Shown here: piece after piece, positions 1 through 56,739 of the stretch
Layout of the letters: every line of letters starts with the position of its first letter
How positions within the stretch are numbered: the stretch's first letter is position 1
NCBI GenBank assembly: GCA_029775925.1
Contig: JARVKB010000010.1
Location: forward strand, 1 to 56,739
Direction of reading: 5' to 3'
DNA length: 56,739 bases
From: Nitrososphaeria archaeon
GTDB taxonomy: Archaea; Thermoproteota; Nitrososphaeria; Nitrososphaerales; JACAEJ01
The notes under the pieces: generated by a model
The model's database searches: none
The model's input: only the letters and a program-made list of their open reading frames with translations
What the model was told of the DNA's origin: nothing
Translations under genes and position numbers: made by a program

Positions 1-1186
1 TCGATCCTAGATTACATGATTCGTAAGGTAATAATGGTTGCTCTCCACATGGATTCGTACTTTCTATCTCTCCAATATGTGGAGTAGGATTAAATTCATT
101 AATTCTATCTATGAATATTATTCCAGGATCTCCTATAGCCCAAGCCATAGTTGCAATCAAGTTAAATACATTGTTTGCCTTAAGGCTGTTTACAGGCTTA
201 TTGTTGCGAGGATTTATTAGCTCGTATTCATCATCTTTTTCCAATGCTCTCATGAATTTGTCTGTTATGGCTACTGATAGGTTAAAATTAGTGAGAAAAC
301 CTTCTTTAGATTTTGCTGTTATAAATTCTATTATGTCAGGATGGTCTACTCTTAATATACCCATGTTTGCTCCTCTTCTTCTCCCTCCTTGTTTTATCAC
401 TTCAGTCGCAATATCATAAATTCTCATGAATGAAACAGGGCCTGATGCTATCCCTTTTGTCGAGCCTACTATGTCTCCTTTAGGTCTTAATCTTGAGAAT
501 GAAAAACCAGTACCTCCTCCTGTTTGATGGACGAGTGCTGCATACTTTAAAGTATCAAATATACTCTGCATAGAATCTTCTATAGGTAATACAAAACAGG
601 CTGAAAGTTGCCCGATTCTTGTTCCAGCATTCATAAGAGTGGGGGAGTTAGGTAGAAATTCAAGACTAGCCATCAGTCTAAAGAATTCCTCTTCAACGCT
701 ATTTACATCAATTGCTTTATTGTAAAAAAGATCAGCAGCAGCGATAGTTCTAGCTACTCTTTCAAACATTTGTCTTGGCGTTTCAATAACCTTGCCTTCT
801 TCATTCTTTTGAAGATATCTTTTCTCCAATACACTTACAGCATTTACTGTTAGCTTAAGATCATCGATAACACCAAAAAACTTCTTAGCTTCTCTAATCT
901 CAGTTCTCTTTCTTCGATATAAAATATAGGCTTTTGCTACATCTGCATAACCATTTCTTATTAGAACTTCTTCAACTATATCTTGAACGTTCTCAACATG
1001 AGGAATCTTCCCTTTAAATTTCTCTTCAAGAATTGCTACTACTTGATCAGATAGTCTTTTTGCTTCTTTCTCGTCTTCTTTATTCACTGCAATGAAAGCT
1101 TTATGTATAGCACTAGTTATTTTATCCTCCTCAAATTTTACTATTCTCCCATCTCTTTTTTGAATTTCTTGGATTTTTGGATACAT
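1..1186 (-). CDS. nrdJ: Adenosylcobalamin-dependent ribonucleotide reductase, N-terminal part
   Basis: Reduces ribonucleotides to deoxyribonucleotides with a B12 radical. Reading from the ATG at 1186, about 395 residues are visible before the window edge. An N-terminal ATP-cone (residues about 1-90, beginning [19 protein letters not shown]) is followed by the reductase barrel with NSPTLMNAG, then [16 protein letters not shown] and the ESTNPCGEQ and YESCNLGS region, all typical of class II enzymes. The C-terminal half, with the catalytic and redox-active cysteines, lies outside the window. A TATA-like stretch near 1220-1230 would give a short leader. Family assignment is firm. Class II rather than class I follows from motif spacing and could only be proven with the missing part. 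Oxygen-independent dNTP supply fits the ThyX gene at 43 kb. Confidence 0.93.
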
Positions 1187-1390
1187 AATATTGTTCTATT
1201 GCTTAAATAGTAACAAGTTTAATAAATTATTTTTTAGATAGGATGGTTTGCCTTTCATGTTCCTCCTTATAATTAATTTTTGAAATTATCGAATATTTTC
1301 ATATGAAATTTAATAATTTAGAGCAGGTGTAAGATTTTTGTAATATTGTACCAAGGATGGATAAGTTTATTTTTTAAGTTAACAAAAAGA

Positions 1391-2683
1391 GTGTTATGGC
1401 GGGCGATTACTTTCCATAATCTACCAGAAAATAAAGATAATAAATTTGAGCAGGAGATAGAAGTAGAAGGCCATCTGATAGATTCGATGATATTAACTAA
1501 AATTTTCGATAGAATAATGGATTTAGGCGGAGATTTTGAAGTATTAGAATTCAGGATAGGTAAGAGAAAGAAGGATTACAGCTATGCTAAGTTAGTAGTT
1601 AAAGGTAAGAATAGAGACCATCTTAACGTATTGTTAGAAGAGGTTCATCGTTTAGGGGCTTACTCTCCAAGGATAAATGAAGTTAAGCTTGTTCCAGCGC
1701 CTGATGATAAAGTCTTGCCCGATGACTTCTATTCAACTACTTCTCATCCTACGTACATATTGATAAACGGTAAATGGATAGAAGTGCTCGATCAAATGAT
1801 GGATAAAGTTATTGTTGTTGATAAAGAATTAAATTCAGCAAGATGTAAATTTATTAATGAAGTAAAGCGTGGCGATCTTATAGTAGTTGGTGAAGAAGGT
1901 ATAAAAGTCAAGCCTCCTGAGAGACCGAGAGAAGGGGCTGTTATATTCGAGTTTATGACTAGTAAAGCATCATCAGAGAAGCCATCAGCTTCTTTAGTGA
2001 GGCAAATAGCGAAAGATATGTATGAGATAAAGGATAAGGGAGGAAAGATAGCTGTAGTAGCAGGTCCTGCGATCGTTCATACAGGAGCTGCACCCTCTTT
2101 TGCAAAGATGATAAAGCTAGGGTATGTAGATGCTTTATTATCTGGAAATGCTCTAGCTGTTCACGATGTAGAATATGCTCTTTTTGGAACTTCTTTAGGA
2201 ATGAGTATAGAGAATGGTTTGACTTCTCTTAAAGGCTATAGAAACCATCTCGCAGCCATAAATGAGATAATGAAGGTTGGTTCTTTATATGAAGCAGTTA
2301 AGAAAGGAGTTTTAAAGAAAGGGATAATGTATGAGTGCATTATGAATAATGTGCCCTTCGCTCTTGCTGGATCTATCCGTGATGATGGACCTTTGCCCGA
2401 TGTTATAACAGATGTGATAGAAGCTCAAAAAAGGTATAAAGAGCTTCTTAAAGATGTGAAATTAGTGATAATGCTTGCCTCAACTTTACACTCAATAGCT
2501 GTTGGTAATCTTTTACCATCGACTATGAAAGTAGTGTGCGTTGATATAAATCCTGCAGTTACAATAAAGCTAATGGATAGAGGTACTGCTCAAGCAGCTG
2601 GGATAGTATCAGATGTTGGTGCTTTTTTACCATTATTAGTAAATGAGCTTGAAAAGTATCCAATAAAGAATAATCGTTATTAG
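1391..2683 (+). CDS. Archaeal ornithine cyclodeaminase-type (LOR/SDH domain, TIGR00300) protein
   Basis: Belongs to the TIGR00300 'LOR/SDH bifunctional enzyme conserved domain' family. Some archaeal members convert ornithine to proline and ammonia with NAD as a tightly held cofactor. Visible landmarks are the N-terminal EVEGHLIDSMILTKIFD region, DLGGDFEVLEFRIGK, and the C-terminal nucleotide-binding half with GPAIVHTGAAPSFAKMI, LLSGNALAVHDVEYA and ASTLHSIAVGNLLPS. The frame is open from a TTG at 1346, but family proteins begin close to the EVEGH motif. I therefore prefer the GTG at 1391, about 25 nt after a TATA-like AGTTTAT at 1364-1370. The gene stands alone, divergent from nrdJ. Family call is firm; the exact substrate is inferred from characterised relatives. 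Confidence 0.85.
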   Translation: MLWRAITFHNLPENKDNKFEQEIEVEGHLIDSMILTKIFDRIMDLGGDFEVLEFRIGKRKKDYSYAKLVVKGKNRDHLNVLLEEVHRLGAYSPRINEVKLVPAPDDKVLPDDFYSTTSHPTYILINGKWIEVLDQMMDKVIVVDKELNSARCKFINEVKRGDLIVVGEEGIKVKPPERPREGAVIFEFMTSKASSEKPSASLVRQIAKDMYEIKDKGGKIAVVAGPAIVHTGAAPSFAKMIKLGYVDALLSGNALAVHDVEYALFGTSLGMSIENGLTSLKGYRNHLAAINEIMKVGSLYEAVKKGVLKKGIMYECIMNNVPFALAGSIRDDGPLPDVITDVIEAQKRYKELLKDVKLVIMLASTLHSIAVGNLLPSTMKVVCVDINPAVTIKLMDRGTAQAAGIVSDVGAFLPLLVNELEKYPIKNNRY

Positions 2684-2930
2684 TGGGTTCGATGGGTTCA
2701 TACTAAATGAGTAATCCTTATTAGTATGGGATAATGTATGGATTTCCCCATCATCATTAGACATGTAGACTCAAATAATTTTAATCAATCTCTTGACTTT
2801 AATCAAATACTCTGACAATCTCTTATCCATAAGATATATTGGACAGGTCTTATTACCTTCACTACTTATTAGAAATTTTTTCTATCTAAAGAAAAGCATC
2901 TATCATCAGATAGTTTGACTTTATATATGA
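2684..2930. other. Intergenic stretch with nothing recognised
   Basis: AT-rich DNA between the cyclodeaminase-type gene and a possible decayed reading frame. I see no open frame of useful length, no RNA-like G+C island and no obvious repeat. A TATA-like TTTATATAT at about 2920-2928 precedes the next entry. Confidence 0.5.
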
Positions 2931-3062
2931 AGGGGGGACCTTGCCTTTCATAAAGCAGTAGAAAAAGAATGCTTTTTAGGACTCGACCCTCGTTTATTAC
3001 TTAAGGGTTTGATGGATGATTACTTTGAGTATTATTCTATATCTTATAATCCAGAGGAATGA
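2931..3062 (+). pseudogene. Possible decayed coding remnant of unknown family
   Basis: A start-less open stretch of 43 codons reads like protein (for example KAVEKECFLGLDPRLLLKG, then MDDYFEYYSISYNPEE) and ends at a TGA at 3060. The same frame stays protein-like for about 30 further codons, interrupted by another TGA and a TAA. If the two TGA codons are damaged tryptophan codons, the text continues as a basic segment (TAFKKS, LRGRLKEK). I cannot name the family. It abuts the 3' end of the tRNA-Met gene, a common place for integrated elements, but no integrase motif is visible. It may equally be a chance frame. Confidence 0.25.
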
Positions 3063-3155
3063 ACAGCATTTAAGAAAAGTTGATTGAGAGGTAGATTGAA
3101 GGAGAAAAATTCTCACTCATAATTTGGGTATTTAAATTTCGCCAAATACTGTAGA

Positions 3156-3243
3156 TGGGCCCGATGGGCTTCGATCCCATGACCAACCGGTATCTAACCA
3201 CAGGTTATGAGCCGGTTGCTCTACCAAGCTGAGCTACGGGCCC
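3156..3243 (-). tRNA. tRNA-Met (CAT), elongator type, with a 14-nt intron
   Basis: A full cloverleaf is readable on the minus strand: acceptor GGGCCCG/CGGGCCC with discriminator A, D arm GCTC/GAGC, anticodon stem ACCGG/CCGGT with loop CTCATAA, variable loop TGGTC, and T arm ATGGG/CCCAT. The loop is interrupted after position 37 by 14 nt (3192-3205), the canonical archaeal site cut by the bulge-helix-bulge endonuclease. The mature length is 74 nt without CCA. CAT could be initiator Met, elongator Met or the Ile2 precursor. The intron and the lack of initiator stem features favour elongator Met. No 3' CCA is encoded. Confidence 0.93.
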
Positions 3244-3268
3244 TAAAAAAGGAATAAAAAATAGTTGT

Positions 3269-3299
3269 ATTTAGATTTTAAGTTAATTAAAATCTAAAT
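3269..3299. repeat. 13-bp perfect inverted repeat upstream of tRNA-Met
   Basis: ATTTAGATTTTAA (3269-3281) is followed by 5 nt and then its exact reverse complement (3287-3299). The structure lies 26-56 nt upstream of the first base of the tRNA-Met gene on the minus strand, where its promoter should be. It may be an AT-rich cruciform or operator, or simply part of the TATA/BRE region. It is purely AT-driven apart from one G-C pair per arm, so its significance is modest. Confidence 0.5.
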
Positions 3300-3445
3300 T
3301 ATTGAGATTTTCCTAATTGGTATAGTTCGGAACACGGGTAAAAATAGAAATTCTTAACAAACTTAAACTTGGCAAAAACTAGACAGTTAGGTCATACATG
3401 GTGCTTTTCATTAATTATATTCGTACTTTTTCCATTCTTAATAAA

Positions 3446-3574
3446 TTAATAAGCTATGTGATCATCATTCTTTCCTCCTTTAAATACATTCCTATAAATA
3501 GAGTAGGTTGTGTGATTGTGCATGCTATTCACAATATTTTCTATCTCTCTTGCCTCTTGGATACTTATCTCCAT
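3446..3574 (-). pseudogene. Short 42-codon frame, possible gene remnant
   Basis: From an ATG at 3574 the minus strand reads a hydrophilic 42-residue peptide (MEISIQEAREIENIVNSMHN at the start) that stops at 3446. The same frame continues for about 18 codons after the stop (FIKNGKSTNIINEK). Composition is more protein-like than the hydrophobic plus-strand frame covering the same bases. I do not recognise a family. It could be a small gene, the decayed start of a larger one, or chance. The rest of 3300-3648 holds nothing I can identify. Confidence 0.22.
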
Positions 3575-3648
3575 TTAATCAACTTCTCATTGAGTAAATC
3601 ATGCTAATAAAATTCTTTATTTTAGAGTTTTTGCTTTTAGTAAGATAA

Positions 3649-3660
3649 TTTATATATAAT
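3649..3660 (+). promoter_or_regulatory. TATA box of the MFS transporter gene
   Basis: TTTATATATAAT is centred about 29 nt before the ATG at 3683. This spacing predicts transcription starting at or within a few bases of that ATG, that is, a leaderless or nearly leaderless mRNA. It supports 3683 over the upstream TTG at 3668. Confidence 0.6.
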
Positions 3661-3682
3661 ATTAAAATTGCTAAGAATAAAA

Positions 3683-4849
3683 ATGAACTTTTTAAAGCGA
3701 ACTAAGATTAAAGCATCCTATACAACAATAATCCTTCTTGGTATAGTAAGCCTTATGGGAGATTTAGTCTATGAAGGCTCGAGAGGAATCATACCAGACT
3801 ATCTTAATTTTCTTGGAGCTTCAGCTCTTATTGTAGGATTAGTTACTGGTTTAGGAGAATTCTTTGGTTATGCTATGAGACTTTTTAGCGGTATTCTTGC
3901 AGATACTACAAAGGCTTACTGGTTTTTTATATTTACAGGCTATGGTTTAATCATCTCAATTCCTCTTATAGCTTTCTCATCGAATTGGGAAATAGTAGCC
4001 TTACTTGTTTTAATAGAAAGGTTTGGAAAAGCTATTAGAGCGCCTTCAAGAGATACAGTTCTATCTTTTGTTAGTAAAGGTATAGGATCAGGAAAAGCTT
4101 TTGGGATACATGAATTCTTAGATCAAATTGGTGCTATACTAGGTCCTTTAATTGTAGCATTGCTAATGCTTTACACAAAAAATGATTATTCAAATGTATT
4201 TAAATTCATGATATTACCTTATCTCATTATGCTATTATCACTAGGCTACACTTATAAGAGCATTAGTAGAAATATGTATTCAGAAAAGAAAAAAGAGCAA
4301 GGTTTAACAAAATCCTTTTATGTTTATACCTTTGCTGTAACTCTTAATACAATTGGTTTAATTCATATTTCACTTATACTCTTTAAAGCATCTGAAATTT
4401 TACAGCCTATTCATCAGCAGTGGATAGTACCAATTTTATTCTTAATAGCTCAAGGTATCGATGCACCTATAGCACTTATCTCAGGCTATTTTTACGATAA
4501 AATTGGTATTAAGATTCTTTGCATACCCTTTATTCTCTCTATATTCCCAACAATATTCACATTGATGAATAATCAACTCATAATGCTTTTAGCTGCATCC
4601 CTAGTCTTTGGCTTAGTTTTAGGTATGCAAGAGTCTATATATAGAGCTGTAGTAGCAGATTTAACACCTATAACATCAAGAGGTATGGCTTATGGATTGT
4701 TTAATGCACTTTATGGTTTTGGCTTTTTAGTGAGCGGTACAATATACGGTAGTTTCATAGACTATGGAGTTCCTAGCACAATAATAATACTCTATTCTAT
4801 TATAACACAGTTTATTGCTACACTTTTATTATTGAATGTGAAAAAATAA
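3683..4849 (+). CDS. Major facilitator superfamily transporter
   Basis: An integral membrane protein of 388 residues with about twelve hydrophobic segments in two halves, separated by a charged loop near residue 205 (MYSEKKKEQG). N-terminal text such as SLMGDLVYEGSRGIIPDYL and LGEFFGYAMRLFSGILAD is typical of MFS_1 proteins found widely in archaea and bacteria. A substrate cannot be read from the sequence. The ATG at 3683 is chosen because a TATA box sits 29 nt upstream; a TTG at 3668 would add five residues. The gene stands alone, convergent with the hydrogenase operon, with only about 50 nt between their ends. MFS membership is secure, transport direction and ligand are unknown. Confidence 0.88.
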   Translation: MNFLKRTKIKASYTTIILLGIVSLMGDLVYEGSRGIIPDYLNFLGASALIVGLVTGLGEFFGYAMRLFSGILADTTKAYWFFIFTGYGLIISIPLIAFSSNWEIVALLVLIERFGKAIRAPSRDTVLSFVSKGIGSGKAFGIHEFLDQIGAILGPLIVALLMLYTKNDYSNVFKFMILPYLIMLLSLGYTYKSISRNMYSEKKKEQGLTKSFYVYTFAVTLNTIGLIHISLILFKASEILQPIHQQWIVPILFLIAQGIDAPIALISGYFYDKIGIKILCIPFILSIFPTIFTLMNNQLIMLLAASLVFGLVLGMQESIYRAVVADLTPITSRGMAYGLFNALYGFGFLVSGTIYGSFIDYGVPSTIIILYSIITQFIATLLLLNVKK

Positions 4850-4900
4850 AAGTTTAAAGAAAAAACATTATATTATAAATAAAAATATGAGATGACTTAT

Positions 4901-5557
4901 TTACTCTACAACAGGTTCTTCTCTATCGCCAAATGTTACGGAGCGCAATGCCTTAAAGACCCAGGCAGCATACGCATGCAGAATCACTACTCCTACTAGT
5001 AGGAACATGAAGAGTCTATGAATTGCTCTAATGAACGCATAACCACCAACTCCTGCTATAGGATAACCTAAAGCATCTGCCAATGAATAGACGGCTGAGA
5101 ACTGTGTTGGAAAGGCCATCGCCAACCCTGTAATGATAATAACTAGTCCAATTATCACATAAATCCACCAGACAATGACTACTGTTGGTATGACTTTTTC
5201 CTCATACTCTCCCTTCTTTGGATCATATCGTATTGGTTCTTTTACATGAGGTCCTATTCCGAACCATGCTTTGAATTCAGCGATAAAGAACCTGAGCGAA
5301 TAAGGTATTCGGCTCAGCCCGTACCACTTATAATCCCCGGTAATAATCAAGTAGTAGACGAATACGCCTAGAGTTACGATCAACGCAAGCCCTGTTACTA
5401 TATGAGTAGCAGAGGCAGTATCTGCGAGAACTCTTAACCCAAACAAGCCCCCTATTTGCAAACCTGTCAAAGTTAGCAATACGCCATCAATGAATATAAT
5501 CCAGTGCAGTAGCCTGAATCCTATGTGGTGCCTTATCATCTTGACCCGCTTCAACAT
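4901..5557 (-). CDS. NiFe-hydrogenase b-type cytochrome subunit
   Basis: The membrane anchor and electron acceptor of the hydrogenase: a di-haem b cytochrome that passes electrons from H2 to the quinone or other membrane carrier pool. Its 218 residues show four hydrophobic helices. Histidines lie in the expected places: RHHIGFRLLHW at the start of helix 1, SATHIVTGLALIV in helix 2, and AIHRLFMFLLVG with VILHAYAAW in the last helix pair. It is last in the operon, 9 nt downstream of the large-subunit stop. The family is HyaC/HupC-like (cytochrome b561 superfamily). The ATG at 5557 and one six codons in (5539) are both possible. Convergent with the MFS gene. Confidence 0.88.
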   Translation of the reverse strand: MLKRVKMIRHHIGFRLLHWIIFIDGVLLTLTGLQIGGLFGLRVLADTASATHIVTGLALIVTLGVFVYYLIITGDYKWYGLSRIPYSLRFFIAEFKAWFGIGPHVKEPIRYDPKKGEYEEKVIPTVVIVWWIYVIIGLVIIITGLAMAFPTQFSAVYSLADALGYPIAGVGGYAFIRAIHRLFMFLLVGVVILHAYAAWVFKALRSVTFGDREEPVVE

Positions 5558-5566
5558 AGGAACACT

Positions 5567-7306
5567 TTAAATAAAGGATGAAAGGCCACGGCTTACTTCA
5601 AACGTATGGACCTTGTGCTTTGGAGTAATTACATGAACACCACAGGCCAAGCAGGGATCAAAGGATCTCACGATTAGAAGAGGTAATGTTGCATTGACCT
5701 GCTCCTCAGCCTCGGTCTTTTCCATGTTAAGATTTGCGAACTTAGGATTCAGCTTGGTTAGAGCATCAGCAACTGTATCTCCCCATCCTGGATAAAGTGC
5801 GTTAGCTATCTGTGATACGTTAAGAGTTGGTATCCATGTTGTGCCACATTGTATTGCAGCCTCACCAGGACCCGGTCTGTCTTGGCTGTCACGAGGGCTC
5901 CAGTTCCAAGTACCTGGGACTACCGCTTGATAATGACTGATTTTGTAATCGCTTATCTTAATCCAGTGGCTAAGCGCCCCTCTGGGAGCCTCCCAAAGTC
6001 CTCTACCTTGGGCTTCTTTCGGTACTGGTTTCAAGTTCATATTACGCGCTCCACTATTGACCATGCCGATAAGTTCCTTAAGGAACTCGAAGACAGCATT
6101 AGCGCATATCAGTGCGGTAGCTGCCCTTGCAACGACTCTATCTAACACGGAGCCTTTAGGATTTTTCACACTATAAACGAAGTCTCCATAATCTTCACCT
6201 GTAAGAGGATGAATTCTCGGTATTCTCCACTCAAGGCCTTGGGTGTTAAGCATTCTAGCTAATGGACCTACTTCATAAACTTTACCATCATAGCGTGGCG
6301 CCTTGGTCCATGAGTAAGCACCCGCCTTGTTATGGTTTGGAATAGTCTGTCCATCAAATGGATGTAGTCCATCAGGAACATCATAGAATGAGTACTTTAC
6401 GTCCTCGATTATTTTATTTTCATCCAAAGGCCTCCTACCAGTGCCCTCCTCCCATGCTCCAGCCTTAATTATCGATTTCTCACGCTTTGATGTATCAAGC
6501 CAGTCTGACTCGTAATCCTCTGGCTGTGGCAACATGCCGAAGGCCAGGAAGTTTCCATTGCCAAAACCTATATTCTCGAGACCTACTCGAGCTCCTAAAA
6601 CAGCCTCGGTTACTTCCTTCAACCTCTCGTTCGCTTCAATAAGATTCTTTATGTCCTCTATATGTGTTAGAGCAATGAATTCCCATACATCTAAAAGGGA
6701 TACTATAGAATTGGTTATCTTATCTAATGTAGGTTCTACAAGGACGCCACCAGGGTAGTAGTTCGTTATGTGCGGGAATTTGCCACCCCAAAGGGCAACT
6801 ACTTTATTAGCCGCTCTCTGAACTCTTACACATTCAGCATAGTGACTTCCTATGCCTTGCTTAATACCTTCAGTGCCCAAGACTGGTGGGATTATGGGTG
6901 CTCCACGATCTGGACCCATTAACACACCTAACTCTGGTCCTATAAGCAGGTAGAAATGGATTAGATGGTCGTAGAGGTAATAAGCAGACTCTACTATATT
7001 TCTTATTAATATAGCAGCAGGTGGAGGTATAGCATCGAATGCGTCATCAAGGGCCATCGTGGATGCCATGGCGTGTGGATTAGGGCATACACCACAAATA
7101 CGCTGAGTTATATGTGTGGCATCACGTGGGTCTCTTCCTATTAGAAATATCTCAAAACCTCTGAACATAGTTACCGATGCTTTGCATTCAGTAACAAAAT
7201 ACTCATTTCCAAGCTCTGGATTCTTTTCTATATTACACTTGATATTCAGGTGGCCTTCAATTCTACTTATTGGATCGACTTTAAAGGTTGGCATGCTACT
7301 CTTCAC
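5567..7306 (-). CDS. hyaB: NiFe-hydrogenase large subunit (membrane-bound, group 1 type)
   Basis: The catalytic subunit carrying the NiFe(CN)2CO centre. It has 579 residues. The L1 motif RICGVCPNPHA places ligands at C71 and C74; the L2 motif DPCLACGVH places C552 and C555. A 21-residue tail after H558 should be removed by the maturation protease encoded just upstream (8522-9028). Other family marks are DPISRIEGHL at the N-terminus and the ARNMNLKPVP and GALSHWI segments. Its ATG overlaps the end of the small-subunit gene by 11 nt, suggesting coupled translation. Order small-large-cytochrome b with a Tat-type small subunit fits group 1 uptake enzymes; the subgroup needs phylogeny. Hyp assembly genes are not in this window. 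Confidence 0.95.
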   Translation of the reverse strand: MKSSMPTFKVDPISRIEGHLNIKCNIEKNPELGNEYFVTECKASVTMFRGFEIFLIGRDPRDATHITQRICGVCPNPHAMASTMALDDAFDAIPPPAAILIRNIVESAYYLYDHLIHFYLLIGPELGVLMGPDRGAPIIPPVLGTEGIKQGIGSHYAECVRVQRAANKVVALWGGKFPHITNYYPGGVLVEPTLDKITNSIVSLLDVWEFIALTHIEDIKNLIEANERLKEVTEAVLGARVGLENIGFGNGNFLAFGMLPQPEDYESDWLDTSKREKSIIKAGAWEEGTGRRPLDENKIIEDVKYSFYDVPDGLHPFDGQTIPNHNKAGAYSWTKAPRYDGKVYEVGPLARMLNTQGLEWRIPRIHPLTGEDYGDFVYSVKNPKGSVLDRVVARAATALICANAVFEFLKELIGMVNSGARNMNLKPVPKEAQGRGLWEAPRGALSHWIKISDYKISHYQAVVPGTWNWSPRDSQDRPGPGEAAIQCGTTWIPTLNVSQIANALYPGWGDTVADALTKLNPKFANLNMEKTEAEEQVNATLPLLIVRSFDPCLACGVHVITPKHKVHTFEVSRGLSSFI

Positions 7307-8336
7307 CTTTCTCTTCTTTCTTCTTAGTTAAGGCCTTCCTTCCTGCATGCACTGCTACTGCTGCAGCAGCAGCCCCAACAAAAGCAGTACCCCATGTCTC
7401 TACCGGTATGTTTAAAACAGTTGGCAGAGATGGCAACTCTGTGTAGAACGGACCGAATTCACCATCAGGCCAAGCAGGCTCTGCACACCCTATACAAATG
7501 CCTCTATCAATGCAAAATGCTGTATGGTCATTCCACTTTCTAGTTGGGCAGTCTGCCCATGTAACAGGACCTTTGCAACCTATCTTGAACCTGCATCCCT
7601 GCTCACTCTGACCAAAATTTGCAAATATCCCCCTGTCATAAAAGGGTCTATAGGGGCATTGTTCATTATGTATATTCTTACCGTAAAATGCTACTGGTCT
7701 ATTGTAATTGTCAAGCTCAGGCTCTACGCCCTCGATGAGACTAGCGAGTGTGAGTAATAAGGCGTCAGGATGGCCTGGACATCTGGGAAGGTTTATGACC
7801 TTTTCAGCTTTATCATCCATTCCAACCTCCCTTAGGAAGTCTTGGAGACTGATTGCACCTGTCACATTGCCCTTAGCGTGTGGGATGCCTCCAAAGGCTG
7901 AGCAAGAACCAAAAGCTATTATGTTATCGGTGACTTCTGCACAGTCTTTGACCCATTCCCTAAAATCTTTGTCGCCTGTTTCGCAGAAGCCTTCTTGTTG
8001 CATCGATCCTTCGACTATAAGAATTTTCTTTCCAGGTCCTGAGTGGTTTATCCAATCATTTATCAATTCGACTCCTAAGCTGCCAGAAGCCGGATGAAGC
8101 ACATACATCCAGTCTGGAAGAGCTATTGGCAGACCTGAGTTTCCAACGGTAATACTAGTCAGTATTTTTATCACATCAGGGTCGGCAGATTGAGCGAATG
8201 AGACGCTACATCCAGTGCAGGCTGCACCATTCAACCAGTTTATGTGCACATAATCTTTAGCTTCTGCAAAAACTTTCATAATGTCCATCTTGAATGGTAC
8301 AATACTCATAACACCAGCAATGGCAGCTAACTTCAA
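7296..8336 (-). CDS. hyaA: NiFe-hydrogenase small subunit
   Basis: The electron-transfer subunit with three FeS clusters. The first cysteines are in NGAACTGCSVSF, with further ligands in GSCSAFGG, LPRCPGHPDA, NEQCPYRPFYDRG, EQGCRFKIGCKGP and GICIGCAEPAWPD. A hydrophobic C-terminal helix (TAFVGAAAAAVAVHAG) followed by lysines anchors it next to the cytochrome b. The frame's only conventional start is the TTG at 8336, but that lies inside a Tat signal: the in-frame codons just upstream encode ISRRDFLK. The true start is probably the ATG at 8412, one frame away (next entry). The protein should be exported folded, together with the large subunit, so the active site would face outside. First gene of the hydrogenase operon. 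Confidence 0.93.
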   Translation of the reverse strand: MKLAAIAGVMSIVPFKMDIMKVFAEAKDYVHINWLNGAACTGCSVSFAQSADPDVIKILTSITVGNSGLPIALPDWMYVLHPASGSLGVELINDWINHSGPGKKILIVEGSMQQEGFCETGDKDFREWVKDCAEVTDNIIAFGSCSAFGGIPHAKGNVTGAISLQDFLREVGMDDKAEKVINLPRCPGHPDALLLTLASLIEGVEPELDNYNRPVAFYGKNIHNEQCPYRPFYDRGIFANFGQSEQGCRFKIGCKGPVTWADCPTRKWNDHTAFCIDRGICIGCAEPAWPDGEFGPFYTELPSLPTVLNIPVETWGTAFVGAAAAAVAVHAGRKALTKKKEEKGEE

Positions 8337-8412
8337 GAAGTCTCTTCTGCTTATATTAATCGATCTTTCATCTTTTGAAGAATTTAGATGATTTGATAAC
8401 TCCGTTCACCAT
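8337..8412 (-). other. Twin-arginine signal of the hydrogenase small subunit, split by a +1 frameshift
   Basis: In the small-subunit frame, codons upstream of 8336 encode SINISRRDFLK with no start codon before a stop. An ATG at 8412 opens the neighbouring frame (MVNGVIKSSKFFKR, stop at 8368-8370). Reading one base fewer in the AAAA run at 8373-8376 joins the two into a well-formed Tat signal peptide ahead of LAAIAGVMSIV. The ATG lies about 25 nt downstream of a TATA box, as expected for a leaderless start. The cause may be a sequencing or assembly indel, a real mutation, or programmed +1 frameshifting or transcriptional slippage. Confidence 0.75.
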
Positions 8413-8431
8413 CTCATAGCACTATATTTTT

Positions 8432-8442
8432 CTATATATAAA
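8432..8442 (-). promoter_or_regulatory. TATA box of the hydrogenase operon
   Basis: On the minus strand the sequence is TTTATATATAG, centred about 25 nt before the ATG at 8412. It is the strongest TATA match upstream of the operon and supports a leaderless transcript beginning at that ATG, which in turn supports the frameshift reading of the signal peptide. Confidence 0.65.
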
Positions 8443-8521
8443 TCTTAATTGATAAGTTCAATTTCTAGGCTATCCTTATTTTCCAAAAGATTGATGGAAA
8501 AAGTGCATCAATCCTTGTCTT

Positions 8522-9028
8522 CTAACCCGTATCAAGAAATTTACCAAATTTCTTAATTTCTCGCATAATAGCATCAATAACTTTGGGAAAGGATTTCTTC
8601 ACTTCATTAGAAAGGCTCAAAGAGCAATCTAAGGATTTTACTTCTATACCTATCAGAACTATTTCATGAGGCATCTTATAAGCATTGGTTAGATTTGCTA
8701 ATTTAAGTGTTGATATAAGGTCAAATTGATGAAGAGAGATGAATGCAAGTAGCTTATCTTCCATTTGAAGCATGTCATCCATGGTATATAGGCATACTGT
8801 ACCCGGCTCTCCTCCAGAGTAGACGGCATCTATGATTATTGCTTTATGCGCATTATCCATGGCTTCAAGTACCGCTATTCCGCTCGTCCCACAATCGAAT
8901 ATGGCAACATATGATGGCAGAATCATGCGTTTAAGCTCATTTACTATATGAACTCCAACCCCTTCATCAGAGCATAAGATGTTACCTACTCCTATAATTA
9001 CTAGTGATGGTTTATTCTTAGATTTCAA
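8522..9028 (-). CDS. Hydrogenase maturation protease
   Basis: The endopeptidase that removes the C-terminal tail of the large subunit after nickel insertion (HyaD/HupD/HycI family). The N-terminal motif IIGVGNILCSDEGVGVHIV contains the conserved GxGNxLxxDEGxG signature, with the nickel-sensing acidic residue in it. IFDCGTSGIAVLEAM and AIIIDAVYSGGEPGT supply the other conserved parts, with a histidine in FISLHQFD. The length of 168 residues is normal. The only usable start is TTG at 9028, since a stop lies just upstream. It sits about 110 nt upstream of the hydrogenase small-subunit promoter on the same strand and may have its own transcript. Assignment is firm, pairing with the neighbouring large subunit is inferred. 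Confidence 0.9.
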   Translation of the reverse strand: MKSKNKPSLVIIGVGNILCSDEGVGVHIVNELKRMILPSYVAIFDCGTSGIAVLEAMDNAHKAIIIDAVYSGGEPGTVCLYTMDDMLQMEDKLLAFISLHQFDLISTLKLANLTNAYKMPHEIVLIGIEVKSLDCSLSLSNEVKKSFPKVIDAIMREIKKFGKFLDTG

Positions 9029-9147
9029 AGTTTAATCTAAACACTTGCTCTTAACATGATAAACTTATCTGCTAGGTTCTATTAATTCTGCTATTAATTA
9101 TGCTAAAATATTGGATTAAATCTAACTCTCTTCTGATAATTATAAAA

Positions 9148-9789
9148 ATGAATAGTTTAGAACGATTGATAGAAATATATAAAGTAAGAAGAGACGAGAT
9201 TCAAAGGAGACTTTCAGAGTTTAAAAAAATATTAAGCGAATCTAATAGGAGAATATTTGCTGAGCTTGCATTCTGTATATGTACTCCACAATCCAAAGCT
9301 AAAAATTGCTGGGAGATAATATCATCCTTAATGAAAAATGGTCTTTTATTTAATGGTAATGAAGAACAGATAAAACCCTTCCTTAATTCTATAAGATTTG
9401 GAGAAAATAAGGCTAAGTATATTGTTAATGCAAGAAGGCTCTTCACTGAAGATGATACTTTGAAGATTAAAGAAAAGATTCAATTATTTAACGACCCATT
9501 TAAATTACGAGAATGGTTAGTAGAAAATATTTTAGGAATAGGGATGAAAGAAGCTAGTCATTTTTTAAGGAATATAGGTCTTGGTAAGGATTTTGCAATA
9601 TTGGATAGGCATATATTGAAAAACCTTAAAGAATTTAACGTTATTAAAGATATTCCAAAATCCATCTCTAAAAAGGTTTATCTTGATATTGAAAATAAGA
9701 TGAGGGAGTTCTCAAAACAGATAAACATTCCTATGGATGAATTGGATTTACTTCTCTGGTCTAAAGAGACAGGCATTATATTTAAATGA
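9148..9789 (+). CDS. DNA N-glycosylase/AP lyase, Ogg2-like
   Basis: A base-excision repair enzyme of the helix-hairpin-helix superfamily, probably removing 8-oxoguanine and cutting the abasic site. The HhH element and catalytic region read ENILGIGMKEASHFLRNIG, then KDFAILDRHILKNL. The lysine of GMKEASH is the expected Schiff-base residue and the aspartate in LDRHI the helper. The short, all-helical layout (213 residues) matches archaeal Ogg2 rather than AGOG or bacterial Nth; no FeS cluster cysteine loop is present. I start at ATG 9148, preceded by an AT-rich block; an ATG at 9100 would add a 16-residue hydrophobic extension unlike the family. Confidence 0.82.
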   Translation: MNSLERLIEIYKVRRDEIQRRLSEFKKILSESNRRIFAELAFCICTPQSKAKNCWEIISSLMKNGLLFNGNEEQIKPFLNSIRFGENKAKYIVNARRLFTEDDTLKIKEKIQLFNDPFKLREWLVENILGIGMKEASHFLRNIGLGKDFAILDRHILKNLKEFNVIKDIPKSISKKVYLDIENKMREFSKQINIPMDELDLLLWSKETGIIFK

Positions 9790-9831
9790 CACCAAAAGAG
9801 TAAAATATAATTCTATCAAATCAATTTTTAC

Positions 9832-9933
9832 GCTCCGGTGGTGTAGCCCGGACAAGCATAGTGGCCTTTCGAGCATAGGCAGGGAATTTTTACCTATAGC
9901 CACTGATCGCGGGTTCAAATCCCGCCCGGAGCA
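9832..9933 (+). tRNA. tRNA-Glu (TTC) with a 26-nt intron
   Basis: Acceptor GCTCCGG/CCGGAGC with discriminator A, D arm GTGT/GCAT containing wobble pairs, anticodon stem GTGGC/GCCAC, loop CTTTCGA with anticodon TTC, variable TGATC, and T arm GCGGG/CCCGC. The anticodon loop is interrupted after position 37 by 26 nt (9872-9897), which fold into a small hairpin with an ATAGG/CCTAT stem. That is the canonical archaeal intron position. No CCA is encoded. It lies immediately ahead of the ArsA-family gene. Confidence 0.95.
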
Positions 9934-9981
9934 CTAATTCTTAAATTATTGATAAGTCTTAAAAGTCTAGTGAGGAGTTAT

Positions 9982-11196
9982 GTGTTAGAATTGCCTAATA
10001 ACAAACTGAGGGTAATACTTTACACAGGTAAAGGTGGGACAGGAAAGTCGGTAATTGCCTGCGCAACAGGGTTAAAGACTGCAAGTATAGGATATAAAAC
10101 ACTCATAATATCATCAGATCCTGCTCATACTTTAGGAGATGCGTTCGAGAAGAAGATAACAGATTTACCAACGATGGTATTTAAGAACTTATGGGCAATC
10201 CAGATAGATCCAATTAAAGAGATGGAAAAGAATTATTCTATGATTCAAGAATGGTTGGCATCTCTTCTTTCTGCCAAAGGAATAGAAGAGACTCTTGCCT
10301 ATGAGATAGCTTCTTTACCAGGAATGACCCATCTGTTCGCCTTACTAAAAATTGAAGAATTGGCGAAAGAACAACAGTTCGATGTAATAATCCTTGATAC
10401 AGTTCCTTCTGGAGAAGCTCTTAGATACTTATATTTTCCTAAACTTTTTGGGAGCATAAGCAGAAAATTGATTAGTCTGGCTGGTTCGATTGCAGGTATC
10501 GCAAGATTCATAGAACCTATCGTAGGTTTACCAGCACCGAAAAAAGAAGTTTTTAAATCCGAAGTTGAGCTGATAAAGAGACTTGAAAACTTAGGAGAAA
10601 TTCTTAAAGATGCAGATACTACTAGCTTAAGGTTGATAGCTAATCCAGATGCTTTCAGTATTGAAAATGCAAGAAGAACGTTGATATTCTCGAGCCTTTA
10701 CGGGATAAATGTAGATCTAGTAATTATCAATAAGATCATACCGGAAAAAGTTAACGATCCTTATTTTAACAATTGGATAGGACTTCAGAAAAAATGGTTA
10801 TCAGAGGCTGAAGTAAGCTTTTATCCTTTACCAATAAAAAGATTGATGCTTTTTGATTCAGAATTAAAGGGTATTGAAATGTTGAAGAGAAGTGGCGATG
10901 AATTGTTCACCAATGAAGATCCAACAAAGATATACTTCAAGGGTTCTCCATTCAAAATCATTAATGAAGAGAATAAGTTAACTTTAATAGTGAAAGTACC
11001 ATTTGTAAGCAAGGAAGAGTTGAAAGAAGTAGAGAGGATAGGTGATGAGCTCTTAGTCAAAGTGAATACAGAGGTTGGAGATATAATAAGAGTCATACCA
11101 CTTCCAACAGTTGCCCTTCGAATGAAGCTATCAAAAGCTAAGCTTTTAAACAATGAACTACAAATCAGTTTTGTTGATGAGTATGAGCGAAAGTGA
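9982..11196 (+). CDS. ArsA/Get3-family ATPase with a C-terminal Hsp20-like domain
   Basis: A SIMIBI-class ATPase. The deviant Walker A YTGKGGTGKS stands about 15 residues in. SSDPAHTLGDAF is the switch-I-like A-loop typical of ArsA/Get3, and VIILDTVPSGEALRYL the Walker B/switch II region. After the ATPase core (to about residue 300), the last 80 residues form a beta-rich ArsA-HSP20-type domain (KLTLIVKVPFVSKEELKEVE). Archaeal Get3 homologues insert tail-anchored proteins; arsenite export is the alternative, but no ArsB is nearby. GTG 9982 is preferred because GAGG lies 7 nt upstream; a TTG at 9949 is also in frame. It overlaps the next gene, suggesting a shared mRNA. Confidence 0.85.
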   Translation: MLELPNNKLRVILYTGKGGTGKSVIACATGLKTASIGYKTLIISSDPAHTLGDAFEKKITDLPTMVFKNLWAIQIDPIKEMEKNYSMIQEWLASLLSAKGIEETLAYEIASLPGMTHLFALLKIEELAKEQQFDVIILDTVPSGEALRYLYFPKLFGSISRKLISLAGSIAGIARFIEPIVGLPAPKKEVFKSEVELIKRLENLGEILKDADTTSLRLIANPDAFSIENARRTLIFSSLYGINVDLVIINKIIPEKVNDPYFNNWIGLQKKWLSEAEVSFYPLPIKRLMLFDSELKGIEMLKRSGDELFTNEDPTKIYFKGSPFKIINEENKLTLIVKVPFVSKEELKEVERIGDELLVKVNTEVGDIIRVIPLPTVALRMKLSKAKLLNNELQISFVDEYERK

Positions 11197-11458
11197 AAAT
11201 GTTATTGATGATATTGTTAAAAGCGTAATGAAAATAATGGCATTACCCTTCTCAGAAACCATGGATGAATTCTTTATAAGAACGTTGCCTAGAAAGTATG
11301 CTGAACCCGTAGAGCACCTTATAAACGCGAGAATAGAGTTCTTAAGTGCGTTTAGAAGTCTTTTAGACAGAAGGATAGAAAGGCTAAAGGAAGTTAGAGA
11401 AAAAATGAAAGAAAAAGTAGGAGAAGTTGCAAAAAGGGAGAAGGTTCAAGTAGAATAA
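11177..11458 (+). CDS. Small protein co-transcribed with the ArsA-family ATPase
   Basis: A 93-residue helical, charged protein that I do not recognise. The middle contains LPFSETMDEFFIRTLPRKYA, and the last 40 residues are rich in K/E/R with heptad-like spacing (RRIERLKEVREKMKEKVGEV), suggesting a coiled coil. No membrane segment or cysteine pattern is present. The ATG at 11177 lies 20 nt inside the end of the ArsA-family gene; a second ATG follows two codons later. The overlap argues for translational coupling and a physical or functional partnership with the ATPase, for instance as a small client-handling or dimer-bridging subunit, but that is inference. Confidence 0.65.
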   Translation: MSMSESENVIDDIVKSVMKIMALPFSETMDEFFIRTLPRKYAEPVEHLINARIEFLSAFRSLLDRRIERLKEVREKMKEKVGEVAKREKVQVE

Positions 11459-11469
11459 ATCGCTGATAA

Positions 11470-12225
11470 TTATTCTAAATTTAGTATTTCAAAGAGCCTT
11501 AAGTAGCTCGTCAAGTCTTTTTCTCTTTTATAATTCCTTATTGATTCTATTATCATCTTCCGATCTTCTATACCTAATATTTGCATTAATTTTTTTGCCA
11601 TAGGTCCTCCTATAAACAGATATTGCACTATTTTCGTCAAATTTGAAACTCTTCGACTTACACTAGAACTCTCAAAGTCTATTATGACCGGATTTTCGGA
11701 AATTATTACATGTTTACTAGGGTCACTTAGCTCACCATGATCTAAATTTAATTTATCCATCCTATAGCACTGGTCTAAGAGTTCTTTGACTACTCTTCTA
11801 ATTCTTTCAATTTTATACTCCTCTATCCTTTTTAACCATTCTATAATGCTACACCCTTCTATAAATTCCATAAGAAGAAAGTCGTCTGTAGCATCAAAAA
11901 GCTTTGGCCCCACACCAATGGAGTTAGCCATTGATTGCATCTTGGCTTCCCTTTTCATTGATAATCTATTAGCATCTGTTCTCCTTATTTTTAACGCTAA
12001 AATGCCAAAACTGGTTGAAGCTTTTACAACTACACTGACACAACCCTTGCCGATAACTCCTAACTTGTCTATTTTTGTCCTTCCTTCGAACAATATGCTA
12101 TTTACTTTTAGGCTTTTGAGTTCATCAACTCTTTTTATAGCTATGTTAAAATCAATCATTGGATAACATATTACTTTCAAATAAGGCTCTTTAACCAGAT
12201 CATCGATTTTTACTGATTCGCTCAA
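11470..12225 (-). CDS. Predicted atypical Ser/Thr protein kinase (COG2112-like)
   Basis: A 251-residue protein with a compact kinase fold: a glycine loop in KLGVIGKGCVSVVVKAS, ATP-binding lysine in GILALKIRRTDANRLSMKRE, the hinge LLMEFIEGCSIIEWL, a catalytic-loop equivalent LDHGELSDPSKHV, and a DFG-equivalent IIDFESSS. These match the archaeal COG2112 family, related to RIO and Bud32 kinases. Substrates are unknown. It is convergent with the ArsA-partner gene (11 nt between stops) and divergent from S25e across about 150 nt of AT-rich promoter DNA. A start at ATG/TTG around 12225 gives a normal N-terminus. It is a lone gene and not fused to Kae1. Confidence 0.8.
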   Translation of the reverse strand: MSESVKIDDLVKEPYLKVICYPMIDFNIAIKRVDELKSLKVNSILFEGRTKIDKLGVIGKGCVSVVVKASTSFGILALKIRRTDANRLSMKREAKMQSMANSIGVGPKLFDATDDFLLMEFIEGCSIIEWLKRIEEYKIERIRRVVKELLDQCYRMDKLNLDHGELSDPSKHVIISENPVIIDFESSSVSRRVSNLTKIVQYLFIGGPMAKKLMQILGIEDRKMIIESIRNYKREKDLTSYLRLFEILNLE

Positions 12226-12372
12226 TAAATAGATTATTAATTAATCAAATTATTAAATTTTTTACTAAAAATTAGATGGATTAAAAATGGTTTAGAATAA
12301 CCTTGGAAAATATAAATAGTTTTTATATAGAATAGATTTATTTTCAAGTATCCTTTATAGACAGTGATAGTT

Positions 12373-12687
12373 ATGGGTGGTACAAAGAAAAAGCCTATTT
12401 CACAGGCTGAAAAGGCACAAGCCATAGCTACAAAAAAACAAGAGAAAGAAGCAAAAACTCCTCAAAAGGTAAAAAGAGACGTAGCTATGCCGAGAATAGA
12501 TGAGAAGCAAGCCATCAAGATATTCGGACCTATGAAAGCCATTACAGTTTATAATACTGCAAAAATGCTTAACATAAGAGCATCTGTAGCATCAGCACTT
12601 TTAAGGTCTTTAGAAAGCAAGGGAATTTTAAAAAAGTTTGGAGGATATAGTGGTCATTACGTTTATGCAATGGCATCGACTAGTTAA
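12373..12687 (+). CDS. rps25e: 30S ribosomal protein S25e
   Basis: A small-subunit ribosomal protein of 104 residues. The lysine-rich N-terminal tail (MGGTKKKPISQAEKAQ) leads into a winged-helix body with KAITVYNTAKMLNIRASVAS and LLRSLESKGILKKFGGYSGH, characteristic of eS25. Archaeal S25e occurs mainly in TACK and Asgard lineages, which is the best lineage clue in this window. The ATG at 12373 is preferred; a GTG three codons earlier is also in frame. TATA-like TTTTTATATAG about 45 nt upstream suggests a short leader. Confidence 0.93.
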   Translation: MGGTKKKPISQAEKAQAIATKKQEKEAKTPQKVKRDVAMPRIDEKQAIKIFGPMKAITVYNTAKMLNIRASVASALLRSLESKGILKKFGGYSGHYVYAMASTS

Positions 12688-12733
12688 TTGTCTATTAAAG
12701 ACATTAAGTTTTAATCATTTAGGATAAGAAAGA

Positions 12734-12808
12734 ATGGTCTCAATAGTAAAGATAGGGGGTAGTTTATCTGAAGATTCGATCAATTATTTCATTTATGTAA
12801 TGAAATAA
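12734..12808 (+). pseudogene. Remnant of an amino acid kinase-family gene start
   Basis: Twenty-four codons from an ATG read MVSIVKIGGSLSEDS and then run out at a stop. VKIGGSL is the N-terminal phosphate-binding motif of the amino acid kinase superfamily, closest in style to the archaeal COG2054 proteins, whose usual length is over 180 residues. Nothing of the remaining domain follows. The remnant lies between two copies of ATTAAGTTTTAAT (12703-12715 and 12824-12836), so a deletion by recombination between short repeats is possible. It could also be a chance match. Confidence 0.45.
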
Positions 12809-12897
12809 ATGCATTCTTAAAAAATTAAGTTTTAATGAATAATCTTTTAACCATTCACCTTCTAATTTGATACTTTTAAGCTGAATCTTTAATTTTC

Positions 12898-13281
12898 TTA
12901 ATTTATATCAACAGTTATAACATCCCCTGCTCCTGCTTTCATAAGAACATCCAACCCAGAGACGATCTTTCCCAATGGATTTATGGGTAATGCCACTTCA
13001 CATTTATCAAGAAAGAAGAACAAACCTCCATTCGATGACAAAAACCCTATTTCTCCTTTCTGAAAACTCTTCCTTGCCTTCTCCATACCAGTGATGACTC
13101 CTGAATTAAAGTAAATAAATTGATCTTTGAACCTAACTACTCTTCCATGTAAAGGCATATTTCTTAACAAAGAGCTCAAGGTAATTGGAGCGAGATGGCG
13201 AAAGACTTCTCCTTTAGCCCTTCCTTTTCCATAAACATCTATTGTGATGCTCAGCTTAGATACTGAATCCTTTGAGTTCAT
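12898..13281 (-). CDS. Cyclophilin-like fold protein (COG2164/DUF369-type)
   Basis: A 127-residue beta-rich protein without membrane segments. RGEVFRHLAPIT-like text here reads GRAKGEVFRHLAPITLSSLL, followed by PLHGRVVRFKDQFIYFN, GEIGFLSSNGGLFFFLDK and PLGKIVSGLDVLMKAGAGD. This matches the archaeal and bacterial cyclophilin-like family, which shares the fold of peptidyl-prolyl isomerases without proven activity. Start at ATG 13281; a frame extension to 13299 adds a hydrophobic MIYYFF that looks artefactual. It is divergent from the RpoK gene, with about 100 nt between. Function unknown. Confidence 0.72.
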   Translation of the reverse strand: MNSKDSVSKLSITIDVYGKGRAKGEVFRHLAPITLSSLLRNMPLHGRVVRFKDQFIYFNSGVITGMEKARKSFQKGEIGFLSSNGGLFFFLDKCEVALPINPLGKIVSGLDVLMKAGAGDVITVDIN

Positions 13282-13385
13282 GAAAAAATAATATATCAAA
13301 TTACATTTAAAATTTTTATCAATAAAAACCCATATATTAAAATTCCAAAACCTTTATTTGGTGTCTTATTTAGTTTAAAGAGGCT

Positions 13386-13685
13386 TTGGTTGCGTCTGTA
13401 TCCAAAACTCCTTTAGATAAGAAGAAAGTAAAGAAAGCTATTGAAAAGAAGATTACCATAGGCCCTCCTAAGCTCACTAGGTTTGAAAGAGCAAGAATCA
13501 TAGGTGCCCGTGCTCTCCAACTTGCGTTAGGTGCTCCCCCTTTTATACCAGTACCTCCTGATATAAAGGACCATATATCTTTAGCCATGGCTGAACTAGA
13601 AGCTAGAGCTTTACCAATATCTATTAGAAGAACTTTACCTGATGGCAGGTATCAAGACATACCAATAGATTTTTTGTTAGATTAA
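13386..13685 (+). CDS. rpoK: DNA-directed RNA polymerase subunit K (Rpb6 homologue)
   Basis: A small RNA polymerase subunit that clamps the assembly, homologous to eukaryotic Rpb6 and bacterial omega. The core signature [20 protein letters not shown] followed by APPFI is unmistakable, and [20 protein letters not shown] continues the fold. The C-terminal [14 protein letters not shown] is also typical. The start is TTG at 13386, preceded by AAAGAGG as a ribosome binding site 2-3 nt upstream; a lysine-rich N-terminal tail of about 25 residues follows. Upstream it is divergent from the cyclophilin-like gene, downstream lies DNA ligase in the same direction after 135 nt. Confidence 0.93.
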
Positions 13686-13820
13686 ATACTTATAAATGCC
13701 AGATATTTCTTATATGTGCGTTCGCTTCTTGATTTTACCCTGAAAGTTGGAAATTCGATGAGGATTGAAGCTTTGATGATCATAACTTAAATAAAATAGG
13801 TCTTAAATTTATTGATTTAT

Positions 13821-15596
13821 ATGCTTTATTCAATAATAGCTGATACTTATGAAAAAATAGAGGAGACAACCAAAAGGCTAGAGATTACAGATCATCTTGT
13901 GGAATTGTTCAAAAAGACCGATCCAAATTTGATAGACAAAGTAGTATATCTGACCCAAGGTAAGCTTTATCCAGACTACTTAGGAGTAGAGATTGGGGTA
14001 GCAGAAAAGCTTGCCATCAAAGCCATAGGGTTTGCAACAGGCAGAGATTTAGAAAGCATAGAAAAGATTTACAAGAAAGTAGGAGACATAGGTCTGGCTG
14101 CTCAGGAAGTTATAAAGGAGCGCAAACAAACAACACTCTTTAAAGAACCTCTTACAGTAGAGAGGGTTTATGAAACTTTGGATAGAATAGCAAAGACATC
14201 TGGCCCAGGTTCAATAGATGCAAAGCTCAAGCTTATTTCTAGCTTACTTAACGATGCAACACCAAAAGAAGCAAGGTATATCGTAAGAACTATAGTGGGC
14301 GAACTGAGGCTTGGTGTGGCGGATTATACAGTTTTGGATGCTTTAGCTATTGCATATACATACGATAAGAATAATAGACCTCTACTTGAGAGAGCATACA
14401 ATCTTTCTAGCGATTTGGGCGCCATTGCAAAGACTTTAGCAAAGGAGGGGTTAAATGGCATAAGAAAGTTTAGGATAAGTTTAGGGAAACCTGTTAGACC
14501 TATGCTTGCTGAAAGACTCGAAACAGCACAAGAAATAGTAGAAAAGCTCAAAGGAAGATGTGTTGCAGAGTACAAGCTGGACGGAGAGCGTATTCAAATT
14601 CATAAAGACAAAAAAATTGTAACTTTATTTTCACGAAGATTAGAAAATATAACCCACCATTACCCCGATGTCATAGAGCTTGTAAAAAGAAACATTAAAG
14701 CAGATAGAGTCATAGCGGAAGCTGAATGTGTAGCCGTGAATCTTGATACAGGAGAGCTTTTACCTTTTCAAGAGCTAATGCACAGAAGAAGAAAGTATGA
14801 AATAGAGGAGGCTATGAAGGCTTATCCCGTATCACTGTTCTTTTTTGATATTTTATATCTAAATGGTGAAGATTTAACTCAAAAGCCATATTATGAGAGA
14901 AGAGAAATATTAGAAAAGATAATAATAAAAGATGATAGAGTCAGAGTTGTTCAAAGCTTAAAATCAAACGATCCTAAAGAAATTGAAAAATTTATGGAAC
15001 AGGCGATATCGGATGGTTGTGAAGGTTTAGTTATAAAAGATATGGATAGCACATATAGAGCTGGGGCGAGAGAATTTAGTTGGATCAAACTTAAAAGGGA
15101 GTACAGAAGTGAACTAAAGGATACTTTAGATTTAGTTATAGTAGGAGCGTTCCATGGTAGAGGTCGAAGAGCAGGCAAATATGGTGCATTTCTTCTTGCT
15201 GCTTATGACAAAGATGCTGATGTTTTCAGGACTGTTTGTAAGGTTGGAACTGGCTTTACGGATGAAGATTTGGAAAAATTTCCTGATATACTCGCTCCTT
15301 ATAAAATTTCTCATAGGCATGGTCGAGTGGATTCAAAATTAGAAGCCGATGTTTGGTTTATTCCTCAAATAGTTATTGAGACCATAGCTGCAGAAATAAC
15401 GATTAGCCCCGTCCATACTTGCTGTATAGATGCTATTCGTAAAGACAGTGGTCTTGCGTTGAGATTCCCTAAGTATACCGGTAAAATTAGATACGATAAA
15501 TCACCCGAAGATGCAACAAGCGCTGAGGAAATACTAAAGATGTATAAAAGTCAACTGAAAAAAATAGAAAAGGAGGCAGAATCTGAGGTTATATAA
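13821..15596 (+). CDS. lig: ATP-dependent DNA ligase
   Basis: Seals nicks in replication and repair. The 591-residue protein has the archaeal/eukaryotic ligase I layout: N-terminal DNA-binding domain (to about residue 215), adenylation domain with motif I AEYKLDGERIQIH (adenylated lysine about residue 252), motif III FFFDILYLNGEDL, motif IV SDGCEGLVIKD, motif V SWIKLKREY, and the OB domain with VCKVGTGFTDEDL and the motif VI region LRFPKYTGKIRYDKSPEDA. The ATG at 13821 lies about 30 nt after a TATA-like CTTAAATAAAAT; a TTG at 13812 would add three residues. Length and motifs are complete. Rio2 follows after 87 nt. Confidence 0.96.
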   Translation: MLYSIIADTYEKIEETTKRLEITDHLVELFKKTDPNLIDKVVYLTQGKLYPDYLGVEIGVAEKLAIKAIGFATGRDLESIEKIYKKVGDIGLAAQEVIKERKQTTLFKEPLTVERVYETLDRIAKTSGPGSIDAKLKLISSLLNDATPKEARYIVRTIVGELRLGVADYTVLDALAIAYTYDKNNRPLLERAYNLSSDLGAIAKTLAKEGLNGIRKFRISLGKPVRPMLAERLETAQEIVEKLKGRCVAEYKLDGERIQIHKDKKIVTLFSRRLENITHHYPDVIELVKRNIKADRVIAEAECVAVNLDTGELLPFQELMHRRRKYEIEEAMKAYPVSLFFFDILYLNGEDLTQKPYYERREILEKIIIKDDRVRVVQSLKSNDPKEIEKFMEQAISDGCEGLVIKDMDSTYRAGAREFSWIKLKREYRSELKDTLDLVIVGAFHGRGRRAGKYGAFLLAAYDKDADVFRTVCKVGTGFTDEDLEKFPDILAPYKISHRHGRVDSKLEADVWFIPQIVIETIAAEITISPVHTCCIDAIRKDSGLALRFPKYTGKIRYDKSPEDATSAEEILKMYKSQLKKIEKEAESEVI

Positions 15597-15683
15597 AAAT
15601 TAAAACTTTTAATTTAATAGGTAATTTATAAAAGAGTTTTGTGATTTGGCGATCGTTAGAATTGATAAGTAAAGTGGTTTCGG

Positions 15684-16580
15684 TTGTCGTATTTGGATCA
15701 AGTTGCAAGATCTTTGGCTAGAATTGAATCAGAAGACTGGGCAGTACTTTATAATTTGGAAAAATTAATTTCGTCTTACGAATTCATTCCAATCGATCAA
15801 GTAATCAAGGCAAGCAATCTTAGTAAAGAAGAAGTTGAGTTCAGACTGAGCAAGCTTAATGAAATGAATTTTGTTATCCGTGGTGCAAGGGGGTATTCTT
15901 TAGTTTCATCTGGATTGGACGCCATCGCTCTTAATGCTTTTGTTAAAAGAAATCTAATAAGTGCTATTGGTAAGCCAATAGGAATGGGTAAAGAATCAGA
16001 CGTTGTAGAGGCTATAAACAGTATGGGCAGAGAATATGTGATAAAGTTCTACAGGATAGGAAGAATAAGCTTTAGAGCTGTAAGGAAGAAACGCAGGTAT
16101 GTTACAACTTTTGGTGGTCATCATTGGCTAATAGTGAATATACAAGCTGCAAAAAAAGAATATGATGCTTTAAAGAAATTAAGTCCTATAGGTGTCTCTG
16201 TGCCTGAGGCTATAGCGAGAGAGAGACACGCAATCTTAATGAAAAAGATCGTAGGATCTATGCTTTCTGATATTAAAGTCTTGGATTTTCCTGCAAAAGT
16301 ATTGCAAGATATAATTGACAATGTTAAGCTGGCTTACACTGTCGGAGGAATAGTGAATGGTGATCTTAGCGAATACAATATTCTTTATGATGGAGAAAAA
16401 GTATGGATAATCGATTGGCCCCAATACGTTGATAAAGATCATCCTAATTCATCGATACTACTGGATAGAGACTTATTGAATATATTGAGGTTTTTTAATA
16501 AGAGATTCAAAGTTGATTGTAAGCTTGAGTCAGCATCTTTTTATGTTAGAGGATGGAGCGATAAACTGGAAATTTTCTAA
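15684..16580 (+). CDS. rio2: Rio2 atypical serine kinase/ATPase
   Basis: Required for late small-ribosomal-subunit maturation. The N-terminal winged helix (residues about 8-80, EFIPIDQVIKASNLSKEEVE) is characteristic of Rio2, distinguishing it from Rio1. The kinase core has GMGKESDVVEA as nucleotide loop, YVIKFYRIGR with the ATP-binding lysine, SFRAVRKKRRY, the catalytic loop VNGDLSEYNILYD and metal-binding IIDWPQYV. The start is TTG at 15684. The 298 residues are complete. It is convergent with the MAT gene, the two stops 10 nt apart. Confidence 0.95.
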   Translation: MSYLDQVARSLARIESEDWAVLYNLEKLISSYEFIPIDQVIKASNLSKEEVEFRLSKLNEMNFVIRGARGYSLVSSGLDAIALNAFVKRNLISAIGKPIGMGKESDVVEAINSMGREYVIKFYRIGRISFRAVRKKRRYVTTFGGHHWLIVNIQAAKKEYDALKKLSPIGVSVPEAIARERHAILMKKIVGSMLSDIKVLDFPAKVLQDIIDNVKLAYTVGGIVNGDLSEYNILYDGEKVWIIDWPQYVDKDHPNSSILLDRDLLNILRFFNKRFKVDCKLESASFYVRGWSDKLEIF

Positions 16581-16590
16581 TTTTAAAGGA

Positions 16591-17808
16591 TCAAAACAAT
16601 TGGATAAAGCCTTTTAAGATCAAGGATGTAAGATCAGTAACCTTTGATATTTGATCTTCTATTATCGATTCTATATCTGTTCTTATAGATGATAAACTTG
16701 TGTTTTTCTCTAATACTAAAGCTACGCTAGCTATTTGTGGTCGATTTATAGGATTACCTATGCAGCTGAGGATGCGTGTATAAACCTCTCTTATGCCTCT
16801 CACTTCCTCATATATTTTGTCAGCGGTCTTTTGGGCCAAGACGTTGAAAAGTTTACCAGTATGATTAACCGGGTTTTTACCGGCCGACGCTTCCATAGAA
16901 CATTGTCTTAAAGGTGTGATTAAGCCATTTAATCTATTACCTCTGCCAGTATTGCCATCGTCCCCAGCTTCAGCCGATGTTCCTGTCACAGTCAAATAAA
17001 ATACACCTTTCTCATAATCGTCCGCTGGATTTACTTTTACTTTTACATCCATGTCCGTAATCTTAGAAGAAAAATCTTCTACTCTTTTTTTAGCATCTTC
17101 TATAGTATTAATATAATGGCTCCTATCAGGAATTAAACTGCTTACAGTAGCCACAGCAATTGTGAGACTTATTTCCTTGTTTTTTCTTAAGCCCATGACC
17201 TTTATGTCTTCTCCTAACTCGGGAATCTCTTTCTTTATCTTCTCAGAATTCAAGAATCTTTCAGTTTCTAATACGAGCTTTTCTGTAGGACTTAAAGGTG
17301 CAAAACCTACCCCTATAGATGTGTCATTAGATAAAGGTATGCCTTTAGATTTTTCGAATATATGGATAAGGTCCGCAGATCCTTGCTTTATTTTGTAATC
17401 AACTATTATATGCTTCTCCGGATCAAGAAACCTCATATTCGACTTAAAAAAATTCTTTATCGCTGATACTGTAAGTTTCCCAATAGGTATTGGTTCTACC
17501 TTGCCTTCCTTTACTACAAAACTTGTAGCCCTTCCTGCTACAATCACATATATAGGTTCTATAACCTCGCCACCACCGAATTTTGGATTAGATCTGCCAC
17601 CTACTAAAAGACCCTTGTCTACATTATGATGTAGAATAGTACCATAATTTTGAATGTAATATTCACATAAGGCTCTAGAGACAGATTCTGATGCACCATC
17701 TATTAGGCTATCAGGATGACCTTGCCCTTTACGCTCCACTATCTCTACTTCTAAATCTTCGATTGCTATATTTCTAAGTTGCTCGATATGAATATATCCC
17801 TTTTTCAT
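16591..17808 (-). CDS. mat: Archaeal S-adenosylmethionine synthetase
   Basis: Makes S-adenosylmethionine from methionine and ATP. The 405 residues match the archaeal MAT family, not bacterial Met[21 protein letters not shown] at the N-terminus, [39 protein letters not shown] and [19 protein letters not shown] at 17808. It lies 12 nt downstream of the LSm gene on the same strand, so the two form a likely operon. The product supplies the methyl donor for tRNA and rRNA modification and the radical SAM protein at 36 kb. Confidence 0.96.
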
Positions 17809-17820
17809 CCTACATTCCTC

Positions 17821-18060
17821 TTAAAATTCATCTACAATTCTGATGAATAGAACATTGTTGCCCCTTATAACCACTTTCCCATAGTTAGCCAAGAGAGTAT
17901 TTTTGTGGTATTCCTCTGCGTCTATTAGAATTAAATTCATGTAAGGGTCTATGTTACACATCTTGCCTTTATATTCTATGTCGCTCTTTAATCTTACCAC
18001 AACGTGCTTGTTAATGGCTTTTTGGAGTGCCGTTATGGGTTTTTTCATAACTTGAGACAA
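17821..18060 (-). CDS. LSm (Sm-like) RNA-binding protein
   Basis: A 79-residue Sm-fold protein expected to form a heptameric ring that binds U-rich RNA. Sm1 is HVVVRLKSDIEYKGKMCNID with PYMNLILIDAEE following, and Sm2 reads GKVVIRGNNVLFIRIVD, both textbook. The frame begins at TTG 18060; an ATG four codons in (18048) is equally plausible and gives 75 residues, the more usual length. It precedes the MAT gene with a 12-nt gap. Between it and the divergent RadA-like gene lies an 11-bp inverted repeat. Confidence 0.93.
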   Translation of the reverse strand: MSQVMKKPITALQKAINKHVVVRLKSDIEYKGKMCNIDPYMNLILIDAEEYHKNTLLANYGKVVIRGNNVLFIRIVDEF

Positions 18061-18127
18061 TAAATGAATCCCCTTACTCTGATCATTGTATTCTATAAGG
18101 TCTAAAATAAAAATCTTCCTAAGTCAT

Positions 18128-18154
18128 AAAATAATATTAATAAAATATTATTTT
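18128..18154. repeat. 11-bp perfect inverted repeat in a divergent promoter region
   Basis: AAAATAATATT (18128-18138) and its exact reverse complement (18144-18154) are separated by 5 nt, midway between the LSm and RadA-like genes, which point away from each other. All bases are A or T, so it may only reflect overlapping divergent TATA elements. It may also be an operator shared by both promoters. Confidence 0.45.
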
Positions 18155-18224
18155 CCCATAATTTTAATATTAACTCGATGCTAATTTACTAAAGTGACTT
18201 TTAGATCGGAGGAAAAATACAATC

Positions 18225-19148
18225 ATGAATCAGTGTGTCGATGAAGTGGAATGGATCCCAAAGGATTTGGCTCTTAAACTGAAAAAATTGGGTTTGAACA
18301 CATTGCTAGATATTTTAGCACTCCCTATGACTCACTTAGAAAAATTAAGATTGAACAGACAGGATCTGACAGAAATCATGAAAAATGCAACTATTTTTTT
18401 AGATAATGTAAGTAAAGGATCTAAGGCGTTTTATAAAACTATAACTTATAAGAAGATTAGTTTAGGATCGAACTCATTAAACGAACTATTAAGCGGTGGA
18501 GTAAGAACAGGGTTGGTAACTGATTTTTTCGGGGCCAGCAAAACAGGAAAAACACAGATATGCTTTCAACTTTGTGTTAATTTACAACTTTTAGATGGAG
18601 AAAACGGCGCTATCTTTGTAGACTCTTCAGGAACCTTTAGACCTGAGAGGGTTATGGAAATGGCAAGAAGCATTAATTTAGAAAAAGATGTGTTTAATAG
18701 GATCATGGTTATAAGAGCAAGAAGTGTGAATGAGCAGATAGAAATACTAAGAAGATTAAAAAACATTCCATTCAATGTTAGATTGCTTATCATCGATACA
18801 CTAACAGATAACTTTACCTTCGAATATCAAGATGGAGAGAGAATAATTGAAAGGCAAGCTAAACTCGCTAAACATTTGCATGATTTACGCTCTTTAGCAA
18901 TAAGAAATGATATTGCTGTCGTAGTAACCAATACTGTTAGAGCTAAATTTGATGCTGAACAAAATTACTACGAGGTAGAGACTGGAGGAAATGTTGTATA
19001 TCAAGGAGTTCATATAAGAGTTCATTTATCAAGAGATGAATATGGCTTAAACGCTAAGTTAATCCAACCACCTATAGCTAAGCCAAATGCCTACTTTAGG
19101 ATAGAATCGGAGGGAATCGTCGATAATGGTCGATACAAAAAGAAATAG
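18225..19148 (+). CDS. RadA/Rad51-family recombinase
   Basis: A RecA-superfamily ATPase for homologous recombination. Residues 1-60 form a helix-hairpin-helix domain (LKKLGLNTLLDILALP), and the ATPase core follows with Walker A GASKTGKT (residues 103-110), Walker B VRLLIIDTLTDNF, and the L2 and end region EVETGGNVVYQGVHIRVHL then YFRIESEGIVDNG. Two points differ from textbook RadA: the P-loop is not GEFGSGKT, and the linker where FxxA normally mediates filament assembly reads FYKTITYKKISLGSNSL. It may be a diverged main RadA or a paralogue such as aRadC or RadB-like; having both the HhH domain and DNA loops favours the former. A good ribosome binding site (GGAGG, 12 nt upstream) precedes the ATG. 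Confidence 0.85.
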   Translation: MNQCVDEVEWIPKDLALKLKKLGLNTLLDILALPMTHLEKLRLNRQDLTEIMKNATIFLDNVSKGSKAFYKTITYKKISLGSNSLNELLSGGVRTGLVTDFFGASKTGKTQICFQLCVNLQLLDGENGAIFVDSSGTFRPERVMEMARSINLEKDVFNRIMVIRARSVNEQIEILRRLKNIPFNVRLLIIDTLTDNFTFEYQDGERIIERQAKLAKHLHDLRSLAIRNDIAVVVTNTVRAKFDAEQNYYEVETGGNVVYQGVHIRVHLSRDEYGLNAKLIQPPIAKPNAYFRIESEGIVDNGRYKKK

Positions 19149-19515
19149 AATGAGAAAATGTTTCAGGCTTATTCTTGAAAAGAAATATTCTGATGCCAAA
19201 AACTTTCTTAAAAATAACGATTTTCAAGGCGTTGAAATAAACCCGGGTATCAAGTTTGCAATTGAAGGCATAATAGACTTCTTAAGTGATGAGTCCAAAG
19301 GAAAGCATCTTAAAGACATTGAATATTTAAAGGAATTATACCGATCCTTTAAGCATATGATCCTATTCGTAGGAAGTGATGATTTCGATAAAGAATATTT
19401 TTGGACTTGGATAAGTTTTCTTAACTTCTTACGGAGGCAATTAAAATTAAAGAGCAATACTAAAGGTATAATAGATGATCCAAGTGAAGAGCCAAAGAGC
19501 GATGAAGCTACCTAA
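19126..19515 (+). CDS. Unknown small protein overlapping the RadA-like gene
   Basis: A 129-residue soluble, charged protein I do not recognise. It begins 23 nt inside the recombinase gene (ATG 19126), which suggests co-translation. Visible features are a basic N-terminus (MVDTKRNRMRKCFRLILEKK), a helical middle (GIKFAIEGIIDFLSDE, DIEYLKELYRSFKHMI), an aromatic patch (KEYFWTWISFLNFLRRQLKL), and an acidic disordered tail. No catalytic motif or metal-binding pattern is seen. Context suggests a recombination accessory factor, but that is inference only. Its 3' end overlaps the convergent membrane-protein gene by 69 nt. Confidence 0.6.
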   Translation: MVDTKRNRMRKCFRLILEKKYSDAKNFLKNNDFQGVEINPGIKFAIEGIIDFLSDESKGKHLKDIEYLKELYRSFKHMILFVGSDDFDKEYFWTWISFLNFLRRQLKLKSNTKGIIDDPSEEPKSDEAT

Positions 19516-19731
19516 GCCAGTAGTAAATATCTTATAAGATATATCTTTGGGTAAATCTAATTTTATAATGTATTTGGCTATAAAATAAGATACAACATAC
19601 ATCATAAGCGCGAACAGAAGTCCCATGTATATCATATTATTAAAAAATGTCATTATGCCTGAGACTAAGCCTGTAGTCGCCCCTAAAACAACACGAATCC
19701 AAAAAAGCTTGTCCAGTCGCTCCATTTTCAT
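19447..19731 (-). CDS. Small three-helix membrane protein
   Basis: A 94-residue protein with three hydrophobic segments (about 11-29, 31-52 and 68-92) and a short charged loop (KLDLPKDISYK). The N-terminus RLDKLFWIRVVLGATTGLVS and layout recall a family of small archaeal membrane proteins sometimes compared with the EMC6/Rab5-interacting group. That resemblance is from memory of general layout and is weak. The start is ATG 19731, with another ATG two codons in. Its end overlaps the convergent neighbour by 69 nt; both frames look protein-like there. Confidence 0.6.
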   Translation of the reverse strand: MKMERLDKLFWIRVVLGATTGLVSGIMTFFNNMIYMGLLFALMMYVVSYFIAKYIIKLDLPKDISYKIFTTGLGSFIALWLFTWIIYYTFSIAL

Positions 19732-19993
19732 AACAACAAAAAAAGGTTTTCAAGATTTAAGTATATTGGAAGATAGAAACGAATTACGTTGTGAAAGGGA
19801 TAAAGATCATTGCAATGTGATTATATCCTTAAAGAAATTAACATATGAAAATATGGAAGGCATAATGATTGTTATCTGATAAAACTTCACTATTCTACCC
19901 TCTTTTTTGAAGATTTGTTTACATAAAAATAGAAAGATAGAGACTCATGAGATCAAACACTTTTAACTCACTAGCTATTAATGATTAGCAAGT

Positions 19994-21940
19994 TTGGAGC
20001 TATCAAGTATAGAGATAAAGCGTATAGTCAGAGAGTTGGATGAGACTCTTAGAGGCTACTATATAAACAACATACATCAAATAGATGAGGATACTATTCT
20101 CCTTAAATTACATCATAGTGAAAAACCCGAAAAAAACTTGATAATTTCCGCAGGAAAAGGCTTATGGCTTACAAGATATTCTATAGAAAGGGAAGAATCT
20201 TTAGGAATAATATCGAATTTAAGAAGGATAATTAGAGCAAAGATATTAGGAATTCAGCAACCTAGTGGAGAAAGGATAGCAATTTTGAATTTAAGCTCTT
20301 CTAAAGGATTTTTTAAGCTCATAGGAGAATTCTTTGGAGAAGGAAACATAATTCTAACCGATGGGAATGATTTTATCATATCAGTTTTAAGAAAGTTGAG
20401 AGTAAGGCATCGTGAATTATTACCTGGCATAAAATACTCTCTTCCACCATCAAAAGGCTTTGACATAAGTAATTTGTCGTTAGATCAACTGTTACCATTG
20501 GCAAGTTCAAATTTAGAAGCTTCAAAATGGCTAGGTAGAAATCTCGCTTTGTCGAAAAAGTATGTAGAAGAAATACTTAAAAGAGCTGAAATAGACCCAA
20601 AAACTATAGGTTTAAGTCTTACAGAAAAAGATGTTGAGAGAATATTTACTAAGATAAAGGAAATAATCAACTCGGTTGAAGCAAAGGACTCAAAATCGAT
20701 GTTAATTCTTGAAGACGGGCGTCCTAAAGATGTTACACCTTTTGAATTTTTATCTTATAAAGAAAAAAATTTCAGAATCTATTCATCATACCTTGAGGCT
20801 TTAGATGAGTTATTTACTGAAGAGATGAAGGCTAGTAAACATGAGAAAAGTCTTAAACCTTTACGCCAGAAGATAGAAGATATAGAATTCGCTTTAGCAG
20901 AACAAAGGAAGCAGAAAGAAAGCATATCGATTAAGGTTGTTTTCCTTAGAAAAATTGCATCAAAAATTTTGAATGAAGCTTTTTCAGGGAATGTTCAAAA
21001 TATCGAGATGATAATTGATAAATTCTCAAAGCTAGGCATAGATGATGTAAGATTAACAGATGACAAATTATTAATTTCTATAAAAGACTCAAAAATTGAA
21101 GTTGATAAGAAAAGCTCGATAATGGCTTTTGTATCAAAGATCTATGATGAAGTAAAAAGCTTAGAGAGAAAAGTATGTGCTATAGAGTTGGCTGAGAAGT
21201 CTTTAATAGCGGAAAAAGATGGTTTGATGGAGAAGATTAAGAAATATGAAGAAAACGCAAAACATGAGGAAAAAGTGGTAAAAAGGGAAAAGAAATGGTT
21301 TGAAAGATACCGTTGGTTCATAACATCAGACGGGTTGCTCGCAGTAGGTGGAAGGGATGCCACATCAAATACTGCGATCATAAGGAAGCATATGGATGAT
21401 AATGATATCGTCTTCCATGCAGATATTCAAGGATCGCCCTTTTTTATCTTAAAAAATGCTGATTTGGAAATGGAAAATAGCATGAATGAGACAGCTCAAG
21501 CTGTTGCCAGCTATAGTAGAGCTTGGAAAGAAGGTTTTACTTCTATGGATGTTTATTGGGTTGAGCCGAAGCAAGTTAAAATGCAAGCGCCGAGCGGTAT
21601 GTATCTCCCAAAAGGTAGTTTCATAATCGAAGGTAAGAAAAATTACATAAAAGATTTAGAGGTTAAAATCGCCATAGGTGTGTATAAGCTAGAAAATAAT
21701 ATAGTGATTATGGGAGGGCCACCGAGCGCTGTAAAGAAGAATTCTATAGTATTTGTAGTAATAGAACCTGATAAAAGTACGATCGGAGAGACTGCCAAAA
21801 AGGTTAAAGCCATTTTTGTTAAGATGATTGGTGAAAGGCTAAAACTAATTAAGAATATAGCTCTCGACGATATAATCCGCGCCCTTCCACCCGATGGTGG
21901 GAAAATCGTTTTTACAGGTTTTGGTGAGCAAAGTATTTAA
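19994..21940 (+). CDS. rqcH: NFACT-family ribosome-associated quality control protein (RqcH-like)
   Basis: Homologue of bacterial RqcH and eukaryotic Rqc2/NEMF, which act on stalled 50S/60S subunits carrying peptidyl-tRNA. The N-terminal NFACT-N domain starts at MELSSIEIKRIVRELDETLR, with HHSEKPEKNLIIS. A helix-hairpin-helix and long coiled coil follow (about residues 270-440), then NFACT-R with WFITSDGLLAVGGRDATSN and DIVFHADIQGSPFFIL. The 648-residue length lacks the eukaryotic C-terminal NFACT-C domain, as usual in archaea. The start is TTG at 19994; the nearby ATG at 19981 is in another frame. Whether it templates tailing cannot be read from sequence. Confidence 0.93.
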   Translation: MELSSIEIKRIVRELDETLRGYYINNIHQIDEDTILLKLHHSEKPEKNLIISAGKGLWLTRYSIEREESLGIISNLRRIIRAKILGIQQPSGERIAILNLSSSKGFFKLIGEFFGEGNIILTDGNDFIISVLRKLRVRHRELLPGIKYSLPPSKGFDISNLSLDQLLPLASSNLEASKWLGRNLALSKKYVEEILKRAEIDPKTIGLSLTEKDVERIFTKIKEIINSVEAKDSKSMLILEDGRPKDVTPFEFLSYKEKNFRIYSSYLEALDELFTEEMKASKHEKSLKPLRQKIEDIEFALAEQRKQKESISIKVVFLRKIASKILNEAFSGNVQNIEMIIDKFSKLGIDDVRLTDDKLLISIKDSKIEVDKKSSIMAFVSKIYDEVKSLERKVCAIELAEKSLIAEKDGLMEKIKKYEENAKHEEKVVKREKKWFERYRWFITSDGLLAVGGRDATSNTAIIRKHMDDNDIVFHADIQGSPFFILKNADLEMENSMNETAQAVASYSRAWKEGFTSMDVYWVEPKQVKMQAPSGMYLPKGSFIIEGKKNYIKDLEVKIAIGVYKLENNIVIMGGPPSAVKKNSIVFVVIEPDKSTIGETAKKVKAIFVKMIGERLKLIKNIALDDIIRALPPDGGKIVFTGFGEQSI

Positions 21941-21941
21941 T

Positions 21942-22550
21942 ATGTTTTTAATAATAAAAATATGTGATTTAGGTTTGAGGACAGAACCTTCAGTGCGCAC
22001 AAAAGTAAGAGTAGGGCAAATAATGAATAGTCCTGTTATCACAGCACTTCCTAATGAGACTGCTAAGAATTTAGCTCTAAAAATGATTCAATATAAAGTT
22101 GGAAGCGTAGTTATTACTGAAAATAAAGAACCAATAGGCATTGTCACAGATGGAGATATGGCTCTAAAAATTATATCAAAAGATCTTAAGCCTAGCGAAG
22201 TTCAAGCGAAAGATATAATGTCCTCACCTTTACATACCATCGATAGTGAGAAGGATATCAGAGAAGCAGCTAGGATCATGAGAAAATTAGGGATAAAGAA
22301 GCTTGGTGTGACCCGTAACAACAAGTTGGTTGGCATTATAACAATGTCAGACATAATATCAGTTACACCTGAAATTATGGACGTAATATCGGAAAAAGCC
22401 TTAATTATGGCTGGCGAGCCTAGAAAGAAAAAAGGTTACTTATCAGGCTACTGTGATTCTTGTAACCAATGGTCTGATTACTTACTTGAAGTCGATGGAA
22501 AATTCTTATGTGAGGATTGTCGCGAAGGTGAAAAGTCTTCTGAAGAATAG
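21942..22550 (+). CDS. CBS-domain pair protein with C-terminal zinc ribbon
   Basis: Two CBS motifs (VGQIMNSPVITALPNETAKN and AKDIMSSPLHTIDSEKDIRE) form one Bateman module that should bind an adenine nucleotide. A C4 zinc ribbon follows at the end, CDSCNQWSDYLLE then FLCEDCREG. The combination is common in archaea and thought to be regulatory; the ligand and partner are unknown. ATG 21942 starts 1 nt after the NFACT stop. A TATA-like TTTTTAATAATA inside the first codons points to a possible alternative leaderless TTG start at 21975, which would begin MRTEPSVRTKVRVG. Confidence 0.82.
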   Translation: MFLIIKICDLGLRTEPSVRTKVRVGQIMNSPVITALPNETAKNLALKMIQYKVGSVVITENKEPIGIVTDGDMALKIISKDLKPSEVQAKDIMSSPLHTIDSEKDIREAARIMRKLGIKKLGVTRNNKLVGIITMSDIISVTPEIMDVISEKALIMAGEPRKKKGYLSGYCDSCNQWSDYLLEVDGKFLCEDCREGEKSSEE

Positions 22551-22766
22551 CCACGATTGAAGAAATTCTTAACTTAAATAACTTTTAAAAGGAATTTTTG
22601 ATTCCTTCTTAATTATTGATTTATTCTTAATAAGCCTTATATGAATGTCTCACTAAAATTTTAAAAGAGAGACATAAGTGCGATTCTATAATTCCTGACC
22701 ACTGACTTATGTATCACCATAAGAAAGTTATAATCTTTTACTTCTATATTAAAAAGGGAGTAAAGG

Positions 22767-24068
22767 ATGGAAAGAATAACTAACATAGTAAACGCAAAGG
22801 TCTGGCTAAAAGGAGAGATAATAGATGCTGGCATATCCATATCAGGTGATAAAATTGCTAAGATAGGTAAGGAAAGTAATTTGTTGAAGGCTGAAAAAGT
22901 TTTTGACGTAGGTGGTAGAATTGTTCTTCCAGGTTTTATAGACGTTCACACCCATCTTAGAGATTTCAAACTATCATACAAAGAGGATTTCTTATCTGGT
23001 ACATCGGCAGCTGTAGCGGGAGGTTTCACATTAGTCTTGGATATGCCTAACAACAAACCTCCTACTACAAACTCTAGTGTTATTAAGGCAAGAATTGAAA
23101 AAGCCAAAAAGAACATATATTGTGACGTAGGCTTTTACGCAACTCCAAAGAGTCCTGAACATGTTAGAGAATTAATTAGTGCTGGTTGTATCGCCATAAA
23201 GATATATATGGCCAAGTCTTTAGATGGTGAAAAATACTCGACAAAAAAGGAAATCTATGATTTGATCAAAGAAACTTCATCATTAGGCATTATGCTCTCT
23301 ATTCATGCAGAAGACCTTAGAATGATAAAAAGATTTAATGATTCTCCATCAGCTTATTTGCATGCAAAAACTCATCCTATAAAAGCTGAAGAAAATGCAA
23401 TAAGTATAGCTTTAGAAGCTGCGAAAAAGGCTCATGGTAAGATAAACATATGCCATGTTTCTACCCTTGGAGGATTAATTATGATCAAAAAAGCAAAGAA
23501 GGAAGGAGTCGATGTAACCTGTGAGGCAACGCCTCATCACTCAATTCTTACAAATAAAGTATTTGAAAAATTTGGTAGGGTAGCTATAGTAGAGCCACCT
23601 TTACGTTCAAAAAAACATACAGAAGCAATATTAAAAGGGATATTAGATGAAGATGTAGATATCTTGGCTACAGATCATGCGCCTCATACTTTAGAAGAAA
23701 AAGAAAGAGCTCATCCTGGGTTCCCTGGTCTTGAGACGGCTTTGCCAGTCTTCTTCACGTTAGTTAAGGATGGTTTACTGCCACTGGATAAAATTATTAA
23801 CGCTTTCACTATAAAACCAGCGAAGAGGTTTTCTTTAACTCATGCTGGAGAGATATGTGCAGGAAAGGTTGCAAATTTTACAATAATTGATTTAAAGAGT
23901 GAAGGAAAAATCGATCAGAGCAAATTTTTTTCAAAGGCTAAATTTTCTCCTTTCAATGGCATGGTTACAAAAGCCAGGGTTTATGCAACATTCATAAGAG
24001 GAAAAGAAGTATTTTTGAATGGAGAAATAGTTTCTGAAAAAGGAGTAGGGAAGGTCATAACATGGTAA
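22767..24068 (+). CDS. pyrC: Dihydroorotase
   Basis: Third enzyme of pyrimidine synthesis, cyclising carbamoyl-aspartate to dihydroorotate. The 433-residue amidohydrolase has metal ligands in DVHTHLRD, a lysine in AIKIYMAKS that is the likely carboxylated bridge or equivalent, histidines in LSIHAEDL and NICHVSTLGG, and the catalytic aspartate in ILATDHAPHT. The substrate-binding region VEPPLRSKKHTEA and the C-terminal beta-sandwich (GKVANFTIIDLKSEGKID) are complete. It has its own promoter region (216 nt upstream) and fits functionally with carA-carB at 48-52 kb, which make its precursor. Confidence 0.93.
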   Translation: MERITNIVNAKVWLKGEIIDAGISISGDKIAKIGKESNLLKAEKVFDVGGRIVLPGFIDVHTHLRDFKLSYKEDFLSGTSAAVAGGFTLVLDMPNNKPPTTNSSVIKARIEKAKKNIYCDVGFYATPKSPEHVRELISAGCIAIKIYMAKSLDGEKYSTKKEIYDLIKETSSLGIMLSIHAEDLRMIKRFNDSPSAYLHAKTHPIKAEENAISIALEAAKKAHGKINICHVSTLGGLIMIKKAKKEGVDVTCEATPHHSILTNKVFEKFGRVAIVEPPLRSKKHTEAILKGILDEDVDILATDHAPHTLEEKERAHPGFPGLETALPVFFTLVKDGLLPLDKIINAFTIKPAKRFSLTHAGEICAGKVANFTIIDLKSEGKIDQSKFFSKAKFSPFNGMVTKARVYATFIRGKEVFLNGEIVSEKGVGKVITW

Positions 24069-24174
24069 AAATCATTTTTATTTTAAATTATATTATGAAT
24101 GTTTTATTTCTTTTTTGCACCGTCACATTATATCCAGTATTTAAATATTCGATAGTTAAAAAATCATAGGAAAA

Positions 24175-24690
24175 TTGATAGATCAAGAGAAAGAACAGAA
24201 CTCAAAATATGAATTTTTAAAATTTATTGCAGATGGCATGCTCGGAAGCTTAGCAAGAAAGTTAAGAATTTATGGATTCGATGTTCTTTATAATGCTGAA
24301 ATTTTAGATGAGAATATATTGGCCATTGCTAAGAACGATAATAGGATCATCTTAACTTCTGATAGGGCTCTTCATGAAAAAGCCATACTAAACAATTTAA
24401 AGTCGGTACTTTTATCAGAAGATAATGACGAGGATCGAATGGTAAATATATTTAAAAGAGTTGGAGTAAGGCCTGAGCTCAACCCAATAAATTCAAGATG
24501 CCCTTTATGCAACGGAAATATAGAAGAAGTAGACAAAGACAATGTGAAGAACATTCCGGAAAGTGTATTAAAAAAGCATGACCATTTCTATTCTTGTGTG
24601 GTATGTGGTAAAATTTATTGGGTAGGCAGTCATTGGTTAAGGCTAAAGAAGTTTTCAGAAAAAATCATTCAAAGATTGCGGCAAGCTTAA
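24175..24690 (+). CDS. Mut7-C RNase-domain protein with zinc ribbon
   Basis: A 171-residue protein of the DUF82/Mut7-C family: a PIN-fold nuclease domain (FIADGMLGSLARKLRIYGFD, NRIILTSDRALHEKA) fused to a zinc ribbon (CPLCNG, then CVVCGKIYWVGSHW). Acidic residues in ADGML, LDENI and SDRAL are the expected active-site positions. A ribonuclease role is inferred from the PIN fold. The start is TTG at 24175. It lies between pyrC and the AMMECR1 gene, all in one direction but with gaps of 78-106 nt, so separate transcription is possible. Confidence 0.85.
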   Translation: MIDQEKEQNSKYEFLKFIADGMLGSLARKLRIYGFDVLYNAEILDENILAIAKNDNRIILTSDRALHEKAILNNLKSVLLSEDNDEDRMVNIFKRVGVRPELNPINSRCPLCNGNIEEVDKDNVKNIPESVLKKHDHFYSCVVCGKIYWVGSHWLRLKKFSEKIIQRLRQA

Positions 24691-24768
24691 AGGTGCATAA
24701 ACTCAGACAGATTTGAATCTAGGAATAAGTTTTTTATTAAGGCATATTCTTAAAACAAATTGATATAA

Positions 24769-25380
24769 TTGGATATTAGCAATGAAGAGGGTGAGCTTTT
24801 AGTAAAAATTGCAAGGAATGCGATAGAAAATTATGTTAAAAATTATAAAAGAGTCGCCCCTCCTAAGGACCTCCCAAAAAAATTTTATGAGAAATGTGGG
24901 GTGTTTGTTACTATAAATAAACTAGGGCATGGTGAAAAACAACTTAGAGGATGTATAGGATACCCATATCCAGACAAGCCCTTGTTAGAGGCTATTATAG
25001 ACGCAGGTATTGCAGCAGCTGTTGAGGACCCTAGGTTCGAACCCCTTTCAGTTAAAGAATTAAACGAGATAATCATCGAAGTTAGCATATTAACCCCGCC
25101 AGAACTTATAGTCGTAAAATCGCCAAAGGAATATCCATATAAAGTTAAGATAGGCGAAGATGGTTTAATATTCAGATGGATCGGGGGTAGCGGTTTACTT
25201 TTACCTCAAGTCCCAGTAGAATACAATTGGGATGTTGAAGAATTTCTCTCATATACTTGCATGAAGGCTGGAGCATCTCCGGACGCTTGGCTCTTACCAA
25301 ATGTCAAGATCTACAAGTTTCAAGCAATTATATTTGAGGAATTGGAGCCGAATGGCAAAGTAGTAAGAAAGAAGTTATAA
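24769..25380 (+). CDS. AMMECR1-family protein
   Basis: A 203-residue member of the AMMECR1/COG2078 family, conserved from archaea to humans with no established activity. The hallmark LRGCIGYPYPDKPLLEA is present, as are EDPRFEPLSVKELNEI, EVSILTPPELI and LLPQVPVEYNWDVEEFLSYT. The conserved cysteine and arginine of RGCIG line a surface groove in known structures, suggesting catalysis or ligand binding. In many archaea the gene neighbours MEMO or radical SAM genes; here it follows the Mut7-C gene. Start TTG 24769. Family is certain, function open. Confidence 0.92.
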   Translation: MDISNEEGELLVKIARNAIENYVKNYKRVAPPKDLPKKFYEKCGVFVTINKLGHGEKQLRGCIGYPYPDKPLLEAIIDAGIAAAVEDPRFEPLSVKELNEIIIEVSILTPPELIVVKSPKEYPYKVKIGEDGLIFRWIGGSGLLLPQVPVEYNWDVEEFLSYTCMKAGASPDAWLLPNVKIYKFQAIIFEELEPNGKVVRKKL

Positions 25381-25551
25381 AGACTTATATTTATTATTAT
25401 AAGTGCCCTTTTTGTATGCTTATCTTCAGTTTGACATACAAAGAGGATGGGTTTGATGCTATATGTGAGTAACTTCTAAATAATCTTATAGGCTATTATA
25501 AGAAGAATAGGGCTAGTTTAAGCATAGAATATATTGGTTAATTTTTCATAA

Positions 25552-26904
25552 TTAAAAACCATTCAGCACTTCCATTCTCATCTTATTAGTAACGACGATA
25601 ACTAAAGCAACGATCATTAGAAATACTATTGCGCCTGTTACTAACTCAAAGAATGGTACTATTTCTATCGGCACTATTGATTGTGGTGGAGGGACAATAT
25701 ACTCGCTTGTTATGGGTGGCTTGAATATATACTTGACTGTTTCTCCTTCTAATTCCGGAGAGGAGATCCCTATAGAAGGATCATGTAATAATGTACCGCC
25801 GCCGAAATACGGATAAATAAGAAATACCTTTAAACTCCTTTTAGCCCAAAAAACTCCTTCCACATCAATAGATCCCATATTTCTTTGGTCATCAAAAATT
25901 ACGTTGGCGTTTGGGTTAAACCTGAAGAAACTTGCTATGTTTCTTTCTTTTGTTAATATCTCTAGCTTTGGAAGGTCGCTCGTTTTAGTTATGTAATCTT
26001 CTTTCTCTACTTTGCCTATCGTAAAAGTATTGTCTCCAACTTTTACTTCTACTTTGGGATTATCTTGGTTACTAGCCTCTAAGATATCATCTCTTTCTTC
26101 ATTAAATATATCAACTAAGTTTCTCCCATCGACGCTACGAACATTGAACGTAATGCTTAAAGTCAATTTAGGTTCCATCTCTGGAAGAGGGTATGAGAGT
26201 TCTTTAATAGCGTTATAGAAGATGTCATAATTCCATTTCCATTTGGAGATGATTATGTCAGTTTTTAGCTCTGCTCTCGATAAAACCAATTTGTTATTTT
26301 CTATCTGCATTTCAACTGGATTAAAGAATAGTTTATTTCTTATCATAATGTTTCCATTAACGAACCCAAAACTCGGATCTATTGTATCAGAAAGAATGAA
26401 GGCAAAAGCAAGCCCCACTAACGTGCCATCTTTAGCATTGATTTCTTTAATTGGTGTCAACTCCCATTTTCCTTGAGAGAAAGGAAAGTAGAAAGAATGC
26501 AAATTCCTTGCTATCTGGTTGATTTTTAGAACTGCTCCTGGGTAGTCTATCCAACCATGCGAATTTGCACGCACCATAAATTCGTTTGTGAAACCTTTAG
26601 TATCTTTGAACAGTTTATCATGGGTAAATGTTTCTGATGCAAATAGCCAAGCTTCAGATAGTCCTTCATATTTAACTATGTATAAAATGCTGTTATCATT
26701 ATTATACCGTAATATGAACATAGGAACGGTTTTGTTAGATGGAACCGCTATGAAAAGAACATCGGTTTTAATTATCTCCCATTCATCTATGGATTCTACA
26801 CTATAATTTTTTTTGTCGATAACTTGGCCACTACTCATAGGTAGAGTGGATAGGAATAGTATCGTAATTGCAGTCAGCACTAAAATTTTACTTCTAATCA
26901 TCAT
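25552..26904 (-). CDS. Secreted, C-terminally anchored protein of unknown function
   Basis: A 450-residue protein with an N-terminal signal peptide (hydrophobic residues about 6-20, LVLTAITILFLSTLPMSSG), a large extracytoplasmic region rich in beta-prone sequence and aromatics, and one C-terminal transmembrane segment (FFELVTGAIVFLMIVALVIVV) followed by basic residues. A proline stretch (VPPPQSIVPIEIVP) links the domain to the anchor. I see no catalytic motif. The architecture is shared with the gene at 55632-56552 and the decayed gene at 53739-54283. A stretch of about 170 nt upstream separates it from a divergent unknown gene. Start ATG 26904, or 26901. Confidence 0.7.
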   Translation of the reverse strand: MMIRSKILVLTAITILFLSTLPMSSGQVIDKKNYSVESIDEWEIIKTDVLFIAVPSNKTVPMFILRYNNDNSILYIVKYEGLSEAWLFASETFTHDKLFKDTKGFTNEFMVRANSHGWIDYPGAVLKINQIARNLHSFYFPFSQGKWELTPIKEINAKDGTLVGLAFAFILSDTIDPSFGFVNGNIMIRNKLFFNPVEMQIENNKLVLSRAELKTDIIISKWKWNYDIFYNAIKELSYPLPEMEPKLTLSITFNVRSVDGRNLVDIFNEERDDILEASNQDNPKVEVKVGDNTFTIGKVEKEDYITKTSDLPKLEILTKERNIASFFRFNPNANVIFDDQRNMGSIDVEGVFWAKRSLKVFLIYPYFGGGTLLHDPSIGISSPELEGETVKYIFKPPITSEYIVPPPQSIVPIEIVPFFELVTGAIVFLMIVALVIVVTNKMRMEVLNGF

Positions 26905-27085
26905 CGTGTCTAATACTTAATATTATTTAAAGCTTATAATGTGTATTATTCTAGAAATATTCTAAAGATCACTTCTCATATCTATTCATGATTTTTGGAT
27001 TGAAAATTATTTTGTGTACATCGAGCAATATTTATATGAAAATTCAAATCTATCATGACTTAGGAACAAAGGTAGAAATAAGCGA

Positions 27086-27520
27086 TTGGTGCAGATAGAT
27101 ACAAACACCACATTAGAAAGGTTTCGTAGATTCTTGATTAACAGTACGTGTAAATCTTTCATTCCTGAAAGCTATCTTAAAGATCCTGAAGTATTCCCTG
27201 AAAAAGAAGGTAATATGGGATCTATATATGTTGAAGCAATGGATAAAGTCACTCTTAAAAAGATTCGTGATATCACATTTGTAAATGCTAAAGGCATTCT
27301 TGGTATTATCTACGTATCAAAGAGTGGAAATACAAAGCTCAAGTGGAGGCAGATAAAAGGGCAGATAGGAAGAGTAACAGGTGAAGCTTCGGCTAATTCT
27401 CTAGTAAATTTAATATTATCTAAGGTATTAACCAAAGAACACGCTGAAAATATGATGAAATTTAAAGATTCAGATGGGCAAGCTAAAAAGTCTGTGATGG
27501 AAGAAAAAACAGAGTTATGA
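27086..27520 (+). CDS. Unknown 144-residue protein
   Basis: A soluble, lysine-rich protein not recognised. Segments include RFRRFLINSTCKSFIPESYL, EAMDKVTLKKIRDITFVNAK, and GRVTGEASANSLVNLILSKV. No transmembrane segment, cysteine cluster or nucleotide-binding motif is seen. The frame starts TTG-GTG (27086/27089) and ends in a charged tail. The nearest TATA-like element (ATATTTATATG, about 27028-27038) would give a leader of about 20-25 nt. It is divergent from the secreted protein. The 285 nt after it hold no gene I can identify. Confidence 0.55.
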   Translation: MVQIDTNTTLERFRRFLINSTCKSFIPESYLKDPEVFPEKEGNMGSIYVEAMDKVTLKKIRDITFVNAKGILGIIYVSKSGNTKLKWRQIKGQIGRVTGEASANSLVNLILSKVLTKEHAENMMKFKDSDGQAKKSVMEEKTEL

Positions 27521-27805
27521 TAAAGCGGGCTTAATTTTGTCCAATTCTGATAATAAAGTCCTATAAATATCAGGGACCGTATCGTTTTAATGAAATATTT
27601 TTTAATCATAACAATCTAATCTTACAAGTAGTTGCGGATTACCCAATTATGCCAGTTATTATGTATCTATTATTTTTAATGGGAAATATTTGTGCGTATG
27701 TACCTTAGAATAGAAATAACTAAAATGGTAAGCTTACTAAGAACCATTTAACCATACAGATGATGATTTAACAAATAATAGATCAAAGAAATCATAATGA
27801 AATGA

Positions 27806-27881
27806 CGGGCCCGGTGGGATTTGAACCCACGACCTCCAGCTCCGCAGGCTGACGCCCTAATCCATACTAGGCCACGGGCCC
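27806..27881 (-). tRNA. tRNA-Arg (GCG)
   Basis: On the minus strand, acceptor GGGCCCG/CGGGCCC with discriminator G, anticodon stem TCAGC/GCTGG (one U-G pair) enclosing loop CTGCGGA, anticodon GCG for arginine codons CGC and CGU, and T arm GTGGG/CCCAC. It is 76 nt, without intron, and no CCA is encoded. It lies 9 nt downstream of the lysS stop on the same strand. Confidence 0.95.
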
Positions 27882-27890
27882 CTATTTGAA

Positions 27891-29495
27891 TTATAATTGC
27901 TCTAATAAAAGCTTGGCAACATCTTCTCTTCCTATATCCATTATATATCTTCCTAGCCTTGGGCCTCTATCAGAACCTATTAAAATCTGATAAATCAATT
28001 TAAAAAAAACAGGAGGATCTAATTCATTTTTCCTTGCAACTTCAAATATCTTCTCTTGAATTTTCTCAGCATCCTCAGAAATTAATATAAGATCTGCTAG
28101 CTCTTTTACTGCTCTTTTCTCATTATCTTTTAAGATTAATTTTTTTCTCTCAATAATTTTAAAGTCATCTGCCCAATTGGATGCTAACTCAATTCTTTGA
28201 ATTAATTCTTGACTAATCTCTTTCACTATGTTATAATTATGGAGCTTATTCAAAATATAGTCTAATCGATTCTTTTTTGGAGCTACAGATGCGAGTTGGA
28301 CTAACATCCTATAAGGGATATGAATGCTTGGCTTATCTTTTGTTTTTAAAAGATTAACATATTCATAAAGCCCCTTTAACTTCATTAACTTTAATGGATT
28401 ATCCACTTTTATTTTACCAAAATAAATATCTTCGAGGAGATCGTACTCATCCATATAAGATGGTATATCATCTATAGAAATGTTACGTGAACCAGCGACC
28501 CTTTTGAACATGAGCAGGAGAAGAGATTGAGGCGAACCATACCTCAACCATGTTTGAGGAGTGAAAACATTGCCTAGGGATTTAGATATCTTCTTCCCAG
28601 ATTTGTCCAAGAACATTTCATACTTTACATGGTATGGATGAGGAAAATTCAATATGTTATCAGAGACCCAATCATTCACCTTGACTGAATCAGCTATATC
28701 TTTACCGTAAGCTTCAAACCTTATATCAAGGGCAGACCATCTTGCTGCGAATTCGACTTTCCAACTTAGTTTCCCTTGACCTTTTATTACTGATACTTCT
28801 CCTTCATAATTACATCCATCAATCCATACGCCTCCTATCTCGGCTCCTTTGCACTTATACCTGACTTTTCTCTCCTCCTTTAAGTACTCGTAAGATTCTG
28901 CAACATATATTCTATTGCATCTCTCACATAAAGGAAAGTATGGTAACGCTTTCTCAAACTTTTTTTGACCTAGCATTTCAGCTATCTTTCTTCCTATAAT
29001 ATCAGCTCTTTCTAGAATTGTCGTTATTTGTTTATTCAATAAACCTCTTTTATAGGCATCTGTTCCAGATTGAAATTTATATTCAATATTACACTTATCT
29101 AAAGCGTCTTTAAGCAAAGAGCTCATGTGTTCTCCATACGAATTATGACATTTGAAGGGATCTTGTATCATAGAGACAGGCATGCCTATAAATTTTGAAA
29201 GCTCGTTAGGTAATCCTACTGGAACCTTTCTTAACCCATCCATATCATCAGAGAAGGCTATTAATTCAGATCTATAGCCCATGCTTTCTAATCCTAGTTT
29301 TACACCATAAGCTCTTATCGCATCTGATAGACTTCCTATATGTGGTATGCCAGAAGCTCCTATCCCACTCTCAACACGAAGAATTTCTTTATTTCTCTTG
29401 AGCCTATCCTCTCTCTCGATGATTCTTTTAGCTACTTTGTCTATCCATGTTCCTCTCCCTATTATTTCCTCTAGCTCTTTATTCATATTTGGCAC
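27891..29495 (-). CDS. lysS: Class I lysyl-tRNA synthetase
   Basis: Charges tRNA-Lys; the class I form is typical of archaea and some bacteria. The HIGH-like motif is SGIPHIGSLSDAIRAYG near residue 50 and the KMSKS-like motif is SGKKISKSLGNVF near residue 300. Four cysteines in LCERCNRIYVAESYEYLK and the region around CKGAEIGGVWIDGC suggest a zinc site. 534 residues is complete. The frame starts with GTG at 29495 or ATG at 29486. It is convergent with nothing: downstream on the same strand is tRNA-Arg, upstream is CDC48. Confidence 0.95.
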   Translation of the reverse strand: MPNMNKELEEIIGRGTWIDKVAKRIIEREDRLKRNKEILRVESGIGASGIPHIGSLSDAIRAYGVKLGLESMGYRSELIAFSDDMDGLRKVPVGLPNELSKFIGMPVSMIQDPFKCHNSYGEHMSSLLKDALDKCNIEYKFQSGTDAYKRGLLNKQITTILERADIIGRKIAEMLGQKKFEKALPYFPLCERCNRIYVAESYEYLKEERKVRYKCKGAEIGGVWIDGCNYEGEVSVIKGQGKLSWKVEFAARWSALDIRFEAYGKDIADSVKVNDWVSDNILNFPHPYHVKYEMFLDKSGKKISKSLGNVFTPQTWLRYGSPQSLLLLMFKRVAGSRNISIDDIPSYMDEYDLLEDIYFGKIKVDNPLKLMKLKGLYEYVNLLKTKDKPSIHIPYRMLVQLASVAPKKNRLDYILNKLHNYNIVKEISQELIQRIELASNWADDFKIIERKKLILKDNEKRAVKELADLILISEDAEKIQEKIFEVARKNELDPPVFFKLIYQILIGSDRGPRLGRYIMDIGREDVAKLLLEQL

Positions 29496-29533
29496 TTTAA
29501 GTTATGTTGACTTTATGAAAAAGGCTTAAAAAT

Positions 29534-31699
29534 TTACCTATAATAGGGTACAGCAGCTTTCTCCATCGTCTTGCCTTCTCTTGAACTTCTTACTTTCTTT
29601 ATCGCTTCATCAACATGCTTGGATGTTATTATTGCCTCATTCACATGCTTCTTTGCCTCTTCAGGATCGGGATATTTACTTATAAATTCTTGAATGGATA
29701 ACGAAGTGGCCGTGTTAATTATGGCTGCTAAATCTGCACCACTAAAACCTTCTGTTATTTCAGCAATTCTTTCTAAATCGATATTTACGAGAGGTCTCCC
29801 TTTTGCATGTATTTCCAATATGGCCTTTCTTGCAGCTTTATCAGGTAAGGGTACGTAAATGAGCTTATCAAACCTGCCTGCCCTTAGCAATGCCGGATCT
29901 ACCATATCTATTCTATTAGTGGCTGCTAGGACTACAACTCCTGTAAGTGCTTGGATACCATCCAACTCTGTCAATAATTGACTCACTACCCTTTCTGTTA
30001 CCATACTATCTCCTCCCATACCTCTTACAGGTGCAAGAGAATCTATCTCATCAAAGAATATTATACAAGGAGCAGCTTGTCTTGCTCTTCTAAATACTTC
30101 TCTTACTCCTCTTTCTGATTCTCCTACCCATTTTGAAAGTAATTCTGGCCCTCTTATGCTTATGAAATTAGCCTCACTTTCAGTAGCTACTGCCTTTGCC
30201 AGTAATGTTTTACCTGTACCAGGAGGTCCATAAAGTAGGATTCCTTTTGGCATACTGTAACCCATCTGTTTGTATAGTTCAGGATACTTCAGAGGCCACT
30301 CTACAGCTTCTTGAAGCTCCTTTTTAACTTGTTCTAAACCACCTATATCATCCCACTTTACATCCGGCGTTTCAATATAAACTTCTCTCATGGCTGATGG
30401 CATGATATCTTTTAACGCATTTTCAAAATCCTCTGCAGTAACTTGTAGTTTATTCAAAACCTCGGGCGGTAGTTTTTCCTCTTCTAGCTTTAACTCAGGT
30501 AAAACTCTTCTTAAGGCCTTCATAGCAGCTTCTTTGCATAAATATTCAAGATCTGCTCCAACAAATCCATGAGTCATAGACGCCAGCTTCTCAAGATTAA
30601 CGTCACTAGCTAATGGCATGTTTCTCGTATGTATCTGTAATATCTCGAGTCTTCCTTTTTTATCAGGAACCTTTATCTCTATTTCTCTATCAAACCTGCC
30701 AGGTCTTCTTAAAGCTGGGTCTAACGCATTAGGTCTGTTGGTAGCTGCAATTACAATGACTTTTCCTCTTGCTTCTAATCCATCCATTAAAGATAGCAGT
30801 TGGCTTACTACTCTTCTCTCAACCTCTCCTGTAACTTCCTCTCTTTTGGGAGCTATTGAATCTATCTCGTCTATAAATACGATGCTAGGCGCTTTCTCCT
30901 TAGCCTCTTTGAATATCTCCCTAAGCCTTGCTTCAGACTCTCCATAGAATTTGCTCATAATTTCAGGACCACTTATACTTATAAAATGGGCATTACTTTC
31001 AGTAGCTACTGCCTTTGCCAGTAATGTTTTACCTGTACCAGGAGGTCCATAAAGTAATACTCCCTTAGGTGCTTCAACACCGAGCTTCTCAAATACTTCG
31101 GGATGTCTTAAAGGAAGTTCTATCATCTCTCTTACTTTCTGAATCTCGTCTTTTAATCCACCTATATCTTCATAAGTAACCTGTGGTACTCCTCTAAGTA
31201 TTTCTCCTTTCTCTGATATGACAAAGATCGTCCTTTGAGTTATAATTACAGCATCAGTCATGGGACTGACCCCAACAACTTGGAAAGTCAATCTCCCACC
31301 AAAATAGGGTATCATAACATTATCTCCTTTTGTTACAGGTACTCCTTCAAGGGCATCTGCTAAGTATCTTTCATCTATAGGAGGTATCGCTTCTAATGGT
31401 GCTACTATGATCTTCTCTGCAGGTAGCGCCCTCATCTTTCTCAAAATGACAGTATCTCCTATAGCAACCCCTGAATTATTTCTTATCAAACCGTCTATTC
31501 TTATTATTCCCTTACCTTCGTCCGAAGGATACAATGGAAGACATTTGGCCACTGTTCTTCTTTTTCCTCTAATCTCTAATATATCTCCTGTAGAAACACC
31601 AAGAGCATCCATCGTATCATAATCTATTCTTGCAACTCCTCTACCAACATCTTTTGTGTAGGCCTCTAAAACCTTTACAGAGACGTACTGTTGACTCAT
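29534..31699 (-). CDS. cdc48: CDC48/VCP-type AAA+ ATPase
   Basis: A hexameric unfoldase that extracts and threads proteins. The 721 residues comprise the N domain (about 1-185, with double-psi barrel), D1 with [18 protein letters not shown], Walker [16 protein letters not shown] and second region of homology [14 protein letters not shown], and D2 with the same P-loop, [16 protein letters not shown] and [14 protein letters not shown]. The C-terminal YR resembles the HbYX-like tail used to dock on proteasomes. It follows hsp20 by 9 nt, forming a heat-shock operon. A 62-nt stretch covering the P-loop is identical between D1 (30995-31056) and D2 (30176-30237). Confidence 0.97.
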
Positions 31700-31708
31700 C
31701 TTGTACCC

Positions 31709-32215
31709 TTACTCCAATTTAATCTTAGTATACTTTTTATTAGCTTTATCCTTTATCTTAAATGTTACTTCTAGTACTCCGTTATGATAAAATGCAGATG
31801 AGCTCTCAGGATCCACTAAAACTTTAAACTTGATCTTTGCTTTGTACTTCCTATCCTCATGAACGGCTGATAGCGTCAATTCGTCTTCTGTAGCGTTTAA
31901 GTCTATGTCTTCTTTGTCTACGCCAGGAAGCTCTATTATGAGTTTTAACTCACCTTTACTTTCGTCTACAAATTGATCGTAAAAAGGCTCTCTAAAACCT
32001 TCTTCTAAGAACTTTCTATCTCCAAAAAGCCTCAAAACAGGCTTTCCATCTGGTTCTATCTTCATCGAAAATCCATAGATAATAGGTTTGGAAAACAACT
32101 TTGCACCGGGTTCAAATATATTCTTTAAAGTGTTCTCGATTTCTCTTTCCATGTTATCTATTAATCTATCGATCTCATCAAGAATTTCCCTAAACCTTCT
32201 TCTTCCCTCCCACAT
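31709..32215 (-). CDS. hsp20: Small heat shock protein, Hsp20 family
   Basis: A holdase chaperone of 168 residues. The N-terminal helical part (MWEGRRRFREILDEIDRLID) precedes the alpha-crystallin domain: GELKLIIELPGVDKEDIDLN, TEDELTLSAVHEDRKYKAKI and HNGVLEVTFKIKD, matching the family's ELPG and GVL signatures. The C-terminal IxI anchoring motif is IKL-like. I start at ATG 32215; the frame extends to TTG 32239 but that would run into a palindrome that looks like an operator. The promoter shared with the divergent regulator places transcription start about 12 nt before the ATG. Confidence 0.92.
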   Translation of the reverse strand: MWEGRRRFREILDEIDRLIDNMEREIENTLKNIFEPGAKLFSKPIIYGFSMKIEPDGKPVLRLFGDRKFLEEGFREPFYDQFVDESKGELKLIIELPGVDKEDIDLNATEDELTLSAVHEDRKYKAKIKFKVLVDPESSSAFYHNGVLEVTFKIKDKANKKYTKIKLE

Positions 32216-32222
32216 TTTTATC

Positions 32223-32242
32223 CTATGGTTATTAACCAATAG
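32223..32242. promoter_or_regulatory. Palindromic operator candidate between hsp20 and its regulator
   Basis: CTATGGTTATTAACCAATAG is an imperfect palindrome with the core TGGTTA-T-TAACCA. It covers the predicted transcription start of hsp20, immediately downstream of a TATA box (TTATAA at about 32249-32254) that can serve both directions. For the divergent regulator the same TATA lies 25 nt before the ATG at 32277. This geometry fits a repressor that blocks hsp20 and cdc48 and possibly itself, as known for Phr in Pyrococcus and HSR1 in Archaeoglobus. Binding is inferred. Confidence 0.6.
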
Positions 32243-32276
32243 TTAAACTTATAAATCTTTCCTTTCAATTATAATT

Positions 32277-32906
32277 ATGATAATCATGGGGGGATGCGAA
32301 AAATTTCTTGAAATATTGAATTCTATGACAAGAATCCGTCTTATTGAGCTATTGATGCGAAGACCGAGATGCTTATCTGAGCTATCAGATTTATTAGGGA
32401 TTAGTCCTCAAGCTGTAATAAAACACCTTAAAATCCTTGAAAAGAATAATTTCATCGATTCCATAATTCTTGAGAAGAGTATAGGATTAGTTAGAAAGAT
32501 ATACCGTTTGAAAATTCCTATTCATATATATATTGGTAGATGCGAGGATATCGATTATATATGTGCATTTAAAGGGGAAGAATATATCAAGACCGAGCTT
32601 GAGATCCCTAAAGATGGACTTTACGATATCCTTCAAAGGATAGAGGATGAAAAATTCGATCTTATAAGAAGGCTTAAATCTTTAAGGGATCAAGAAATGA
32701 GAATAATGAAAGAGATTTTCAGCTTAGAAAACCTTGAGAAGTGTATGGTCAAAAAAGCAGACTACACGACTTTTGAAGAGATTTTATTATACGTCGCTTT
32801 ATCGCCAGGATTTGGGAAAGAGTTAGAGAATTTCTCGAAATATTTTAGGATAAGTTTAGATGAAACTAAAGAGGTAATAAAGAATATTGAAAGAAAAGTT
32901 AAGTAA
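32277..32906 (+). CDS. ArsR-type winged-helix regulator, probable heat-shock repressor
   Basis: The N-terminal 75 residues form a winged helix: SMTRIRLIELLMRRPRCLSE, LLGISPQAVIKHLKILEKNN, and a wing with IGLVRKIYRLKI. The rest (about residues 80-209) is a helical, charged region including DEKFDLIRRLKSLRDQEMRI, suited to dimerisation. Divergent placement next to hsp20-cdc48 parallels HSR1 of Archaeoglobus fulgidus and Phr of Pyrococcus, which repress the same two genes. That role is inferred from context and fold. The ATG at 32277 lies 25 nt from a TATA box, consistent with a leaderless mRNA; an ATG three codons on is also in frame. Confidence 0.85.
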   Translation: MIIMGGCEKFLEILNSMTRIRLIELLMRRPRCLSELSDLLGISPQAVIKHLKILEKNNFIDSIILEKSIGLVRKIYRLKIPIHIYIGRCEDIDYICAFKGEEYIKTELEIPKDGLYDILQRIEDEKFDLIRRLKSLRDQEMRIMKEIFSLENLEKCMVKKADYTTFEEILLYVALSPGFGKELENFSKYFRISLDETKEVIKNIERKVK

Positions 32907-32988
32907 TTTTTTTGAATCATAAAACAATCCAAAAAATTGGATAAATAGATGGGTTTAAATTTTTAATCATTATTGGGCTGATCCTGTC

Positions 32989-33948
32989 TTGTGCAATATA
33001 GGGGTTTTTATTGGGGAAGCTTTCAAAAAGTATTCATTTCCTGACCGTCCTTTAGGTGGTGAACGAATCGAAGCTTTCTGGAAAATCCTTAAGAAGGAAA
33101 GAATGGTTGAAGAAAAGGATATTAAAATAATCGCGCCAGTAATGGCAACTGATAATCTTCTTCTTTTATTTCATAAAAAAGAATTTTTAGATTTTGTAAA
33201 GGATGCTTCAAAATTAGGCTTTATTTATCTCAATCCTATTTTATGCTTTGGAGGAGATACTCCTGCATTTAAAGGCATTTTTGAAGCTGCTTGCTATGTT
33301 GTAGGTTCTACTCTACTTGGCTTGGATATGATTATGAAGAAAGAATTCAATCATATATTCAATCCTATTGGAGGAATGCATCATGCAAGAAGAGATAGAG
33401 CTGCAGGATTCTGTGTATTTAATGATATTGCAATAGCAATAATTCATGCTAAAAAGACTTATCATGTAAAAAGAATACTTTATGTTGATATAGATGCTCA
33501 TCATGGAGATGGTGTTTTCTATGAATTTTATGATGATCCTATGGTATTTATAGCTGATATACATGAAGATGGTAGGTATTTGTATCCAGGAACTGGTTTC
33601 AGTAATGAAACTGGTTCTGGAGAAGCAGTAGGAACAAAGCTGAATTTACCATTAGCTCCAGGATCAGGGGATGAAGAATTTAAGGAAGCCTTTAAAAAGG
33701 TTGAAGAATTTGCTTACCAAATAAAGCCAGAACTGATAATATTCCAATGTGGTGCAGATGGATTGAAAAATGATCCGCTTACACATCTAAACTATACAGA
33801 GGAAGCTCATAGATATGCAACAAAAAGGCTCCATAGAATATCACATGAATTATGTGATGGGAGAATAATGGCTCTAGGTGGAGGAGGATATAATCCTGAT
33901 AATGTAGCTAAAGCATGGATGGAAGTATTGAAGGGTCTTTTAGATTAG
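32989..33948 (+). CDS. Histone deacetylase-family amidohydrolase
   Basis: A zinc amidohydrolase of the HDAC/AcuC/acetylpolyamine amidohydrolase superfamily. Key motifs are NPIGGMHHARRDRAAGFCVF (tandem active-site histidines), VDIDAHHGDGVFYEF (zinc ligands D and H), QCGADGLKNDPLTHLNY (zinc ligand D), and GGGGYNPDNVAKAW. At 319 residues it is close to AcuC-type proteins. Substrate could be acetylated lysine in chromatin proteins such as Alba, acetyl-CoA synthetase, or acetylpolyamines; sequence alone does not decide. The start is TTG 32989 about 30 nt after a TTTAAAT element. The gene stands alone. Confidence 0.93.
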   Translation: MCNIGVFIGEAFKKYSFPDRPLGGERIEAFWKILKKERMVEEKDIKIIAPVMATDNLLLLFHKKEFLDFVKDASKLGFIYLNPILCFGGDTPAFKGIFEAACYVVGSTLLGLDMIMKKEFNHIFNPIGGMHHARRDRAAGFCVFNDIAIAIIHAKKTYHVKRILYVDIDAHHGDGVFYEFYDDPMVFIADIHEDGRYLYPGTGFSNETGSGEAVGTKLNLPLAPGSGDEEFKEAFKKVEEFAYQIKPELIIFQCGADGLKNDPLTHLNYTEEAHRYATKRLHRISHELCDGRIMALGGGGYNPDNVAKAWMEVLKGLLD

Positions 33949-33992
33949 TGATATTAATGAATGGTAAGTAAAGCAGCCATTTGCCCTAATAT

Positions 33993-34472
33993 CTAAATAA
34001 GCGTTATCCTTATCAGATCGCCAACAATATTCGTAGAAATTATAACTACAAATGCTATGATTAAATGTTCCATAATTGCTTTCCACGGTTTTATTTTTTG
34101 TTCTTTTGCAATGTAAAAACTAAAGATTCCCAAAAGAGATATCCCCCAAAAAATACTTACAATAACTGCTATCATAAGTGGGAATAAAAGAATAGGAAAA
34201 ACAAAAGTGATAGCAAAAACAAACTTAAAAAGAAAGGTTGATACCGTTGACTCCCATATTTCCTTTGGGGTATGCTTAATCTCTGATTCTTCAGAAATGT
34301 GGATACCTAATGCATCTGAAAAGGCATCTGCTATAGCTATTGTCAGTATCCCGCCAATGACGGCAAGTTCTGATCGGGTGCCCGAATTTAGACCTACTAT
34401 TAAACCTAATGTTGTGATTATTCCGGAAGTTAAACCAAAGCTAAACCCTGTTTTTATTGAATGTCTCATCAT
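33993..34472 (-). CDS. VIT1/CCC1-like membrane protein
   Basis: A 159-residue membrane protein of the VIT family, which includes iron and manganese vacuolar transporters. The N-terminal GFSFGLTSGIITTLGLIVGL and AVIGGILTIAIADAFSDALG with HISEESE match the family's first two helices and the acidic segment. Two or three further helices follow (SFLFKFVFAITFVFPILLF-like text, then FWGISLLGIFSFY and HLIIAFVVIISTNIVGDLI). It lacks the long acidic metal-binding loop of full-length VIT1 and is shorter than the usual 200-250 residues, so transport activity is uncertain. Convergent with the HDAC-family gene. Confidence 0.8.
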   Translation of the reverse strand: MMRHSIKTGFSFGLTSGIITTLGLIVGLNSGTRSELAVIGGILTIAIADAFSDALGIHISEESEIKHTPKEIWESTVSTFLFKFVFAITFVFPILLFPLMIAVIVSIFWGISLLGIFSFYIAKEQKIKPWKAIMEHLIIAFVVIISTNIVGDLIRITLI

Positions 34473-34858
34473 ATATTATTCCTCCGATCGTTTTGTTACA
34501 ATCTTAGATCGAGCCAATATATTGATTTTATGGTGCAGAATCTAATGAAGACCTCGATCTACTAAAAGCTTTGATCAAACTACCCCTCATCGGTCTTTCG
34601 TCTTCCTTAGCAAAGCCACCTCATAAAGACATGCATGTCTTTATAAAAAAGATCATTGAATCGAATTTTACTTCTTTTTTACGAAGAAAATTTTCAACAT
34701 TGTATTTTGTAATCTTTCTATTGCCAACATCTTAAGAATAGTATTTCGGACCGTAATTAAAGAAGAATTAAACTTGTATTATTTCTTAACATTTTTATGA
34801 AGATGAATTATTTATGTGCTCAAATTATTAATATATCTATCTTTGATAATGTAAATCA
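34473..34858. other. Intergenic stretch with a 22-bp perfect palindrome and a possible gene remnant
   Basis: No intact gene. A start-less open frame runs 34526-34735 on the plus strand (69 codons), with protein-like text in its first two thirds (DLDLLKALIKLPLIGLSSSL, then AKPPHKDMHVFIKKIIESN). It has no ATG before residue 36. It looks like a worn gene fragment of unrecognised family. Within it, 34623-34644 is a perfect 22-bp palindrome (ATAAAGACATG and its complement). The final 120 nt are AT-rich and contain the promoter of the NreA gene. Confidence 0.5.
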
Positions 34859-36151
34859 TTGATTGAACATCATTGGATCCAGAATGAATTAATGAATGAT
34901 TTGTTATTACATAATATAAAATTAACCGGAGAGTTATCACAATTGTGCTTAATCTGTAAAGGAGGTAATATGTTATGTGGTAGGCTAATATGCCCTATAT
35001 TATTTAAAGCTAAACTCATGATAAAAAGCCCTTTTCTGATATTATCAGAAAGAGTTGAAGGTTCTACTCCACCAGGGACCTTTGTAGGAAGAATAAGCTA
35101 CCCTAAAGTTTGTATTGGTCCTGTACTCCCTCCATATCTTGGAAATACTGAGATACTGGATACCCCCGAGCTTTGGGCGGGTAGATCTATTAAAGAAATT
35201 ATAGAATATCGCCTTAGTTTGATTAGAGGTAAAACCACAATGCATATAGAAGACACATTAAAAGGTAACCGTTTGCTCGATTCAATTCAAGAATTATCTA
35301 TGAGTATATCCCCAGTAGATTCTGAGGCAGTTTTCAATAAAAGACCTGTGAGTATGTTATATTTAAGTGAAGAAACTCCACCTTTTGGTTTTTCATCACA
35401 ATTAAAATCCTTTAAAACTTCTAACATAAGTGTTGATAGAAGGATAGAAAAAGCTTACTATGATAAGGATTTGAAAGCTTCTGAAGCTATAGTTCAGCTT
35501 TATAAGCAAGGGGTCATTATTAGCAGAATTCAACGTGCCTTCAGCGTTGGCATGCTAGGAATTGGGAATAGAAGAAGATTAGTACCTACGAGATGGAGTA
35601 TTACGGCAGTTGATGATATAATCTCCTTTTGGTTGGTCGAAGAGATAAAGCAATATGATAGTTTAGATGATTATGAAGTATACATTTTTAGGAATTTAGA
35701 TAATTTATTCTTAGCAATATTTATGCCAGAAAAATGGTGCTTTGAGTGGATAGAGGCATGGTTCCCTGGAACTATGTGGAATTTTGGAGGAAAGAATCCA
35801 GCAATAATGGGTGATTATGAGAGCTATGTAGGAAGGACTAGTTATGCTAAAGTAGGTGGGTGCTATTATTCTGCAAGGTTGGCAGTCGCTGAGAAGCTAA
35901 AAAAGATGAAGAAGCAAGCAAAGGTCCTTGTTTTAAGGGAGATTTATCCAGGCTATATATTACCTATCGGTGTCTGGAATGTTAGGGAAAGTGTTAGAAA
36001 TGCATTGAAAAATAAGCCAAAAAGGTTCGATGATTTTCAATCTGCTTTGAATTTTGCATTTAAATTTCTTACAGTACCTTTTGATAGATGGATAGAAAAT
36101 AGTGTAATTTTAAAGGAAGCCTTTTTTCAAAGAAAGATTACAGATTTCTAA
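34859..36151 (+). CDS. nreA: DNA repair protein NreA
   Basis: An archaeal repair protein implicated in mitomycin C resistance that works with PCNA. The N-terminal cysteine cluster CLICKGGNMLCGRLICPI is the zinc-binding signature of COG1602, and STPPGTFVGRISYPKVCIGP with LGNTEILDTPELWAGRSIKE continue the family pattern. The C-terminus ends QRKITDF, which fits the PCNA-interacting box (Q-x-x-I-x-x-F) reported for Nre proteins. 430 residues, start TTG 34859. The radical SAM gene begins 5 nt after its stop, so the two are almost certainly one operon. Confidence 0.92.
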   Translation: MIEHHWIQNELMNDLLLHNIKLTGELSQLCLICKGGNMLCGRLICPILFKAKLMIKSPFLILSERVEGSTPPGTFVGRISYPKVCIGPVLPPYLGNTEILDTPELWAGRSIKEIIEYRLSLIRGKTTMHIEDTLKGNRLLDSIQELSMSISPVDSEAVFNKRPVSMLYLSEETPPFGFSSQLKSFKTSNISVDRRIEKAYYDKDLKASEAIVQLYKQGVIISRIQRAFSVGMLGIGNRRRLVPTRWSITAVDDIISFWLVEEIKQYDSLDDYEVYIFRNLDNLFLAIFMPEKWCFEWIEAWFPGTMWNFGGKNPAIMGDYESYVGRTSYAKVGGCYYSARLAVAEKLKKMKKQAKVLVLREIYPGYILPIGVWNVRESVRNALKNKPKRFDDFQSALNFAFKFLTVPFDRWIENSVILKEAFFQRKITDF

Positions 36152-36156
36152 TCAGG

Positions 36157-36978
36157 ATGGTGTTTTTGATCAGTTACTCTTACATCATTTGCAAGAATGC
36201 TATATCACATAGTAATTTACCATACTTAGATTACTCTTTAAACCCTTACTTCGGTTGTGAGCATGGTTGTATTTACTGCTACAGTCCATCTGTATTTCAT
36301 AATGATAAAGTTGCAAAAAATTGGGGAAAATTCGTAAAAGCAAAGATAAATATCGTTGAAATTCTAAGTAATCAATTGAAGAAGCTTCCAAAGGGCATAG
36401 TTGGCATAAGTACAGTTACAGATCCTTACCAACCATTGGAAGAAAAGCTACAATTAACTAGGAAATGTATTGAGCTGTTATCAATTCATAAATTTCCAGT
36501 TTCTATACAGACAAAGTCTACTTTAATTTTGAGGGATAAAGATTTGATTAAATCAGAGGGATTTGATGTAGGCTTTACTATAACTACTCTTGATGATGAT
36601 TTAGCTAGAAAATTGCAACCAAGAGCATCATCGCCTAGCTCTCTTTCCCAAGTTATAGAAGAATTCTCCAATGAAGGGATAAACACATGGATATTTTTAG
36701 GACCTATAATCCCTGAGATAAATGACGATTATGAAAGCCTTTTAAAGATAATCGATCTGGCCAAAAAAACAAGGAGCGAAATAATCTATGATAAGCTTAA
36801 CTTAAGACCTTGGGTATTAGATTCTATGGCTTCATTTTTAGATAAGGAAAAGCCTGGGCTTAAAGAACGTTTACCGTTCCTTATTACGAATAACTCGGAT
36901 TATTGGTATAGATTAAAAGTTAAATTAAAAGATGCATGCTTGAAAAAAGGTGTTCTTTGCAAAGCAGCCTTTCCTTAG
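36157..36978 (+). CDS. Radical SAM protein, SPL/Rv2578c-type
   Basis: A 273-residue radical SAM enzyme. The cluster-binding motif C-x3-C-x2-C is in NPYFGCEHGCIYCYSPSVFH, followed by GIVGISTVTDPYQPLEEKLQ and TKSTLILRDKDLI. These mark the SplB-related family, whose best-known member repairs spore photoproduct. Archaeal members have unproven activity. Being 5 nt downstream of nreA makes a DNA-repair role attractive, for example reversal of a photoproduct, but the relatives are not known to be lyases. ATG at 36157. Confidence 0.88.
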   Translation: MVFLISYSYIICKNAISHSNLPYLDYSLNPYFGCEHGCIYCYSPSVFHNDKVAKNWGKFVKAKINIVEILSNQLKKLPKGIVGISTVTDPYQPLEEKLQLTRKCIELLSIHKFPVSIQTKSTLILRDKDLIKSEGFDVGFTITTLDDDLARKLQPRASSPSSLSQVIEEFSNEGINTWIFLGPIIPEINDDYESLLKIIDLAKKTRSEIIYDKLNLRPWVLDSMASFLDKEKPGLKERLPFLITNNSDYWYRLKVKLKDACLKKGVLCKAAFP

Positions 36979-37063
36979 CTTTATAAAGTATTTATTGCTA
37001 ATAATAGTTAAGCTTCAAGTAAATGGAATTTAAAGATCTTAAGATGATTTTTACTATGCTAAG

Positions 37064-38863
37064 GTGAGGTATTTGGTCCATCGTATAGCTGTATTAGATA
37101 GAGAGAAATGCCAGCCTAAAAAGTGCGGGTTAGAGTGCTATAGACTCTGCCCAGGTGTGAAGATGGGTGAAAAGACGATAATATTTGGTGATGATGGGAA
37201 ACCTATAATAAGTGAAGAGTTATGCAGAGGTTGTGGTATTTGCACTAAGAGATGTCCATTCAACTTAATTATAATAATTAACTTATCAGAGGAGTTGAAG
37301 GAAGATAAGATTCATCAATACGGTCCTAACGGTTTCAGGCTTTATAAGTTACCAATACCAAGAAAAGGAGCTATAGTGGGTTTAATAGGAAAAAACGGAA
37401 CAGGAAAGACTACAGCTTTAAACATTCTTTCTGGCAAAATTAAACCGAATATGGGCTTAATAGAAAATCCTCCTGATTGGGATGTAATTATAGATCATTT
37501 CCATGGAACAGAACTTAAGGATCATTTTGAGAAGATTTGCAATAAAGAGTTAATAGTCTCTTTTAAACCTCAAACAGTTTACGATTTAGCTAGATTTTGG
37601 AAGGACGATTCTTTATCATTATTGAAAATGTTTGATGAAAAAGGAGCTATTAATGAATTAATTGAAAATTTAAATCTTAAGGAGTGTTTGCATAAGCCTA
37701 TTAAAGAACTGAGTGGTGGAGAACTCCAAAGATTAGCAGTAGCCATATGTGCTTTAAAAAATGCTGATATATACTTTTTTGATGAACCATCATCATATAA
37801 TGATGTTTATCAAAGGTTAAGCGTTGCTAAAGTAATATCTAGTTTAGCTAAACAAGGAAAATCTGTCTTACTTGTTGAGCATGATTTAACAATTTTAGAT
37901 TATTTAAGTGATTATGTACACATTTTATATGGTGATCCTGGAGCTTATGGCATAGTATCTGGTGTAATGTCTGCGAGAGTTGGAATTAATGCTCTACTCG
38001 ATGGATATCTGCCAGCTGAGAACATAAGGTTTAGAGATAATCCTATAACATTTGATGTCTTTGCTCCTATAGGAGATTCTTTACAAACACCAAACATAAT
38101 TGAGTATACAGATCTCTTAAAATCTTATCCAACTTTCAAATTAAAAGTTTCAAGGGGGTCTTTAAAAGAAGGAGAAATTATAGGAATTCTAGGGGGGAAT
38201 GCGTTAGGAAAGACAACATTCATGAGGATTATAGCTGGAGAAGAAAAAACTGATGAAGGAGAGGTTAAATGTAAAGCTAGAATATCCTACAAGCCTCAGT
38301 ATCTTTATTCTGAATCCGATGAAGGCGTTAAAACCTTTTTAGATAAAGTATCAAAAGGAGATTTAGAAACAAGTTTAATTCAATCATCAATAATAAATCC
38401 ATTAAGAGTTAATAAACTATATGATAAATCATTAAAGGATTTAAGTGGAGGGGAGTTACAAAAGGTAGCTGTAACAGCATGCTTACTAAGAGAAGCTGAT
38501 GTTTATGCTTTAGATGAACCATCAGCCTTTATGGACGTTGAGGATAGAATAGCTTTTGCAAAGGCAGTTCAAAGATTCATAAAAGCTCAAGGTAAATCTG
38601 CAATAATAGTGGATCACGATGTTCAACTCATAGATATTGTTTCTGACTCTCTTATGATATTTACTGGTGAGCAAGGAGTTAGAGGTGAAGCTACATCTCC
38701 TATAGAAAAAGAGAAAGGTATGAACATATTTCTCAAAGATTTAGGAATTACTTATAGACGTGACGTGGATACCGGAAGACCTAGAGTCAATAAGCCAGGT
38801 AGCAAGTTGGATAGAGAGCAGAAAGAAAAAGAATCTTACTACTACCTCTCAAAAAAAGAATAA
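37064..38863 (+). CDS. abce1: ABCE1 (Rli1) ribosome-recycling ATPase
   Basis: Splits the ribosome after termination. The N-terminal FeS domain carries two 4Fe-4S sites (CQPKKCGLECYRLCP and CRGCGICTKRCPF). Two ABC domains follow: Walker A GLIGKNGTGKTTALNI with signature LSGGELQRLAVAI, then GILGGNALGKTTFMRI with LSGGELQKVAVTA; Walker B regions IYFFDEPSSYNDV and VYALDEPSAFMDVED. The hinge region and 599-residue length are complete. The start is GTG 37064, giving the usual MRYLVHRIAVLDREKC. Stop 8 nt from the convergent MobA-like gene. Confidence 0.97.
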   Translation: MRYLVHRIAVLDREKCQPKKCGLECYRLCPGVKMGEKTIIFGDDGKPIISEELCRGCGICTKRCPFNLIIIINLSEELKEDKIHQYGPNGFRLYKLPIPRKGAIVGLIGKNGTGKTTALNILSGKIKPNMGLIENPPDWDVIIDHFHGTELKDHFEKICNKELIVSFKPQTVYDLARFWKDDSLSLLKMFDEKGAINELIENLNLKECLHKPIKELSGGELQRLAVAICALKNADIYFFDEPSSYNDVYQRLSVAKVISSLAKQGKSVLLVEHDLTILDYLSDYVHILYGDPGAYGIVSGVMSARVGINALLDGYLPAENIRFRDNPITFDVFAPIGDSLQTPNIIEYTDLLKSYPTFKLKVSRGSLKEGEIIGILGGNALGKTTFMRIIAGEEKTDEGEVKCKARISYKPQYLYSESDEGVKTFLDKVSKGDLETSLIQSSIINPLRVNKLYDKSLKDLSGGELQKVAVTACLLREADVYALDEPSAFMDVEDRIAFAKAVQRFIKAQGKSAIIVDHDVQLIDIVSDSLMIFTGEQGVRGEATSPIEKEKGMNIFLKDLGITYRRDVDTGRPRVNKPGSKLDREQKEKESYYYLSKKE

Positions 38864-38870
38864 ATACAGA

Positions 38871-39914
38871 TTATAATCCATACTTTCCTTTAAAGTCTAT
38901 GTTAATGTGCTTCCTCAAATTAGAAGCTTCCTTTGATAATCTACTCAAGTTATCAGCATGGTTTAACTCTCTCCAGCAAGATAAAGAATCTAAAATAGCA
39001 TGAAGAGCTAACATTTTTAACTCTTTTCCTATGTAATAATTTGCTTCATCCTCAAAGCTTCTTCCGGCTAATTCCATATACTTTTTTCCAAATTTTTTAA
39101 AAAGTGATAACGCTATAAGAGATAGCCAAAAATTAGAACCTTTTAAATCGTCCATAAGGTTAGGGTTTAAATTTTTATTCAATATAGCTCTCACAATATT
39201 TTCTATTCTTTCTACAGATGCTCTATTTGGATAGATTATCTTATCATCTCTTATTATCCTATTATTTAATTTGATCCTTTTTTTAGTATTAATTTCTTCG
39301 GGATAGTTTATGTTGAAAAAAGAATTCAATTCTTTATCAATTTCTCTCAAATTCTCAACATTAATAAGATAAGATTTTCTACTACATCTTATCATATCAT
39401 CTGATCTCCATCTCTTAAGTTTAAGAAGAGCAGGGTAGCAAAGTAATACGTGCTTTCTTCTATAAATGGAAATAAGAGGTTCAACCTTGCCATCTGGCCA
39501 TAAAGGTGAGATAACATCGTAACCTTTTGCTTTATCTACTAATAATTTAAGAACATCTTCTCTTACATATGGTGCATCACAAGGTAAAATTAAAATAAAA
39601 TCATCATTTATTACTTTAGTGCTAGTTGCAAGACCTACGAGAGGACTATGCCCAAATTTTCTTAAGTCTGGGATTATGCTAAGATTGGGATAATTTTTAG
39701 AGAAAATATTCAAATATTTTTTTACCTGCTTTTCATTCCTTACTATTATGGCAACTTTATCGGATATTTTATAGGCTGTATCTATGATCCATTCTATCAT
39801 CTTCTTTCCATTTAAAATTTCCAAAGCCTTATCTTTTCTCTTATAACCAGGTTTCTGAAAACGTCTACTTTCTCCACCAGATAAAATAGCAACACCAACA
39901 CCCATTAATTGCAC
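38871..39914 (-). CDS. MobA-like nucleotidyltransferase with an extra helical C-terminal domain
   Basis: Residues 1-205 are a molybdenum-cofactor guanylyltransferase-like domain: the nucleotide loop AILSGGESRRFQKPG, RKDKALEILNGKKMIEWIID, ILPCDAPYVREDVLKLL with the metal-binding aspartate, and VISPLWPDGKVEPLISIY. The last 140 residues are not part of MobA: an all-helical region (RIENIVRAILNKNLNPNLMD, FWLSLIALSLFKKFGKKYME, YIGKELKMLALHAILDSLS) without recognisable motif, resembling a HEPN- or nucleic-acid-linked helical bundle only in general composition. The substrate may be Mo/W cofactor or another phospho-ligand. Start ATG 39914 or 39905. No moa genes are nearby. Confidence 0.78.
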   Translation of the reverse strand: MQLMGVGVAILSGGESRRFQKPGYKRKDKALEILNGKKMIEWIIDTAYKISDKVAIIVRNEKQVKKYLNIFSKNYPNLSIIPDLRKFGHSPLVGLATSTKVINDDFILILPCDAPYVREDVLKLLVDKAKGYDVISPLWPDGKVEPLISIYRRKHVLLCYPALLKLKRWRSDDMIRCSRKSYLINVENLREIDKELNSFFNINYPEEINTKKRIKLNNRIIRDDKIIYPNRASVERIENIVRAILNKNLNPNLMDDLKGSNFWLSLIALSLFKKFGKKYMELAGRSFEDEANYYIGKELKMLALHAILDSLSCWRELNHADNLSRLSKEASNLRKHINIDFKGKYGL

Positions 39915-40070
39915 CTAATTCTATTTTTACTCGACTTAAATTAAATTTAGTACTGAAAAAAGTGTTACGAATAATAAAATCATATCGTTTAGGCTAGTCT
40001 TTGATAAAATCCATTAAAGTTGCTTCATTCAAATGAAAATATTCTGTTTAGGTAATTTGATAAAAACCTA

Positions 40071-41249
40071 TTAATACCATAGCCCCAACATTTTATCGAT
40101 GAAATCTTCTGCAAATTTGAGTTCCTTATCCTTTAGTATCTGTCTTTCAGCATGTTCTAAGGCATTTTGAAGGGCATTTGAGAAGCCCCAACCATTACTT
40201 ACACCTACGTATTGCCCTCCTTCGCTCTTGATCATAATTCGACAGTGAATAAATGGTAAGTTTCTCCACTTCTCTCTATGCTGCTTAAAGTAGACCGTGA
40301 TTACACCTTCACCTAGATGGTCTGAATACTTTCTAGCAAAGGAATCTGTATCAGCCAACATGCGCTCATATTCCGTACTGTCGATGCTCATTCGGTTAAA
40401 GGAAAATTGGATTAAAAGTCCCCTTTTAATTAATCTTTTTTCTTGGGCTATAGCACTCAGTATATCGTTTTTAGTCACAATACCTGCTATCCTGCCTTTA
40501 TCTAAAACGATTAATGAAGCTATATTGTGCTCGAGCATAAGTTGAACTGCACCTTTAAGTGTAGTATTTGGAGAGATGGTTATCACGGGTTTTGTCATTA
40601 CTCCCTTAACAGGATTGCTTAAAGGTTTAGGCTTATCTCCAGCAAAGTCTCCAAACCTGATCCTATCTCTTGGTAGAATAACATGTTCTACAATATCATG
40701 TATGCTAACAATTCCAACTAACTTGTCACCTCTAACTACAGGAAGTCTAGATACGCCTTCTTCCCTCATTAAAGCCATAGCACTAGCTATAGAAGCATTT
40801 TCTTCAATGACTTTGGGCTCCTTAGTCATTATATCCTTTACTGGTTTTAAGCCAAAGGGTCCATTAACAGCTTTCTCTAAAACATTTACATCTGCAACTA
40901 AGCCAACAATATTACTGTCTTCAATCACTGGAATGTGTTTAATATCATTATCAACCATCAATATAACAGCTTCAATGGTATCGTCTTTTGGATTCAATTT
41001 AGGTGCAGGTCTATATACTGTCTTAACTTTAGTCTTTTTAGGATCAAGCCTCGACCTGATTATCATGCGTTCAGTAAGTACGCCTTTGTAGTTTCCTTTA
41101 GAATCTACAACTATGAGTGCTTCAGTAGGCTTGGCCTTACCTTCTTTAAACATACCTATTACTTTTGAGAGAAACTCATCTTCTTTAACGACATTAAAAG
41201 TCCTAGACATGATATCTTCAACTTTACCGAGTCTCTCAACAAATTCCAT
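40071..41249 (-). CDS. Four-CBS protein with a C-terminal HPF/S30AE-like domain
   Basis: Four CBS motifs (VEDIMSRTFNVVKEDEF, a second near 75-130, VKDIMTKEPKVIEENAS, VKGVMTKPVITISPNTT) make two Bateman modules. The last 120 residues (RLIKRGLLIQFSFNRMSID, YSDHLGEGVITVYFKQHRE, NALQNALEHAERQILKDKEL) resemble the ribosome hibernation factor fold HPF/S30AE. A ribosome-bound archaeal hibernation factor with CBS domains has been reported in Pyrobaculum, and this protein has that architecture. It may sense AMP or ATP and silence ribosomes when energy is low. Ligand and binding are inferred. ATG at 41249. Confidence 0.82.
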   Translation of the reverse strand: MEFVERLGKVEDIMSRTFNVVKEDEFLSKVIGMFKEGKAKPTEALIVVDSKGNYKGVLTERMIIRSRLDPKKTKVKTVYRPAPKLNPKDDTIEAVILMVDNDIKHIPVIEDSNIVGLVADVNVLEKAVNGPFGLKPVKDIMTKEPKVIEENASIASAMALMREEGVSRLPVVRGDKLVGIVSIHDIVEHVILPRDRIRFGDFAGDKPKPLSNPVKGVMTKPVITISPNTTLKGAVQLMLEHNIASLIVLDKGRIAGIVTKNDILSAIAQEKRLIKRGLLIQFSFNRMSIDSTEYERMLADTDSFARKYSDHLGEGVITVYFKQHREKWRNLPFIHCRIMIKSEGGQYVGVSNGWGFSNALQNALEHAERQILKDKELKFAEDFIDKMLGLWY

Positions 41250-41523
41250 AAAAATCCAACCTAAATAATGCTTGATCTACTTTTTCCCTAACTTAACAAT
41301 CATTTCCTTAATCACTTATATACCTTCCTGTAACATATAATCTAAAATTCGACTATTCTTCAAAAATTTAAATAATTTCTCAGAAATCTTTATTCTCATT
41401 AAATAAAGAAGACTTAGAGGGAAAATTAATAAAAAACTAGAAGAAAAAAAGAAAGGCTAAAAAGAGTAAAAGAGGACCATAGAAAATCAGTACTTATTCC
41501 CTAAGCTGAAGCAAAAAATTACC

Positions 41524-42933
41524 TTAACTTTGTTTTGCTTTTTTCTTGCCTGGTTCAGTTAAGGCATAAGGATCGAGAATTTTACCAATAATGTCTTCAG
41601 GAAGTAATTTCTTCTCTAATACTACCTCTTTTATGGTTTTATTATTAGCTATTGCTTCTTGGACAATCTTTGCAGTAGCATCAAAGCCAATGTATGGGTT
41701 TAATGCTAAGGCTAATCCGGGGCTACGCTCTACCATATCCCTACATCTTTTCTCGTTGGCAGTAATTCCTAATACGAGCTTTTCTGTGAACACATGTATG
41801 GAATTCTTCAATATGTGTAAAGATTGTATCAAATTAAAGGCGATAACAGGCATCATAACATTAAGCTCAAGTTGCCCTGCTTGCGATGCAAGAGTTATTG
41901 TCAAATCATTTCCTATCACTTGAAAGGCTACCATGTCCATAGCTTCTGCAATTACAGGATTTACTTTGCCAGGCATTATGGATGATCCGGGTTGGACTGC
42001 AGGTAAATTTATCTCATTCAATCCTGTAACGGGCCCAGAGCTCATCAATCTAATATCATTGGCAATTTTAATCATATCTGTTGCTAATGTTTTAAGGGCA
42101 TTTGATAATTCTACAAAATCACTCATAGACTGAGTTTTCGCTATTAAATTTTTAGCACTACGAAGATTGAGACCAGTATACATTCTTAATTTTTCCACAA
42201 CCAGCTTGACGTATTCTGGCTCTGCATTTAAGCCTGTACCAACCGCTGTTGCGCCTATATTCAAATCTTCTAAAGCAATAGATGCCCTCTCTATCCTCTC
42301 AATATTCTCAGAAATTATGAAAGCGTAAGCATTAAAAACTTGACCCAATCTTATAGGCGCAGCATCTTCAAGGTGAGTCCTTCCAGGTTTTACGATTTTA
42401 TCAAATTCTATCGCTTTTCTCTTAAAAGCTTCCTCGAGATTTTTAAGCTCAAAAATCAATTTCCGAATTAAAAAGAGGCAAGAAATTCGCATTATCGTAG
42501 GAAATACATCGTTTGTAGATTGCGCCATATTTACATGATCATTGGGATGAACAATTCTATAATCTCCTTTTTTTCCTCCTAATAATTCTATAGCTCTGTT
42601 TGCAATAACTTCATTAGCATTCATGTTATGGGATGTTCCTGCTCCTGCTTGGAACACGTCCACTAAAAATTGCTCATGATATTTACCATTTATTATTTCG
42701 TCAGCAGCATTTATAATTGCTCTTCCAATTCTTTCATCTAAGTCTCCTATCATCATATTCGCTTCAGCACAAGCTTTCTTTACTAGCGCAGTAGCTCTTA
42801 TAAACTCTGGATGAGCTTTTATTCCGCTAATAGGAAAATTCTCTATAGCTCTTAAAGTCTGAATACCGTAATAGGCATCTTCAGGTATCTCTTTCTCTCC
42901 AAGATAATCCTTCTCTATCCTTTTCTTATCCAT
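41524..42933 (-). CDS. aspA: Aspartate ammonia-lyase (fumarase/aspartase superfamily)
   Basis: Interconverts aspartate with fumarate and ammonia. The 469 residues carry the superfamily signature GSSIMPGKVNPVIAEAMD. Aspartase-like N-terminal text EKDYLGEKEIPEDAYYGIQT and RAIENFPISG, the stretch GAGTSHNMNANEVIANRA, and NDHVNMAQSTNDVFPT favour aspartase over class II fumarase, but the two are close and only an assay or phylogeny decides. In this window it links amino acid use to central metabolism. Followed by ThyX 26 nt upstream on the same strand (thyX precedes it), so the two may be co-transcribed. Confidence 0.88.
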   Translation of the reverse strand: MDKKRIEKDYLGEKEIPEDAYYGIQTLRAIENFPISGIKAHPEFIRATALVKKACAEANMMIGDLDERIGRAIINAADEIINGKYHEQFLVDVFQAGAGTSHNMNANEVIANRAIELLGGKKGDYRIVHPNDHVNMAQSTNDVFPTIMRISCLFLIRKLIFELKNLEEAFKRKAIEFDKIVKPGRTHLEDAAPIRLGQVFNAYAFIISENIERIERASIALEDLNIGATAVGTGLNAEPEYVKLVVEKLRMYTGLNLRSAKNLIAKTQSMSDFVELSNALKTLATDMIKIANDIRLMSSGPVTGLNEINLPAVQPGSSIMPGKVNPVIAEAMDMVAFQVIGNDLTITLASQAGQLELNVMMPVIAFNLIQSLHILKNSIHVFTEKLVLGITANEKRCRDMVERSPGLALALNPYIGFDATAKIVQEAIANNKTIKEVVLEKKLLPEDIIGKILDPYALTEPGKKKAKQS

Positions 42934-42959
42934 GCATAAAGATCAAAAATATGTTATGT

Positions 42960-43772
42960 TTAACCTTTTATAATATAGGAAAAAACCTTATGGGAAAGAT
43001 TTAAATCACTTAAATCTATCTCCAATAAAGCTCCCTTCTCTGCTTTCTCAAAAGATAATCTATAATTCAAAAGTAACTCGTCCAACTTAATCAATCTTTC
43101 TAATGCATATTTATCTTTACTTGCAGGAGAATCAAAGTTTTTGAATATAGTCGGGGCTATAAGCTTAGCAAGAGAAAGCATTGCCCAAGATACATCTCTA
43201 ATTTCCCATTGCGCTGCACTATCACATCTTTGACTAAATATGTGTCTGAACTCCCTCGGATTTGCCGTTATGGTTATATTGGTTTTACATGCAGATGGTA
43301 TCACAAATCTAGCATCTTCTTTATGAAAACCTATTTCTGAATAAGCTTTGTACATTTGTTCACTAATAGTCATAAAATCATCATAGTTAAGCTCGATTTT
43401 AGTATTGTTAACTTTAATTTGGAATTTTTCATTCTTTATGGATGGTGGCTTTATATACCATTCATTTTTTCCTATTTTTACATGCCTTTGGCTTTGTTGG
43501 GAAAAAGAAGCAATTCTGTGCCTCACTAATTGATGAGTTAAAACTCTAGAAACGTTCTCTAAACTATAGGTTAAAGAGCCATGTTCCATTACATCGTAAT
43601 GTCCTAATTGAAGAGCCTTCTCTAGCATCCTTTTTACATCAGCATCGCTTAGTAGATCTTTTCTAAGATAAAGCTCAGATGATGAATGTTGAGAGTAACA
43701 AGACCTCATGGCTGAGGCGCAAACTCTCTCAAGGTTAGGAGTATATGAAATGAGAAATACTTTCGTTTCCAT
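42960..43772 (-). CDS. thyX: Flavin-dependent thymidylate synthase
   Basis: Makes dTMP from dUMP with methylene-folate and FAD. The ThyX motif RHR-x7-S is RHRIASFSQQS (residues 84-94), with DVMEHGSLTYSLENVSRVLT upstream and FRHIFSQRCDSAAQWEIRD downstream. 270 residues, ATG 43772. ThyX and a class II ribonucleotide reductase often occur together in anaerobes. Upstream lies the decayed Mrp gene, downstream the aspartase gene, all on the minus strand. Confidence 0.95.
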   Translation of the reverse strand: METKVFLISYTPNLERVCASAMRSCYSQHSSSELYLRKDLLSDADVKRMLEKALQLGHYDVMEHGSLTYSLENVSRVLTHQLVRHRIASFSQQSQRHVKIGKNEWYIKPPSIKNEKFQIKVNNTKIELNYDDFMTISEQMYKAYSEIGFHKEDARFVIPSACKTNITITANPREFRHIFSQRCDSAAQWEIRDVSWAMLSLAKLIAPTIFKNFDSPASKDKYALERLIKLDELLLNYRLSFEKAEKGALLEIDLSDLNLSHKVFSYIIKG

Positions 43773-43823
43773 AATTTTAGTATGAATTTTCGGATTATAA
43801 AAAGATTGGACTAAAAACTTAAT

Positions 43824-44557
43824 TCATCTCGACCATGCTATAGACTGTCTTATACTCGTTTTCTTAACCACTTCTTCTAAATTAAGTCTTGGGGTTCTAG
43901 TGATTTTTACAAAGTCTGGATTAAAGTAATCCTCAAGCTTATCTTGATCAGATAATTTAGAAATCATGAGATCTTAAGGAATCTTGCTAAGGAATTGCAT
44001 CCCCAAATCTTCTGCAACCTCGAGCCCTTTAGAAGGTCCATAAAGTTCTACCTTCTCTCCAAAATTAGAACATTCTAAATAACTCATGTTTTCTATTGGA
44101 CCTATAATAGGCATTCCATATGCTTTGCTATATTCGTAACTTTTTTCACAATTGTTGTGCAAGATATAAAAATGGATAAGTTGCATCATTCGTGCTAGGA
44201 AGGCGATCCATTCAGTAAATAATGGAGCTCCCAATAAACATCCTGAAAAGTTGCTTTATAGCAGAGTTAATGATATGACTCTCTAAATAATAGGAGCAGT
44301 AGGATCATAGAGTAAAAGGTTTATAGATATTATTTTTATTCCTGACCCTGTTAATACAGGGTTTATTCCAAAATCCCCTTTCGTAGATCTTTTATTTAAA
44401 CCAAATATCTTTGCTATACTCGAGCCTGTTATGTCAGCATCTAATACGCCAAACTCATGCTTTCGTCTTTAATTCTATAGCAAGCGTTCCAGTCACAAAG
44501 GATTTTTTCCTACTACCTTTCCAGAGACGGTCACAATCAAATTTCTTTCTTATCCAT
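43824..44557 (-). pseudogene. Decayed Mrp/NBP35-type P-loop ATPase gene
   Basis: Fragments in different frames spell out the whole of an Mrp/ApbC iron-sulfur carrier. From ATG 44557 come VTVSGK then FVTGTLAIELK (worn P-loop and first helix), followed in other frames by a DADITGSSI-like region, KGDFGINPVLTGSGIKIISI and YDPTAPII, then SAIKQLF, and finally one frame with GMPIIGPIENMSYLECSNFG, GPSKGLEVAEDLGMQFLSKI and, after an in-frame TAA at 43974, ISKLSDQDKLEDYFNPDF. The P-loop GKGGVGKS has lost its spacing, there are several frameshifts and stops, and one CxxC cysteine is replaced (CSNF). Not functional as read. A TATA-like ATATAAAA survives before the start. Confidence 0.85.
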
Positions 44558-44632
44558 TTTTATATCTTTACTTTAAATTCTGAAAAGTTTAATTAATCCG
44601 ATCTCAAAGTATAGTAAGTAAATAGAGCAAAA

Positions 44633-44944
44633 TTGACAACAAAAGTAAGTGTAAATCCAGGCGCATGCAAAAGAAATGTAATCATTTACGCTAATAAATT
44701 GAATTCAAAAGTTATTTTAAACATTGAATCTGATTGCCCAAGCGTTGTAGAACTTTCTAAAAAGATAAGTGAGATAAGTATAAAAGAGATGGCAAAAAGA
44801 ATGGATAATAATATAGTATATAAAGCTGCTTCTGAAGCAAAACTTCATCCAACATGTCCTGTCCCTTTAGCCATACTCAAAGCAATCGAAGCAGAATTTG
44901 GTTTAGCATTAAAAAAGGATGTTAAAATATTGTTTATGGATTAA
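44633..44944 (+). CDS. Small DUF6951-type protein with three conserved-looking cysteines
   Basis: A 103-residue protein resembling a family best known from methanogens (DUF6951): VNPGACKRNVIIYANKL, ESDCPSVVELSKKISEI, and KLHPTCPVPLAILKAIEAEFG. Cysteines at 12, 35 and 75 lie in the family's conserved positions and suggest a metal or redox site, but no activity is known. TTG start at 44633. It is divergent from the decayed Mrp gene, about 75 nt apart. The neighbouring loss of an FeS carrier and a possible cysteine metal site may be coincidental. Confidence 0.72.
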   Translation: MTTKVSVNPGACKRNVIIYANKLNSKVILNIESDCPSVVELSKKISEISIKEMAKRMDNNIVYKAASEAKLHPTCPVPLAILKAIEAEFGLALKKDVKILFMD

Positions 44945-45392
44945 ACACTCATAGACAAAAAATTATTTCAGATTTAAGTCTTTTAACTCTATAGCATTAA
45001 AACCTATTCTGACTGCTTCTGGTATCAATGCTTATATAATCCGAATAAATGCACAACTTTTATCTATAAACGTAGTAGTTATTTTTATTAAGCTGGTTTA
45101 ACAGTTTTCTAAAGGTCCGTTTGAAGATGATACATTATTATCAATAAGGTACTGTGCCTTACTTAATATAACTTCTACATAAAATTAACCAATTCCTTAT
45201 CAGTATGGTCTTTGAAAATAGATGGCAAATAATTGTTAAACTTGATTCTATCTAATATTTAACTTTACATAACAAAAGCTTCAGGTAATGTGCTGAACTC
45301 ATAATTTTTATAGTATATCGTTTAGTATAATTTTATTTTGACAATTTACGAATAAGTTAAAATAGAGAGAAGAAAAGGAAAAATGAATTTAA
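44945..45392. other. Intergenic stretch, possibly decayed coding DNA
   Basis: No intact gene and no RNA-like G+C island. On the minus strand several short frames look protein-like, for example FNNYLPSIFKDHTDKELVNF and, in another frame, ALIPEAVRIGFNAIELKDLN, separated by stops, so a worn-out gene is possible. I cannot name it. The last 60 nt carry the TATA-rich promoter of the ThiI-like gene. Confidence 0.35.
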
Positions 45393-46586
45393 TTGAGGGA
45401 TTATAAAGTCCTCGTTTCATTATCTGAGTGTATTGATACTTCATCTAAAAGGCTTCTTGCAAGGCAAATATCTACATCATTGAAATTATCAGGATTGCAT
45501 TTTTTTAATAAAGAAATAAGACGGAATATCATTTTGATAGATTCTAATGATCCTGTTCACGCGGCTGAAGCTATATCAAAAATACCGGGTGTGGATTTTA
45601 CTGCCATAGTAAGGACCACATCATCAAAATATGATGATGTGGTTGAATCGATAGTAGAAACTGGGACGGATTTAATATATCCTAACGAGACTTTTGATGT
45701 ACGGGCAGATATAAAAGGTTCTTTACCCTATCTTAGCAGGGACATAGAATTTGCAACCTGCGCAAGAATCATAGGGGAGTTAGGTGATAAAAATGTAAGA
45801 CAAAATAGGAAGAACCCATCAAAAATAATTTATGCAAATATAGAGGATGAAATGGCATGTGTATTTTACTACAAATATGATGGGCCAGGAGGCAGGCCTG
45901 TCGGATCGCAAGGAAAAGCGGTATGTCCATTATTCGGTGATAATGAGAGCGCTGTAGCAAGCTGGTTGATGATTAAGCAAGGAATATTCCCTTATTTTTT
46001 ATTTTTCGATTTTAGACCATATTCCGATAACTTTCATGAAAAGAGAGTAATAACAATAGCAACTTTACTTAGAGAATTTTTACCTATTAAAAGATATAAT
46101 ATTACTGCTTTAAGGATGGGCATAGTTATAGAAAGGTTAGGGCAGTTTTGTCCTTCTAAAATCTTACAATTCTTAATTAATAGAATAACATTAAGAACTA
46201 CATGCGCTTATGCTCGAAGAATTGGTATAAATACTATCGTGGGTGGAGAAAACTTAGAAAAAAATAGCCTTGAAAATATAAAAGACTCTCTTAGAATATC
46301 TTCAAATTATAAAGTGCAGATTTTATTTCCATTAATAGGGTTGAGTAAAAAAGAAATACATGATTATTCAAAAAGAATTGGAATATTTAAGTTCACAAAA
46401 GAAAGAAAATCAGAAGGATTTATGACCAAAAAATGTAAAGAAGCAATAATAGGATTGGAAAGAAAATTGGAAATAGACAAAATTGTTGAAGAAATCTTAA
46501 GTAAAGCCGTCCCAATCGATCTTGGGAGAGGTTTCAACGATTTTCATGAAATTCTAAACCGATACTTTTCTCAAGATCTCAAATAA
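45393..46586 (+). CDS. ThiI-like THUMP/PP-loop protein with a degenerate ATP-binding motif
   Basis: The 397 residues have the ThiI layout: an N-terminal ferredoxin-like/THUMP half (about 1-170; AAEAISKIPGVDFTAIVRT, FDVRADIKGSLPYLSRDIEF) and a C-terminal PP-loop ATPase half. The join GPGGRPVGSQGKAVCPL is typical of ThiI. The following pyrophosphate motif, normally SGGxDSPVA, reads FGDNESAVAS at 181-190, losing the glycine pair and aspartate. The C-terminal half otherwise keeps RITLRTTCAYARRIGINTIV and LIGLSKKEIHDYS. It may bind tRNA without adenylating it, or use a variant mechanism. 4-thiouridine synthesis should not be assumed. TTG start at 45393. Confidence 0.8.
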   Translation: MRDYKVLVSLSECIDTSSKRLLARQISTSLKLSGLHFFNKEIRRNIILIDSNDPVHAAEAISKIPGVDFTAIVRTTSSKYDDVVESIVETGTDLIYPNETFDVRADIKGSLPYLSRDIEFATCARIIGELGDKNVRQNRKNPSKIIYANIEDEMACVFYYKYDGPGGRPVGSQGKAVCPLFGDNESAVASWLMIKQGIFPYFLFFDFRPYSDNFHEKRVITIATLLREFLPIKRYNITALRMGIVIERLGQFCPSKILQFLINRITLRTTCAYARRIGINTIVGGENLEKNSLENIKDSLRISSNYKVQILFPLIGLSKKEIHDYSKRIGIFKFTKERKSEGFMTKKCKEAIIGLERKLEIDKIVEEILSKAVPIDLGRGFNDFHEILNRYFSQDLK

Positions 46587-46616
46587 ACATATGTTAAATC
46601 ATGAATTCAAGGTTAA

Positions 46617-46626
46617 GCTTATATGT
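46617..46626 (+). promoter_or_regulatory. TATA box of the first structured RNA
   Basis: AGCTTATATG, centred about 26 nt before 46648, where a G+C-rich folded segment begins. It supports plus-strand transcription of that segment. Confidence 0.45.
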
Positions 46627-46647
46627 ATTTATAGCTTTATAGATTTA

Positions 46648-46800
46648 TGCGGGCAATGAAGATGATGGCCCTGGCGATCGATGAGCTAGATCTTGAGTGC
46701 TGAGCTAGCAGGTAGGCGGGGCATGACTCGCCTATCTATTACGTAGATTCGTAGGGAATCTTGCGTAGCATGCTCATGGCTTTAACTTGTCAGGACTCTG
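46648..46800 (+). ncRNA. Structured RNA candidate 1, family not assigned
   Basis: A G+C-rich island in AT-rich DNA (59 of the 120 bases from 46681 to 46800 by hand count) with no reading frame. On the plus strand it can fold as: 5' hairpin GGGC/GCCC; long-range stems CCTG (46670-46673)/CAGG (46791-46794) and ATGAGC (46681-46686)/GCTCAT (46772-46777); and inside these, hairpins AGGTAGGCG/CGCCTATCT and AGATTC/GAATCT. A TATA box precedes it by about 26 nt and a T-rich tail (CTGCTTTTATTAT) follows. It contains ATGATGG and CTGA, reminiscent of C/D boxes, but the spacing does not make a normal C/D guide. No RNase P or SRP core motif is seen. Confidence 0.6.
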
Positions 46801-46948
46801 CTTTTATTATATCTTCCAGAAGTCGAATCTATTATAGAGTACGAAATTGTTGTCAATGAGACTCTTATTATGAGGGAAAGAAAGGACGGCAATTGCTCTG
46901 GTTATTAGAAAATTAAATTCAACATAAGGTAAAAATTTTAGAGTTAAA

Positions 46949-47299
46949 TCACCCTATCAAATATATTATCACAAGTGAAGACGTTATGTAAAGTGATATG
47001 CCTAATACTATGGCTTGAGCAAATCCTATCCTTGATAAGAAAAAGATAAAGGTAAGTAGGTAAATTATCCATGACGGAGTTAAAAGAACTAAACCTTTCG
47101 CATAAGAGAGAGTAGCGTCCAAACCAGATTCTAAGTATATTATCAAAAAAGTAGTAAAGGTTACTGAAGGGAAGAGGGCTATAAAAGCTGCTAATAAACC
47201 TTTTCCCTCGCTACCAATAAATACGGTAGTACTTACCACAATCCCTCCTAAAATGAAATAGAGTAAAAGAAAATCGAGATTCAATTTCTTAACCTCCAT
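46949..47299 (-). CDS. Small four-helix membrane protein (DUF3147-like)
   Basis: A 116-residue protein with four hydrophobic segments: LLYFILGGIVVSTTVFIG, LLAAFIALFPSVTFTTFLII, AKGLVLLTPSWIIYLLTFIF and FAQAIVLGISLYITSSLVII. A proline in the second helix and ESGLD in the loop recall the DUF3147 family, but I am not sure. No transport motif is visible. It lies between two structured RNA candidates, neither of which overlaps it; whether they are functionally linked is unknown. ATG at 47299. Confidence 0.6.
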   Translation of the reverse strand: MEVKKLNLDFLLLYFILGGIVVSTTVFIGSEGKGLLAAFIALFPSVTFTTFLIIYLESGLDATLSYAKGLVLLTPSWIIYLLTFIFFLSRIGFAQAIVLGISLYITSSLVIIYLIG

Positions 47300-47529
47300 G
47301 ATCCTTAAGCCTCCAAATGCTGTTTTTAACCTTTTATCTTAATCGATATTAAATTAACATTATTTATATTTGTAATCATCCTATAAAATAATTTGATTTT
47401 CTTTTTTTACAATAATTTCAAACAGTAACATGACTACTTGCAATATCTTTTCGTTTAATGATGGTTAAATAGATAGCTATAAAGGCAATCAAAAAATGTA
47501 GACAATAATTATGAGAGAAAAATATGGAA

Positions 47530-47760
47530 GGTTACCCAACTCTCGGCGTGGATGTGGCTTTCCAGTCTTGTAACGTATGTGATTTTACTCCTACGTTACC
47601 TTACTGGTTGGCCCTCGTTTGATCATAAGAGGAGCCTTGTGGTTTTCCACAAGCTTCACATCTTAGTGATCAAACGACTGTCGACCCGCGCGGCATGTCA
47701 AGGCTTCCCCTGACATGCGAGTTCGATCGACAGACCCACACCTTTTCCGGTTGGGTAACT
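47530..47760 (-). ncRNA. Structured RNA candidate 2, family not assigned
   Basis: A 230-nt G+C-rich island (91 of 180 bases from 47581 to 47760) closed by a perfect 10-bp helix, GTTACCCAAC (47531-47540) with GTTGGGTAAC (47750-47759). A second stem (47545-47551/47736-47742, one mismatch) follows inward. Inside are three adjoining hairpin arms: 47562-47607 (CCAGT/ACTGG, a 3x3 internal loop, GTAACGTA/TACGTTAC), 47615-47677 (11-bp perfect stem, then CTTGTGG/CCACAAG closing a 4-nt loop), and 47678-47733 (CTGTCGA/TCGACAG, then CATGTCA/TGACATG). Minus-strand transcription is favoured: a TATA box lies 28 nt upstream and a T-run (TATTTTTCTC) just downstream. It has no SRP helix-8 or RNase P core, and no reading frame. 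Confidence 0.75.
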
Positions 47761-47783
47761 GTCAATTATATGGTTGGAAATCT

Positions 47784-47791
47784 ATTTATAT
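47784..47791 (-). promoter_or_regulatory. TATA box of structured RNA candidate 2
   Basis: On the minus strand ATATAAAT (within AAATATAAATAG) is centred about 28 nt before the first base of the closing helix at 47760. It is a strong archaeal TATA match with nothing else to drive on this strand before the RNA. Confidence 0.6.
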
Positions 47792-47847
47792 TTAATGATC
47801 AAAAAAGGAATCATATAAGTCAATATTTTTTAACAAAAAAAGCATTT

Positions 47848-50800
47848 TCATTTAATAGCTTTTACTAGAGCATCTGTGAGCTCAAGATTTGTTATAACAG
47901 GTATGCCAAACTCTACCGCCTTTCTCCTTATTATATAATCATCATCTAATGCTCTCATAGAGTCTGTTCCTTCTAATTTCAAAATATTGATGACCAGTTT
48001 TATCCTTTGATTTATCAAGTAATCGAGAATATTTGGTTTTTTACTCTCGCTTACTTTATATAGTATTTCACATTTTATATCATTCTTTATCAAGGTTTCT
48101 GCTGTGTGCTTCGTTGCATATATTTTAAACTCTTTTTCTAAGAACTTTTTGGCAATAGGAACTATGCTCTCTTTATAACCACCAACTGTGATTAGAATAG
48201 AATCTCCTTTTTTGGGTAAGTTCAAACCACCAGCGATAAGCGCTTTTAGAAAAGCTTCTTCAAAATTCTCACCAAAACAAGCCACTTCTCCTGTAGAAAC
48301 CATCTCAACACCTGTTACAGGGTCTGCACCTTCTAGTCTCATAAAAGAGAATTGGGGGACCTTTACGCTAAATTTATTTACTGAAGCTTCACCATCTTTT
48401 ATCTCTTCTCCCAAAATGGCATCTGCAGCTATTTCCATGAGATTTATTCCAGTCGTCTTTGACACAAAGGGCATACTCCTTGATGCCCTTAAATTGCACT
48501 CTATAACGTAGAGTTCTCCATCCTTTACTATATACTGGATGTTAAAAGGACCTTTTATGTTCAATCTTCTGGCGATTCTCCTTGTGTAGTCTCTTATTTT
48601 GTCTTTGATATGGTTTTGAATATTGATGGTTGGTATACACATCGTAGCGTCTCCTGAGTGTACTCCTGCATTCTCTACATGCTCTATTATTGCACCTATG
48701 AAGACGTTCTTTCCATCACAAACCCCATCAACTTCTACTTCTTTAGCATTTGTAATGAATTTTGATATAACTACGGGGTGCTCCTTCGATACTTTAGTCG
48801 CCTTCATCAAATAATCTTCCAAATTTTCTTCATTGAAAGCTACATTCATCGCAGAACCAGAAAGGACATAGGACGGCCTTACTAATACAGGATAACCTAT
48901 CTTTCTTGCAAATTCTTTTGCCTTCTCTATCGTCTCTAACCTACTCCAATCAGGTTGCTTTATCCCTAATTCATCAAGTATCATGCTAAACTTTGATCTA
49001 TCTTCAGCGCTGTCTATGTCCTCAGCAGACGTTCCCAATATTTTGACATTATTCCTTGCAAGCTTCATAGCTAAATTGTTGGGTATTTGTCCTCCTACAC
49101 TCACGACTACTCCGTCTGGGTTTTCTTTTTCAATTATATCTAGAACTCTTTCCAAATTTAATTCCTCGAAGTATAGCTTATCGAGAACATCATAATCAGT
49201 TGAGACGGTCTCTGGGTTATAGTTTATCATTATGACCTCTTCTATATTCTTCTTTTTTAGAGCCCATGCCATATTCACGCAGCACCAGTCAAATTCTACA
49301 CTTGAACCTATTCTGTAACAGCCAGAGCCAAGAACAACGACTTTGCTTTTTCTCGATATTTCTATATCGTCTGTTTGGCCATTATACGTGAGGTATAGGT
49401 AGTTGGTAATAGCCGGCCATTCTGCTGCAAGAGTGTCTATCTGTTTTATCACTGGCAATATTCCTAAAGATTTTCTTATCTTCCTGATTTCTGATTCGCT
49501 CTTTCCAACTATCTCACCAATCTTTTTATCTGAAAAACCAAGCTGTTTGGCTTTTTTTATTATCTCTGGAGTAAAATTCTTTTTTATCAATTCCTGAAAT
49601 TCTACTATATTTTTTATCTTGTTTAAGAACCAAGGATCTATGCCAGTCAACTTAGAAATTCTTTCTACATTTATCCCAAATTGCAAAGCTTTAACGATAT
49701 AGAATATTCTTTCATCAGTTGGATTCTCTAACTCATGTTCTATCTTTTCTATAGCAAAAATATCATTCTTACCAACTTTTAAATCATCAACATCTGTTAA
49801 TTCTTTGTCTATATCGAGCATTCTTACGGCTTTCTGCAAAGCTTCTTCAAAAGTCCTACCGATGCCCATAACTTCTCCTACAGATTTCATCTGGGTGCCG
49901 ATCCTTCTGTTCACATATTTGAACTTCTGGAAATCCCATCTCGGAATTTTAACTATGACATAATCTAATGCAGGTTCAAAACAGGCAGTAGTAATCCCTG
50001 TAACTTTATTTATTAATTCTGGTAAAGTATAACCAATTGCAAGTTTTGCAGCTATATATGCTATAGGATAGCCAGTGGCTTTTGATGCAAGGGCAGAACT
50101 TCTTGATAATCTTGAATTTACTTCTATTACTTTGAACTCTTCAGAGTTAGGGTTTAAGGCAAATTGTATATTACATTCTCCTATTATTCCTAAAGCTCTT
50201 ACTACTTTAAAACTCGTCAATCTTAAAGTATGATACTCTCTATTCGTCAAAGTTTGAGATGGAGCAACAACAATACTCTCCCCTGTATGAATTCCCATAG
50301 GATCAAAATTTTCCATATTGCACACGATCACACAATTGTCGTTAATATCTCTCATCACTTCGTACTCAACTTCTTTCCACTTGCCAAGGTATTCTTCAAT
50401 CAAGACTTGTTTTATTCTACTATGGGCCAAACCTCTAGAAACAATCTCTGCCAATTCTTCTCTATTGTGTGCTACCCCTGATCCTTGACCACCGAGTGTA
50501 TAAGCAACTCTTACCATTACTGGATAACCTATCTTATTGGCTACTCGTATTGCTTCTTCAATAGAATTTGCCTTCTCGCTTTTTGGAATCGGTATCCCGT
50601 TCTCTAACATGGTTTTTCTGAAGAGATCTCTATCGTCGGCGATCTTTATTGCTTCAATACCTGTCCCTATAACTTTTACATTGTATTTCTCTAAAATTCC
50701 TCTTTCTGCTAATTCTACGCCGCAATTTAGAGCGGTTTGGCCTCCAAAACCTAAGAGTATTCCGTCAGGTCTCTCCTCTTCTATTATTTTCTCAACAAAT

Positions 50801-51015
50801 TCTGAATTTATCGGAAGAAAGTAAACCCTGTCTACAAATTTATTATCAGTCTGAATCGTTGCTATATTCGGATTTACTAATATTGTTTTTATTCCCTCTT
50901 CTTTGAGTGCTTTTATGGCTTGTGCACCCGAATAATCAAACTCTCCGGCCTCTCCTATTTTTATGGCTCCGCTTCCTAAGATCAAAACTTTTTTTATCCA
51001 ATCAAACTTTGGCAA
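47848..51015 (-). CDS. carB: Carbamoyl-phosphate synthase large subunit
   Basis: The ammonia-using synthetase half of carbamoyl-phosphate synthase, feeding pyrimidine and arginine synthesis. The 1055 residues contain two duplicated ATP-grasp modules: the first begins VLILGSGAIKIGEAGEFDYS, with LGGQGSGVAHNREEL; the second begins VVLGSGCYRIGSSVEFDWCC, with SGSAMNVAFNEENL. The C-terminal 140 residues are the MGS-like allosteric domain (GDSILITVGGYKES, AVEFGIPVITNLELTDALV). ATG 51015 overlaps the end of carA by 14 nt, so both are made from one mRNA. Length is normal. Confidence 0.97.
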   Translation of the reverse strand: MPKFDWIKKVLILGSGAIKIGEAGEFDYSGAQAIKALKEEGIKTILVNPNIATIQTDNKFVDRVYFLPINSEFVEKIIEEERPDGILLGFGGQTALNCGVELAERGILEKYNVKVIGTGIEAIKIADDRDLFRKTMLENGIPIPKSEKANSIEEAIRVANKIGYPVMVRVAYTLGGQGSGVAHNREELAEIVSRGLAHSRIKQVLIEEYLGKWKEVEYEVMRDINDNCVIVCNMENFDPMGIHTGESIVVAPSQTLTNREYHTLRLTSFKVVRALGIIGECNIQFALNPNSEEFKVIEVNSRLSRSSALASKATGYPIAYIAAKLAIGYTLPELINKVTGITTACFEPALDYVIVKIPRWDFQKFKYVNRRIGTQMKSVGEVMGIGRTFEEALQKAVRMLDIDKELTDVDDLKVGKNDIFAIEKIEHELENPTDERIFYIVKALQFGINVERISKLTGIDPWFLNKIKNIVEFQELIKKNFTPEIIKKAKQLGFSDKKIGEIVGKSESEIRKIRKSLGILPVIKQIDTLAAEWPAITNYLYLTYNGQTDDIEISRKSKVVVLGSGCYRIGSSVEFDWCCVNMAWALKKKNIEEVIMINYNPETVSTDYDVLDKLYFEELNLERVLDIIEKENPDGVVVSVGGQIPNNLAMKLARNNVKILGTSAEDIDSAEDRSKFSMILDELGIKQPDWSRLETIEKAKEFARKIGYPVLVRPSYVLSGSAMNVAFNEENLEDYLMKATKVSKEHPVVISKFITNAKEVEVDGVCDGKNVFIGAIIEHVENAGVHSGDATMCIPTINIQNHIKDKIRDYTRRIARRLNIKGPFNIQYIVKDGELYVIECNLRASRSMPFVSKTTGINLMEIAADAILGEEIKDGEASVNKFSVKVPQFSFMRLEGADPVTGVEMVSTGEVACFGENFEEAFLKALIAGGLNLPKKGDSILITVGGYKESIVPIAKKFLEKEFKIYATKHTAETLIKNDIKCEILYKVSESKKPNILDYLINQRIKLVINILKLEGTDSMRALDDDYIIRRKAVEFGIPVITNLELTDALVKAIK

Positions 51016-52129
51016 ATTTTTTTACCTCTTTTAAGAAATAATCGAAAAGAAAACCTGACTCATAAGGTCCAGGAGACGCTTCTGGATGGAATTGAGTTCC
51101 AAATACAGGCTTCTTTTTATGCTTTATACCTTCTACAGTCTTATCATTCACATTCTTGAACCATACATCAAACTCCGTCCCTTCTAAACTTTCAGCATTT
51201 ATGGAATAACCATGATTTTGACTTGTTATGTAGCATTTTCCATCGTATAAATCTATGCAAGGATGGTTCTGGCCTCTATGTCCAAACTTCAACTTATACG
51301 TATCAGCACCTGTAGCGAGGGCAAGAATCTGATTACCAAGACAAATCCCCATTACAGGTAAATCTGTTTCCAAGATTTCTCTAACAACTCTAATGGTCTT
51401 ATCACATTTTTTAGGATCGCCCGGGCCGTTAGAGATGACTATGCCTGAAGGATTTAACCCCAGAATTTTTTCAGCTGAATAATCATACGGGACTCTTATA
51501 ACACTCATACCTCTTTGTAAAAGATTTCTTAGGATGCCAAATTTCGTACCACAATCTATTACCACAACTTTCAACAAACCTCCAGAGTTATATTCGATAG
51601 GTTTGTTTATCGTTACCTCTTTTACAAGATCTTTTTTATTAGGGTCTTGTATCTTTTCTAATTTCGATTCAATTTCCCTTAAATCTATCTCTTCAGCCAC
51701 TTTAAGAATCCCTAGCATCGTGCCTTTGATTCTTATCCTCTTGGTTAGCTCCCTTGTATCTATGCCCTCTATGCCGGGAATCTTTTGCTCATATAGCCAT
51801 TCATTTAATGACTTTTTATTAGACCAGTGGCTAGGTTTTTGGGCGAGCGAATATATCACGTAACCTCTAACTTGAATTCTATTAGATTCAAAATGTAAAG
51901 GAATTTCGAATTCGTCAGTAATTGAATAAGGTGGCACACCATAGTTGCCAATTAGAGGATAAGTTTGAATCAATATCTGGCCAAAGTAAGATGGATCTGT
52001 CAGAGATTCAGTATAGCCTGTCATGCCTGTATTAAAAACAACTTCTCCCGAAACTTCATAAGGATAACCAAAACCATTTCCTTCTAATATCGTTCCGTCT
52101 TCTAAAGCTAAAATTGCTTTAGCCAACAT
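51002..52129 (-). CDS. carA: Carbamoyl-phosphate synthase small subunit (glutaminase)
   Basis: Hydrolyses glutamine and channels ammonia to CarB. The 375 residues have the N-terminal CPS domain (GNGFGYPYEVSGEVVFNTGM with the substrate region TGYTESLTDPSYFGQIL) and a class I amidotransferase: nucleophile cysteine in LPVMGICLGNQILAL, and His-Glu in FGTQFHPEASPGP. KFGHRGQNHPC is also typical. ATG at 52129, with a TATA-like TTTTTATTATAATC on the minus strand about 25-30 nt before a short leader. Confidence 0.97.
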   Translation of the reverse strand: MLAKAILALEDGTILEGNGFGYPYEVSGEVVFNTGMTGYTESLTDPSYFGQILIQTYPLIGNYGVPPYSITDEFEIPLHFESNRIQVRGYVIYSLAQKPSHWSNKKSLNEWLYEQKIPGIEGIDTRELTKRIRIKGTMLGILKVAEEIDLREIESKLEKIQDPNKKDLVKEVTINKPIEYNSGGLLKVVVIDCGTKFGILRNLLQRGMSVIRVPYDYSAEKILGLNPSGIVISNGPGDPKKCDKTIRVVREILETDLPVMGICLGNQILALATGADTYKLKFGHRGQNHPCIDLYDGKCYITSQNHGYSINAESLEGTEFDVWFKNVNDKTVEGIKHKKKPVFGTQFHPEASPGPYESGFLFDYFLKEVKKFAKV

Positions 52130-52454
52130 CTACACCTATTCGAGAAGTCTTTGGGATTATAATAAAAATATGGTAAGCGAGGAATAAACAGCCGCCCATA
52201 GAAGGGAAGTGCAGTATTTCCATCTTTTAGTTTTTTGTTTCCTGCTCCGTACACATGCACTCTTTGGCTACACCTTATAATAAGTGAAATTATCTACTAA
52301 TAAATTTTTTCATTACTTGTTCAAATTTTATTAAAACTCTTCTCATATAATTTCTTTTTATAATGTGGTTCAAGCTTCAAGCGTTTTCTTATCAATTTTC
52401 TTTACTATTCGACTTTCGAAATGATTTAAATCTAAGCGTCGATCTATTAAAGTT
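52130..52454. other. Divergent promoter region of carA and the sugar nucleotidyltransferase gene
   Basis: No gene. It holds the carA promoter at its left end and, at its right end, a TATA-like GATTTAAAT at about 52422-52430 serving the ATG at 52455. A short less AT-rich stretch at 52185-52275 shows no stable fold or open frame that I can support. Confidence 0.45.
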
Positions 52455-53738
52455 ATGAAAATAGAAGATTTAAGGTGCTTTATCCCTGTTGGAGGTAAAG
52501 CTTTGAGGTTAAGACCTTTAACTCAAGATGTTTCTAAGCCTTGTATAAGATTCCTAAATAGGCCTCTTATTGAATTTGCCATGCTTGAGCTAGCTAAGCA
52601 GGGCGTTAGAAACTTCATTTTTGGAGAAAACGGCTACATAAATTATACAAACCTTTTTGATCAATATGGAGAAGGGGTTGGTTTTTCTGCAAAGTATAAA
52701 ATTGAACCAAGGGTGCACATTAAACATCAACCTAACTTAGACGATTTAGGAAGCGCTGATTCATATAGGCTGAACATGGAATACTATGATGTAAACGATC
52801 CCGTTATCGTTGTACAAGGAGATAACATCTTTAAAATCGATCTCAACGATTTTTTGGAAAAACATGAAGAAAGAGGGGCGATGATGAGTATCGCTCTCTT
52901 TAGGGTAGAGAATGTTGAAGATTATGGTGTAGCAGAATTAGGGCCAGATATGAGAATAAAAAGATTCATCGAAAAACCTTCATCAAGCGAGGCTCCAAGC
53001 AATTACGTCAATGCTGGCATATATCTTCTTTCACCAGAAATTAGAAAAGAGGTTGAAAGTGAAGATGTAATTAAAATAAGAGAGAAAAATGGAAGATTAG
53101 ATTTTGGTTACGACTTTATTCCCTATCTAGTGAATAAAGGTATACCTGTTTATGGCTATGAGTTGCAAATATGGTACGATTTGGGGACTCCAGAAAGTTA
53201 TTTGAAGGCTATGAGAGATGTTCTTTACGGTGTTTTGGATATAGGGGTTACAGAAGAGCGACTATTCCCAGGCAAGAACATTTGGGTTCAGGGATATAGC
53301 AAAGAATCTATAAAGAGGAGGGAGGAAATACTAAGAAAATGTAAAGAGAATAAGCTATACATAGAAGGGGCAGCTTTAATTGGAAGGCACACAAGGATAG
53401 GTGATTATACGAGAATCATAGACTCTAACATTGACAACTTTTGTATAATTGGAGAAAGAGTAGGTGTAAAAAATTCAGCCATCATGGATGCTGGTAGGAT
53501 CGGAGATTGTGCGCAAGTATCTGATAGCATTCTAGGTAGAAAGGTTGTAATAGAGTCGACTTTTCAAAATCCTACATATATTGAATCGATGTCTATTATA
53601 GGAAACGCTGTGCATATCAAAGAAGGTTGCAAATTAATAAGGACTAAAGTTAATCCAGGTCTAACGATTCCGCCACGAATGACTTATATAGATAAATTTC
53701 TTCAAAGCCATGAGGACATAGTGAAGTTAGCTGAATAA
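52455..53738 (+). CDS. Sugar-phosphate nucleotidyltransferase with a left-handed beta-helix
   Basis: Activates a sugar phosphate to an NDP-sugar for glycans, S-layer glycosylation or cell-surface polymers. The N-terminal Rossmann domain has FIPVGGKALRLRPLTQDVSK (nucleotide loop), VVQGDNIFKIDLNDF (metal aspartate), YGVAELGPDMRIKRFIEKPS, NAGIYLLSPEI and YDLGTPESYLKAM. Residues from about 300 form a hexapeptide repeat beta-helix (IGRHTRIGDYTRIIDSNIDN). This layout fits glucose-1-phosphate thymidylyl- or mannose-1-phosphate guanylyltransferases; the exact nucleotide and sugar are not determinable. 427 residues, complete. The decayed surface-protein gene follows directly. Confidence 0.88.
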   Translation: MKIEDLRCFIPVGGKALRLRPLTQDVSKPCIRFLNRPLIEFAMLELAKQGVRNFIFGENGYINYTNLFDQYGEGVGFSAKYKIEPRVHIKHQPNLDDLGSADSYRLNMEYYDVNDPVIVVQGDNIFKIDLNDFLEKHEERGAMMSIALFRVENVEDYGVAELGPDMRIKRFIEKPSSSEAPSNYVNAGIYLLSPEIRKEVESEDVIKIREKNGRLDFGYDFIPYLVNKGIPVYGYELQIWYDLGTPESYLKAMRDVLYGVLDIGVTEERLFPGKNIWVQGYSKESIKRREEILRKCKENKLYIEGAALIGRHTRIGDYTRIIDSNIDNFCIIGERVGVKNSAIMDAGRIGDCAQVSDSILGRKVVIESTFQNPTYIESMSIIGNAVHIKEGCKLIRTKVNPGLTIPPRMTYIDKFLQSHEDIVKLAE

Positions 53739-54283
53739 ACAAAGTCTGGGAAATACCAATGTAAATGACAAGGAAGTCGATGTAAGTGATTCTAGAATAA
53801 CCACAACTTCGAATGATGGAGAAAGAATCTTTGAAGCTAACTTTGTAAACAAAAAGAATTACAAATTGTATAATTTTACTTTCGATCAAACAGAATCTAT
53901 TTACGAAACCTACGCTGCGAATACAAGAACGAGTAAGATAGCTGGCTTTGCCCACCAACCTACGAATGGCATCTTTAGGGTTCATACATACTTAATGCGC
54001 CATATCCCGTGGGTTATAGCAAATATTAACCCAGAGCTATTCGAACAAGCCAAAAAGGCATCTTTTAGACTGGGACTATGCAGACTACTTTTACATCATC
54101 TCATCTCCTACTTATAGCGGCTATAGGATAGAGCACGACCCAACTTACACAGCTTATCTAATCATAGTGTCTGCACCGATCTTAAAATTAGGTGCTGGTA
54201 TTCTTATAATTATCATAATGGTAGTTACAATAACCTATTTCTTACTAATTCGAAGAAGAAAGTCAAAAATCGATACCTATTGA
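53739..54283 (+). pseudogene. Decayed 3' part of a membrane-anchored surface-protein gene
   Basis: Two abutting frames encode a beta-rich segment (NFVNKKNYKLYNFTFDQTES, KIAGFAHQPTNGIFRVHTYL, PWVIANINPELFEQAKKASF) and then, after a frameshift near 54060, DYADYFYIISSPTYSGYRIE and a C-terminal anchor LKLGAGILIIIIMVVTITYF followed by RRRKSK. There is no start codon or signal peptide: the frame runs into the end of the upstream gene. Truncation plus frameshift indicate a pseudogene of a secreted protein built like those at 25.6 and 55.6 kb. An 83-codon ATG frame inside it (53866-54117) should not be taken as a gene. Confidence 0.75.
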
Positions 54284-54387
54284 TCTTAAGAACTTCTTTA
54301 GTATCCCTTTAATAGTCCTCATGTGTTCTCTCATTCACACCTTTTTGCACTATAGTAAAAAAGATGCGCATTCAACTCTCCATGGTA

Positions 54388-54462
54388 TGCGGAGTGCGGG
54401 ATTTGAACCCGCGACCTTCAGCTTGGGGGGCTGACATCCTAACCAGGCTAGACCAACTCCGC
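54388..54462 (-). tRNA. tRNA-Gly (CCC) with an unusual C33
   Basis: On the minus strand, acceptor GCGGAGT/ACTCCGC with discriminator A, D arm GTCT/GGAT with wobble pairs, anticodon stem TCAGC/GCTGA, variable AGGTC, T arm GCGGG/CCCGC. The loop is CCCCCAA, giving anticodon CCC, decoding glycine GGG. Position 33, universally U, reads C in this sequence. The acceptor GCG start and A73 agree with archaeal glycine identity. 75 nt, no intron, no encoded CCA. Confidence 0.9.
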
Positions 54463-54508
54463 CTAAGTATACTTAACAAAAAGAAGTTTTTATTCTTAAT
54501 TATTTTAA

Positions 54509-55522
54509 CTAAACTTTCATCCCACATATAATTGCTATCATCAAGGATGAAGCTACGATATCAGCAGTAGTTCCGGGGTTTAATTTATTTTTAGAATCTC
54601 TCAATTCTTTGTCAAAATGCTCCAATGCTTTCTTACCTTTTTCAGAGGTTAATCCTCCAAGTCTTAAAATCATCTTTGCTTTTTTTGAAATCTTTTTAGA
54701 TTCAATGATTCCTATGTTGATTGCCTCATTTATATTTTGTGTACGCTCCAACCCTACTTTTCTGGCGATAAGTGTATCAGGGTGCTTTGCCAATATTGTC
54801 AAAAAAGTATGGACAGTCGCTGTATTGATATCGCCTGTCTTCTCATAAACATCTAAAAGTGTCTTGTAACCTAAATTAAAAGAAATTCTCATGCCTGTGG
54901 TTAACTCTTTAGCCACGTTATCCCATTTTGAAGAGATTTTCATCAAATCGTATAATCGAATTTTTTGCTTTATTATTTTGTCCTTTGCATCAGCATCCCT
55001 AAAATCTGGGGCAATATCTGGACTTAACTGTCCTAAAGATGAGGTATTAGACTCTAGAATAGCATCCCAAACATCAAGAGCATCTTGATAAGTAGTAGCC
55101 TTCATAATCTTGGATAAAGTTGAACGTAATCCACTGGGCTCTATATTCCCAAATTTTGTGGTCATAAATCCTGCTGATGCTGCTAATGGAATTAAGAGTA
55201 ACACTATGCCTAAATGAGTGTTCCCTCCTTTATGCCAATTTCTTACTTCATGAATGGCTTTTTTTATATATCTGCCAATACTTATCCTACTGAGTTTAAT
55301 ACGACCTAGACCTGCATTCATCCCCATCAATGCTACATCCCTTATATGAGGACCGATGGCTATTGAGCCAGCTAGGTAGTGCTCAAATCTTGTATCCATA
55401 AAATCTGCATTTCTATGCACATTACCAGGCTTAGGTGTCCCACTAACTTCTAGAGCTGATGCGAGCTGGGCTGCAATCATTATATCGTTAGCCTTTTTTA
55501 TAAGGTCGTTCTCCATTACCAT
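54509..55522 (-). CDS. CitG/MdcB-family (triphosphoribosyl-dephospho-CoA synthase-like) protein
   Basis: A 337-residue all-helical protein of COG1767. Family landmarks are LEVSGTPKPGNVHRNADFMD near the N-terminus, IAIGPHIRDVALMG, NWHKGGNTHLGIVLLLIPLA and the C-terminal LNPGTTADIVASSLMI. In bacteria the family makes the prosthetic-group precursor of citrate or malonate lyases, but archaeal members occur without those lyases and probably act on another nucleotide or cofactor substrate. No partner enzyme is nearby. ATG 55522, or 55516 two codons in. Located 46 nt downstream of tRNA-Gly on the same strand. Confidence 0.85.
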   Translation of the reverse strand: MVMENDLIKKANDIMIAAQLASALEVSGTPKPGNVHRNADFMDTRFEHYLAGSIAIGPHIRDVALMGMNAGLGRIKLSRISIGRYIKKAIHEVRNWHKGGNTHLGIVLLLIPLAASAGFMTTKFGNIEPSGLRSTLSKIMKATTYQDALDVWDAILESNTSSLGQLSPDIAPDFRDADAKDKIIKQKIRLYDLMKISSKWDNVAKELTTGMRISFNLGYKTLLDVYEKTGDINTATVHTFLTILAKHPDTLIARKVGLERTQNINEAINIGIIESKKISKKAKMILRLGGLTSEKGKKALEHFDKELRDSKNKLNPGTTADIVASSLMIAIICGMKV

Positions 55523-55631
55523 GGAATTATTTTGAGATATTTTTTATACTTTAATTTTTGACAAGATTATCTAACTCATTTGAGTAACTTACTATTTAAA
55601 TACGTGGATTATTTGATGTAATGTGGTAATA

Positions 55632-56552
55632 ATGCAAAAAAAGTTAGAAAAAACTATAGCGTTAAATCTTATCTTTCTGATGTCATTGGCTATATTAACA
55701 CCATATATTAGCGCTACTGAAGCACAAATGCCATCTCTCTCTGTAGGTAATCGTTGGAAGTATAAGGTTGAATACTATGACCCTGACACAGAGGTTATTA
55801 TAATGAACGGGACTACTATCAAGGAGATTGTAGGCGAATCCAACGTTATTATCAATGAAACAACATATAATTGTCTTGTAGAAAGGATAGAAGGTGAGTG
55901 GAAAGATCAAAATGTTGTTTGGACTATAAAAGGTATGGTCTATAGGGTAAAGTCCGATTTGAGTACTGTGAAGGAAGATATGGAAATAATGCTAAGAGTA
56001 GGGGGAGAAATCAATTGGTATCAAATCTCTAATGTGACCTATAATCCCCCTCTTATGGAATTGAGCTTCCCCTTAACTGAAGGAAAGAAATGGAATGTGA
56101 GTGTAATGAGGACTGAGACGGTAACTTATCCTGAGGAACTTCCAGATACTAGGATTACTCATATTGCCCGAAATTACACGATAAGCCCGTTAATGGAAAG
56201 ATTGAAAGTTGATGCAGGAACCTTCGATACTTTTGTAATCACTTACAGAACCTCTGATACTATTTATGAACAATATTATTCCTCAGCAGTAAGTAACAGT
56301 GTCATGGAACTAGTTAAAAGAAGGTTGGATGAGAGATTGATGATTAAGATGACATTAATAGAATCTAATGTCATACCGCCTAGCACTCCAATAGAATGGT
56401 GGGTTTGGTTGGCTATAGTAGTAGCAGGTGTTGTAGTTTTTGTTGTTTTCATCTTCTTCATTAGAATGAGAAAACCATCTGTTGCGACTGGGATACCAAA
56501 GATAATATCTGCAAAAGATTCATTTCTTTCTTTTTTTAGAATTAATAAGTAG
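55632..56552 (+). CDS. Secreted, C-terminally anchored protein of unknown function
   Basis: A 306-residue protein with a signal peptide (TIALNLIFLMSLAILTPYIS, cleavage near SATEA), an extracytoplasmic beta-rich domain beginning SLSVGNRWKYKVEYYDPDTE, a C-terminal transmembrane helix (WWVWLAIVVAGVVVFVVFIF) and a basic cytoplasmic tail. Several N-x-S/T sequons (NGT, NET, NVT, NVS, NYT) suggest N-glycosylation. Text such as LSFPLTEGKKWNVSV and RLKVDAGTFDTFVITYRTSD is typical of a widespread archaeal surface-protein domain of unknown function. A GTG three codons upstream (55623) is the alternative start; the ATG at 55632 is preferred. Confidence 0.7.
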   Translation: MQKKLEKTIALNLIFLMSLAILTPYISATEAQMPSLSVGNRWKYKVEYYDPDTEVIIMNGTTIKEIVGESNVIINETTYNCLVERIEGEWKDQNVVWTIKGMVYRVKSDLSTVKEDMEIMLRVGGEINWYQISNVTYNPPLMELSFPLTEGKKWNVSVMRTETVTYPEELPDTRITHIARNYTISPLMERLKVDAGTFDTFVITYRTSDTIYEQYYSSAVSNSVMELVKRRLDERLMIKMTLIESNVIPPSTPIEWWVWLAIVVAGVVVFVVFIFFIRMRKPSVATGIPKIISAKDSFLSFFRINK

Positions 56553-56559
56553 ATGAGTA

Positions 56560-56739
56560 GTGATAAGTAATTATAAACTTCGTGAAGGAGATTTTATTAG
56601 GATTTATGACGAAACGATCTTCGAAGTAAAAGGATTATGCCATCCTCTAGAAAGGGTAATCGCCTTCATTAGGTACATTAGAGACCCGATGGGTGATAGG
56701 AAGCTAAATGGTAAATCTTATAGAAAAGTTTACTCCATG
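56560..56739 (+). CDS. Predicted nucleotidyltransferase-domain protein, N-terminal fragment
   Basis: Sixty codons from a GTG at 56560 run off the window edge. The text YKLREGDFIRIYDETIFEVK, then GLCHPLERVIAFIRYI and a GDRKLNGKSYRKVYS stretch, resembles the start of the archaeal COG1665 proteins that combine this region with a Pol-beta-type nucleotidyltransferase domain. The catalytic GS/DxD part is beyond the edge, so the assignment rests on the N-terminus alone. It is 7 nt downstream of the secreted-protein stop, in the same direction. Confidence 0.6.
   Translation, partial: MISNYKLREGDFIRIYDETIFEVKGLCHPLERVIAFIRYIRDPMGDRKLNGKSYRKVYSM

Follow-up and report, generated by a model that had tools for sequence, protein, structure and literature searches.

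The window analysed here, a stretch of 56,739 nucleotides from a Nitrososphaeria archaeon, carries on its minus strand what is almost certainly the autonomous gene of a previously undescribed RNA family, as judged by comparison of homologous sequences. It is probable, from the same comparisons, that this structural RNA homodimerises in a symmetric fashion, as the pattern of self-complementary bases in one of its internal loops suggests that RNA copies pair with each other. More tentatively, we put forward a fuller reading in which members of this new Nitrososphaeria family would build the symmetric homodimer as a paranemic double kiss, in which both strands of that loop take part, possibly together with a neighbouring protein of PD-(D/E)XK fold.

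The RNA gene (47530..47763, minus strand, approximately 225–234 nt) was delimited by its predicted fold, by matches to the covariance models R1 and R2 described below and by covariation. An earlier note on this DNA had drawn attention to a G+C-rich island at 47530–47760, and the G+C content there is indeed 51%, against 35% for the window. The minus strand of the island has a folding energy of –116.3 kcal/mol, compared with –63.3 ± 4.7 in 200 shuffles (z –11.3). The plus strand scores nearly as high (z –10.4), because hairpin-rich DNA folds either way. The minus strand is identified as that of the RNA by the promoter, by the direction in which the invariant motifs read and by numerous conserved G-U pairs, whose opposite-strand equivalents would be C-A. 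The TATA box and downstream T-run that the note had reported on this strand are both present: the former (TATAAATA, 47783..47790) lies 24–31 nt upstream of the closing helix, whilst the latter (TTTTT, 47518..47522) is a likely terminator. Nor was any open reading frame of at least 60 amino acids found to overlap the element, in line with the note's description of it as non-coding. A scan for sigma-70-type promoters and bacterial terminators gave nothing above chance, as expected in an archaeon.

The RNA matches no known Rfam family. When all 4,227 Rfam 15 families were compared with the window, only tRNAs reached the gathering score; a permissive scan of the locus itself gave noise only, and homologues from other families were likewise without an Rfam match to the element. 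(One of the tRNAs, at 9832–9933 on the plus strand, was missed by ARAGORN and has a length that suggests an intron; elsewhere in the window, at 4901–9028 on the minus strand, translations were read as an [NiFe] hydrogenase cluster with large and small subunits, a cytochrome b-like membrane subunit and a maturation protease.) The archaeal SRP RNA (RF01857) and RNase P RNA (RF00373) resemble the element in being stable, G+C-rich RNAs of 200–300 nt in an AT-rich archaeal genome, but neither model matches the locus and both RNAs are encoded elsewhere in the same genome (1.40 Mb in 34 contigs, 96% complete), the SRP RNA at G000:C4:40995-41307 (E 4.5e-32) and the RNase P RNA at G000:C21:10038-10320 (E 8.4e-72). 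Both identities were thus rejected, as the note had proposed. Group I introns are another structured RNA reported in Thaumarchaeota, where they are found inside rRNA genes (PMC6125680); the element, by contrast, is free-standing and intergenic, and no group I family of Rfam matches it. No description of the RNA was found in the open-licence literature.

How widely is the RNA distributed? BLAST identified relatives with 86 and 85% identity within the genus, 78% within the family and 73% (over 110 nt) in a second family. The covariance model R1, built from four sequences, had matches spanning the whole model in 32 of 250 genomes of the order, and in the window a 221-nt core (47535–47755) covers all 223 of its positions. 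A second model, R2, built from a 41-sequence alignment, gave matches, nearly all of them full length, in 75 of the 400 genomes sampled from the order and in 20 of 66 genera; among good-quality genomes of the order, the figure was 47 of 209. Outside the order, R2 matched a single genome in a different order and a single one in a different class of the phylum (E 2.2e-30). In addition, named genomes were scanned with a conserved-core pattern, GGGCNAACYN{30,50}RGAAAGCCACAT, which was found in Nitrosocaldus, Nitrososphaera-type and other thaumarchaeotal records (order Nitrososphaerales). Applied to pattern-selected loci, R1 recognised those from Nitrososphaeria/Thaumarchaeota and gave noise-level scores to bacterial ones. 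A Bathyarchaeota pattern match was rejected, as the model gave no match, and two matches on viral contigs are put down to chance, the better of them sitting within an open reading frame read as an HNH-type endonuclease.

At the margins of the family, many genomes of genus g41 have matches that are weak (E 6e-8 to 5e-3) yet full length, and in six of six checked these are flanked by the same genes; they are probably family members. No copy was seen in three genomes of g3, a sister genus belonging to the same family as the window's genome, or in many genera of family f10, so that the RNA is either accessory or has sometimes diverged beyond detection. Many complete genomes of the order also have no detectable copy and the RNA is therefore not universally essential; its patchy distribution fits an accessory role better than a housekeeping one.

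The predicted structure consists of two closing helices and three arms that leave a common junction. P1, the 10-bp end helix of the earlier note, pairs 47750..47759 with 47531..47540 (minus strand, as are all the features that follow), and all six of its modelled pairs change on both sides in homologues, with 95.9% of cells paired. The 9-bp P2 (5′ strand 47734..47742; 3′ strand 47545..47555, including the end of the invariant GAAAGCCACAU) leads into the junction and has seven of nine pairs with changes on both sides. Arm A (47678..47733) comprises a lower stem, an internal loop, an upper stem and a purine-rich tip; both-sided changes are seen at all seven lower-stem pairs and at eight of ten in the upper stem. 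Arm B (47615..47677) is a long stem with a 7-bp tip in which seven of eight lower-stem pairs change on both sides and the tip pairs co-vary. Arm C (47556..47613) has an invariant base (GGGCNAAC / GAAAGCC) below a variable upper stem that also co-varies. The perfect stems already noted, of 11 bp and 7 bp (arm B and its tip) and 8 bp (arm C), can all be found in the sequence. GGGCNAAC and GAAAGCCACAU, which form the base of arm C and the strand entering P2, are unchanged in the 41-sequence seed alignment, with GGGC-N-AAC and GAAAGCCACAU invariant in 41 of 41.

Compensatory change was quantified in two alignments. In a 30-sequence alignment that was fitted to the structure, and so leans towards it, both partners change in 66 of 79 pairs, with a covariation score of 0.474 versus 0.199 when shuffled. 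A MAFFT alignment, which was not structure-fitted, has 43 of 52 pairs changing on both sides and a score of 0.603, against 0.258 for shuffled alignments and at most 0.140 for slid partners. None of 500 shuffles reached the covariation observed. The earlier note had named a confident Rfam hit and a lack of covariation among homologues as the computable grounds for doubting its dedicated minus-strand RNA gene of no known family. No family matched, the compensatory change is very strong, and the proposal stands.

Within arm A, both strands of the internal loop tend towards self-complementarity. In the window copy only the 3′ strand is a perfect palindrome, CCGCGCGG (47686..47693), and this is the proposed homodimer contact on the basis of homologue comparison. 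Elsewhere the same strand reads CUGUGCAG, UGGUACCA, CUGGCGCCAG, CCGUAUGG or CCAUAUGG, with UCUGGCCAGA, UCUUGCAAGA, UCCAUGGA, UCUAUAGA and UUCUAGAA as further versions in other lineages. Across 59 sequences the 3′ strand gives z 10.3, with 22 distinct self-complementary stretches of at least 8 nt built on 11 distinct cores, and the 5′ strand gives z 5.2 with 15 distinct stretches; 42 of the 59 have a stretch of at least 8 nt in one strand or the other, versus 11.5 expected, the shuffles behind these and the following statistics ignoring the relatedness of the sequences. In 34 distinct cases, 57 of the 68 pairs at the centre of the 3′ palindrome (two per case) are standard, compared with a mean of 36 and a maximum of 49 in 2,000 shuffles, a count for which the centre was moved one position by hand in family f2. 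With one fixed centre for all families, the 3′ centre ranks first along the RNA (0.78; mean 0.36, sd 0.11) and second place falls to the 5′ strand of that loop. Eighteen sequences left out of alignment building show the same tendency. Neither this loop nor the taxonomic reach of the RNA had been picked up in the earlier note.

Adjacent central bases cannot pair within one molecule and their co-variation therefore points to an RNA–RNA contact. Co-variation at adjacent self-complementary loop bases is also what Kretsch et al. used in support of intermolecular contacts in OLE and GOLLD (PMC12286853), and it is found here in the same form, with self-complementary bases co-varying at adjacent positions. 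The main competitor to a dimer, which we regard as possible though doubtful, is that the RNA is an autonomous but monomeric RNP scaffold, its palindromic strands being due to something else, such as a protein partner that is itself symmetric or local non-canonical folding. Such a scaffold would explain the family and its autonomy equally well, and the invariant motifs round the junction do resemble a protein site. Moreover, the palindrome is broken in the divergent g41 set, in several of the copies of genome G175, in some members of f11 and in G003, from the window's own family, and in some members only the outer palindrome pairs remain. Set against this, neighbouring bases at the palindrome centre co-vary through 11 different tetramers, a pattern that no hairpin accounts for, and at a fixed protein site one would expect the sequence itself to be kept, not its self-complementarity.

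That the RNA has a gene of its own, be it monomer or dimer, is indicated by its surroundings. TATA-like matches (at least 7 of 8) occur at the expected distance in 43% of 53 homologue loci but in only 3.5% of random windows, and T-rich tracts follow the terminal helix in many homologues. The upstream neighbour in family f1 is carB, with other genes elsewhere, whilst the genes downstream lie on either strand, often convergently, and differ between families. As the neighbouring genes vary, the RNA is autonomous and not a leader. A cis-acting leader of a neighbouring gene, such as a riboswitch or an attenuator, might be suspected from family f11, where a phosphoribosyltransferase gene often follows in the same direction approximately 50 nt downstream, but the following gene in other families is either unrelated or convergently oriented, no downstream same-strand gene is conserved between families, and the element has a terminal helix of its own that often runs into a T-rich tract; we therefore consider this reading very unlikely.

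Equally improbable is that the locus is a mobile or DNA-level element, for example an inverted-repeat insertion, instead of an RNA gene. Diverged, dispersed copies are indeed present in some genomes, with five in G175, three in G231 and two each in G127, G292 and G008. Most carrier genomes have a single copy, however, and the four dispersed copies compared in G175 (77–85% identity over 265–322 nt) share only the RNA and short flanks. The promoter is also conserved, and the covariation is G-U tolerant on one strand, neither of which suits a DNA-level element. One copy (L101, G247:C294) begins 153 nt after the end of a TnpB-like gene, a proximity that might favour mobility but is probably a coincidence; a TnpB-type guide RNA was rejected, with a TnpB-like gene adjoining the RNA in only one genome among those examined. 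An apparent second copy in the window's own genome was also rejected as a duplication: the last 19,000 bases of the window (37740–56739) are identical (100%) to the start of contig C8 on the reverse strand, an unresolved overlap of contigs C8 and C10 that inflates copy counts in this genome.

Least probable of all is a modification guide RNA, for instance a three-hairpin archaeal H/ACA RNA. Like those multi-hairpin guides, with an ACA behind the last arm, the element is built of three arms that contain internal loops, and arm C is followed immediately by an invariant ACA. Its arm-A pocket, however, evolves as a pair of self-complementary strands and not as the conserved complement of a target, no consistent kink-turn or paired GA motif could be seen by eye in the 41-sequence alignment, and Rfam guide-RNA families gave no match.

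Returning to the homodimer, we envisage the following sequence of events. An archaeal promoter belonging to the gene would drive transcription of an RNA of approximately 225 nt, in which P1 and P2 would close the junction of arms A, B and C. At the junction and the invariant arm-C base (GGGCNAAC / GAAAGCCACAU), a protein or a tertiary contact may then find a fixed docking site, whilst two copies of the RNA would join through the strands of the arm-A internal loop, 5′ with 5′ and 3′ with 3′. It is this symmetric dimer that would do the work, as a trans-acting scaffold or a regulatory particle and not as a leader or guide. The pairing geometry in which both strands take part is speculative.

Among the closest known systems are bacterial RNAs. 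OLE, ROOL and GOLLD are likewise autonomous structured RNAs without a guide role, and OLE and GOLLD share with the element the co-variation of immediately adjacent self-complementary loop bases (PMC12286853). These RNAs are, however, larger and are multimers of solved structure, whereas the element is archaeal, only approximately 225 nt long and known from sequence alone; there is no sequence homology between them (the element having no Rfam match of any kind), and here it is the two strands of an internal loop, not a hairpin loop, that carry the self-complementary bases.

A possible protein partner, on structural modelling and gene proximity, is c0, a protein of approximately 220 amino acids encoded no more than about 2 kb from the RNA in families f2, f3, f7, f9 and f11 and in one f8 genome (G007, G008, G012, G016, G037, G126 and others), in variable order and orientation relative to it. 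No Pfam or NCBIfam family matched c0. A structure model from 21 sequences (pLDDT 92.5) has the PD-(D/E)XK nuclease fold as its closest structures, with weak scores. As many genomes that lack the RNA encode c0 too, and in the window's genome its gene (G000:C16:3587-4201) is not linked to the RNA, c0 is to be treated as a lead only. A search for divergent RNA copies beside c0 at eleven loci, in genomes without a model match, gave nothing above noise with filters off.

So strong a covariation signal is uncommon for a family of which no member has been described, and the RNA is present in ecologically important archaea, including ammonia oxidisers. The novelty lies in the RNA family; contact through a self-pairing loop already has bacterial precedents. 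If the dimer is real, it would extend natural RNA homo-oligomers to the archaea and would mean that evolution keeps self-complementarity across many different sequences. Should the paranemic double kiss also prove true, the RNA would be an archaeal counterpart to the bacterial RNA-only complexes, joined with a different geometry.
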